DNA of 44,743 nucleotides from the NCBI RefSeq assembly GCF_003935715.1, contig NZ_RHPP01000019.1:1-44743 (forward strand). Direction: 5' to 3'. The position numbers and the translations under genes are program-made. Source of the stretch: Stenotrophomonas sp. 278 (GTDB taxonomy: Bacteria; Pseudomonadota; Gammaproteobacteria; Xanthomonadales; Xanthomonadaceae). The notes below the pieces were generated by a model that saw only the letters and a list, made by a program, of their open reading frames with translations, was not told the origin of the DNA and did no database searches. Position 1 is the stretch's first letter; each line of letters begins with the position of its first letter. Shown piece by piece: positions 1 to 44,743 of this stretch.

Positions 1-1
1 T

Positions 2-565
2 CTACGCTTTGACATGAACACTCCTCATGGCCTGGATCGGCCTTCTTGTAAGTGTCCGTGAAAACGGGGGTGAACCCGCTTGACGAATTGCCAAGGTGGT
101 CCAGGCCTTATCGCCCTTGACGAATCCGACAGTGAATCGAGCCGTAACATGGTGTTCGGGCTTGAGGCCTTCGATGGAACGGAAATCGCTGCGCACCTTC
201 GACGTGGCTACAGGCTGTACATCGCCATTGATGTACAGCGCCGCATTCCAGCTCGCTTCGCTCAATGGCAGTGTTGAGCGGTTGATGATGCGGGCGGTGA
301 TGACTGGCTTGGGCCCAAAGAAGCTGTTTTCCATCCGGAACTCTGGATCAACCGCACTGACCCTCTTTAGCTCGGCGATAGTAGGAAGTTGATCGTTGGC
401 CTCCTGTCGTAGCGCTTCTATCTCCTTGGGATTGCTATCCCTGATGTGCTTAACCTGCCCTCTCACCACCTGCCTTACGGAAGCGTTTGGGTAGGTCTGG
501 TTCAGTTTTTCAAGAAGGTCGGCAGGGATTCGTGAGAAAAACAGCCGAATCGTCTCTAACACCAT
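2..565 (-). CDS. hypothetical protein, 187 aa
   Basis: Complete reading frame with ATG at 565 and TAG at 2-4; I do not recognise the family. The first 60 residues are charged and probably helical. The rest (about residues 75-170) alternates hydrophobic and polar residues like a beta-sandwich, with the stretch PVITARIINRSTLPLSEASW resembling secondary-structure patterns of immunoglobulin-like periplasmic domains, but there is no clear signal peptide. It lies 170 bases downstream of the SseB-like gene on the same strand and may belong to the same backbone group. No function is proposed. Confidence 0.6.
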   Translation of the reverse strand: MVLETIRLFFSRIPADLLEKLNQTYPNASVRQVVRGQVKHIRDSNPKEIEALRQEANDQLPTIAELKRVSAVDPEFRMENSFFGPKPVITARIINRSTLPLSEASWNAALYINGDVQPVATSKVRSDFRSIEGLKPEHHVTARFTVGFVKGDKAWTTLAIRQAGSPPFSRTLTRRPIQAMRSVHVKA

Positions 566-737
566 GATTCAACGAGGAAACACCCCTCGACGTCAGGCAG
601 TTCGTGGATTACAGACCTAGGCTTGATTGAACCAGAAGCCGCGTGACACAGGCATTCCTGGAGTACTGCTCAGGCACGCGTGCCCTTCTTGAATATTGGA
701 TTCAAGAGTTTCCACGCTCCTGACCCAACGGAAACCT

Positions 738-1679
738 TCAAGAAGGCTCTGACCGTCGCCTGATCCATTGCAGTAGTTCCTCGTGCGGGATCGTACGTCC
801 AGCGTCGACGTCGGCCATACCCTCGCGGGTCCGCCGTTCCTTCTCTTCCTCGGTCAATCCCGGAAGGAGTGCTAGTAGCTTATCTTCAGGGCTCATAGGC
901 CGATGAGCTGTGCTCAAGTTGGCTTGATTCTCGTGAAAAAATATGGGCAGGATCTGGGGATCATCCAAGCCCGCCGGCAAAGGCAGCGATACGTCGTGGA
1001 CCGCCAAGTCGATGATGACGTCCAAATCTGAGCATAAGGGCTGTATGGCGGTGGTCACCAGACGAGCCGCCCGCTCGGCGAAAGCCAGGTCCACCACCAG
1101 CCAGATCAACAGACCGGGAGGCTGTTCGACGCCCCCTGACGAGTGAGTTTCCAGGAGATAGGCCGACGAGACGAAGTCGGCGTGCTCAAGGCTGCCGCTG
1201 ATGGCCGGAGCGAGCCAAGCCGGCGCGGCCTGGGCAGGTCTCACCGCGAACTCCGCCGGCGCCAGACGTTCCACCCTGGCCAGAAAGCCCGTATCCAACA
1301 ATGTCGCAACCTCTTCCGGGTACAGGACAACGCCGCCGTAGTTGGGATTGAGCATCAACGTCGCGCCGCGAGTACCGGTTAGCAGCTCACGGCCTGAAAC
1401 TCCCAGAATTCTGACAGCAGACGAGCTGGCCGCCTGCGCCTTGTCGAGCGAGGTAAAGAAAGGGATCGCATCGAAACCGTCAGGATGGCGGAACTGGACC
1501 AGCCGCAGTGTCTGCGCGTCGTCCGAGATGGGCGCATGCACGTACACGATCGCATCCATCAGTCGCTTGAAGAATGCGCGTTCCTCGGCCGCACTGTCGC
1601 GGGCCCGTTCAAAGGAAGCCTCCAGCGCTGTCTCCGCAGACGTAGTCCCTCTTCCACGCGGCCTGCTCGGTTGCTTCAT
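738..1679 (-). CDS. SseB family protein
   Basis: The product is about 313 aa. Residues near 25-130 match the SseB N-terminal fold: a conserved opening (LMDAIVYVHAP), then FTSLDKA and a proline/asparagine-rich turn (LMLNPNYGG). A second SseB-like C-terminal half follows. The last 30 residues (GMADVDAGRTIPHEELLQW) resemble the DNA-binding antitoxin-type tail seen in CopG/ParD-like addiction proteins, an unusual addition. ATG at 1679 is preferred over the GTG further upstream because it sits two bases after the stop of the BPSL0761-like gene, implying translational coupling. SseB proteins are poorly understood: enhanced serine sensitivity in E. coli, or domains attached to secretion and toxin systems. 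The role here is unknown. Confidence 0.65.
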   Translation of the reverse strand: MKQPSRPRGRGTTSAETALEASFERARDSAAEERAFFKRLMDAIVYVHAPISDDAQTLRLVQFRHPDGFDAIPFFTSLDKAQAASSSAVRILGVSGRELLTGTRGATLMLNPNYGGVVLYPEEVATLLDTGFLARVERLAPAEFAVRPAQAAPAWLAPAISGSLEHADFVSSAYLLETHSSGGVEQPPGLLIWLVVDLAFAERAARLVTTAIQPLCSDLDVIIDLAVHDVSLPLPAGLDDPQILPIFFHENQANLSTAHRPMSPEDKLLALLPGLTEEEKERRTREGMADVDAGRTIPHEELLQWIRRRSEPS

Positions 1680-1681
1680 GG

Positions 1682-1954
1682 TCAGATGCGATGAGGGCCG
1701 AGCGGGTACCCGGAGAACCAATCCGCCTCGATCTCGCTGCTCAGGTAGGGTCGTACGAAGGCCGACTGGGTCAGCGCTCGCAGCCGCTCTTCGTGCTCAG
1801 CAATCGCCTCGATGTCGCTGACGGTTGGATAGTGCCGCAGCAGTCGATATGCCTCTTGCCGCACCTCTTTAGGCACGGCTTGGCTGGCCGCTAGCTGCCT
1901 GAGGAACGCGCCCGCCTGCAGCACATTGCGGGTGCGCTCAGATGGCATCGTCAT
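1682..1954 (-). CDS. BPSL0761 family small protein
   Basis: About 90 aa. The MPSERTRNVLQAGAFLRQL opening, the central RxxAYRLLRHYP and the C-terminal EADWFSGYPLGPHR are hallmarks of the uncharacterised BPSL0761 family, which is common on mobile islands of beta- and gammaproteobacteria. The frame is open to a GTG at 1975, but that codon lies inside a 15-bp dyad (1975-1989) that looks like an operator, so ATG at 1954 (or 1948) is preferred. Its TGA is two bases before the SseB-like start. It is mostly helical with no membrane segment. The function is unknown; in other genomes family members are often paired with a second small gene, as here. Confidence 0.7.
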   Translation of the reverse strand: MTMPSERTRNVLQAGAFLRQLAASQAVPKEVRQEAYRLLRHYPTVSDIEAIAEHEERLRALTQSAFVRPYLSSEIEADWFSGYPLGPHRI

Positions 1955-1974
1955 GACATCAAGAATGACTAGCA

Positions 1975-1989
1975 CTAAGGAATGCTTAG
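1975..1989. promoter_or_regulatory. operator-like dyad CTAAG-N5-CTTAG (copy 1)
   Basis: A perfect dyad, CTAAG then five bases then CTTAG, continued by CTT on the right. It sits about 28 bases before the BPSL0761-like start. The same dyad with the same CTT extension occurs at 21957-21971 in front of an XRE repressor gene, so both are probably bound by that repressor. The functional assignment is inferred. Confidence 0.5.
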
Positions 1990-2045
1990 CTTATCGCGTT
2001 TGTGGCCGGCCAGGGCACGGTGCAACTACAGACCTTGCGATTCCT

Positions 2046-2101
2046 GTATTAATGTAATATAATCAATAACTTAATTCGCATAAGTGAGCGTTATGTCCAT
2101 G
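2046..2101. other. AT-rich junction with a dif-like element
   Basis: An AT-rich stretch in an otherwise GC-rich window. It holds the short dyad TATTA-ATG-TAATA (2047-2059) and then AATTCGCATAA (2073-2083), seven bases, and TTATGTCCATG (2091-2101). The left arm resembles the XerC half of dif/pdif sites and TTATG resembles the start of the XerD half, but the spacer is 7 rather than the usual 6 and the right arm is degenerate. It lies exactly between the backbone genes and the copper block, so it may be a junction. The recombination role is speculative. Confidence 0.25.
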
Positions 2102-2129
2102 GAGTGAGGGCCAATAGGAACGAGCAGGT

Positions 2130-2160
2130 AGCCTGAGCCTTCCCATGATGGGAAGGTCAA
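2130..2160 (-). promoter_or_regulatory. leftward CueR/MerR-type operator (dyad 2138-2156)
   Basis: The dyad CCTTCCC-N5-GGGAAGG (2138-2156) is the copper-responsive MerR-family (CueR) operator type. Read leftwards it is preceded by TTGACC (2160-2155) and followed after 19 bases by a weak CAGGCT -10. This looks like a promoter facing left, but the facing genes begin 180 bases away across the AT-rich junction. It may be the old promoter of a lost cueR gene. Confidence 0.5.
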
Positions 2161-2197
2161 CAACGCGGGACGGATTACCACTCAACTTGCCTGTCGT

Positions 2198-2228
2198 TTG
2201 ACCTTCCCACCGTGGGAAGGCTCATCGT
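2198..2228 (+). promoter_or_regulatory. CueR/MerR-type promoter of the copZ-like gene
   Basis: The -35 TTGACC (2198-2203) overlaps a 20-bp dyad, ACCTTCCC-N4-GGGAAGG. A 19-base spacer leads to CATCGT (2223-2228) as the -10. The long spacer with a dyad between the elements is the MerR-family activation geometry, and the half-site CCTTCCC is the known CueR type. It would drive the chaperone gene starting at 2270. No cueR gene lies in this window, so the regulator must act in trans. Confidence 0.7.
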
Positions 2229-2269
2229 CACGCCGTCGGCAAACCGCCGATGCTTTTGGAGGGTTGTCC

Positions 2270-2533
2270 ATGAATCTCGTTGTTGAAGGTATGACCTGTG
2301 GTCACTGTGTCCGAACGGTCACCCAAGCCATTCAGGCCCTTGACCCCCACGCCCAGGTGGACGTCGATCTGGGCAGTGGCGTGGTCAAGATCGAGGGCCT
2401 GCTTGCCGTAGAACAGGCGGTTGAGGCTATCCAGCGGCAAGGCTATGTGATCGCTGCGGTGCTCCCTTCTGAGGCTGGTACGCCGGCCGCCCCGGCCGTC
2501 GCATCCTCCTGCTGCGGCGGATGCCACCGCTGA
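2270..2533 (+). CDS. copZ: CopZ-like heavy-metal-associated domain chaperone
   Basis: 87 aa. Residues 1-67 form a single HMA domain with the Cu(I)-binding loop GMTCGHC near residues 7-13 and the usual beta-alpha-beta pattern (VKIEG, YVIAAV). The C-terminus carries a second thiol/His cluster, SSCCGGCHR, not found in minimal CopZ proteins and able to offer three more cysteines. ATG at 2270 follows TTTGGAGGG, a good ribosome binding site; an upstream start would lie inside the promoter. It is expected to carry Cu(I) in the cytoplasm to the P-type ATPase, and its own CueR-type promoter fits this role. Confidence 0.85.
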   Translation: MNLVVEGMTCGHCVRTVTQAIQALDPHAQVDVDLGSGVVKIEGLLAVEQAVEAIQRQGYVIAAVLPSEAGTPAAPAVASSCCGGCHR

Positions 2534-2547
2534 GTCCGCGCGAGGGC

Positions 2548-2589
2548 TTGATCCTGATCAATGACAGTCGGCCCCAAGAGGGCTAGACT
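2548..2589 (+). promoter_or_regulatory. FNR/ANR-type class II promoter upstream of the cus genes
   Basis: A perfect FNR/ANR box, TTGAT-CCTG-ATCAA (2548-2561), is followed by the -10-like TAGACT (2584-2589). A start about seven bases after the -10 (near 2596) places the box centre 41.5 bases upstream, the classical position for FNR-dependent activation. It would drive the Cys-rich protein at 2671 and then cusCBA. The spacing is read from the sequence; activity is inferred. Confidence 0.65.
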
Positions 2590-2670
2590 GGCCATCATGA
2601 GAGCTCGCACGTCCCCTGCCCTGATCTGCCCAGCGTCCGCAGGCGCTGCTTCGGGCGTGCGGGAGCTGTC

Positions 2671-3066
2671 ATGGTGAGGCTGCTGAGGCGATGGCGGCGA
2701 CCCCGTTCTCGTGCCCGACTGGCATGGCTGGGACTGTGGGCGCTGCTGCTGCAGCAACTCGCGCTGGTGGCTTACGCCTGTCCGCTGGAATCGGTGGAAG
2801 CTGGACAAGCGACCCTGATGGTCGGTTGCGAAGAGATGTCCACGCCGGATCCCGATGCTCCGGCGTTGTGCGACCAGCATTGCCAGCGCGATCACATCGC
2901 CACGGCCGATGCGAAGGCCCCTCAAGTGCCTTACCAGCCCGCGCTGGCCGCCTTCGCGCTGGTGCAGGCTCTGTTGCCACCGGTACACGCGCAGTTGTAT
3001 CGGGATGTTCCGGTGTGCGTGTCCGATCCGCCTCCCCTGCAGCGCTTCTGTAGCCTGCTGATTTAA
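2671..3066 (+). CDS. small Cys/His-rich secreted protein preceding cusC
   Basis: 131 aa. An Arg-rich N-terminus and a hydrophobic stretch (residues 18-36, ending AYA) make a probable signal or anchor segment. The mature part carries scattered cysteines and histidines: ACPLE, MVGCEEM, LCDQHCQRDH, VCVSDP and RFCSLLI. This arrangement is typical of small uncharacterised proteins encoded just ahead of heavy-metal efflux operons in Xanthomonadaceae and Pseudomonas. It lies between the FNR-type promoter and cusC, with 73 bases to the cusC start. It may bind periplasmic copper or act as a copper-sensing leader ORF, as proposed for other Cys-rich upstream ORFs. The function is not established. Confidence 0.55.
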   Translation: MVRLLRRWRRPRSRARLAWLGLWALLLQQLALVAYACPLESVEAGQATLMVGCEEMSTPDPDAPALCDQHCQRDHIATADAKAPQVPYQPALAAFALVQALLPPVHAQLYRDVPVCVSDPPPLQRFCSLLI

Positions 3067-3139
3067 GCCCCCTCCTGGATTGACCCGTGCTCGTGCTGCA
3101 TGCGTTGCAGCGCGCTCGTTGTCGTTTCCCGGAGGTCTT

Positions 3140-4444
3140 ATGGAGATGTCTTTCTTCTTGCGTGCAAGGCGCAAGATGGCGTGTGGGTTCGTGTTTGCCC
3201 TGGCGCTCAGTGGTCCTGTGCTGGCGGCATCGCCCGCTATCCCGATCAGCTACACAGAAGCCCTACAACGGGCGCTTGCTAACGCCCCAACCCTGCAGGT
3301 GCGCCGATCGCAGATCGATGCCAGTACCGAAGAAGCCGCGCGTGCTGGCGCGCTTCCCGACCCACGTTTGATCGTGGGGCTGGCGAACTGGCCCGTCAGC
3401 GGACCCGATGCCTTCAGCTTGCGGGCCGATGAGATGACCACCCAGCAAATCGGTCTGATGCAGGAGTTTCCTGCGCGTGCGAAACGACGTGCCGAGCACG
3501 CGTTGGCGCAAGCGACGCTGGCGCAAGCGCGCTCACTGTCGATGGCCGAACAGCAGATGGTGGCCCAAGCGGCCGCGCTGGCCTGGATCGAGCTGTGGAG
3601 TACGCAGCAAGCCGTAGATGCGTTGGAAGGTCTGCGCGAGCCGGCCCGTATAGCCGAGCGTGCGGCGCGTGCTCGCTTGGCAGGCGGCACGGCCGGGGCC
3701 AGTGATGTGCTTGCCGCCCAGGCCGCCCTACTGCAGTTGGACAATCGCCTGGAGCAGGTACATGCGGAGCACGCCGCCGCGCAGGCCGGCCTGGCGCGGT
3801 GGTTGGGTATTGCACCAGAGGCGATCTTGGCCAGTGGTGCGGCACCGGATTTTTCGCAGTTGCCATTGGAGCCCACCCAACTGCTGGCCAAACTGGACCA
3901 ACACACGCCACTACTGGGCTGGGAGGCACGCGAGAGCTTAGCCCAGGCCCAGGTGGATGCGGCCGTGGCCGAAACCCGCCCGGATTGGAGTGTGGAGCTC
4001 ACCTACGGACGTCGCGAGCGCGCGCCCGACGGCATGGCGCGCAGCGACATGCTCATGGTGGAAGTGGGTGTGGGCCTGCCGCTGTTCCAGAAGAACCGCC
4101 AAGCACGAGGCATCGCGGCACGGCGGGCCGAGCTGGAGGCGGTGTCCGCAGAGCGCGATGAGGCCCGGCGCATCCAAGCCGAGTCGGTGCAACGCGCGAT
4201 AGCGCGATGGCGCGGGTTAACCGGCCAGTTGGAGCGCCAGAACACGCAGAGCCTGCCTTTGGCGCGCGATCGTGCACGCACGGCGTTGGCCGCCTACGGC
4301 GCCGGTGCCGACCTGCAGCCGTGGCTGGAAGCGCGGCGCGATGAGATCGAATTGCACCTGGAGAACGCCCGTCTGCTGGGCGAACAGGGCCGTGCCTGGG
4401 CGGCACTGGCCTATCTGCTACCCCATGAGGAGAACACGCCATGA
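3140..4444 (+). CDS. cusC: TolC-family outer membrane channel CusC
   Basis: 434 aa. A signal peptide spans residues 1-32 (hydrophobic core, cut after VLAA). Two outer-membrane efflux repeats follow, rich in Ala, Gln and Arg with long coiled-coil helices (for example RAEHALAQATLAQARSL and AELEAVSAERDEARRIQ). ATG at 3140 has a strong GGAGG site seven bases upstream, so the longer frame to 3080 is not used. The stop overlaps the start of cusB (ATGA at 4441-4444). With CusB and CusA it forms the tripartite channel exporting Cu(I)/Ag(I) across the outer membrane. There is no lipobox, unlike E. coli CusC. Confidence 0.85.
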   Translation: MEMSFFLRARRKMACGFVFALALSGPVLAASPAIPISYTEALQRALANAPTLQVRRSQIDASTEEAARAGALPDPRLIVGLANWPVSGPDAFSLRADEMTTQQIGLMQEFPARAKRRAEHALAQATLAQARSLSMAEQQMVAQAAALAWIELWSTQQAVDALEGLREPARIAERAARARLAGGTAGASDVLAAQAALLQLDNRLEQVHAEHAAAQAGLARWLGIAPEAILASGAAPDFSQLPLEPTQLLAKLDQHTPLLGWEARESLAQAQVDAAVAETRPDWSVELTYGRRERAPDGMARSDMLMVEVGVGLPLFQKNRQARGIAARRAELEAVSAERDEARRIQAESVQRAIARWRGLTGQLERQNTQSLPLARDRARTALAAYGAGADLQPWLEARRDEIELHLENARLLGEQGRAWAALAYLLPHEENTP

Positions 4445-5955
4445 GCCCGACCAAGACGCGTCTCACACAGCTCGCCGTGGCCCTCGGGTTGCTGGCGCTC
4501 GGCTTTGCCGGCGGCTACGCCTGGATGACTCGAACCTCTGATACCACCCCGCCCCCCGGCACGAGCGTCGCAGATCAAGCACGCAAGGTGCTGTACTGGT
4601 ACGACCCCATGGCGCCTGAGCAGCGATTCGACAAGCCGGGCAAATCTCCGTTCATGGATATGGAGTTGCTGCCCAAATACGCAGATGAGGCCATAGGGGG
4701 CGGAACGCAGATCGATCCGCGCCTGCAGCAGAACGTGGGCATACGCACTCAGGAAGTGACGGTAGAGTTACTAGGGACTGCCGTACGCGTGCCGGGCACA
4801 CTGACGTGGGATCTGACCCAGGAAAGCGTGATCAGTGCGCGCATGGAAGGCTTGATCACCCACGTGCAGGTAAAGGCGCCGTTTACCGAGGTTCGTCGTG
4901 GTCAAACGCTGGCCACCGTGCAGGCCCCGGCATGGAACGCGGCCATCGCCGAAGCACATGCCCTGAGCCAAGCTCAGTCCGCGGGCGCGCGTGAGCTGCA
5001 GGGTGCGGCGCAACAACGGTTGCGTTCGTTGGGTGTTCCTTCTGGCGCCTCGGCCAGAAGTGGCGTCGTGCTTAGCGCAGACCACAGTGGTGTCGTGACC
5101 GAGATCCTGGCACGCGAGGGACAGACGGTGATGCCCGGTACGCCACTGTTCAAGATCAATGGGCTGGACACGTTGTGGCTGGAGGCCTCGGTACCCCAGG
5201 CAGCGCTGGGCACCTTGCGGCCGGGGACCTCAGTGCAGGCCACGGTCAGTGCCTGGCCGGCAGAGCGCTTTGCCGGACAGATCCAGGCGTTGCTTCCCCA
5301 GGTCGACATGGCTAGTCGCACGCAGCGGGCGCGAATTGTGCTGCGCAACCCGCAGCGTCGGCTGGTGCCGGGCATGTTCGCCGAGGTTCTGGTGCAGCCC
5401 GACGCCGAGCAGGCCCTGCCAGTCGTTCCCACGGAGGCGCTGATCGCCACCGGGCGGGACAGCCGGGTCATCGTGCAGGATCCGGACGGGAGCTTCCGGC
5501 CAGTGCGGGTGAGTGTGGGACGTAGCGTGCAAGGGCGCACGCAGATCGTGGCAGGCTTGGCCGGTGGTGAACGCGTGGTCGTCTCGGGTCAGTTCTTGCT
5601 CGACTCCGAAGCCAGTCTCTCCGGTGCGTTGGAGCGCCTGGGTGCTGCACAACCGACACGCCCTGCCAGCGCATCAGGTGTGCACGAGCGCCATGACGCC
5701 GGGCACGAACCACGCACTGTCGTGCCGTCACCGTCCAGACAGCCGGCGCCTGTCGCGCCAGACACCTCCACCTCTACGCCGCCGCGCTGCCCGGTGCAGT
5801 ACTGGTATGACCCGATGGTGCCGGAGAAGCATTTCGACAAGCCGGGCAAGTCACCGTTCATGGATATGCAGTTGGTACCCAAGTTCGGCCCCGCCGCAGC
5901 CGCTGATTGCCAGGCAAGCGAGGTCATGTCCGAAGCGATGGAGGGCACACCATGA
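4441..5955 (+). CDS. cusB: periplasmic adaptor CusB with two heavy-metal-binding domains
   Basis: 504 aa membrane fusion protein. An N-terminal membrane anchor (residues 10-28) is followed by a heavy-metal-binding module (residues 52-80, YWYDPM...PGKSPFMDM). Next come the barrel-sandwich hybrid and helical hairpin (residues 85-230), the beta-barrel and the membrane-proximal domain, ending near residue 400. A His-containing, Pro/Ser-rich linker then leads to a second copy of the heavy-metal-binding module (residues 454-482). One N-terminal copy is common; a second at the C-terminus is unusual. The Met, Asp and His residues of these modules are candidate Cu(I)/Ag(I) ligands for loading CusA. 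Starts overlap on both sides (ATGA at 4441 and 5952), so cusC, cusB and cusA are translationally coupled. Confidence 0.85.
   Translation: MSPTKTRLTQLAVALGLLALGFAGGYAWMTRTSDTTPPPGTSVADQARKVLYWYDPMAPEQRFDKPGKSPFMDMELLPKYADEAIGGGTQIDPRLQQNVGIRTQEVTVELLGTAVRVPGTLTWDLTQESVISARMEGLITHVQVKAPFTEVRRGQTLATVQAPAWNAAIAEAHALSQAQSAGARELQGAAQQRLRSLGVPSGASARSGVVLSADHSGVVTEILAREGQTVMPGTPLFKINGLDTLWLEASVPQAALGTLRPGTSVQATVSAWPAERFAGQIQALLPQVDMASRTQRARIVLRNPQRRLVPGMFAEVLVQPDAEQALPVVPTEALIATGRDSRVIVQDPDGSFRPVRVSVGRSVQGRTQIVAGLAGGERVVVSGQFLLDSEASLSGALERLGAAQPTRPASASGVHERHDAGHEPRTVVPSPSRQPAPVAPDTSTSTPPRCPVQYWYDPMVPEKHFDKPGKSPFMDMQLVPKFGPAAAADCQASEVMSEAMEGTP
4594..4680 (+). repeat. heavy-metal-binding module copy 1 in cusB
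   Basis: This 87-base segment and the one at 5800-5886 encode near-identical modules (shared core FDKPGKSPFMDM) and are also clearly similar as DNA, as expected for an internal duplication within cusB. Confidence 0.75.
5800..5886 (+). repeat. heavy-metal-binding module copy 2 in cusB
   Basis: C-terminal partner of the module at 4594-4680. Most differences between the copies fall in third codon positions or conservative residues, so the duplication has been kept under selection. Confidence 0.75.
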
Positions 5956-8900
5956 TCGCGCGCCTGATCCATGCTTGCATCGCCAATCGCGTGCTGGTGC
6001 TGGTTGCCGCCGCGCTGCTGGCGGTGGTCGGTATCTGGTCGGTAAAGAACACGCCGCTGGATGCGCTGCCGGACCTGTCCGATACCCAGGTCATCATCCG
6101 CACGCAATGGGCGGGGCAAACCCCGCGCATCATCGAAGACCAGGTCACCTACCCGTTGGCCACCACGATGTTGTCCGTGCCGGGCGTGAAGGCGGTACGC
6201 GGCTTCTCCTTCTTCGGTGATTCATTCGTCTACATCCTGTTTGACGATGCCACTGATCTTTACTGGGCGCGCTCTCGAGTGCTCGAGTACTTGAGCCAGG
6301 TACGCGATCGACTTCCGCCGAATGTGAATCCGGCGCTGGGTCCTGATGCGACAGGACTGGGCTGGATCTACCAGTACGCCTTGGTGGATCGGACAGGTCA
6401 ACGTGATGTGGGGCAGCTGCGTGCGTTGCAGGACTGGTTTCTTCGTTATGAGCTAAAAACCGTGCCGGACGTGGCTGAAGTAGCCAGTGTGGGCGGTGCG
6501 GTGCGCGCCTGGCAGATCCAGCCCGATCCGCAGGCGTTGGCGGCCCGTGGACTGACGGTGGCCGAGCTCATCGAGGCGGTGGATGCGGCCAACGGCGCTA
6601 CCGGGGGCTCGGTGATCGAACAAGGCGAAGCCGAACTGATGGTGCGCAGCGAAGGCTACCTGCGCACACAGGAGGCGTTCGAACAGGTGCCGGTAACCGG
6701 CAACGACGGCATCCCCGTCCTGCTCGGCGAGGTGGCCACGATCAGTCGCGGGCCGGTCTTCCGTCGTGGTATCGCAGAGTTGGATGGTCAAGGTGAGGTG
6801 GCCGGCGGCGTGATCGTCCTGCGGACCGGCAAGGATGCCTTGGGGGCCATTCGGAACGTCAAAGCGCGACTGCAGGCGTTGCAATCCAGCTTGCCCGAGG
6901 GCGTGGAAGTGGTGCCGGTGTACGACCGCTCCGAGCTGATCCAGGATGCGGTACGCAACCTCACCCACAAGCTTGGCGAAGAGTTTCTGGTCGTAGCGCT
7001 GGTATGCCTGCTGTTCCTGTGGCACCTACGCTCGGCGTTGGTGGCCGTCATCACCCTGCCTTTGGGTATCCTGGCGGCCTTCATCGTGATGCACGCCCAG
7101 GGGATCTCCGCCAACTTGCTGTCATTAGGCGGCATCGCCATCGCCATTGGTGCGATGGTCGATGCAGCGGTGGTGATGATCGAAAATGCACACAAGCATC
7201 TGGAGCACTGGCGGGAGGCGCACGGCCGGGAACCTCAGGGTGAGGAGCGCTGGCAGCTGATGGCCCGCTCGGCGGCCGAGGTCGGACCGGCCCTGTTCGC
7301 CAGCTTGCTGGTCATCACCCTGTCTTTCGTGCCGGTTTTTGCCCTGCAGGCGCAGGAAGGGCGATTGTTCTCGCCTCTGGCCTACACCAAGACCTACGCG
7401 ATGGCCGCCGCAGCAGGGTTGTCGGTGACCTTGATCCCCGTCTTGATGGGCTACCTGATCCGCGGCCGCATCCGCCCGGAACAGCAGAACCCCATCAATC
7501 GCATCCTGATCGCTGGCTATCGGCCCATCCTGCTGTGGGTCCTCAAACATCCCGGTGTCACCTTGCTGCTCAGCGGCCTGCTGCTAGTGCTCACCTTGAT
7601 CCCCTTTAGCCGGTTGGGCAGTGAGTTCATGCCGCCCTTGGAAGAAGGCAGCCTGTTGTACATGCCCACGGCCCTGCCCGGCCTGTCCGCCGACAAGGCC
7701 CGTCAGTTGCTCCAGCTCTCGGGCCGGATGATCAAGACCGTACCGGAGGTTGAGCACGTGTTCGGCAAGGCGGGCCGTGCCGAAAGTGCGACCGATCCGG
7801 CACCGATCGAAATGTTTGAGACCACCGTGACCTTCAAGCCGCGGGATCAATGGCGCCCGGGCATGACCCCCCAGAAGCTACGCCAGGAGTTGGACGCAGC
7901 GGTCAAGATTCCCGGTCTGACCAACCTATGGGTCCCGCCCATTCGCAATCGCATCGATATGTTGGCCACCGGCATCAAGAGCCCGATTGGGATCAAGGTC
8001 TCCGGACCCGATGTGGAGCAGATCGAGCGCCTGAGCCAGCAGATCGAGCAGGTGGCCAAGACTGTGCCCGGCGTGAGTTCGGCACTGGCCGAACGCGTCA
8101 CGGGTGGGCGCTATGTCGATGTACAGGTGCGCCCGGAAATCGCTGCACGTTACGGATTCACTCAAGGCCAACTCCAGCAACTGATTGCCACGGTCGTTGG
8201 CGGTGATCCAATCGGGGAAACGATCGAGGGGCGCGAACGCTATCCCATCGTCTTGCGCTACCCCCGTGGCCAGCGTGACTCGTTGCAGGCCTTGCAGGAT
8301 CTGCCGCTGATCGCGCCAGGCGGTGTGCAACTGACCTTGAGCCAGGTGGCGGAGCTGTCAATCAGCCCAGGCCCGCCGATGCTCAAGAGCGATAACGGCC
8401 GGTTGGTGGGCTACATCTACGTGGATGTGGCCGATCGCGACTTGGGATCGGTGGTCCAGGACCTGCAAGCCGCGGTGCAGACCCAGGTGAGTTTGCCTGC
8501 CGGCTATGGTCTGGCGTGGTCGGGGCAGTACGAGTATCTGCAACGGGCTTTGGCACGCCTGCAATGGGTGGTGCCCGCGGCGTTGGCGATCATCTTCCTG
8601 GTCATCTGGATGGTGTTTCGCCGGCTTAGCGATGTATCCATCATCCTGCTCAGCTTGCCCTTGGCGTTGGTGGGCGGTTTCTGGTTGATCTGGGGGCTGG
8701 GCCATGCGATTTCGGTGGCCAGCATGATCGGATTCATCGCCCTGGGCGGCGTTGCGGCTGAGTTCGGCGTCATCATGCTGCTGTACCTGCGTCATGCCTG
8801 GGAGCAGCGCTTGGCCAGCGGTGCGCCGGAAGATGTGTCTACCCTGCAAGAGGCTATCTACGAAGGCGCCGTGCAACGGGTGCGCCCGAAGGCGATGACG

Positions 8901-9092
8901 GTAGCCGTCATCCTGGCCGGGTTGTTTCCGCTTTTCGTCGGTACCGGTGCCGGCTCGGAGGTCATGCAACGTATCGCCGCGCCGATGCTGGGTGGCATGC
9001 TCACCGCACCGGTGCTCTCTATGGTGGTGATTCCCGCAGCGTTCTATCTAGTGCGGCGACGTGGATTGCGCGCGGCGCGGGGCGACCAATGA
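5952..9092 (+). CDS. cusA: CusA, Cu(I)/Ag(I) RND efflux pump
   Basis: 1046 aa, the usual length of heavy-metal RND pumps. It has the two-fold arrangement of one plus five transmembrane helices and a large periplasmic loop, repeated. The TM4 motif at residues 393-412 (GGIAIAIGAMVDAAVVMIEN) is the Cu/Ag type (HME4), distinct from the LDFG type of the czcA later in the window. Met-rich segments in the periplasmic domains fit a methionine relay for Cu(I). ATG at 5952 overlaps the cusB stop. It takes Cu(I) or Ag(I) from the periplasm or cytoplasm, driven by the proton gradient, and passes it to CusC. It is the last gene of the FNR-promoted operon. Confidence 0.92.
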   Translation: MIARLIHACIANRVLVLVAAALLAVVGIWSVKNTPLDALPDLSDTQVIIRTQWAGQTPRIIEDQVTYPLATTMLSVPGVKAVRGFSFFGDSFVYILFDDATDLYWARSRVLEYLSQVRDRLPPNVNPALGPDATGLGWIYQYALVDRTGQRDVGQLRALQDWFLRYELKTVPDVAEVASVGGAVRAWQIQPDPQALAARGLTVAELIEAVDAANGATGGSVIEQGEAELMVRSEGYLRTQEAFEQVPVTGNDGIPVLLGEVATISRGPVFRRGIAELDGQGEVAGGVIVLRTGKDALGAIRNVKARLQALQSSLPEGVEVVPVYDRSELIQDAVRNLTHKLGEEFLVVALVCLLFLWHLRSALVAVITLPLGILAAFIVMHAQGISANLLSLGGIAIAIGAMVDAAVVMIENAHKHLEHWREAHGREPQGEERWQLMARSAAEVGPALFASLLVITLSFVPVFALQAQEGRLFSPLAYTKTYAMAAAAGLSVTLIPVLMGYLIRGRIRPEQQNPINRILIAGYRPILLWVLKHPGVTLLLSGLLLVLTLIPFSRLGSEFMPPLEEGSLLYMPTALPGLSADKARQLLQLSGRMIKTVPEVEHVFGKAGRAESATDPAPIEMFETTVTFKPRDQWRPGMTPQKLRQELDAAVKIPGLTNLWVPPIRNRIDMLATGIKSPIGIKVSGPDVEQIERLSQQIEQVAKTVPGVSSALAERVTGGRYVDVQVRPEIAARYGFTQGQLQQLIATVVGGDPIGETIEGRERYPIVLRYPRGQRDSLQALQDLPLIAPGGVQLTLSQVAELSISPGPPMLKSDNGRLVGYIYVDVADRDLGSVVQDLQAAVQTQVSLPAGYGLAWSGQYEYLQRALARLQWVVPAALAIIFLVIWMVFRRLSDVSIILLSLPLALVGGFWLIWGLGHAISVASMIGFIALGGVAAEFGVIMLLYLRHAWEQRLASGAPEDVSTLQEAIYEGAVQRVRPKAMTVAVILAGLFPLFVGTGAGSEVMQRIAAPMLGGMLTAPVLSMVVIPAAFYLVRRRGLRAARGDQ

Positions 9093-9130
9093 GAGACAGA
9101 CTGAGCACTTGAGGTAAGTCCCCACAAAAA

Positions 9131-9164
9131 GACGCCAGTCATGGAAGAAGTCATGACTGGCGTC
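9131..9164 (-). terminator. rho-independent terminator of the DUF4198 gene
   Basis: A perfect 13-bp stem (GACGCCAGTCATG against its complement, 9152-9164) with an 8-base loop. On the minus strand the stem is followed by TTTTT (9130-9126), so it ends leftward transcription. On the plus strand it is followed by AAAGGGG; it could slow cusA readthrough but is not a canonical terminator in that direction. Confidence 0.85.
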
Positions 9165-9196
9165 AAAGGGGAGAGTACCGCCTACATGCTTACTTA

Positions 9197-10027
9197 TCAG
9201 TGCCCGGCGTGCGGGGAAATCTCAAAGCTCAGCGACGCCCGATCCGACACAAAATCCAAACCCTTTTGTGTAGAGGGCACAATGTGATTGGTGTGGATGT
9301 ACCAGGTCTTGGCGGTGGTCACCTGGAAACTGGCTTGGCCTTGGGCATCGGTGCGCAGGAGCGTAGCGCTACCGTGCCCACCCTTGACCGGTGCGTCAGC
9401 ACGATGACCGACGTACACGCGTAGGTTGGGCACTGGCGTGCCCTGCTGCAGCACCTGGAACGACAGCTGTTCGCCGACCTTCACGCTTCCAGGATTGCGG
9501 GCCAAGCGGATCTCCAGCGGATAGCCCAGCGAGGCAGCGAAATCGTCGGTCAGTTTTGTGCCCACCTGTCCAATGGTACGAGCATGCTTGGTATAGCTAT
9601 AGGTGACCCCTTTGGGAAACTTGCTCGCATCATAGTTGGCCAGGGTATCGGGCAAGTCTTCCAACTCCAGGTACTTGCCGAACTCGCTGGCCGTACGCGT
9701 GCTGGTGGAGGCCATCGTCGAGACCCCCAGCAGATAGGTGCCCTCGCCCGCCGGATGCACGGTGAGCTGGCTCTGCTTGCCGACCTCTTTCCAACTGGCC
9801 AAGTCCGGTGCAGCCTTAGCGCCGCCCTGACTCAGCGAAACGTCCTGTAGACGCGCTCGGGTGACTGCACCTGCACTTTCATCGAAGGTGCCATTGTTCA
9901 CCAACGCTGTGTTCGCCTCGCCCGCTGCGGTGCCAGGCTTGGAGAAAGCGACAAACAGGTCGTGCGCACCGGCACTGCCGGCCACAGCGAACAGCAGTAG
10001 TGTGGCGGATAGTTGCGTGTTTCTCAT
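9197..10027 (-). CDS. DUF4198 domain periplasmic protein
   Basis: 276 aa with a clear signal peptide (residues 1-21, cut after GSAGA); the mature protein starts with a His, AHDLFVAF, as in metal-related DUF4198 proteins. Beta-rich repeats follow, including LEIRLARNPGSVKVGEQL and LRVYVGHRAD, and the C-terminus has more histidines (HTNHIVPST, PHAGH). Members of this family are found with nickel, cobalt or copper transport genes and are thought to bind metal in the periplasm. Upstream by 26 bases is the C-terminal relic of a TonB-dependent receptor on the same strand, the likely original operon partner. The gene appears intact, with its own terminator, but its promoter was probably lost with the receptor. 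Confidence 0.75.
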   Translation of the reverse strand: MRNTQLSATLLLFAVAGSAGAHDLFVAFSKPGTAAGEANTALVNNGTFDESAGAVTRARLQDVSLSQGGAKAAPDLASWKEVGKQSQLTVHPAGEGTYLLGVSTMASTSTRTASEFGKYLELEDLPDTLANYDASKFPKGVTYSYTKHARTIGQVGTKLTDDFAASLGYPLEIRLARNPGSVKVGEQLSFQVLQQGTPVPNLRVYVGHRADAPVKGGHGSATLLRTDAQGQASFQVTTAKTWYIHTNHIVPSTQKGLDFVSDRASLSFEISPHAGH

Positions 10028-10053
10028 GATGTGTAGCTCCTCGTGATCGTGGC

Positions 10054-10420
10054 TTACCAGTGGTAACCAAAGCGGACATTCCAGCGACGACCCAGCAAGT
10101 CGTACGTCATGGTGTCGGTGTCGGTGTTGGGGTTGTTCTTCACGAACGGCGCCTTCTTATCGAGCACTTTTTCAACGCCGGCGGAGATATCCCACTTCTT
10201 CTTGATGCCGTAGCTCAGTTGCAGGCTGTGGTACACCACGCTGGACACATGCGAGCCGATCGTGTCGGGCACGGCGATGATGTCGTCCGCGCTGCCGATG
10301 TACTGCGCCGAATAGACGCCGGTCCAACGGTTCTTGCCCATACGCAGTGAGCCCAAGCCACGCCACTGGGTGTAGCTACCCAAGCCGCTGGTGATCTTGC
10401 CGGCGTACTCAATGGTGGTG
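10054..10420 (-). pseudogene. C-terminal fragment of a TonB-dependent receptor
   Basis: Only about the last 120 residues of the receptor remain. They show alternating beta-strands (WTGVYSAQYIG, SLQLSYGIKKKWDISAGVEKV) and the canonical aromatic C-terminus GRRWNVRFGYHW. The upstream frame loses receptor character near 10420, where plus-strand hutG-like sequence begins. The signal peptide, plug and most of the barrel are missing, so it cannot work. It was probably the outer-membrane partner of the DUF4198 gene. Confidence 0.8.
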
Positions 10421-10618
10421 GCCCCGGGCGTGAGCGCCCCCAACCCACGCGGGGTGAGTCTGGAGGTCCTGGAAGCCCTGCTGGATCTGGTCATGGCCTC
10501 GGGCAAGGTACGTGTGGTCGACGTGGCGGAACTGTGTCCGCCCCTGGATCCGGATCAAGCCACCGCACGTGTGGCCGCGCGTTTGATCCACCGAATGGTC
10601 AGTGCGCAGGCTCAGTGA
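10415..10618 (+). pseudogene. C-terminal fragment of formimidoylglutamase (HutG-like)
   Basis: The plus frame reads APGVSAPNPRGV followed by a stretch that matches the C-terminus of the arginase/HutG family (ASGKVRVVDVAELCPPLDPD, then ATARVAARLIHR). The manganese-binding core is missing. It is joined head-to-head to the TonB-receptor fragment, so one deletion across a divergent receptor/hutG pair would explain both. No start codon context is present. Assignment to HutG rather than another arginase relative rests on the PGVSAP and DQATARVAARL signatures. Confidence 0.6.
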
Positions 10619-10647
10619 AGTGATATCGGCTGGCAAAAGGCAGTGAG

Positions 10648-11199
10648 CTAATGGGAACGCTCAGCCAGCAACTGCTTCATTTGCGCGATCTCCTGTGTCT
10701 GCGAGGTAATAATGTCCTGGCAGAGCTTCACCAACTCAGGATCCTTCAGACGATTCTCCTCACACATCAGGATGGCGCCAGCGTGGTGGGGAATCATCGA
10801 ACGGATGAACTGTTTGTCAGTGACCGCTGCTTGAGTGCGAATGCCCCACCAGCAGAACAGCATGAACGCCACCGTCAGACCAGCCAGAATCAGATTGCGT
10901 CGGCGATCGGGGTACATGCTGGACATTAGCCACAGCTCGATCAGCAGCATGGGAGCGGCCATCAGGCCCGCCATGTAGAACTGGTTCACGTTGTTATAGA
11001 CGTTAGCCCACTGATCGACCATTGCGTACATCAATGCGTACATGGCCACGAAAGACAGGCCCATCATCAACAACAGGCGGCCGTAATGGCCTTGATGCCC
11101 TTGTTGTGCCTGGTGGGCAGGTTGGTGTGAGGCGTGCGGTTTTGCGTGCTGGGACTGCGGGTCTTGCGCGTTTTCGTGCGTACCGTGCGAAGAGGACAT
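10648..11199 (-). CDS. DUF305 membrane-anchored metal-resistance protein
   Basis: 183 aa. The N-terminal 35 residues are His/Gln-rich and cytoplasmic. Three hydrophobic segments follow (about residues 40-58, 73-93 and 100-118), then a DUF305 module with the diagnostic MIPHHAGAILMCEEN and later EIAQMKQLL. The HH and Cys are potential copper ligands; DUF305 proteins recur in copper and silver resistance clusters. It is last in a leftward group after the EF-hand gene (74-base gap). The stop at 10648 is 30 bases from the hutG fragment end, with no obvious terminator. Confidence 0.8.
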   Translation of the reverse strand: MSSSHGTHENAQDPQSQHAKPHASHQPAHQAQQGHQGHYGRLLLMMGLSFVAMYALMYAMVDQWANVYNNVNQFYMAGLMAAPMLLIELWLMSSMYPDRRRNLILAGLTVAFMLFCWWGIRTQAAVTDKQFIRSMIPHHAGAILMCEENRLKDPELVKLCQDIITSQTQEIAQMKQLLAERSH

Positions 11200-11273
11200 A
11201 ACAATCTCCGTGGGAATGGCAGAACGGCGGAAGAACCCGCGAACTGTTGGAACAGCTCCCGGGCTGAGAACAC

Positions 11274-11549
11274 TTACATACCCTTGCCGGCAGCGAATTC
11301 CTGCGGGCTCAGCTTGCCATCTTTGTTGCTATCGAGCATGCCAAAGTGCGGCGCCAGCTTGTGCTTGGCCAGTTCTTCCTTGGACAGCGAGCCGTCCTTG
11401 TTGGCATCGAGCTTGGTGAAATCGGCATCGGCCGCCGCCGGCTTGTGCTGACCGTGGTCGGTGGTGGGCGTGGTGGTCTGGCCGCCGGCGAAGGCCGCGC
11501 CCGCCATCAGGAACAAGGCCATCATCGAGAGGGAGGCATAACGCTTCAT
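11274..11549 (-). CDS. secreted EF-hand protein
   Basis: 91 aa. The signal peptide is residues 1-22 (MKRYASLSMMALFLMAGAAFA), followed by a short His linker (DHGQHK). Two EF-hand loops follow: DANKDGSLSKEE and DSNKDGKLSPQE, with canonical Asp/Asn/Asp/Ser/Glu positions for calcium. ATG at 11549 has an AAGGAG site upstream; the longer frame would cut into the ATPase gene. The start is 29 bases after the copA ATPase stop, so the two are probably cotranscribed. Such proteins recur in Xanthomonadaceae copper islands; whether they bind calcium or copper is not known. Confidence 0.8.
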   Translation of the reverse strand: MKRYASLSMMALFLMAGAAFAGGQTTTPTTDHGQHKPAAADADFTKLDANKDGSLSKEELAKHKLAPHFGMLDSNKDGKLSPQEFAAGKGM

Positions 11550-11577
11550 TGCAGTACTCCTTGTGGGATATGAGCCA

Positions 11578-13899
11578 TCAGTGACAGGAATGGCCGCGCG
11601 CAGGCTCATCGGCGCGGTCAGGGTGGGGGGTGGCAACAACGGTGGAGCCGGACAAACGCAGGGCATTGGTGACCACCGAAACCGAGCTCAGGCTCATGGC
11701 CAGGGCCGCCATCATCGGACTGAGCAAAAGGCCGAAGCTGGGATACAGCAAGCCGGCGGCGATAGGCACGCCGATGGCGTTGTAGACGAAGGCGAAGCCC
11801 AGGTTCTGCTTCATATTGGCCACCGTCAAAGACGAGATGGCACGGGCTTGCACGATGCGCCTCAAATCACCCTTGACCAGGGTGAGCTGGGCGCTGGACA
11901 TGGCCACATCCGTGCCCGTCCCCATCGCGATGCCCACATCGGCTGCCGCCAGGGCCGGCGCATCGTTGATGCCATCGCCAGCCATGGCCACGCGACGACC
12001 CTGGGCTTTGAGTTGCTGGACCAGGTCGGCCTTGTCCTGCGGCTTGACGCCACCACGCACATCCTCGATGCCCAGCGTGCGCCCCACGGCCTCGGCCGTC
12101 GCCTGTGCGTCACCGGAGGCCATCACCACGTGCAGGCCATCGGCACGTAGCAGGTTCAAGGCAGGCAAGGTCGTGGCTTTGATGGGATCAGCCACCGCAA
12201 TGGCGCCGGCCAACCGACCATTGACCGCCAGGAACATCACGCTAGCGCCTTCTTTCCGAAGACGCTCGGCGCTGCTTTGCAAAGGTGCTACATCGGCGCC
12301 AACCGACGCCATCAGGCTTTGGTTGCCGAGCACGACATCCTGATCGGACACGCGCCCGCGGACGCCTTGGCCGGTGAGCGAATCAAAATCTTGGGCGGCC
12401 ACCAGGTTCAAGCCACGTCGCTGGGCTTCAGCCACGATGGCCTCGGCCAAGGGGTGCTCACTGCCCTGCTCCAAGCTGCCGGCCAAACAAAGGATCTGAT
12501 CGGCGTCGAAGCCGGCGTTGGAGAGCGTGTCGCGAAAGGCTGGACGCCCCTCGGTCAACGTACCGGTCTTGTCCACGATCAACGTGTCGATCAGACGTAG
12601 CTGCTCGATCGCCTGAGCATCGCGGAACAGGACCCCGACCTGCGCAGCGCGGCCAGTGGCGACCATGATCGACATGGGGGTAGCCAAACCCAAGGCACAC
12701 GGGCAAGCAATGATCAGAACCGATACGGCATTGAGGACGGCAAAGGTCCAGGACGGTTCGGGTCCAAACAGACCCCATCCGAAGAACGTGAGCACCGCCG
12801 TGGCCAGCACGGCCAGGACAAACCAGTACGCCACCTTGTCCGCCATACGCTGCATCGGCGCGCGGGAGCGCTGGGCTTGGGCTACCAACTGCACAATCTG
12901 CGCCAGTACCGTCCCGGATCCGACTTTGTCCGCCCGGATGACTAAGGCGCCCGTCCCGTTGAGCGTGGCGCCTATAACGTGATCACCGACAGCCTTCTCG
13001 ACCGGAATGGGTTCACCGGTCAGCATCGACTCATCGACACTGGCGCGGCCTTCGATGACTTCCCCATCGACCGGCACCTTCTCGCCCGGTCGTACGCGAA
13101 GCAGATCACCCACGTGCACGTGATCCAGCGCAACGTCCTCTTCGCCCCCATCGGGTTTGACGCGGCGAGCCGTCTTGGGCGCCAATCCCAGCAGGGACTT
13201 GATGGCCGCCGAGGTTTTGGAACGCGCCCGCAGTTCCAGCAGCTGTCCGAGCAGGGTGAGCGAGACGATGACCGCTGCCGCCTCGAAGTAGACCCCTACC
13301 CGTCCATGCTCGCGGAAAGAGTCCGGAAACAGGTCCGGTGCCACGGTGGCCACCACGCTGTAGCCAAACGCGGCGGCCACGCCGATGCCGATCAGCGTCC
13401 ACATGTTGGGGCTGCGATTGCCGATGGACTGTAGGCAGCGCTCAAAGAAAGGCCACCCCGCCCAGAGCACCACCGGGGCGCTCAGCACGAGCTCAATCCA
13501 GGTGCGCGCCTGCGTGGACAAGCCGGGCAGACGGTGTCCCAGCATGGCCAAGACCAGGACGATCAACGTCAAAGGCAACGTCCACCAGAACCTTCGGGTG
13601 AAATCGCGTAACTCTGGATTGTCGTCCTCCTCCAGCGAGGGCATCTCCGGCTCCAGCGCCATGCCGCAGATCGGACAGGTGCCGGGACCTGGCTGACGAA
13701 TCTGCGGATGCATCGGGCAGGTGTAGACCGTGGCGTGGGTACCGCTGGGTTGGGCCACCGCTGCTGGGGCGGTCACTTCAACTTGCTGGGGAGCATCGTC
13801 CGTATAGCGGACGGGATTGGTGATGACCCGTCCATCCGCAGCCTCGACAGGGGCTGCGCCTGCAGAATGGTGATGGTCATGGGACGACGGTGAGTTCAT
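11578..13899 (-). CDS. copA: Cu(I)-exporting P1B-type ATPase
   Basis: 773 aa. The N-terminus has a His-rich start (SHDHHHS) and a Cys-containing heavy-metal-binding domain near residues 60-85 (TCPMHP...TCPICGM) in place of HMA domains. The core has eight membrane helices, the CPC ion motif (C399-P-C401) and the phosphorylated Asp in DKTGTLT (D443). It also has HPLAEAI in the nucleotide domain and the hinge [10 protein letters not shown]. The last residues, ARGHSCH, add a His/Cys tail. ATG at 13899 is chosen because it gives the typical MNS...HDHHH start and the extra upstream frame has no family similarity. It exports cytoplasmic Cu(I) to the periplasm. It lies 61 bases after copD in the leftward series. 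Confidence 0.9.
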
Positions 13900-13960
13900 G
13901 CCGATGCTCGCTTTAGTGGGGATGGACTGCCAAGGCAGTGTGCCATTGCGGGTTACACAG

Positions 13961-14890
13961 CTATTCGGGGCTGAGCGTCCCGAGCACTGAAACAACAATC
14001 AGGATCAAGATGGCCAGCGCGGCCTCAGCCGTAACACTCTGCCGCAAAGCCCGCACCTCCTGCGCGGGATCTCCGCTGGTCAGCGCTCGTTCCAAGCGCG
14101 GCACCAGCGTCCATCGGTGCAGCGCTCCCAAACCCAGCATTCCAGCGAACAGGGCCAGTTTGAAAAGCAGCAACTTCCCGTAGGTGCTCTGGAACAGGGC
14201 CGAAAACGACCACGCGGTGAGATCCCCGTAGTGCGCGATGCCGGACACGATGAGCGCACCAACGAAGATCGTTCCCAGCGTCGAAAAACCATGCAGAAAG
14301 TCATGCGTTGATCGCAGACGCCCGCTGCCGTTCGTCTCTTTGCCGCGCAGCAGCATGGCAAGGAACATCAGGACCGCTGCGATCCAGCCGCCTGCCGCGA
14401 GAAGATGGACGATGCCTGCAGCAAGCCGGACCGCGCCTGCCAAGCCCTCGCCAGCGGCGGCGTGGCCGTTCCATGCCAGCGAAGCGAGTGCGCCGCCCGC
14501 CAGCATCGCCCCCAGCGGGAAGGCGGTCTCCACCTTCCCGCGGCGACGATGCCATCCGAGCACGAACATCAGGGCGACCAGCAGCGCGCCTCTCGCCATG
14601 GCTGCCCGGCCCGCGGACGTCTCGAGCAGATACCAGCCAAGCGATGCGCGATCAACCTCGGCAAGCGGCATTCCCATGATGCCCGCGGTCTTGAAGACGA
14701 CATCGAGCCCGGTGAGCACGAGACCGGCTACGGCACCCGCCAATAGAACGCCCATGAGTGACCACCCGGCCAAGGCGTCGGCGAGTGCCGATCGACGCGA
14801 CCCGTACCAACCGAAGAGTGGAACCCCGAAAAGAACCATGATGACAAGGTATTCCAAGAATCTCAGTGCATAAGCCGACAGGTCGAACAT
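13961..14890 (-). CDS. copD: copper homeostasis membrane protein CopD
   Basis: 309 aa with about eight transmembrane segments and the CopD domain toward the C-terminus ([21 protein letters not shown]...[10 protein letters not shown]). Conserved histidines lie in membrane segments (for example [20 protein letters not shown] and FLHGFSTLG). ATG at 14890 ([14 protein letters not shown]) follows a GAGTCGC sequence and leaves 10 bases to the copC stop, so copC and copD are one unit. CopD is believed to work with periplasmic CopC in copper transfer across the inner membrane. Confidence 0.85.
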
Positions 14891-14900
14891 TCGCGACTCC

Positions 14901-15284
14901 TCAGCGCACCGTGAAGCTGAAGCTGCCCGGCATGGGGTGGTTGTCACCACCGACGGCGCGGTATTCCACGGTATAGACGCCCGGAGCCAGCGGTCCAGGC
15001 AACTTGGCACGCAGGGTCTTGCCGTTGTTGACGATCTCGGTCGTGAAATTCTCGATCGGCATGGTGGAACTGCCGTGCTTCATGAGCAACTTGAGACGCG
15101 ACGCCCGCGGAATCAATGTCTCGTTGAACACGAGATCGATCTGGCCTGGCGAGGCCACCACCGCATTTGCCGCCGGTGTGGACTGCTGCAGCGCGGCGTG
15201 GGCGTGCGCGACCTGCAGCGAAAACTGCCCGGCCGCGATTGCGAGGACGAGCGCGAAGGAGCGAATGACGTTGGACGACTTCAT
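14901..15284 (-). CDS. copC: periplasmic copper-binding protein CopC
   Basis: 127 aa. The signal peptide is cleaved near residue 28 (VAHA), leaving an N-terminal His as in copper-binding CopC proteins. The mature cupredoxin-like beta-barrel shows the family landmarks LQQSTPAANAVV, PGQIDLVFNETL, YTVEYRAVGGDNHPMPGSF and the SFTVR end. The N-terminal His, plus an Asp/His pair in DNHP, form the Cu(II) site of the family; Met residues for Cu(I) are sparse. ATG at 15284 has AGGA upstream. It is the first gene of copCD, which may have its own promoter in the 178-base gap before it. Confidence 0.9.
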   Translation of the reverse strand: MKSSNVIRSFALVLAIAAGQFSLQVAHAHAALQQSTPAANAVVASPGQIDLVFNETLIPRASRLKLLMKHGSSTMPIENFTTEIVNNGKTLRAKLPGPLAPGVYTVEYRAVGGDNHPMPGSFSFTVR

Positions 15285-15425
15285 ATGGATAAATCCTCAT
15301 TGGAATGTGATGCAAAGCCCGTTCGGGAGGGGCCGCGCTGTGTTCGATGCGACAAGCGTTAGATGTCGGACTGTCACTGAAACCACGATTTGTCGGATTT
15401 TCTTGATACTTCCGCTTTCGCGAGA

Positions 15426-15457
15426 CGAGGATCCCACCGGCTCAGGCGGGATCCTCG
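15426..15457 (-). terminator. hairpin after the Cys-rich four-helix gene
   Basis: A 10-bp perfect stem, CGAGGATCCC against GGGATCCTCG, with a 12-base loop, lies five bases beyond the stop of the minus-strand gene at 15463. On the minus strand it is followed by TCTCGCG rather than a clean T run, so it may be a weak or rho-assisted terminator. It separates that gene from copCD. Confidence 0.5.
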
Positions 15458-15462
15458 ACGCA

Positions 15463-15813
15463 TTACGCTGCCATGGCGCTGCAGCTTTCCGCGCAGCGGC
15501 GACAAACTTCGGCGCAGCGCGTCATCTCAGGGTCGTTCATGGCGTCGCATGCATCGGCGCACTGGCGGCAGATCTCCGCGCAGGCACCGCAAACCACGTC
15601 GTGAACGCTGGCACCGCGCAGCATCGCGTCGGCACTGGTTGCGCAGGTATCGGCACACGTCGCCAACAGGGCGATGTGCTCCGGGGCCGCGTGAACACCT
15701 CCTTTGGTCAGGCAGTAGTTGATGGTCTCCAGGCAGATCGCATGGCATTGCGTGCAGTTGTCGATGCACTCGTTCATGGCCTGGGGCCGGTGTGCTGCGG
15801 AATGGTGAGTCAT
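15463..15813 (-). CDS. Cys-rich four-helix-bundle copper-storage-type protein
   Basis: 116 aa with 16 cysteines, mostly spaced CxxC or CxxxC along helices (ECIDNCTQCHAIC, CGACAEICRQCADAC, CAEVCRRCAESC). This is the pattern of the Csp1/Csp3 family, where cysteines pointing into a four-helix bundle hold many Cu(I) ions. The N-terminus (MTHHSAAHRPQ) has no signal peptide, so the cytosolic Csp3-like version is likely. ATG at 15813 has an AGGAG site; the frame to 15861 has no support. It probably buffers cytosolic Cu(I) before export by the ATPase. Confidence 0.85.
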   Translation of the reverse strand: MTHHSAAHRPQAMNECIDNCTQCHAICLETINYCLTKGGVHAAPEHIALLATCADTCATSADAMLRGASVHDVVCGACAEICRQCADACDAMNDPEMTRCAEVCRRCAESCSAMAA

Positions 15814-15883
15814 GTAGTTCTCCTTCTTCCTCGCGGGCGAGAATCGGCGCGCCCGCAACACCGTCCCCTGTTGCTGCGACGGA

Positions 15884-16408
15884 TCAGTGCTGTGCGAACG
15901 GTTCAGTGGTTCCGTCGCGATGTATCAGCTCGACCGTGAACGGCTGCTGGCGTCCCTCCGGGACCTCCATGCCCGGAGAACCAAGCGGCATCCCTGGGAG
16001 GACCAGGCCGCGTGCGTTCGGCTTTTCTTCGAGGAGACGCTTGATGTCCGCGGCCGGAACGTGGCCTTCGATGACGTATCCGCCGATCTCGGCCGTGTGG
16101 CAGGAGCCCTTTGCATAGGGGACACCCAACCGCTCCTTGACCAGACCCAGGTCATCCATGTCGTGCACATCCACGGTGAATCCCGCCTTCTGCACGTGGT
16201 CGATCCAGACACCGCAGCACCCGCAGGTCGGGGTCTTGTGGACGGTCATGCGTGGCAGGGCTGCTGGAGTCGCGTCGGCTGATTGGACGACAACCTGTGC
16301 GGAGGGCGAGGTTGTGGGTTGCGCGGATGAAGCATCCTGGGTGCAAGCACCCAGACCAGCCACGGCAAGGACCACAAAAGTCAGACGGTGCAATGTGAGC
16401 GTAGTCAT
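15884..16408 (-). CDS. DUF411 periplasmic metal-binding lipoprotein
   Basis: 174 aa. The N-terminus is a lipoprotein signal (AVAGLGAC, lipid Cys near residue 22). The DUF411 domain follows, with the key motif HKTPTCGCCGVWIDH near residues 57-71, then SCHTAEIGGYVIEGHVPAADI and the C-terminal LPGMPLGSPGME. The CxCC and His residues are likely copper ligands; DUF411 proteins often accompany cop and cus genes. ATG at 16408 gives the signal sequence; the longer frame runs over the neighbouring gene. It is 14 bases from the NTF2-like stop, so cotranscribed. Confidence 0.85.
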   Translation of the reverse strand: MTTLTLHRLTFVVLAVAGLGACTQDASSAQPTTSPSAQVVVQSADATPAALPRMTVHKTPTCGCCGVWIDHVQKAGFTVDVHDMDDLGLVKERLGVPYAKGSCHTAEIGGYVIEGHVPAADIKRLLEEKPNARGLVLPGMPLGSPGMEVPEGRQQPFTVELIHRDGTTEPFAQH

Positions 16409-16422
16409 TTCAATCTCTCGAC

Positions 16423-16932
16423 TCAGCGCTTGGTCCGCGAGGACCAGTGGATGTGGACGATCCGCCAGCCGTCCGCGGTCTCCTTCAGCACCATCGTCTC
16501 GTCGCTCTGGACGGTCAGTGGCTGGCCGTCCTTCTGGGCATGCAACTCGCTTTCGGTTCCGACCCACGCGAACTCGCCAGCGGCTCGTGCGCGCTGACGG
16601 AGCAGCTGGCGATGGGCGCCCTTGAGGAACGCCGCATCGCTGACTGCGTGATGGCCCATGTATTCCTCGCGGCTGCGTTCGGCGCCCCCGGACTCGAGGA
16701 TGAGAACGTCGGCAGCGAGCAGGGCTTCGACCGTGGCCAGATCGCCGCTAGACAGGGCCCTGTTGAAACGCTCCGCTACGGCGACCGCGGCCTCTGCAGT
16801 GACTGGGACGTCGACGTCCGCAGATGCCGCGGCAGCGGGGTGATGTGCGTGCGGCTGTGTCGCCTGCGCCATTGCGGGGGACACGACGGCCAGTGCCAGT
16901 GCGAGGGTGAACGAGATTGCTGTTGCGTTCAT
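16423..16932 (-). CDS. secreted NTF2-like (DUF4440/SnoaL) protein
   Basis: 169 aa. The signal peptide is residues 1-22 (cut after AMA), then a His/Ala linker (QPHAHHPAAAA). The NTF2-like cone fold has VAVAERFNRALSSGDLATV, VLILESGGAERSREEYMGHH and the final WRIVHIHWSSR. Such domains are scaffolds rather than one enzyme class, so no reaction is proposed. ATG at 16932 gives the signal peptide. It sits 19 bases after the cytochrome c gene in the copA-copB series; the His-rich linker is consistent with a periplasmic copper role. Confidence 0.75.
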   Translation of the reverse strand: MNATAISFTLALALAVVSPAMAQATQPHAHHPAAAASADVDVPVTAEAAVAVAERFNRALSSGDLATVEALLAADVLILESGGAERSREEYMGHHAVSDAAFLKGAHRQLLRQRARAAGEFAWVGTESELHAQKDGQPLTVQSDETMVLKETADGWRIVHIHWSSRTKR

Positions 16933-16951
16933 TGCGTGGGCTCCAAGAAGA

Positions 16952-17722
16952 TCAATGGGGGTGCGCATGGCCGTCATCGGCCACGGGCGTGTGTGGTGCA
17001 GGGTGCGACTCCACCTTGCCGTCGGGATGGCCGTGGCTCACCAACCCGACTTCCGTGTCGCTGGGTGTCGGGCCGTGGTGATCGTCGTCCACGCCCGGCG
17101 GGTGCGCATGCGGCATGGAGTTGTTGCCCGGCTCGAATAAGGCAGGGTGATCCTCGGCCTTTTCGTCGTCATGGTGGCCTTGCGTCTCGCCGCCGCCATG
17201 CGAATGGCCCTCGCTGCTGTCGACAAGTTCCTTGTACGCAGTCGCGTCCAGCGTGGGCAACTTCTGCAGGAAGGCCGACATGTTCCATATGAACTCATCG
17301 TCCATGCTGCCGCCCCAAGCGGGCATGCCGCTGGCCTTGATGCCGTGCTTGATCACCCAGAACGCCTCAGCTGGAGCGACCGGCTGTTTGCTTAGGTTCG
17401 GTGGCGCGGGGTACAGGCCCTTGCTCATCTCGGTGGCCGCCGCGTCTGGTGAAAGATGGCAGGTCACGCACATGGCGTTGTAGTTGCCCGCACCCTGGCG
17501 GATACGCTCAGGATCATCAAGGTTCGTGGGTAGCTGAAGCTTGGCGGCGCGCACCTCAATGGAACGCTCGCGCGCCGTTTCAAGTAGCGCATACACCGGG
17601 CGACTATGCGGATCGTCGGCGGCCACGTTGTACACGCCCAGAGAGAGCGTGGCGGTTGCGACCACCGCAACCAATGCCACGCCGGCACCGAGCCATACCC
17701 ACATCTTTTTGTTGGATTTCAT
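16952..17722 (-). CDS. membrane-anchored cytochrome c with His-rich tail
   Basis: 256 aa. An N-terminal membrane anchor (residues 7-27) is followed by a single haem-c domain with CVTCH near residues 85-89 and a likely axial Met in KASGMPAWGG. The last 85 residues are extraordinarily rich in His, Asp and Glu (SHGGGETQGHHDDEKAEDH, then DDDHHGP and HAHPH), a probable metal-binding tail. It starts 12 bases after the copB stop. It may accept electrons in the CopA oxidase reaction or bind copper through the tail; neither is shown by sequence. Confidence 0.8.
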   Translation of the reverse strand: MKSNKKMWVWLGAGVALVAVVATATLSLGVYNVAADDPHSRPVYALLETARERSIEVRAAKLQLPTNLDDPERIRQGAGNYNAMCVTCHLSPDAAATEMSKGLYPAPPNLSKQPVAPAEAFWVIKHGIKASGMPAWGGSMDDEFIWNMSAFLQKLPTLDATAYKELVDSSEGHSHGGGETQGHHDDEKAEDHPALFEPGNNSMPHAHPPGVDDDHHGPTPSDTEVGLVSHGHPDGKVESHPAPHTPVADDGHAHPH

Positions 17723-17734
17723 TGTCAGTTCCCC

Positions 17735-19003
17735 TTAGAACCAGGTACGAAGGCCGATGACCAAGCGCGTGTCTTCAAAGGACTCGCCATGCTCGCGTCG
17801 CATGTCTGCGGTATTGCCAAACGCGCGCTCGTACACCACGCCGATGTAGGGAGCGAACTTTCGGGTGAACTCATAGCGAAGTCGTAGCCCCGCCTCAGCG
17901 GCACTCAGACCCGAACCTATCCCGCGCAATGGATCGTTCTTGCCATAGGCGGTGACTTCCACCAGCGGCTGCAAGATCAGCCGGTTGGTTAGCAGCAATT
18001 CGTACTCGGCCTCGACATTGGCGGCAGTCTGGCCCCCTTCGCCGAGATAGGCTGTGGCGGACACTTCGAACTTCATCGGCGCCAAGCCCTGTACACCGAT
18101 AGCGGCGAAGTTCTGCGATGCCCCAGGCTTGAAGTCATGACGCACACCGGCCACCACATCCCACCACGTGGAGATACTGCGGCCGTAAAGCACTTCCAGA
18201 TCAGCCGACTCGGTCTGACCATCCGTGCGTTCGCCTTCACTGCGGAGCCAGACGCGATTGAGGTCCGTACCGATCCAGCCCTGGCCCTCCCAGCCCAGCC
18301 CGGTGCCCGGATCGGCATCCCAGGTTTCCAGGCGATTGAGCAGCACGTAGCTCTTGATCGAGTTGTCATGCACCGGATGCGCGTGTTCCGGCGCGATGGC
18401 CGCCTTGCGATCCGCGTCCGTCACCGCGGGAATCGGGGTGCGCGGCTGCGTTGGCGCTGCAGGCCCGTGTCCCATCTGACTGTGGTCCATGCCCTCCATC
18501 GATTGCATTCCCGCTTCTGGTGTAGCGGGCGCGGGCGAATCATGGCCCATCTGCGAATGGTCCATCCCCTGCATCGCAGGCGTGGCCGTGCCGGAGGTGT
18601 CGGCTGCAGCGGGCTGTGCCATCTGACTGTGATCCATGCCCTGCATCGACTGCGCCTGCGCTGTGGGCGCCGCAGGTGTGCTCGCGGGCGAGCCGTGCCC
18701 CATCTGCGAATGGTCCATGCCCTGCATGGCAGGCTCGGCTGCGTTAGCCTGCGGCTCGGCGTGGCCCATCGCCGCATGATCGATCGTCGCTTCGCTCGTC
18801 TTGGCCGGTGTTGCAGGCTTTTGGGCTGGCGCAGGTTTTGATGTCGGTGCCTGATGTGCAGAGTGATCCTGAGTCTGGGTCTGCGCGCCCTGCTCCATCT
18901 GCATGGAGCCGTGCTGCATAGATTGGGCGCTGGCCGCATTGGCCAGGGCCAGCGAGATAGCCGTCAGCGCAGTCAGGGTGGTATCGCGTCTATTGATGTT
19001 CAT
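17735..19003 (-). CDS. copB: outer-membrane copper resistance protein CopB
   Basis: 422 aa. A signal peptide (cut near residue 26, NAASA) is followed by about 170 residues of Met/His/Gln-rich low complexity. Four copies of MDHSQM are present, with many [10 protein letters not shown] variants, expected to bind Cu(I)/Cu(II). The C-terminal 230 residues form the CopB beta-barrel ([18 protein letters not shown] to LVIGLRTWF, with an aromatic end). ATG at 19003 overlaps the copA oxidase stop (ATGA at 19000-19003). It works with CopA oxidase to sequester copper in the outer envelope. Confidence 0.9.
18470..18740 (-). repeat. MDHSQM metal-binding repeats in copB
   Basis: Four MDHSQM repeats separated by Ala/Pro/Thr spacers of 15-25 residues. 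The repeat unit is prone to length change by recombination, so copy number may vary between strains. Confidence 0.75.
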
Positions 19004-20868
19004 TCGTCGACCCTCACCGTGCGCATCATTCCGGCTTCCATGTGATAAAGCAGGTGGCAATGGAACGCCCAGCTGCCCAACGCATCGGCACGCACGCGAT
19101 ACGTGCGTCGGCTACCTGGCGGCATATCCACCGTGTGCTTGCGCACCATGAAGTTGCCGTTGTCGTCCTCCACGTCACTCCACATGCCGTGCAAATGGAT
19201 GGGATGGGTCATCATCGTGTCGTTAACCAATACGATGCGCATACGCTCGCCGTAGTTCAGCCGCAGCGGCTCGACATCGGAAAACTTCTGACCGTTGAAG
19301 CCCCAGGAGAATTTCTCCATGTGTCCGGTCAGATGCAGCTCGATCTCGCGACCGGGGTCGCGTCCGTCAGGGTCTTCAAAGGTGCTCTTGAGCATGGAAT
19401 ACGTCAGCACATGACGGCCGTTATCGCGCAGGCCATTGCCCGGATCATCCAAGCGCGAACTCACGCTCATGGCTTGGTTGTCCAACAGGGGATTGTTGGT
19501 CTCGCTAGCAGGGTGTGATTGCATGCCCCCGTGCTGCATGCCTGCCATGGCACCATCGCCGGCGGCGGGCATCGCATGGCCTGCATGGGCCGAGGTCGCG
19601 TTACCGCTGACAGGTGGGGTCATGCCAGGCATGCCCATGGCCGCACCACAGCCGCCTTCCATGCCCTTGCTGCCGCCAGACATATCCATCGACCCATGAT
19701 CCATGCCCATGTCTGCCATCGTCAGCAGCGGCCGGGGATCCACAGACGGAACGGGCGCGCGTAATCCTTCGCGCACAGCGAGCGTGCCGCTGATGTAGCC
19801 GGTGCGACCGGAGTCTTGGGCAAAGATGGTGAATGCGTCCTGCCCGGAGGGCTCCACGATCACATCGAAGGTTTCTGCTACCGCGATGCGGAACTCGTCG
19901 ACGGAAACCGGATGGACATACAAGCCATCTGCCGCCACCACGGTCATCTTCAGCCCCGGAATACGCACATCGAAGTACGTCATGGCAGAGCCATTGATGA
20001 AACGCAGGCGCACCTTCTCGCCACTGCGGAACAAACCGGTCCAGTTGCCCAGTGAGGTCGTGCCGTTCATCAGGTAGGTGTAGGTGTTGGCGTTGACGTC
20101 GGACAGGTCCGTGGGCGTCATCCGCATCACGCCCCACATCTTGCGATCTTCCAACGTGGCCGACAGGCCGTTGCGCTTCACATCGCGCGCAAAATCGCCG
20201 ACCGTGCGCTTGTAGTAATTGTCATGGCCCGGCATCTTCTTCAAACGATCGAACAGGGCCGTCGGGTCCAGGTCTGTCCAATCGCTCAGCATCACGACGT
20301 AGTCGCGATCGAAACTGAAGGGCTCCGGCTCCAATGGGTCTATGACGATCGGGCCATAGAGCCCTGCTTGTTCCTGGAACCCTGAGTGGCTGTGGTACCA
20401 GTAGGTTCCGCCCTGATGCAGGGTGAACCGGTAGTGGTAGGTCTCACCACGTCCGATACCGTCAAAGCTCAGACCCGGCACGCCGTCCATGTTGGCCGGC
20501 AAAATGATGCCGTGCCAATGGATGGAGGTGTCCGCGCCATGGATGGAGTTAGCGGGCAATGCATTAGAGACGCGCAAGTTGACCGTGGTGCCTTCCCGCC
20601 ACCGCAGCAACGGCGCCGGAACGGACCCGTTGACCGTGATCGCGGTGCGGGTCTTGCCGGTGAAGTTCATCGGCGTCTCGCCAATGGTCAGGTCAAACTC
20701 AGTGCCCGATAGTACGTTGGGTTGTCCCGGCCCCTTGAGCGCCCAACTGGCTTTGGGCCAGAAACCTAATCCTGCGACTGCGCCTCCCAAGGCCAAGCCT
20801 TGGACAAATCGCCGCCGCGAAGGCAGCAGCGGTCCACCGCGTGGACCACGAAAATCATCATGCGACAT
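19000..20868 (-). CDS. copA: multicopper oxidase CopA (copper resistance system)
   Basis: 622 aa. It carries a Tat signal ([13 protein letters not shown]) and three cupredoxin domains. The copper ligands are visible as STSIHWHG-like (SIHWHG), [17 protein letters not shown] and the T1/T2/T3 motif [13 protein letters not shown] at the C-terminus. Between domains 2 and 3 lies a Met/His-rich insert ([18 protein letters not shown]) that binds extra copper. It oxidises Cu(I) to less toxic Cu(II) in the periplasm after folding and Tat export. This is the oxidase CopA, not the ATPase also named copA. It is 113 bases downstream of copL. Confidence 0.93.
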
Positions 20869-20892
20869 GAAAATGCTCCAAGCGTCGTGTTG

Positions 20893-20972
20893 CCACCGGC
20901 GGGCGGTGGTACAGAGCGGGCGGCTGGCCTAAACAGGCATGCAAGCCACACCAACGGCGCCATTGCGGCGCC
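20893..20972 (-). promoter_or_regulatory. two hairpins in the copL-copA leader
   Basis: The 113-base gap between copL and the oxidase gene can fold, on the minus strand, into GGCGCC-N5-GGCGCC (20972-20956) and CCACCG-N5-CGGTGG (20909-20893). Neither is followed by a T run, so they are not simple terminators. They may regulate readthrough or protect mRNA, in line with copL being needed for induction of copAB in Xanthomonas. The role is inferred. Confidence 0.35.
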
Positions 20973-20981
20973 TAGGGACGC

Positions 20982-21401
20982 TTAGCCGATCGGTGGTCGG
21001 ATCAGATGAGGCAAGGCAGGTGCCGCATGCCCTAGGGGCAGCGGCATGACATCCAGGCCCAAGGCCAGTTGCACCGAAACATGCAGGCGCGCAGGAAGTG
21101 CGCTCGCGCAAGCGTGTACGCAGGCGCACCGGCACGCAGAAGACTTGCAACAGTCGGGACCGGCATGGTCGCCATGCCCAGTGCCAGCCTTTTCAATCGA
21201 TGTGGCATCGGGATGATGCTCAGCACTGTGATGGGCGAAGCAGTCTTCGTCGACTTGCACCGCGGCAGCCACTTCGCTGGCCTGCTCTTCCATGACCGGG
21301 TTCATACTGACGGACGCAAACGCCGACCACGCGCCGTTAAGCACGAGCATGGCGATCAGGAACAGTCGCAGTAGAAGTGAGGAGGCTGACACGGGCGACA
21401 T
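20982..21401 (-). CDS. copL: CopL-family metal-binding regulatory protein
   Basis: 139 aa. The signal/anchor segment is residues 8-30 (LLLRLFLIAMLVLNGAWSA). The middle is rich in His and acidic residues (EDCFAHHSAEHHPD, GHGDHAGPDCC), followed by a dense Cys cluster, CCKSSACRCACVHACA. In Xanthomonas, copL lies directly before copAB and is required for copper-inducible expression; similar Cys-rich upstream ORFs elsewhere act through translation-coupled control. ATG at 21401 is the only well-placed start. It is the first gene of the leftward copper series. Confidence 0.85.
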   Translation of the reverse strand: MSPVSASSLLLRLFLIAMLVLNGAWSAFASVSMNPVMEEQASEVAAAVQVDEDCFAHHSAEHHPDATSIEKAGTGHGDHAGPDCCKSSACRCACVHACASALPARLHVSVQLALGLDVMPLPLGHAAPALPHLIRPPIG

Positions 21402-21575
21402 GGTATATCACTTTAGACAAGGCGCGTGTGTATCGGTCGTGAACAAAATCTCAAGTAAGCCTGAGATGTCGCGACTTGTCAGTCGCACTAGCCGCGGACA
21501 CTGCAGCTCCCTCCAGAAGCGCCCAAAGGGCGGGTTGAGGCGAAGAGTTGCCCATAGGGCGAGCGCTTGTTCGGT
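21402..21575. other. copL upstream region and copper-block edge
   Basis: Carries no gene. An inverted repeat, TCTCA-N8-TGAGA (21449-21466), lies about 55 bases before copL and could be a regulator site. A tight hairpin, CGCCC-AAA-GGGCG (21520-21532), lies beyond the XRE gene stop but lacks a T run. No -35/-10 pair for copL could be fixed with confidence. Confidence 0.35.
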
Positions 21576-21926
21576 TTACTTCTCGGGCGTGGCCTCGATC
21601 AGCTTCACCAACTCGCGCTTCTGCTGCTTGCTTAGCGAGCCCCAGCGCAGGAGCAACTTGGCCAGCAGATCATCGTCGGTGTAAAGGAAGGCGGCGGGGA
21701 TCCCCAACGCTTGGGCCAACCGCTCAGCAATCTCCAGCATGGGCTCGTGCTTGCCACGCTCGTACTGGTTGATTCGGGGGCTGGCCACGTGAGGATCCAG
21801 ACCGGCCCGGATGCCCAACTCCTTCTGCGACAAACCCGTGTGCAGGCGGGCTTGTTTGAGGCGTCGAGCGAAGGTCGGTGTTGAGTCGACGGACAAAGTC
21901 ACGCGCGCACCCCATGGAGACCCCAT
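21576..21926 (-). CDS. XRE-family helix-turn-helix repressor
   Basis: 116 aa. The HTH_3 domain spans about residues 19-75: FARRLKQARLHTGLSQKELGIRAGLD with the recognition helix and then INQYERGKHEPMLEIAERLAQAL. A C-terminal stretch predicts a Lys-rich helix (KQQKRELVKLIE). ATG at 21926 is used; a GTG at 21902 is an alternative and removes a weak leader. The gene is divergent from the unknown gene at 22049. Its leftward promoter overlaps the dyad CTAAG-N5-CTTAG (21957-21971), so autorepression is likely. Confidence 0.85.
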   Translation of the reverse strand: MGSPWGARVTLSVDSTPTFARRLKQARLHTGLSQKELGIRAGLDPHVASPRINQYERGKHEPMLEIAERLAQALGIPAAFLYTDDDLLAKLLLRWGSLSKQQKRELVKLIEATPEK

Positions 21927-21950
21927 AAGGATGGCGGATGTACCCAGCCT

Positions 21951-21985
21951 TGCATACTAAGATATTCTTAGCTTTGAGGCAACCG
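21951..21985 (-). promoter_or_regulatory. XRE promoter and operator dyad (copy 2)
   Basis: On the minus strand TTGCCT, 17 bases and TAGTAT form a good sigma-70 promoter for the XRE gene. Inside it lies CTAAG-ATATT-CTTAG (21957-21971, extended arms CTAAGA/TCTTAG with 3-base spacer). The same dyad precedes the BPSL0761-like gene at 1975-1989, including the CTT extension. A repressor bound here would block its own promoter and probably the divergent gene. Confidence 0.6.
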
Positions 21986-22003
21986 GCGACACCGGTAGCG
22001 CCG

Positions 22004-22013
22004 CCCCCCCCCC
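22004..22013 (+). repeat. homopolymer tract of ten C
   Basis: Ten consecutive C bases between the divergent XRE gene and the unknown gene. Such tracts slip during replication and are also prone to sequencing error. If the upstream ATG at 21938 were used, slippage would switch the reading frame of the unknown gene. Confidence 0.6.
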
Positions 22014-22048
22014 AGGAGCCACGCCGCTCCCTCATCCCCGGAAACCGC

Positions 22049-22807
22049 ATGCCCGGAACCTCGTCAATGACGCCATCTGGGGTCGCCAGCATCGAGGAGT
22101 TGGGCCTTCGTGGCACCCTTTTCCTAGCCGCACTGTTAGCCGCGCAGCTACGACGCCTACCGGTGGCGCCCACACGCCGCTCCACCTTGCTGGTGCTGGA
22201 CACGCTGCGAGACTTGGCCTTGATCCAAGTTCCCTGGCCAGCGGATCGATGGCAGATCCGCCCCGATGCCGAGGTCACGCCCATCGAAGATCTGCAATGG
22301 GCTTTCGCCTGGTCTACCCACGAGCGCAGGCACCTGCTCCCGGTGCTGGAAGACCAACTCGGCGATATGGCACACGATGTAGACTTGGCGGACGCGAAAC
22401 TGGAGCTGTGGGATGAACTTGCACTCTGGGAGACCGAGCAGTTTCTGGAGCAGCAATTGCTCAAACATCACTTCGACCCAGGCTGGGCACGTGATGTGGG
22501 GTTCGTCTTTCAATCCGGACCGCGGGGCTTGCCGATCGCGCGGTGGCGTTACTGCTGCTGGGCGGCGGTACGCCAAGGTGCCTCGGTGGCGATGCGTCTT
22601 GGCGTGCACGACAGCGCCCATGTGCGGGAAGCCATCTTTCAGGAGGTCCAGAAGCGCCTGCGCTACCTGATGACCAGTTCGCCCGAGCAAGGCATGTTCA
22701 AGCCCTATCATTTGGCACCGGAGTCCTCAGTAGCCAAACTGTTTGTAGATTGGGTCGTCCCTATGGAATGGGCGTACTGGACAGGTGAGCGCCACCCCAG
22801 CCGCTAG
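22049..22807 (+). CDS. hypothetical protein divergent from the XRE gene
   Basis: About 252 aa; family not recognised. After a hydrophobic helix near residues 20-35 (TLFLAALLAAQLRRLP) it is mostly soluble and helical with many Trp, Glu and His residues (WAFAWSTHERRHLLPVLEDQ, LWDELALWETEQFLEQQLL). ATG at 22049 is chosen so that the operator dyad stays in the promoter. The frame is also open from ATG 21938, which has an AAGGA site but would put the operator and ten-C tract inside the gene. It ends 21 bases from the convergent KfrA/TnpT-like gene. It is probably repressed by the XRE protein. Confidence 0.55.
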   Translation: MPGTSSMTPSGVASIEELGLRGTLFLAALLAAQLRRLPVAPTRRSTLLVLDTLRDLALIQVPWPADRWQIRPDAEVTPIEDLQWAFAWSTHERRHLLPVLEDQLGDMAHDVDLADAKLELWDELALWETEQFLEQQLLKHHFDPGWARDVGFVFQSGPRGLPIARWRYCCWAAVRQGASVAMRLGVHDSAHVREAIFQEVQKRLRYLMTSSPEQGMFKPYHLAPESSVAKLFVDWVVPMEWAYWTGERHPSR

Positions 22808-22827
22808 CAGACAAACGAGCAGCCTCG

Positions 22828-23880
22828 TCAGTCGGCTCCCCCATCTTGCGCATGGCCGCGCCGAGTTTTCTTCACCGCATTTTGTGCTGGCGTCAGTTGA
22901 TTCAGTAGAGGCTCTAGCGCTTCAAGACGTGCATTGGCACGCAACGCATCGGCTTCAGCGCTCTCGCGGCGCTCACGCTCCCGCGCAAGGGTGTCTTGAA
23001 CTTGAGCTAGCTCGTTGCGCATGGTATCCAAGGTCTTGGCGTCAGTCTTCCAGCGCTCCTGCAGTGCCAAATAGTCCGTCGCGGTCTGGCGCAACGCCAC
23101 GACCTCGCTGTGTTGGCCTTCGTGGGCCTGTCGTAGCTGGGCAAGCTCACGCTCAATCCGCCCGTGGCGCTCCAGCCATTGACCATTGTCGCGGTTCAGC
23201 ACCAACAGCTCCTGATTCTTCGCGCCCAAGGCTTCATTGGCCTGACGTAAGGCTACTTGCAGCTCTTGGACCTGATGCTCGTGACGGCGAAGCTCTTGCT
23301 CACGCTGCTCTTTGGTTGAAGTGCGGTAGTGCTCAAGCGCTTCCCGGGCATGGGCATGCTTGTCCTCCAGAGAACGCGTATGCGCCTCATGATCAGCCAG
23401 CCGCACCGTCATGCCAGCGATGCGCTCGTTCAACTGGGCGATTTCCGCGATCCTGTCACCTAGATTCTGTTGAAGGAGGGCGTGAGCAGCTTGCTCTTGG
23501 TGCAGGCTTGCTTCGGTGCGCTGCAGCCGACTGCTCAAGGCGGCAGCCTCCTCTTGGGCACCGGAAAGCGCCTGTTGCCGACTGTGGAGCTCAGCCTGAT
23601 GGCGCTCACGCTCCTGGGTGAGGATGGCCTCTGCTTCCTCCTGGAGCCGCGAGGCCAAGCGCGCAACCAAGTCCTGCAAAGCATCACTAACGGCTACCGT
23701 CCTCGCCGGACCGCCGCCTTCCTCTCCTTCCAGTTCACGCAAGTAGCGGTGGATCGTGGTCTTGGAGCCCGTGTTGCCCAAGGCCACTCGCACCGCGTCG
23801 ACTGACGGCTTCTTGCGTTGGGCCAGCAGCGCGTCGCGCGCCTTCTGGACGTCACTCTTATAGAGTCCTGCGCGCGCCAT
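22828..23880 (-). CDS. KfrA_N-type DNA-binding coiled-coil protein (TnpT-like)
   Basis: 350 aa. The N-terminal 55 residues form the KfrA_N DNA-binding domain (LYKSDVQKARDALLAQRKKPSVDAV and GNTGSKTTIHRYLRELE). From residue 70 to about 325 it is one long alpha-helical coiled coil, rich in Glu, Gln, Arg and Ala. The C-terminus is basic (KKTRRGHAQD). Two families share this plan: plasmid KfrA (nucleoid/partition) and TnpT, the resolution accessory of Tn4651-type Tn3 transposons. A 33-bp inverted repeat with recombinase-site geometry just upstream favours the TnpT reading. ATG at 23880 is the only good start. Dyads of ATTACAT/ATGTAAT immediately upstream are likely its own binding sites. Confidence 0.7.
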   Translation of the reverse strand: MARAGLYKSDVQKARDALLAQRKKPSVDAVRVALGNTGSKTTIHRYLRELEGEEGGGPARTVAVSDALQDLVARLASRLQEEAEAILTQERERHQAELHSRQQALSGAQEEAAALSSRLQRTEASLHQEQAAHALLQQNLGDRIAEIAQLNERIAGMTVRLADHEAHTRSLEDKHAHAREALEHYRTSTKEQREQELRRHEHQVQELQVALRQANEALGAKNQELLVLNRDNGQWLERHGRIERELAQLRQAHEGQHSEVVALRQTATDYLALQERWKTDAKTLDTMRNELAQVQDTLARERERRESAEADALRANARLEALEPLLNQLTPAQNAVKKTRRGHAQDGGAD

Positions 23881-23901
23881 CGTGCCACCTCACTTTATTT
23901 C

Positions 23902-23930
23902 GTAATGTATTACATACCATGTAATTACAT
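23902..23930. promoter_or_regulatory. cluster of ATTACAT/ATGTAAT dyads upstream of the KfrA/TnpT-like gene
   Basis: Within 29 bases lie ATTACAT-ACC-ATGTAAT (23909-23925), a perfect 12-base palindrome ATGTAATTACAT (23919-23930) and GTAAT-GT-ATTAC (23902-23913). Overlapping inverted and direct copies of the same heptamer just before the start suggest cooperative binding by the KfrA/TnpT-like protein, giving autoregulation and possibly a resolution accessory site. Confidence 0.55.
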
Positions 23931-23971
23931 ACTATTAAAGCAGGTAGACGACCGCTCGTCGGCGAAAATAG

Positions 23972-24004
23972 TTATACGGGATAATATTGAATTATCCCGC
24001 GTAA
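23972..24004. other. 33-bp recombination-core-like inverted repeat (13-7-13)
   Basis: TTATACGGGATAA, seven bases (TATTGAA), then TTATCCCGCGTAA. The arms match over 11 of 13 bases, or 14-base arms with 2 mismatches around a 5-base centre. Two 13-bp arms around a 7-bp spacer is typical of tyrosine-recombinase crossover sites. Its position between a TnpT-like gene and a rightward gene matches the known tnpT-rst-tnpS layout of Tn4651, in which a short inverted repeat in the gap is the crossover core. Here the tnpS position is taken by the Gabija-like gene. No second copy was seen in the window. Confidence 0.5.
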
Positions 24005-24154
24005 GGCGGATTCTGACCCTTCCCGGCGTCCCAAGCAGTACGAAACCGCCCAGGGCCGGCGATCGCTGGGTAGTATGGCCCAGAGCGGAAAGGAGGCCAG
24101 CCAGGGTGCAGGCAGGCTCCGCCACCGAGCCCGTTGGCCATCATAGGACTGTGC

Positions 24155-25735
24155 ATGCCGATCGAACGTATCGTCATCGACAACTTCAAGTCGTTTCGCC
24201 ATCTGGACCTGCCCCTCAATGCCCACATGAACCTGGTGGTGGGCGACAACGAGGTCGGTAAATCCACCCTGCTGGAGGCCATCCACGCGGTGGTCACCGG
24301 CCAGCTGCATGGGCGCAATCTTGCCTACGAGCTCACGCCCTACCTGTTCCACCAGCCCACGGTGCAGGAGTACTTGGGAGCGCTTGCCACGGGCACGCCG
24401 GCCTCGCCGCCACGGATCTCCATCGAAGCCTATCTGGGCGCCGACGCCGCGCTGGCGTCGTTACGCGGCACCAACAACTCCCTGCGTCTGGATACCGCCG
24501 GCATCCGGCTGCTGGTCGAGCTCAACGACGACTACCGCGAGGAGTTCAACGCCTACCTGCAGCAGCACCAGGGCGCGGTCAGCCTGCCGGTGGAGTACTA
24601 CACGGTGCGCTGGTACTCCTTCGCCAACAATGGCGTCACCGCCCGTAGTATTCCGTTCGACTCGACCATCATCGACACGCACGGCATCAAGACCTTGTCC
24701 GGTGCCGATCGCTATATCGCCGGCATCATCGAGCAGGCACTGACGCCTGCGCAGCGCGTCTCGCTGTCGCTGAGCTTCCGCCGCATGCGGCAGAGCTTTT
24801 CCGAAGAAGCGGATGTGGCAGCGATCAATGCCTACTTGACCGAGCACACCGGGGACATCAGCCACAGGGCATTGACGGTAGGCGTGGACACATCGTCGCG
24901 CTCAACGTGGGAAACCAGCCTGTCACCCTACCTGGATGAGCTCCCGTTCACCCAGGCCGGCAAGGGCGAGCAAAGCGCGGTGAAGATGAAGCTGGCGATG
25001 CACGCGGCCGGCGCGGCTCACGTGCTGCTGATCGAGGAGCCGGAGAACCATCTGTCCTATTCCAGCATGACCCAGCTGATCGACAAGATTGCGGCCCTCT
25101 CCACCGCCCAGCAGGTGATCATCGCCACCCACAGCAGCTTCGTGTTGAACAAGCTGGGCGTGGACAACGTGATCCTGTTCAGCGCGCAAGGCCAGATGAA
25201 GCTGGACCAGCTGCCCAGCGATACCCACGACTATTTCATGAAGCTGCCGGGCCACGACACGCTGCGGTTGATCCTGGCCAAGCAGGCGATCCTGGTGGAA
25301 GGCCCTTCCGACGAACTGATCGTGCAGCGTGCCTACAGTGACCATCACGGCGTGGCGCCGATGGCTCACGGCGTAGACATCATTTCGGTCAAGTCGTTGG
25401 CATTCAAACGCTTCTTGCAGATTGCCGATCGACTGAGGATTCAGGCCAAGGTGATCACCGACAACGACGGTGATATCGCAGTTGTGCAAGAGCGCTATGC
25501 CGAGCACATCAACGCGATCTATTACGATTCCGACGAGAGCGCCCCTTCGCTGGAAGAGCAGCTGATCAAAGCCAACTCGCTGGCCGAACTCAATACCGTG
25601 CTGGGCAAGGCCTTTGCCGATGAGGTGGCGCTGCTCAAGTACATGAAGGGCCATAAGACCGATACGGCCTTGGCGATTTTCAATAGCCCGCACTCGATCA
25701 GGTTCCCGGACTATGTCCAGCGTGCCATCACCTAA
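24155..25735 (+). CDS. gajA: Gabija-like GajA, OLD-family ATPase/TOPRIM nuclease
   Basis: 526 aa. The ABC-type ATPase half has Walker A GDNEVGKST (residues 30-38), a signature-like region near 265-280 and Walker B LLIEEPENH (catalytic Glu 295), followed by an H-loop ATHSS. The C-terminal TOPRIM half has VEGPSDE (Glu 382) and TDNDGD (Asp 436, Asp 438), the metal-binding residues of OLD nucleases. ATG at 24155 has AGGA seven bases upstream. It overlaps by 23 bases a UvrD/Rep-type helicase gene, the gene pair that defines Gabija. In Gabija GajA assembles with GajB and cuts or nicks invading DNA when nucleotides fall. It is shorter than typical GajA (about 580 aa). Confidence 0.8.
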   Translation: MPIERIVIDNFKSFRHLDLPLNAHMNLVVGDNEVGKSTLLEAIHAVVTGQLHGRNLAYELTPYLFHQPTVQEYLGALATGTPASPPRISIEAYLGADAALASLRGTNNSLRLDTAGIRLLVELNDDYREEFNAYLQQHQGAVSLPVEYYTVRWYSFANNGVTARSIPFDSTIIDTHGIKTLSGADRYIAGIIEQALTPAQRVSLSLSFRRMRQSFSEEADVAAINAYLTEHTGDISHRALTVGVDTSSRSTWETSLSPYLDELPFTQAGKGEQSAVKMKLAMHAAGAAHVLLIEEPENHLSYSSMTQLIDKIAALSTAQQVIIATHSSFVLNKLGVDNVILFSAQGQMKLDQLPSDTHDYFMKLPGHDTLRLILAKQAILVEGPSDELIVQRAYSDHHGVAPMAHGVDIISVKSLAFKRFLQIADRLRIQAKVITDNDGDIAVVQERYAEHINAIYYDSDESAPSLEEQLIKANSLAELNTVLGKAFADEVALLKYMKGHKTDTALAIFNSPHSIRFPDYVQRAIT

Positions 25736-26810
25736 CCGGGTCCTGCTCTCGGCAGCCGGCTCGGGCAAGACCACGTTGCTGGTCCGGCAGGCCTTGGAGC
25801 GACCTGAGCGCCGCATCGCGATTGTCACCTACACGCTGGAAAACCTGGAAGAGATCCGGCGCTCGTTTGAGGCCCACGCAGGCGCGGTCCCCGCGCATGT
25901 CACCTTGCACAGCTGGTATGGCTTTCTGCTGCGCCAGTGCATTCGCCCGTACCAGGCTGCGCTTTGCCCTGAGCCTCGCATCGAGACCATCCTGTTCGTA
26001 GAAGGTGTCACCAACAACCGCGCCCCACGCACCCAGGTGGCGCGCCACTACCTGGCGGGCAACCGGATGTATTCGGACCGAGCGGCCGATTTCGCTGTGC
26101 GCTGCGATGAGCTGACCCAAGGCCAGGTCGTGGCGCGATTGGCGGCGATGTACGACGAGCTCTACATCGACGAAGTCCAGGATCTGGCCGGCTTTGATCT
26201 GGATCTGGTCGAACGGCTGTTGAAGAGCGAGATTGCCATCACGTTGGTAGGCGATACGCGCCAAGCCACGTATGCGACCAACTATGCGCAAAGGTACAGC
26301 CAATACCGTGGTCCGAATCTGGCAGCGCTGTTTCAGATTTGGGAGGCCGACGGCTTATGCCGGCTGGATCACCGCCTCACCAGTCTGCGCTGCGTCCAGG
26401 CCCTGTGCGATATGGCTGACACGCTCTATCCGCAGATGCCGCGGACCCAATCAGGCAATGGCGAGGTCACCGGACACGATGGCATCTACCTCGTCGCTCC
26501 AGGGGATGTGGCCGCGTACATGCAGGAGTTCGCCCCCACCGTGCTCCGGCATGACCGGCGGCAGGCGTGCGACGGACTGCCGGCGGTGAACTTTGGGCAG
26601 TGCAAGGGCCGCACCTACAGTCGGGTCCTCATCTTTCCGAACGGGCCGTTGACGCAGTACCTGCGCACGGCCGATGCAGCGCGTATCACCGCGCCGCCGA
26701 AATACTACGTGGCCTTCACCCGGGCGCGGCAAAGCGTGGCCTTTGTGTATGCCGGCGCGTGCGCGTTGCCGGGTCATCAGCTCTATGCGCCTGCCAGCGC
26801 AGACGCATAG
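25713..26810 (+). CDS. gajB: Gabija-like GajB, compact UvrD/Rep helicase
   Basis: 365 aa superfamily 1 helicase-like protein. Walker A SAAGSGKTTLL is at residues 13-23 (Lys 19), very near the N-terminus. Motif II is LYIDEVQD (Asp 153 to Asp 157), motif III LVGDTRQATY, motif IV near LDHRLTSL, motif V-like FGQCKGRTYSRVLIF and motif VI YYVAFTRARQS. Typical GajB is about 490 aa; the 2B-type insert between motifs IV and V is much reduced. The start lies inside gajA, so the genes are coupled. It should sense DNA ends or ssDNA and activate GajA. The alternative is a related OLD-UvrD defence pair not strictly Gabija. Confidence 0.8.
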   Translation: MSSVPSPNRVLLSAAGSGKTTLLVRQALERPERRIAIVTYTLENLEEIRRSFEAHAGAVPAHVTLHSWYGFLLRQCIRPYQAALCPEPRIETILFVEGVTNNRAPRTQVARHYLAGNRMYSDRAADFAVRCDELTQGQVVARLAAMYDELYIDEVQDLAGFDLDLVERLLKSEIAITLVGDTRQATYATNYAQRYSQYRGPNLAALFQIWEADGLCRLDHRLTSLRCVQALCDMADTLYPQMPRTQSGNGEVTGHDGIYLVAPGDVAAYMQEFAPTVLRHDRRQACDGLPAVNFGQCKGRTYSRVLIFPNGPLTQYLRTADAARITAPPKYYVAFTRARQSVAFVYAGACALPGHQLYAPASADA

Positions 26811-26825
26811 AGCCAGGGGCTGCGA

Positions 26826-31244
<4,419 letters not shown>

Positions 31245-31248
<4 letters not shown>

Positions 31249-32522
31249 GGGGTCTCTCCGGTGGAAGCAGCCGCCGGCGGCGCGACAAGCGCTTGGCCGG
31301 TCAGGCGTTGAATTTCGATCAGGGCGCGCTGCGCATCGAGCGCCACGTCCAGCTGCTGCTGGGCCATGGCCGTGCGTTCGGACTGCAGCTGTGCCCATTC
31401 CAGGTAGCTGATCGCGCCGGCGCGATAGGCGCGCTCGGCGGCCTTCTCAGCCCGGGCCAACTTCGGCAGCACCTCGCCTTGCAGCCGTGCCACCTCGGCC
31501 TGCGCCACGGTGTAGCGACCATGGGCTTCGACCAGCGTGGAATACAGCGACAGGCCCTTGGCCTCGCGCTCGATCGTCAGAACCTCCAGCTCGGCTTCGC
31601 CGGCGCGGATCTCCGGCTGCGCGCGGCTGCGGCTGCCCAGTGGCATGGACAGGCTGGCCACCAGCGCGGTGTCGTCAGTCTCCTGCAGGCGGCGCACGCC
31701 CAGCTGCCACGACAAGTCCGGCGAGGCCGCCGAACGCGCCAGCTGCAGTCGTGCCTGCGCGATCCGGCGGGCATCGGCAAACTGCGCCAACTCGGGAGTG
31801 CGCTCCAATTCCTCGGCCAGCGACTGCATGGACGCGATCGCCGGCAGGGTCATGGGATCCGCCGCGGCCACCTCGAAGCTCGGAGCACGTTCGCCCCAGA
31901 GGGCAGCAAGGTGCTGCCGGGCGGCAATGCGCTGCTGCTCGGCCCGATCACGGGTCAACTCTGCTCTCGCCAGTGCTGCTTGTGCGGTGAGCATCACCGA
32001 TTCGGGAGACGCGCCAGCCTGCAGGCGCTGCCGGGCAGCGGCGACGGTCCGCTGGCGCTGGCCGACATCCATGTTCGTCAGGCTGCGTTGCCGGTCGGCA
32101 CCGACAACGGCCAAATAGCGCTGCGCCGTCTCGGCGAGCAGGTCCAGCCGCCTGGTCTCGCGCTGCACGGCCAGTGCATCAATCCGGCTTTGGGCCAAGG
32201 TGCGGCGGGCGTCGAGCTTGCCGCCGCGCTCCAGGACCGAGCTCAGGCTCAAGGTCAACTCCGCGCTGTCCAGGCCACGGGCCGCGCCCGTGCCCAGCGC
32301 ATTTTCAACCTCCGCCCCCAACGTCCACGGTGGCCGCTGCACGGCCTGGTCGCGCTCGGCAGCGAGCACCGTGGCTCGCGCATCGACCAGGCGCAGCTCG
32401 GGGTGGGTTTGGGCCACGCGTGCAAACGCGTCGTCCAAGGTCATCAGCTCTTCTGCTGTCGCCGGCGTTGCCGCCGCGCTCAACAGTAGCCACGCGGCCA
32501 GGGCCGCCAATCGCACATGCAT
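31245..32522 (-). CDS. czcC: CzcC TolC-family outer membrane channel
   Basis: 425 aa. The signal peptide is residues 1-24 (cut after ATA), followed by two outer-membrane efflux repeats with long coiled-coil helices (HPELRLVDARATVLAAERDQA, and in the second half RAEKAAERAYRAGAISYLE). The central RDRAEQQRIAARQHLAALWGE is typical of CzcC. ATG at 32522 (MHVRLAALAAWLLL) is chosen for the signal. The stop overlaps czcB. It gives the outer-membrane exit of the czc system. Confidence 0.87.
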
Positions 32523-32577
32523 GAAGTACTCCAGAATTTTCGATAGCCAACAGGGATCCGGCGCACGCCGGCGCGCA

Positions 32578-32934
32578 TCACCCTGCGATCGGCGGCCGGA
32601 ACGGCGCGAGCAGGTGCTCATGCCGATATCTGTCCGCATGGGCTGTCGCCGACGGCCAATGCCGGCCGATATGAGCAATGGCCAACACTATTTCTGGAGC
32701 CGGCGCGGCCTGGCTACAGCACAGCACCAGCTGCTGTAGCCGGTGCAGCGCGGCGTCTACGCCACGCTCGGAAGCTGGTGATGCCACTGCCGGGTCATGG
32801 TCGGCCGCGGCCAGATGGGTTTGAGCATGGAGCTCGCCAACCACTGCCAGCACCGGCTGCGTCACAAGGCCCACGGCCAAGTGCGCCAGCAGCAGCCAGC
32901 GCAGGCCACAGCTCAGCCGGCCAAGCGCTGTCAT
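32578..32934 (-). CDS. CzcI-like small periplasmic protein
   Basis: 118 aa. The hydrophobic N-terminus (residues 10-30, ending VLA) is a probable signal peptide. The remainder has many His residues (HAQTHLAAADHD, AIAHIGRHW, HADRYRHEH) and a CC pair. Position directly before czcC and this composition match CzcI-type proteins, small periplasmic regulators of czc operons, but sequence conservation in this group is low. ATG at 32934 overlaps the CDF gene stop (ATGA at 32931-32934). Confidence 0.6.
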   Translation of the reverse strand: MTALGRLSCGLRWLLLAHLAVGLVTQPVLAVVGELHAQTHLAAADHDPAVASPASERGVDAALHRLQQLVLCCSQAAPAPEIVLAIAHIGRHWPSATAHADRYRHEHLLAPFRPPIAG

Positions 32935-33548
32935 GCAGGCGTTTTGCGCGCGTCGGCACGCGCCCGGCGAGCATCACCCAAGATCTCGAAAGCCTCCTTG
33001 ATCACATACAGGCCGATCAGGGTGCCGATCACGAAATCCGGGTAGGGGCTGGCCAGCCACCACACCAACAGGCCGGCCAGAATCACCCCAACGTTGGCCA
33101 CCACATCGGCGCGGGTAAACAGCCAGGTCGCTCGCAGATGCACTTCGCCAGACTTCAAGGGGGCGAGCATACGGAGCACCTTCAGGTTCACGGCCAGCGA
33201 GACCAGAGCGGTACCGATCATCCAACCGCTGACCGGCTCGGCGCCGTACATCACCCGGCGGCCGACTTCGACCAGCACGCCTACGCCCAGCACCAGCAGC
33301 ACGCTGCCACTGACCCACGCGGCGTTGGCCTTGAAGCGCGCCGTGCGCCCGATAGCGACCAGGCCAATGGCATAGGCGGTGGCGTCAGACAGCATGTCCA
33401 GCGCGTCAGCCAGCAGCCCGGTGGAATGGGCAATCCAGCCGGCAATGCCGCCGATCACGGCCATCGCTGCATTCAGGACCAAGGCGATCCAGAGGATGCG
33501 TCGCTCCTCCTTGTTCTTGGCTTCGTGGTGGCACCCGCAATCACTCAT
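32931..33548 (-). CDS. CDF cation transporter lacking the C-terminal domain
   Basis: 205 aa with six transmembrane segments. The N-terminus is metal-rich (SDCGCHHEAKN). In TM2 the metal site reads LADALDMLSDA, so Asp takes the place of the usual His. In TM5 it reads FTRADVVANVGVI, with Asn where Asp is normal. It ends soon after TM6 (DFVIGTLIGLYVIKEAFEIL plus a basic tail), without the cytosolic dimerisation domain of about 80 residues. A separate protein resembling that domain is encoded at the far end of the operon. It exports divalent cations to the periplasm for CzcCBA. It lies 24 bases after pbrT. Confidence 0.82.
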   Translation of the reverse strand: MSDCGCHHEAKNKEERRILWIALVLNAAMAVIGGIAGWIAHSTGLLADALDMLSDATAYAIGLVAIGRTARFKANAAWVSGSVLLVLGVGVLVEVGRRVMYGAEPVSGWMIGTALVSLAVNLKVLRMLAPLKSGEVHLRATWLFTRADVVANVGVILAGLLVWWLASPYPDFVIGTLIGLYVIKEAFEILGDARRARADARKTPA

Positions 33549-33572
33549 GTCTTGGTCCTCTGCTGTGTTGTT

Positions 33573-35540
33573 TCATTGCTTGTTTGCGCCTGGCTGTCTA
33601 CGCACACCGGAACGGGCATTGGCGAGGAACCCCACGATGGCGGCGGTGCCTACCAATACCTGCGCCAGCAGCGACTGCCAGGTGGGATACAGGCCGATCC
33701 ACTCGATGCGCGGCAACGCGAGCGGTGTTTGAGAGATCCAGCCCGCTTCCTGCAACGCGGCCACGCCTTTACCGATCAGGATGACCGCCATCACCGCGAT
33801 GAGAATCGAGCTGATCGAAAAGAACCGGCCAATCGGCAGCCGCCTGCTCATGCGCAGCATCCAGTACGCCACCGCAGCCAACACCGCGATTCCCGCCGCC
33901 AGGCCTGCGAGGATGGCGGTGGACGCCTGATCGCTCCACATCGCGATGTAGAACAAGATCGTCTCAAACACCTCGCGGTACACCGCGACAAAGGCCAGCA
34001 TGAACAGGAAAACAGCCGAGCGCCGTGTCAGCGCAGTCGTCAGCTTGGCGTGCAGGTACTCCTGCCACCGCCCTGCAAGGCTCTTTTGGTGCATCCAGAT
34101 GCCTACGCTGAGCAGGACAGCGGCAGCGAACAAGGCCGAGACGCCCTCAGTGACTTCCCGGTTCGCACCGCTGATATCAACAAAGTAAGTGGCCACCGCC
34201 CAGGTAGCTGCGCCTGCCAACAACGCGCAGATCCAACCCGCATGCACATACGGCAACACATCAGACCGCTCGGCTTTACGCAAGAACGCCACGATACCAA
34301 TCACGATCAGCAGCGCTTCCAGTCCTTCGCGTACCAAGATGGTAAAGCTGCCTAGAAACGCGGTGCTGGCGCCTATTCGGGTGTCCTGCAGCGCCACGTC
34401 CGCGCGATCAAACAGCTGGGCAATTTGCGCTGCCTGCCCGGCAACGTCAGCCGCGGGCGCATGCTGATCCAGCTGCGCGCGGTAGCCTGCCATGGCCGTC
34501 TCGATCTCTCGCAGCAATGACGGATTGCGCGTGGCCAGCGTGGGTTCAAGCGGCTCTACACCATCCAGATAGGACGAGAGCGCAAGCTTTTTGGCTTGAG
34601 CCAGGTCCTCATCAGCGTAAGCGCGCTGGCTGGCGGCCAGTCGCTGCCGCGCCACCGCAAAGCGATCGGCTCCTGGTACCGCTTCGTTTACTACCTGTGG
34701 CTGCGAACGCAGGTAGGCGATGATCGCGTTTGCCTGATCGGCGGGCATCGTGGTGGCAAGATCGGCCTCTCGCGTGCGTGTCAGCGCTTCGAGCGAGGGA
34801 ATGTGCGTATGGGCCTCGGCACTGGTGCGCCATAACGCCTCACCTTGAGCCTTGGCTTGCGAGGAGTACCCCAAGCTGCCCACATAGAATGCCAACGCCC
34901 AGCGATCACTTTCTGACAGCCCAGAGAAGCTGACCATGCCGGTACCCGGCACACCCTGGGAAATGACCTCGTACAACGACAGCGGCGTTCGCTGCGCGGC
35001 GCGAGTGGCATCGGTGAACGCGATCGGCGGCGGACTTAACGCTTGCGCGGCGGGGCCATCACCGTGACCTGTGGGGCCGTGACAGGCCGCGCACTGCTGG
35101 CTGTAGATGGACGCGGCCTGGGAGGTCTTCGGCGCGCTCGCCGGAACAGCGCCGATCGGGTAGCGGGCCAACAGCGTCGTGCCGAGCCCGCGCGCCAACG
35201 TTGCCACTTGCGCCGGGTCGGCCTTCTCTGCCACCGCCTGGACCAGGCGGTCGGCCTGGGCCGTCAGCTCCTGCTGGTTCTGGCCACTGGGCAATGCTGC
35301 CAGCTGACTGCGCACGGCGCCGGCAAACTCGCTCATTTCGGCGTATTCGTTGGGGGCAATTACGCGACCGGCCTGGACCGCGCCGGGGTAGTCGACCGCG
35401 ATGTAATCGAGCATCTGCCAGGTTTGGCGCAGGTCTGCTGCGGCAGGCTCCGCCTGAGCAGAAGCGGGCAGAACCCAGCCGATCAGCAAGGCAATCAGGC
35501 AGTAGCGAATCAAGGCGATGGGCAGTGGCATGGTCGTCAC
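33573..35540 (-). CDS. pbrT: PbrT-like FTR1 permease with cytochrome c domain
   Basis: 655 aa. The signal peptide (residues 1-29) is followed by a periplasmic helical region and a cytochrome c domain with CAACHG near residues 155-160. Then comes an FTR1/iron-permease membrane part with seven segments, containing REGLEALLIV and REVFETI, the paired REXXE motifs that bind ferric-type ions. This composition is that of PbrT, the uptake permease of the Cupriavidus pbr lead operon, and also of iron permeases fused to cytochromes. The adjacent divergent MerR regulator of PbrR/CadR type favours PbrT. It is the first gene behind the MerR promoter at 35580-35610. Confidence 0.82.
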   Translation of the reverse strand: MTTMPLPIALIRYCLIALLIGWVLPASAQAEPAAADLRQTWQMLDYIAVDYPGAVQAGRVIAPNEYAEMSEFAGAVRSQLAALPSGQNQQELTAQADRLVQAVAEKADPAQVATLARGLGTTLLARYPIGAVPASAPKTSQAASIYSQQCAACHGPTGHGDGPAAQALSPPPIAFTDATRAAQRTPLSLYEVISQGVPGTGMVSFSGLSESDRWALAFYVGSLGYSSQAKAQGEALWRTSAEAHTHIPSLEALTRTREADLATTMPADQANAIIAYLRSQPQVVNEAVPGADRFAVARQRLAASQRAYADEDLAQAKKLALSSYLDGVEPLEPTLATRNPSLLREIETAMAGYRAQLDQHAPAADVAGQAAQIAQLFDRADVALQDTRIGASTAFLGSFTILVREGLEALLIVIGIVAFLRKAERSDVLPYVHAGWICALLAGAATWAVATYFVDISGANREVTEGVSALFAAAVLLSVGIWMHQKSLAGRWQEYLHAKLTTALTRRSAVFLFMLAFVAVYREVFETILFYIAMWSDQASTAILAGLAAGIAVLAAVAYWMLRMSRRLPIGRFFSISSILIAVMAVILIGKGVAALQEAGWISQTPLALPRIEWIGLYPTWQSLLAQVLVGTAAIVGFLANARSGVRRQPGANKQ

Positions 35541-35579
35541 ATGCAGCGCCGCGGCCGGAGTGGCGGCGGATACGGGTTC

Positions 35580-35610
35580 AGCGTAAAGTCCGTAGCTACT
35601 ACGGAGTCAA
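35580..35610 (-). promoter_or_regulatory. MerR-type operator/promoter of the pbrT-czc operon
   Basis: Read leftwards: -35 TTGACT (35610-35605), 19 bases containing the dyad CCGTAG-TAG-CTACGG (35604-35590), then TACGCT (35585-35580). The long spacer with an internal dyad is the MerR-activated geometry, and the dyad resembles PbrR/CadR/ZntR operators. It lies between the pbrT start (35540) and the merR start (35622), so binding would also affect the rightward genes. Confidence 0.75.
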
Positions 35611-35621
35611 GCGTACTACGA

Positions 35622-36035
35622 ATGAAAATCAGTGAGGCTGCCGACGCCAGCGGATGCCACTTGGAGACGATTCGCTATTACGAGCGGATCGGGTTGCTGC
35701 CGCGCCCGGGGCGCACGGGCAACGGCTACCGGGTCTATGGCCCGGCCGACATCGAGCGGCTGCGCTTCATTGCGCGTGGCCGGGACCTGGGCTTCAGCCT
35801 GGAGGAGGTCCGCAGCCTGCTGCAGCTGGCCGGCGATGAGGAGCTTTCGTGCGGGGACGTGGACCGGTTGGCCCGCAGCCATCTGGCCGACGTGCGCGCC
35901 CGCATGGCCGACCTGCAGCGCATGGCCAGCGAGCTGGAACGGGTGATTGCCAGTTGCCATGGCGGGCAGCGGGCGGAATGCACCATCCTGTCGACGCTGC
36001 GCCAGACGACCTCGGTGGAGGCCACGCGCCAGTGA
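35622..36035 (+). CDS. MerR-family regulator, PbrR/CadR/ZntR type
   Basis: 137 aa. The N-terminal winged helix-turn-helix is MKISEAADASGCHLETIRYYERIGLL. A long dimerisation helix follows, and the metal-binding cysteines are Cys 77 (SCGDVDRL), Cys 112 and Cys 120 (SCHGGQRAECTIL). This three-Cys set is typical of sensors for Pb, Cd and Zn, not Cu. ATG at 35622 is the family start. The TGA at 36033-36035 overlaps the GTG start of the recombinase at 36032 (GTGA), so the two genes are translationally coupled. Confidence 0.88.
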   Translation: MKISEAADASGCHLETIRYYERIGLLPRPGRTGNGYRVYGPADIERLRFIARGRDLGFSLEEVRSLLQLAGDEELSCGDVDRLARSHLADVRARMADLQRMASELERVIASCHGGQRAECTILSTLRQTTSVEATRQ

Positions 36036-37303
36036 CCGAACTGGACCGCTACCTCGATGCGGCCACGCGCCAGAACACGGTGCGCAGCTATGCGTCGGCG
36101 CTGCGGCACTTCGAGGTTGAATGGCAAGGCCACCTCCCAGCGACACCTGACAGCGTGGCCCGGTACCTGGCCGCTTATGCGCAGACCTTGGCGACCAGCA
36201 CCCTCCGCCAACGTCTGGCGGCCATCGCCTCTTGGCACCGCGACCACGGCTTTGTCGACCCGACCCGATCGCCGCTGGTGCGCAAGGTGCTCAAAGGCAT
36301 CCAGACCCTGCACCCGGGCCAGGTCAAGCAAGCCGCGCCGCTCCAGATTCGGCGGCTGGTCGAGCTCGATGACTGGCTGGCCGCGGCGATCGCTGCGGCA
36401 CATGCCCGGGGCGATGGGCCGGCGGCGCTGCGCCATCAACGAGACCGAGCGCTGGTGCTGCTCGGGTTCTGGCGGGGATTCCGTGGCGATGAACTGCTGC
36501 GTCTGGACGTGGCCCATCTCACGCTGGTGCCGGGACAGGGGATGACCTGCTTCTTGCCACGCAGCAAGGGTGATCGCCAAGCAGCCGGCGTCACCTACAA
36601 GGTGCCGGCGCTGTCGCGGTTATGTCCGGTGGAGGCGACCCAGGCGTGGCTGCAGGCGGCCGACCTGCAAGAAGGGCCGGTGTTTCGGGCAGTCAACCAA
36701 TGGGGCCAGGTGAGCGCCGAAGGCCTGCATCCCAACAGCTTGGTGCGCCTGCTGCGCGAGTTGCTGACCAGTGCAGGCTTTGCCGATGCGGGGCTCCACA
36801 GCAGCCATTCGTTGCGCCGCGGCTTTGCCAGCTGGGCCAACGACCAAGGCTGGGACATGAAGGCCTTGATGGAGTACGTGGGCTGGCGCGATGTGCAGTC
36901 GGCCATGCGTTACCTGGACGGGCGTGACCCGTTTGCCCGGGACCGCATTGAAGCAAGCCTGCCCAGTCCAACCGTGCCGGTACCGGCGATGGCACTGCCG
37001 GCGCCGGAGGGCAAATCGGCCCTGCAGCTGCGCCTGCGCATGGTGCTGACCCCGTTTGCCCGCACGGGCCGCGGCGCGGCCAAGGCCCGAGGCCGAATTG
37101 AAGAGATCTGCTTGGCCCCGTTCCAGGCTGTGCGCCTGAACACCGCCAGCAGCGAGTACCAGTTGACTGCTCCCACCGATCCCGAAAGGGATCTGGATGA
37201 AATCCTGGCCACGTTGCTCGATGACATGCACCGCATGGCCGATACGCACCAGTGCTTCCTGGAAGCGTCGCTCAGTACAGACGACGGCCGGCACTGGGAC
37301 TGA
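36032..37303 (+). CDS. tyrosine recombinase of the transposon (TnpI/TnpS-type)
   Basis: 423 aa from the GTG at 36032. The SAM-like N-terminal DNA-binding domain (residues 5-90) is followed by the catalytic domain with Arg 151 (RGDELL), His 259-x-x-Arg 262 (HSLRR) and nucleophile Tyr 294 (AMRYLDG). After the tyrosine it continues for about 125 residues (296-423), a long extension with a Pro-rich linker and an acidic helical end (DLDEILATLLDDMHRM). The gene precedes tnpA by 24 bases. In Tn3-family elements such recombinases resolve cointegrates in place of a serine resolvase. GTG 36032 is preferred because upstream sequence codes for MerR in another frame. Confidence 0.82.
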   Translation: MTELDRYLDAATRQNTVRSYASALRHFEVEWQGHLPATPDSVARYLAAYAQTLATSTLRQRLAAIASWHRDHGFVDPTRSPLVRKVLKGIQTLHPGQVKQAAPLQIRRLVELDDWLAAAIAAAHARGDGPAALRHQRDRALVLLGFWRGFRGDELLRLDVAHLTLVPGQGMTCFLPRSKGDRQAAGVTYKVPALSRLCPVEATQAWLQAADLQEGPVFRAVNQWGQVSAEGLHPNSLVRLLRELLTSAGFADAGLHSSHSLRRGFASWANDQGWDMKALMEYVGWRDVQSAMRYLDGRDPFARDRIEASLPSPTVPVPAMALPAPEGKSALQLRLRMVLTPFARTGRGAAKARGRIEEICLAPFQAVRLNTASSEYQLTAPTDPERDLDEILATLLDDMHRMADTHQCFLEASLSTDDGRHWD

Positions 37304-37327
37304 TCCCCCTCACACCCTCCGGATCCA

Positions 37328-40321
37328 ATGGCTACCCTTCACGAGACCGCCTACCCGCGACTGAAGCCTGATCCCACCGCCAAGGAACTGGAGGAGATCT
37401 ATACCCCGACCGCCGCTGAGATTGCATTCGCCAAGCAGCTGACCACCCAGCCGGGTCCGCAGCTGGCGGTACTGATTCATCTCAAGCTCTTCCAACGCTT
37501 GGGCTACTTCACGCTGTTGGCCGACGTACCCGAGCGGATCCGGAAGCACATCGCCAAGGCCGCCCGACTCGGGCGCGTATTGGACACCGACCAGCTCGAA
37601 CGCTACGACGCTTCCGGCAGCCAGCGCCGGCATATGCCGCAGCTTCGGCAATTCATCGGGGTACGTCCCCTGGATAAATCGGGCTTGGCTTGGCTGGACA
37701 CAGTGGCCACCGGAGCAGCCCAGACCAAGCACACCATCCCGGACATCGTGAACGTCCTGCTCGAAGAGCTGGTGCACCATCGCTACGAACTGCCCGGTTT
37801 CCGCACTCTGGAGCTGGCCGCCATCGGCGCCCGTGAGCGGGTCAATCTGGGCTACTACCGCAGCATCAGCCACGCGCTGACGCCTGCCACGCGCACGCTC
37901 ATCGACGAACTGCTGCGCGCACCGGAAGGGTCCAGGTTCACCGGCTGGCAATCACTCAAGCGCGAGCCCGGCCGGCCCACCAACAAGGAAGTTCGGTTCT
38001 ACCTGCAGCACATCCGCATGCTGCAGCAGTTGGCCGACCAGCTGCCTCCCATCGATGTGCCGGTGCCCAAGCTCAAGCAGTTCCGTGCAATGGCTCGGGC
38101 CTATGACGCCAGCGAGCTGGCCGAACTGGCTCCGGACAAGCGCTATGCGCTGGCCACCATCTTCATTCGCGCCCAGCATGCCAAGACACTGGATGATGCA
38201 GCCGAGTTGTTCATCAAGCAGGTGCGCGGGCTGGAGAACACGGCCCAGCAGAAATTGCTGGCCTACCAGCTCGAACATGCCAAACGGGCCGACTTCCTCA
38301 TCGGCCAGCTCAAGGAAATCCTGCAGGCCTATCAGCTAGACGGCAGCGATAGTCAGCGCGTGGATGCCATCGACAACAGCCTGGAAGCGGAAGTGTCGAC
38401 CTTGCTGGCCGAATGCGAAGAACATATGGCCTACGCCGGGAAGAACTACCTGCCTTTCATGCTGCAGCCCTATGGCGCGGTCAGGCCGCTGCTGTTCAAT
38501 GGGCTGGAGCTGATGAAACTTCGGGCGACCAGCCACGACGCCGGCATGGAGCCGCTGATCGCAGCGGTGCTCTCGCTGCGCAACCAGCGCCGTGAGCTGA
38601 TCGAGGTCGCCTCCCTCGGTTTGGACCCGGAAAAGGACTTTGACTGGATGTCCAAGCTCTGGTGTCAGCACGTGTTCGGCAAGCGGGCCAGTGCAGCCGG
38701 CGCCGGCTGGATGCACCGTAAGTACTTCGAGCTGGCCGTGCTGGTGCAGGTCAAGGACGAACTGAAGTCCGGAGATCTCTTCATTCCCAGCAGCGAACGG
38801 TTTGATGACTACCGTGAGCAGCTGGTCGATGAAGCCACCTTGGCCCAGGAACTGGAAGCCTACGGCCAGGTGTCAGGCCTGCCCACCGACGCCGAGTCTT
38901 TCGTGGCGGGATTACGTGCACAACTGACCTCCCTGGCCGATGAGGTCGACGCGCGTTTCCCGGAGAACGTACATGCGGACATCCTGGATGGGCGCCTGGT
39001 GCTGCGGAAGGGGCAACGCGCCGAAGTCTCCAGCGCGATTACCACGGTGGATCGCCTCATCGCCGAACGGCTTCCAGAATCCAGCATCGTCGATGTCCTG
39101 ATCGATGCCAGCCAATGGCTGGATCTGCACCGTTTCTTCCGCCCGATCGCCGGCACCGAGAGCCAGGTCGAAGATCTGCCCCGACGTGTGATCACCACGC
39201 TATTCTGCTATGGCTGCAACCTGGGGCCGACGCAGACGGCGCGGTCGATCAAGGGCTTCAGCCGGCGCCAAGTCGCTTGGCTCAACCTGAAATACGTGAC
39301 CGAGGATGTGCTTGAGAAGGCCATCGTGGAGGTCATCAATACCTACAACAGATTCGACCTGCCTGGCTATTGGGGCAGCGGCAAGAGCGCATCAGCTGAT
39401 GGCACGAAGTGGAGCGTCTACGAGGACAACCTGCTGTCGGAGTATCACATCCGCTACGGCGGCTACGGTGGCATCGGCTACTGCCACGTGTCCGACAAAT
39501 ACGTAGCGCCGTTCAGCCACTTCATTCCCTGTGGCGTGCACGAGGGCATCTACATCCTCGACGGTCTGTTGGCCAACACTTCCGACATCCAGCCTGAGAT
39601 CGTCCATGGCGACACGCAGGCCCAAAGCTATCCGGTCTTCGGCCTGGCCCACATGCTGGGCATCCAGCTGATGCCCCGGATCCGGAACATCAAGGACCTG
39701 ACATTCTTTCGGCCCGAACCGGGTAGGGCTTATAAGAACATCCAGGCACTGTTCGGGGACAGCATCGACTGGCAACTGATCGCCACCCATCTCCACGACA
39801 TGCTGCGGGTGGTGATCTCAATCCGATTGGGCAAGATCACCGCGTCCTCGATCCTGCGCCGGCTGGGCACCTACAGCCGGAAGAACAAGCTGTACTTCGC
39901 CTTCCGGGAACTTGGCAAGGCCGTTCGAACGCTGTTCTTGCTGCGCTACATTGATGACAATGAGATCCGCAAAACGATCCATGCTGCCACCAACAAGAGC
40001 GAGGAATACAACGGCTTCGTGAAATGGGTGTTCTTTGGCAGCCAGGGGATCATTGCTGAGAACGTCCAACACGAGCAGCGCAAGATCATCAAGTACAGCC
40101 AGCTGGTGGCCAACATGATCATCCTCCACAACGTGGAAGGCATGAGCCGGACCTTGGCCGAGATGAGGAAGGAGGGGATTGAACTGACGCCCGAGATCCT
40201 GGCCGGCCTGTCGCCTTATCGGACCAGCCACATCAATCGCTTCGGCGACTACCACCTGGATCTTGAAAGGGAAGTGGCGCCGCTGAGCTACACAGCCAAG
40301 GTGCTTGAACAGACCCCATAG
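37328..40321 (+). CDS. tnpA: Tn3-family transposase TnpA
   Basis: 997 aa, the usual length. The N-terminal DUF4158-type region (TAYPRLKPDPTAKELEEIYTP) binds the terminal repeats. The catalytic core of the DDE type shows Asp 691 (SADGTKW), Asp 762 (HGDTQAQ) and Glu 892 (NKSEEYNGF), all present, so it is probably active. It follows the recombinase directly, forming the transposition module. I could not assign the subgroup with confidence, and terminal inverted repeats of about 38 bases beginning GGGG were not found beyond the stop. The whole cargo between the recombinase and gajA may belong to this element. Confidence 0.9.
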   Translation: MATLHETAYPRLKPDPTAKELEEIYTPTAAEIAFAKQLTTQPGPQLAVLIHLKLFQRLGYFTLLADVPERIRKHIAKAARLGRVLDTDQLERYDASGSQRRHMPQLRQFIGVRPLDKSGLAWLDTVATGAAQTKHTIPDIVNVLLEELVHHRYELPGFRTLELAAIGARERVNLGYYRSISHALTPATRTLIDELLRAPEGSRFTGWQSLKREPGRPTNKEVRFYLQHIRMLQQLADQLPPIDVPVPKLKQFRAMARAYDASELAELAPDKRYALATIFIRAQHAKTLDDAAELFIKQVRGLENTAQQKLLAYQLEHAKRADFLIGQLKEILQAYQLDGSDSQRVDAIDNSLEAEVSTLLAECEEHMAYAGKNYLPFMLQPYGAVRPLLFNGLELMKLRATSHDAGMEPLIAAVLSLRNQRRELIEVASLGLDPEKDFDWMSKLWCQHVFGKRASAAGAGWMHRKYFELAVLVQVKDELKSGDLFIPSSERFDDYREQLVDEATLAQELEAYGQVSGLPTDAESFVAGLRAQLTSLADEVDARFPENVHADILDGRLVLRKGQRAEVSSAITTVDRLIAERLPESSIVDVLIDASQWLDLHRFFRPIAGTESQVEDLPRRVITTLFCYGCNLGPTQTARSIKGFSRRQVAWLNLKYVTEDVLEKAIVEVINTYNRFDLPGYWGSGKSASADGTKWSVYEDNLLSEYHIRYGGYGGIGYCHVSDKYVAPFSHFIPCGVHEGIYILDGLLANTSDIQPEIVHGDTQAQSYPVFGLAHMLGIQLMPRIRNIKDLTFFRPEPGRAYKNIQALFGDSIDWQLIATHLHDMLRVVISIRLGKITASSILRRLGTYSRKNKLYFAFRELGKAVRTLFLLRYIDDNEIRKTIHAATNKSEEYNGFVKWVFFGSQGIIAENVQHEQRKIIKYSQLVANMIILHNVEGMSRTLAEMRKEGIELTPEILAGLSPYRTSHINRFGDYHLDLEREVAPLSYTAKVLEQTP

Positions 40322-40364
40322 ATGGGGAGAACCTGATCGAGAGACGAGCAATCAACTTTGAAAT

Positions 40365-40643
40365 TCAGTCGCTTAGGCAGCTTTTGGCCCTGTACGTAAT
40401 GATTCCCTGCCGACCCTCTTCAAGGTTCATCCCAGCGACTGCCCAGTTGAAGGCCGCTCTTTCGTGGGCATTGAGTTCCGCGTCGATAGCGTCAATTGAC
40501 TGCCGGTATTGCTGCTGGGTTCCATTCGTAACCATCTTCTTGTCTGTCGGACCGCTGCAGGCAGCTAGCAGTGCTGATGCTGCCAGGATCAGTGTTGCTC
40601 TGCTTCTGGCCGCGGTGATGAAGCGGTATGGCTGTTCGCTCAT
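40365..40643 (-). CDS. small lipoprotein, function unknown
   Basis: 92 aa. A signal with lipobox (LLAAC, Cys near residue 29) is followed by a short soluble domain (YRQSIDAIDAELNAHERAAF). ATG at 40643 has a GGGGGA site. The pattern resembles small DUF6694-type lipoproteins, but the match is by eye. It is divergent from the XRE gene at 40738, and a dyad at 40672-40690 lies between them. It ends 43 bases beyond tnpA, convergently, so it probably marks the flank of the transposon. Confidence 0.6.
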   Translation of the reverse strand: MSEQPYRFITAARSRATLILAASALLAACSGPTDKKMVTNGTQQQYRQSIDAIDAELNAHERAAFNWAVAGMNLEEGRQGIITYRAKSCLSD

Positions 40644-40671
40644 GCGTCCCCCTGTCAATGAAGAAGACAGA

Positions 40672-40690
40672 ATATCTGGTTTTTAGATAT
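40672..40690. promoter_or_regulatory. dyad between lipoprotein and XRE genes
   Basis: ATATCT-N7-AGATAT, a perfect 6-bp inverted repeat in the 94-base gap between two divergent genes. It is a likely operator for the small XRE protein. It differs from the CTAAG operator of the first XRE regulator. Confidence 0.45.
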
Positions 40691-40737
40691 CGGAGAACTG
40701 GATATAGCTTTCTAGGCCGCTCAGCCAAGGCGCGGTC

Positions 40738-40983
40738 GTGTCGAAGTCCATCCATCGAAAAGAGTACGCTGCCCTCATTGAGGCTGTTCGCGAGGCGCGG
40801 CTAGCTGCCGGTCTGACCCAGGCCCAGGTGTCCAGCATGCTGGGCCGCAGCCAGTCATTCATCAGCGACGTCGAAACAGGCAAGAGAAGGGTTGATGTGG
40901 TGGAGCTGAGAGATATCGCCCGCCTGACAGGCCTTTCGCTGGGCAAGTTGATCACAAACTTTGAGAAGCGAATCAAAGACTAA
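40738..40983 (+). CDS. small XRE-family HTH protein
   Basis: 81 aa from GTG at 40738 (AAGG upstream). It is almost entirely one HTH_3 domain: LIEAVREARLAAGLTQAQVSSML, then SQSFISDVETGKRRVDVVEL and IARLTGLSLGKLITNFE. There is no effector domain, so it is a short repressor, probably autoregulated through the dyad at 40672-40690. Confidence 0.82.
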   Translation: MSKSIHRKEYAALIEAVREARLAAGLTQAQVSSMLGRSQSFISDVETGKRRVDVVELRDIARLTGLSLGKLITNFEKRIKD

Positions 40984-41519
40984 AGCCCCTTAGGGTGTAG
41001 CGGTAGGTTCGCGCTTCTTGCCGGCCGGTCGGGACCAGGCGCACACGCCAGTGACAGACGGCCAACCGGATGGAAGGGGCACGCCCTGCCGGAAATCCGT
41101 GACGTAGATCGGCCTCGGCGTGCCGGGTCGAAACTTTAGGCTGTTTTGTGGAACCGTGGGGTCTGAACCCTCGTGTAGATCCGGGTGAAGCGACGTCTTT
41201 ACAGTTGTTGATGTGAAGACATTTCTCCGGCCCACTCCACAGCAGCTCCACAGGTCGCTAAAGCGAACCCCTAAATGCCTCCGATGGGCTTGTCGCGGGG
41301 CCTATACCCTTTCGGCGCGACTGTCTGACGTGGAGGATTGCGCCCTACACAAGCTTCGAGACGCAAAGGCTATCGCTTGGCGGCGGCAGCGCAAGATGCG
41401 CAGCTGGGCCGCGAAGCATCCCCGGTTCCTACTGTTAGCCTTTCCGCTTTGGGGTGATCCCCGGTCATTCGCTGAGTTACCGGAACAGAAGCTTTGGCCG
41501 CGCATTCTTGGCGTTTTCG
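40984..41519. other. 536-base stretch without a supportable gene
   Basis: Several overlapping reading frames exist but none resembles a known protein or has a convincing start site. A minus-strand frame near 41000-41130 (PIYVTDFRQGVPLPSGWP) is the most protein-like and may be the worn end of a phage or mobile gene. No tRNA or terminator was found. It looks like debris between the transposon flank and the broken AraC gene. Confidence 0.4.
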
Positions 41520-41828
41520 CGCTTGTTAGCCCCCATCATCGATGCGCTACAAGCCGATCCAGGAAGTGGCCAGTCACTAGTTCAATGGGCAGAAGTTGCT
41601 GGCGTATCCTCTCGGACTCCTGCAAGACGCTGGGTTGCCGCTACTGGCCTGGGATGTTGTGAGTGGCGCCAGAGGCTGAAGCTTGCTGCGTCCCTCCCTC
41701 TCCTCCAGAGCGACTGCAAAGTTGGTGATGTTGCCAAGCGGCTGGGCTATAGCGGCCCCTCCCCTTTTATTGCAATGTTTCGCCGACTAACCGGCATGTG
41801 CCCAACTCAGCTGAAGAGCGCTGTCTAG
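41520..41828 (+). pseudogene. AraC-family regulator, C-terminal remnant
   Basis: About 100 residues of a two-HTH AraC domain remain (LVQWAEVAGVSSRTPARRW, then KVGDVAKRLGYSGPSPFIAMF and the end GMCPTQLKSAV). The N-terminal sensor domain is missing and upstream frames do not supply it. A residual start at 41454 would add unrelated sequence. It is very likely non-functional and is followed by a terminator at 41899-41920. Confidence 0.65.
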
Positions 41829-41898
41829 ATGCAACTTCACCTTGAGGAGAGGGCCCTTTGAACCTGGCTAGCCGAAGAAGCGTTCCCCGAACAAGGAG

Positions 41899-41924
41899 AA
41901 CGGGCCTCAAGCGGCCCGTTTTCA
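41899..41924 (+). terminator. rho-independent terminator after the AraC remnant
   Basis: An 8-bp stem, AACGGGCC against GGCCCGTT, with loop TCAAGC, is followed by TTC and more T-rich sequence. It faces right and ends the AraC remnant transcript just before the convergent DMT exporter gene. Confidence 0.75.
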
Positions 41925-41951
41925 TTTGAACTGCAGCTATGCAATTGTCTT

Positions 41952-42860
41952 TCAGCGCTTGGTCGAGGTGTCATCCACGACCATGACCTCGTCAGGCTTC
42001 TTGCGAGCTGCGTACTCCGCCAGTACCACACCAAATACTGCCATCAAACCGCCACCCACGACCCAGGTGCTCAGAGACTCTTTGAGGACCACCACCGCAA
42101 GCAATGCAGTGACGATCGGGACGAGATTGAAGAACCCGGCCACGCGAGCAGAGCCCAGCCGATGCAGGCCGGTCATCCATGCCAACGGTGCCATGATCGA
42201 AGCGCCGATTGCTGCGAATGCAATGCAGCCGATGGCTGCGCCACCCTGGACGCCAGTGCCTGCGACAAGGAAAAGAGGTAGCAGCAGGATCGTTGCAGAC
42301 ATGGCTTGAAGAAACAGGGATTCGATCAGCGTTACGGGAATGCGCCACTTGTGCATCAGCAAATTGTAGGTGGCAAAAGCCAAAGCGCCCAGCAGCATCA
42401 GGGCGTCACCTTTGTTGATTCCATGGGAAACCAAGGCTTCAAAGTCACCATGGGACACTACCGCTATCACCCCAACCAAGGAGATGATCGAACCAATCAC
42501 TGCGCCACCGCGGACTGCGTGACCCATGAAGATGCGCGACAAGGCAAGAGCGATCAACGGGATGAGTGCCTGGATAACGCCCATGTTGGTCGCAGAAGTG
42601 AAATGTGCGGCGTAGTACGCCAGGCATTGGAACATGACACCGCCCAAAGCACCGAGCACGAGGAAGCGTGCCCAATTGGCTTTCAGGACCGCTAGGTTCG
42701 ACTTCAGGCGCGGCAGGGCGAATGGGAGCAAGATGATGGCCGCAGCAAGCCATCGCCAGAAGCTAATATCGACCGGGCCGACGGTCCCTGCAGCGAGCTT
42801 TGTAACGATGGTGTTGGCGCCCCAGAGAAGGCAGGCCAGGAGGGGGAGCAGGTAGTACAT
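41952..42860 (-). CDS. DMT-family (EamA) exporter
   Basis: 302 aa with ten predicted transmembrane segments in two EamA repeats: repeat 1 (YYLLPLLACLLWGANTIV... YYAAHFTSATNMGVIQALIPL) and repeat 2 (LLGALAFATYNLLMHKW... VAGFFNLVPIVTALLAV). The final residues are charged (DEVMVVDDTSTKR). DMT proteins of this size export amino acids, nucleosides or drugs; the substrate cannot be told. It is divergent from the AraC regulator at 42958, its probable activator. Confidence 0.85.
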   Translation of the reverse strand: MYYLLPLLACLLWGANTIVTKLAAGTVGPVDISFWRWLAAAIILLPFALPRLKSNLAVLKANWARFLVLGALGGVMFQCLAYYAAHFTSATNMGVIQALIPLIALALSRIFMGHAVRGGAVIGSIISLVGVIAVVSHGDFEALVSHGINKGDALMLLGALAFATYNLLMHKWRIPVTLIESLFLQAMSATILLLPLFLVAGTGVQGGAAIGCIAFAAIGASIMAPLAWMTGLHRLGSARVAGFFNLVPIVTALLAVVVLKESLSTWVVGGGLMAVFGVVLAEYAARKKPDEVMVVDDTSTKR

Positions 42861-42902
42861 GGCATCCTCAGATACTGGATATCAACAGCCAGTAGCGTAG
42901 AC

Positions 42903-42938
42903 TTGGCGGAATTTCGTTACATCCATAATTTGCGCCAA
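42903..42938 (+). promoter_or_regulatory. divergent control region with TTGGCG/CGCCAA inverted repeat
   Basis: TTGGCG (42903-42908) and its complement CGCCAA (42933-42938) are 24 bases apart. TTGGCG with TAATTT 17 bases later could be a weak promoter for the AraC gene. The repeat may be the regulator's site. Confidence 0.35.
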
Positions 42939-42957
42939 TCTTCATCTTGAATGCGAC

Positions 42958-43761
42958 ATGGCAATGGACCCCGTCCCCTCGTTCAGCTCCATCCCTGGAG
43001 ACATCTACGTTCGGCAAGGGACTTTGCCTCCCTCCGACTGGGATGCTCGTGTGCATCCGTGGGGGCAGTTCAACTATGTTGCGCAGGGTGTCATGGAGTT
43101 ACAGGTAGGCGAGGACTGGATGGTGTCCCCTACCCACTATGCGATATGGATTCCGCCTGGTGTTCACCACTCATCCCGAAACCGTGGTGCGGTTGCTTAT
43201 CGATCCGCATACCTTTCGGTCGGCGCGTCGGCGCAGATGCCCAGCATTCCGACTGCGTTAGCGGTTAGCTCGTTGCTTAGGGAGATCTTGGACGAACTGG
43301 CCCGTCGTGACATCGGCGAGGCCGTTAAGCCAGAAGACCGGCGACTCTCCGCGGTCGCCCTTGACCTGATTCTGGCCGCGCCGGTGATGTCGAGCTTCCT
43401 GCCGCTGGCCAGCGGTGACGTGCTAAAGCGGATTCTGAGCTATGCCGAGACCTCCCTTCAGGACTCTCCGTCGGCACTTGAGGTCGCAGAGCGCCACCAC
43501 ATTAGTGTTCGATCACTTGAGCGCTTGGCAAAGCGCGAGCTAGGGATGGGGTTCGGAGAGTGGCGCAGTCGGCTTCGTTTTCTGAGGGCAATTGATGCCT
43601 TGGGTTCAGACCGATCAATTACGCAGATTGCAGACGATCTGGGCTATGCAAACTCAACGTCTTTCAGTGAGATGTTCAAGCGACACTCTGGCCGGACCCC
43701 AGACCAGTATAGAAGGGGCCTCAGTCCGCTCCAGCGAGAGGTGGAGCCCTCCTCCCGCTGA
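42958..43761 (+). CDS. AraC-family transcriptional regulator
   Basis: 267 aa. The N-terminal cupin sensor (WGQFNYVAQGVMELQVGEDWMVSP... WIPPGVHHSSRN) is followed by a C-terminal AraC domain with two HTH motifs near residues 175-255 (ALEVAERHHISVRSLERLAK, then SITQIADDLGYANSTSFSEMF). ATG at 42958 is used; ATG 42964 is a close alternative. It is intact, unlike the remnant at 41520. Divergent from the DMT exporter, it probably controls it. Its last 41 bases overlap the LysR gene end convergently. Confidence 0.85.
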   Translation: MAMDPVPSFSSIPGDIYVRQGTLPPSDWDARVHPWGQFNYVAQGVMELQVGEDWMVSPTHYAIWIPPGVHHSSRNRGAVAYRSAYLSVGASAQMPSIPTALAVSSLLREILDELARRDIGEAVKPEDRRLSAVALDLILAAPVMSSFLPLASGDVLKRILSYAETSLQDSPSALEVAERHHISVRSLERLAKRELGMGFGEWRSRLRFLRAIDALGSDRSITQIADDLGYANSTSFSEMFKRHSGRTPDQYRRGLSPLQREVEPSSR

Positions 43762-44629
43762 ATCGAGGCAGGCCTCGAAGCTGTTGGGTCAACCATTTAG
43801 CTGGCCCAGACAGTGGCCATTCGGATCGATGGATCATCCAGAGGGTGTCAACCACCGGAGATCCACAGTCAACCACCTCAATTGCGTCTTGCCGAGCGAA
43901 GGATTCACGGGCGTGTCGCGGAATGACAGTGAATCCCAGCCCGAGCGATACCGGCTCAAGGATGAGCGCAACCTGATTGGTGAAGCCGTGTATAGGAAGC
44001 GCGCGTACGCCTGGATTTCCTGGGAACTTGCGGGCGAGAAGGCGGGTGGCCATAGCCTGGCCATCTGGATGATCAACGAAACCCAACTTTTGAAGATCCG
44101 CCCAGCTGTCCGCGCAGGCACCTCTCGGAACTACCAGCTCAAGCGCCTCCTCGGTGAAGGGCTCAGCCCGCAGCCGAGGGTCATCCGGCCGAAGTGCAAG
44201 TAGACCCACCTCGTACTTCTTCTCCAGTACCGCCGATAGGATTTCTGGGTCCGGCGAGAAGCGATGACGAATGATCAAGCCGGGATGGGTGCGCTGGAAG
44301 TCCAGCAACACCGGGTAAAGAGCAAGGCCAACACTCCCGGGGGTTATCAGCGCAAACTCCCCCTGATCGCTGTCCGCGCTCGCGAGCTTGGCTTGAAGCC
44401 GGCGATCGGCCGAATCCATCTCTTGGCAGTACTGCAATAGAGCCATTCCCGCCGGCGTCAGCTCAATAAATCGTGGTCTGCGCAGAAACAGGGCACCCAG
44501 CTGTTGCTCAAGATGACGTACATGCTGACTGACCGCAGCCTGGGTGAGCTGCAGCTGGCCTGCGGCCCTGGTAAAGCTCCCGACCTCTGCGATAGCCCGA
44601 AAGGATCGGAGCCAATGCTCATTCAGCAT
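43721..44629 (-). CDS. LysR-family transcriptional regulator
   Basis: 302 aa. The N-terminal winged HTH is LNEHWLRSFRAIAEVGSFTRAAGQLQLTQAAVSQHVRHLE. The substrate-binding domain follows (residues 90-290) with two Rossmann-like lobes (FALITPGSVGLALYPVLLDF, and FTNQVALILEPVSLGLGFTVIP). Effector and targets are unknown; no gene is divergent within the window except a partial insertion sequence. Its promoter holds a perfect dyad (44637-44655). Confidence 0.87.
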   Translation of the reverse strand: MLNEHWLRSFRAIAEVGSFTRAAGQLQLTQAAVSQHVRHLEQQLGALFLRRPRFIELTPAGMALLQYCQEMDSADRRLQAKLASADSDQGEFALITPGSVGLALYPVLLDFQRTHPGLIIRHRFSPDPEILSAVLEKKYEVGLLALRPDDPRLRAEPFTEEALELVVPRGACADSWADLQKLGFVDHPDGQAMATRLLARKFPGNPGVRALPIHGFTNQVALILEPVSLGLGFTVIPRHARESFARQDAIEVVDCGSPVVDTLWMIHRSEWPLSGPAKWLTQQLRGLPRFSGRRAPPLAGAD

Positions 44630-44636
44630 AAGAATA

Positions 44637-44655
44637 TTTTATCAATCTGATAAAA
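44637..44655 (-). promoter_or_regulatory. LysR-type operator (T-N11-A dyad)
   Basis: TTTTATCA-ATC-TGATAAAA is a perfect 8-bp inverted repeat eight bases before the LysR start. It contains the T-N11-A LysR-box pattern, so autoregulation is likely. Confidence 0.6.
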
Positions 44656-44672
44656 ATGGATCAGATTGAACC

Positions 44673-44743
44673 TGTCCCCTGAAATCGGACGCCAAGAAGT
44701 ACGGGGTCAGGAAGCGGCTTTCAATTGCTTTGCGTAGTCGTTT
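44673..44743 (-). mobile_element. edge of a probable insertion sequence, cut by the window
   Basis: From TGTCCCCTGAAATCGGACG (44673) onward the sequence has the look of an IS terminal repeat. A minus-strand frame ends NDYAKQLKAAS with stop at 44707-44709, consistent with the C-terminus of a transposase continuing beyond the window. The family cannot be set from 70 bases. Confidence 0.35.

Follow-up and report, generated by a model that had tools for sequence, protein, structure and literature searches.

In Stenotrophomonas sp. 278, two Gabija-like genes are located beside a gene for a coiled-coil protein and an inverted repeat, at a place where a preliminary description had expected the tnpS recombinase gene of a Tn4651-type resolution module. 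It had been proposed that gajA replaced or displaced tnpS, leaving a resolution site and its accessory protein joined to a defence system. This raises the question of what became of tnpS, and of how the defence genes came to lie beside the site.

Layout of the transposon and its resolution site

Analysis of the window (the whole stretch of 44,743 nucleotides, labelled G000:C110 in the genome survey) revealed a single Tn3-family element of 39.9 kb that spans positions 514-40418, is TnXax1-like, belongs to the Tn4651 subgroup and is bordered on both sides by a TTCAA duplication (Table 1). Similarity to the Xanthomonas plasmid pLMG930.1 sets in at position 511 and ends at 40418, with 99.7% identity over 20900-27200; the tnpT gene of this plasmid carries a short deletion. 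The left arm contains, in order, the terminal repeat, copper genes, tnpT and the accessory site, and the right arm contains gajAB, metal genes, merR, tnpS, tnpA and the other terminal repeat. The two arms meet at the rst core, and the passengers, gajAB foremost, lie between the core and tnpS, where gajAB is followed by an efflux set, an FTR1-family gene and the merR gene.

Table 1. Features of the transposon and their positions in the window.
Feature	Position	Strand	Basis
Left TTCAA copy, 5-bp target duplication	509..513		Adjoins left end
Left terminal inverted repeat (GAAGGTCGGCAGGGATTCGTG...), transposon start	514..549	+	Local match to TnXax1 repeat, score 28 vs 13-14 in three shuffles
copL-like gene, near end of left-arm copper cluster	20982..21401	-	copL annotation on matching pLMG930.1 stretch
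tnpT, resolution accessory protein (KfrA_N + coiled coil), 350 aa	22828..23880	-	Pfam KfrA_N, E 1.1e-25; TnpT matches
Putative rst accessory (TnpT) site, dyad ATTACAT..ATGTAAT	23898..23934		Common to TnXax1 and Tn4651
rst core, 13-7-13 inverted repeat (conserved centre 23977-23999)	23972..24004		Alignment with TnXax1 core
gajA (OLD-family ATPase + TOPRIM)	24155..25735	+	PADLOC GajA, E 2.4e-298; Pfam AAA_15, OLD-like_TOPRIM
gajB (UvrD-like helicase), overlapping gajA	25713..26810	+	PADLOC GajB, E 7.4e-194
Heavy-metal RND pump gene, first of efflux set, passenger	27098..30301	-	Pfam ACR_tran; CusA/CzcA annotation in pLMG930.1
FTR1-family gene, passenger	33573..35540	-	FTR1 annotation in pLMG930.1 relative
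merR-family regulator, 4-base overlap with tnpS start	35622..36035	+	Pfam MerR; position
tnpS, tyrosine recombinase	36032..37303	+	61% to TnXax1 TnpS; 57% over 296 aa to Tn4651 TnpS
tnpA, Tn3-family transposase	37328..40321	+	72% to TnXax1 TnpA; NCBIfam transpos_Tn3
Right terminal inverted repeat (GAGGGTCGGCAGGG...), transposon end	40371..40418	-	Match to TnXax1 repeat, score 20 vs 13-14 in three shuffles
Right TTCAA copy	40419..40423		Adjoins right end

TnXax1 is placed in the Tn4651 subgroup in the available text of PMC7157771. The window element has a TnpA of this subgroup, carries both the tyrosine recombinase TnpS and TnpT, and has terminal inverted repeats with a 5-bp target duplication. 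It differs from the subgroup in the position of rst, which would be expected between divergent tnpS and tnpT: here rst adjoins tnpT, and tnpS is located 12 kb from the core, after merR and ahead of tnpA. We keep the element in the subgroup and regard its layout as a variant, following the treatment of TnXocp1 in the accessible part of PMC4619425. TnpT, TnpS, TnpA, the accessory site and the core are all homologous to those of TnXax1 (pXAC64), in which, in contrast, tnpS directly follows the core with neither gajAB nor metal genes between them.

The coiled-coil gene had been described as TnpT-like, and this was borne out by identities of 62% with TnXax1 TnpT and of 47%, over 243 aa, with Tn4651 TnpT (E 7.5e-46; first 115 aa, E 1.2e-33). 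A possible grouping with plasmid KfrA had also been raised. Compared pairwise rather than in a tree with one such protein, that of R751, the product gave E 0.22 over the full length and E 2.8e-4 for the first 115 aa; Tn4651 TnpT is far closer than this single KfrA, and the identity of 22828-23880 as a plasmid KfrA or partition protein was ruled out. The ATTACAT/ATGTAAT dyads are present at 23909-23925, inside the accessory site common to TnXax1 and Tn4651. Likewise, the 33-base repeat is genuine, with 11 of the 13 arm positions complementary in its 13-7-13 geometry, and its comparison with rst cores, suggested in the same description, gave an alignment with the TnXax1 core.

The core centre CGGGATAATATTGAATTATCCCG (23977-23999) was the sole match in the window to a TnXax1-derived pattern at up to three mismatches, with none in 100 shuffles; at the same stringency the tnpS-proximal end of the passenger block in the window showed no second core. 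In both the window and TnXax1 the core is read as CGGGATAAT-5-ATTATCCCG. The core is as long as a lox site, and TnpS is weakly similar to Cre (E 5e-4). The 21-base core pattern occurred in 38 of 395 family genomes, and its backward-read control in none. An RNA family search gave no match.

Gabija genes between the core and tnpS

PADLOC called both genes Gabija, in agreement with their earlier description as Gabija-like. The first product belongs to the GajA family with ATPase and TOPRIM domains, and the adjacent gene encodes a GajB helicase. The pair resembles Gabija in having an OLD-type ATPase with TOPRIM beside a UvrD-like helicase, encoded by overlapping genes, and differs in that similarity to the solved GajA is confined to profile positions 279-438 (E 1.2e-8); no solved structure of exactly this GajA was found. 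For gajA the ATG at 24155 is the preferable start, as it matches an annotated relative. Among the positions listed, the Walker A motif GDNEVGKST is partly varied, and the TOPRIM motifs TDNDGD and VEG are invariant down to a relative with 44% identity. The dN/dS values of gajA in three comparisons (0.03, 0.05 and 0.09) indicate purifying selection and fit a working gene, with phage protection by this branch as its putative role.

GajA matches at E 1e-60 or better were found in 29 of the 395 family genomes (31 matches), 26 of them with 81-100% identity and five with 32-44%. In 22 of the 26 close loci (GajA at least 81%) tnpT and the core are directly upstream of gajA, and a core was found beside none of the five distant matches. 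Within the 22 loci, G331:C2 has a split tnpT and G381 lacks part of the gene. Among the other four, a degenerate core stands 184 bases ahead of gajA in G058, and the 3' end of tnpT persists as a remnant in G307 and G253 (scores of 32-37, where shuffles reached at most 14-22). G371 has neither core nor tnpT remnant, its gajAB being followed by ars genes as in some transposons. When 84,980 species genomes were scanned with a peptide pattern, 20 loci were obtained, 19 with at least 81% identity and one from Eubacterium with 42%; bar one metagenome bin, the 19 are from Xanthomonas, Stenotrophomonas, Pseudoxanthomonas, Thermomonas, Luteimonas or Lysobacter.

The survey also settled the fate of tnpS. 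The preliminary description was right to the extent that gajA comes first after the core on its right side, where TnXax1 has tnpS, and that tnpS is displaced; it is not replaced. The search that it proposed, for tnpT-core-gajAB loci lacking tnpS among the 395 family genomes, instead found tnpS downstream of gajA and on the same strand in all 22 loci, 3.3 to 32 kb away (in G057 tnpS is cut by the contig end). As tnpS is 12 kb downstream in the window, we conclude that rst and tnpS are separated by a block of passengers. Replacement of tnpS by gajA, which would have left the defence system attached to an orphan resolution site, agrees with gajA being the first gene after the core; for the window it is refuted by tnpS on the same element, and with tnpS downstream in 22 of 22 such loci we give it practically no credence. 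With recombinase and site on one element, resolution can presumably still work.

The gene immediately ahead of tnpS is merR in all 24 gajAB arms that have tnpS within the stretch examined; the tnpT-core-gajA loci L046, L047, L048 and L060, with tnpS beyond that stretch, are outside this count. In the shortest arm (L056) the gap between gajB and merR is only about 220 nt. Since tnpS follows right behind merR in the gajAB lineage, its expression may be governed by metal exposure.

On the other side of gajA, the core is 164-179 bases before the gene, with tnpT divergent, in the 22 loci and in the six plasmid relatives measured. This arrangement would suit an old tnpS promoter in rst that drives gajAB under TnpT control and couples defence to transposition, and in the available text of PMC7157771 the toxin-antitoxin genes of Tn3 transposons lie directly beside res and are believed to be driven by promoters there. 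A scan of rst for the sigma-70 consensus, a search specific to that promoter type, found no promoter and argues against the coupling, which we hold to be possible and rather doubtful. It is compatible with the proposed exchange of arms described below.

Evidence for an exchange of arms at the rst core

To the left and right of the core, the loci combine different arms, with the break at the core. Alignment A2 comprised TnXax1 and 21 of the 22 tnpT-core-gajA loci of the family (G381 was left out). Typed by the 110 nt before and the 164 nt after the core, the 21 loci gave 10 types of left arm and 9 of right arm, combined in 15 ways, and 18 of the 210 pairs were discordant under one set of thresholds. 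Other thresholds gave 28 high-contrast pairs, and in 26 of these, which are non-independent, the best change point fell from -1 to +31 relative to the core start. The change points of the two other pairs were off the core, at -141 (inside tnpT) and -36, and support intervals were partly wide, e.g. -27 to +372 for G354/G275.

With further core loci and plasmids added, 38 distinct junctions were obtained (42 less four left out for orientation, with plasmid and named-genome loci included), with 19 types of left arm and 22 of right arm that occur in 33 different combinations. As at most 17 of these fit into a one-to-one pairing of left with right types, 16 are in excess. Among the 50 core places counted by hand, those at a contig end, in an unretrieved locus or failing the filters are not part of the 38 junctions.

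All four combinations of two left and two right types were found in one set, consisting of the window (l0,r0), X. nasturtii (l0,r3), S. nematodicola (l9,r0) and S. maltophilia 13146 (l9,r3). Over 600 nt the left arms had an identity of 0.998 and 1.000 within a type and 0.656-0.657 between types. For the right arms the values were 1.000 and 0.967 against 0.826-0.844 over 120 nt, and 0.997 and 0.948 against 0.917-0.927 over 600 nt. The weak point of the set is the same-type right pair at 0.948, which is little above the values of different types.

Several pairs match at 700 of 700 bases in one flank of the core, and in the opposite flank their identity is lost within 1-6 bases. L029/L098 and L093/L120 are identical over the left 700 nt, with identity ending 2 and 6 bases past the core and unrelated right arms (0.51 and 0.48), and L018/L019 and L022/L023 are identical over the right 700 nt, with identity ending 2 bases left of the core. 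The same pattern was seen in complete plasmids, namely in L003/L006 and in L004, which has 0.99 identity to TnXax1 over the left 600 nt and 0.49 over the right 120 nt; draft assembly is thus not its cause. The spacer alleles of the core track neither arm consistently.

Two other processes could be considered for this pattern. Repeated insertion of passengers at a hot spot right of the core, without any exchange of arms, would account for a single left arm being found with several unrelated right arms (G203, G330, G264). It leaves unexplained how the same right arm, identical over 700 nt, came to lie on different left arms, as in L018/L019 and L022/L023, and the four-combination set also speaks against it as the sole cause, making this process very improbable. 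RecA-dependent homologous recombination in the short conserved stretches around rst and tnpT could have swapped the arms in place of TnpS, and this suits the one exchange inside tnpT, at about -141 (G331C2 against G331C1 and G319), where both G331 elements are in a single genome. However, it does not suit the other breaks: 26 of the 28 change points are at the core, and beyond one arm several pairs share only the 21-base core and 1-6 bases, the other arms having about 0.5 identity. Such a length is short for RecA, and we consider it unlikely that RecA made these exchanges.

Judged from these comparisons of sequences, the element is very probably one Tn4651-subgroup transposon with two arms that are joined at the rst core and shuffled by TnpS. 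On the simplest account, TnpS would recombine the cores of two elements that share a cell, like Cre at loxP, and exchange their arms; for recombination of the core by TnpS the shuffling of arms gives indirect support. A tnpT-side arm with copper genes, xopE and the gene for a SEC-C protein could in this way join various tnpS-side arms, which include gajAB with metal genes, mercury-like and chromate arms, and bare tnpS.

Defence genes as a rule at the core were ruled out, as tnpS also lies behind other cargo in other arms. As such cargo, L120 carries chromate genes, L125 a gene resembling mercuric reductase, and L127/L128 a P-type ATPase gene. In L122 an outer-membrane efflux gene lies close to the core, and tnpS was absent from the stretch examined. 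PD-Lambda-2_B matches were observed in L129 (E 1.8e-44) and L130 (E 1.9e-48), with tnpS in the stretch for L130 only, and L124 has a restriction-enzyme-like match; no partner genes were recognised for these three leads in the stretches examined.

Relation to known transposons and significance

Genka (2002) and Yano (2013) reportedly described TnpS as resolving cointegrates at rst in Tn4651, and Kholodii (2001) is said to have treated 'The shuffling function of resolvases'. Resolution of Tn4651 cointegrates by TnpS at rst is also stated in the available text of PMC7157771 (2020), where toxin-antitoxin genes abut res and exchanges between Tn3 transposons take place at res with serine resolvases. 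As far as that text goes, the likeness is that transposons swap at a resolution site with non-transposition genes beside it, and the difference is that res exchange involves a serine resolvase, whereas the window has a tyrosine recombinase at rst, with a defence operon and metal genes.

Much of the architecture is already in print. In the accessible part of PMC4619425 (2015), TnXocp1, TnXop1, TnSml1 and TnPsd1 have passengers between tnpS and tnpT in a highly variable region, with two genes in common that are presumably gajAB; Gabija is not named and arm exchange not described in that part, which gives TnXocp1 TnpA as 41.1% to TnXax1 TnpA, against 72% for the window TnpA. Searches of the open-access literature yielded no mention of Gabija together with tnpS, tnpT, Tn4651 or TnXax1, and, in the available texts, subscription papers being outside this scope, no report of arm exchange by TnpS at rst. 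As far as the literature was searched, the Gabija identity of the gene pair beside the core and the evidence for the rst core as an exchange point of whole transposon arms are new.

It seems likely that rst serves in Xanthomonas, Stenotrophomonas and their relatives as a natural Cre-lox-like joint that shuffles whole transposon arms into libraries of interchangeable halves, and that one right-arm lineage fixed Gabija beside this joint, with tnpS-tnpA behind a metal-sensing MerR. In the 40-kb transposon the two halves of the resolution machinery stand on either side of an anti-phage system. Should TnpS indeed exchange arms at rst, any left-arm gene (copper resistance, effectors) could be brought together with any right arm (Gabija, other metal resistance) in a single step and without long homology. 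This would add tyrosine resolvases to the serine resolvases as agents of shuffling, give a clean prediction for the 21-bp site, and help to explain both the assembly of copper transposons in plant pathogens and Stenotrophomonas and why phage defence travels alongside metal resistance.

Arms and candidate defence genes at rst cores

In pLH3.1, a complete plasmid, a xopE-tnpT left arm with 0.99 identity to the TnXax1 left arm meets a gajAB right arm at the rst core. Some gajAB arms carried an arsenic operon between gajB and the efflux genes. Near rst cores other than that of the window, two proteins strongly matched the PADLOC model PD-Lambda-2_B, and may be encoded by further defence genes, or by toxin-antitoxin genes, in the same position. 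At the end of one contig, a protein resembling a restriction enzyme was also found near an rst core.

Coordinates of the features in the window and in other loci (L-numbers)
Feature	Location	Coordinates
merR-family gene	window	35622-36035
tnpS	window	36032-37303
Left and right arms at core	L004 (pLH3.1)	9900-15091
Arsenic operon	L003	18013-21355
Arsenic operon	L058	
PD-Lambda-2_B match	L129	3787-4998
PD-Lambda-2_B match	L130	4648-5763
Restriction enzyme-like protein	L124	763-2085

TnpS and the overlapping merR-family gene

Many TnpS matches stopped near residue 320 of 423, with a TGA listed there (surveyed genomes G264, G062, G214, G369 and others), which fits a shorter form such as the 323-aa TnpS of Tn4651.

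In gajAB arms the merR-family gene translationally overlaps tnpS, also in the shortest arm (L056), where an FTR1 gene was not found. Metals may control the transposition genes.
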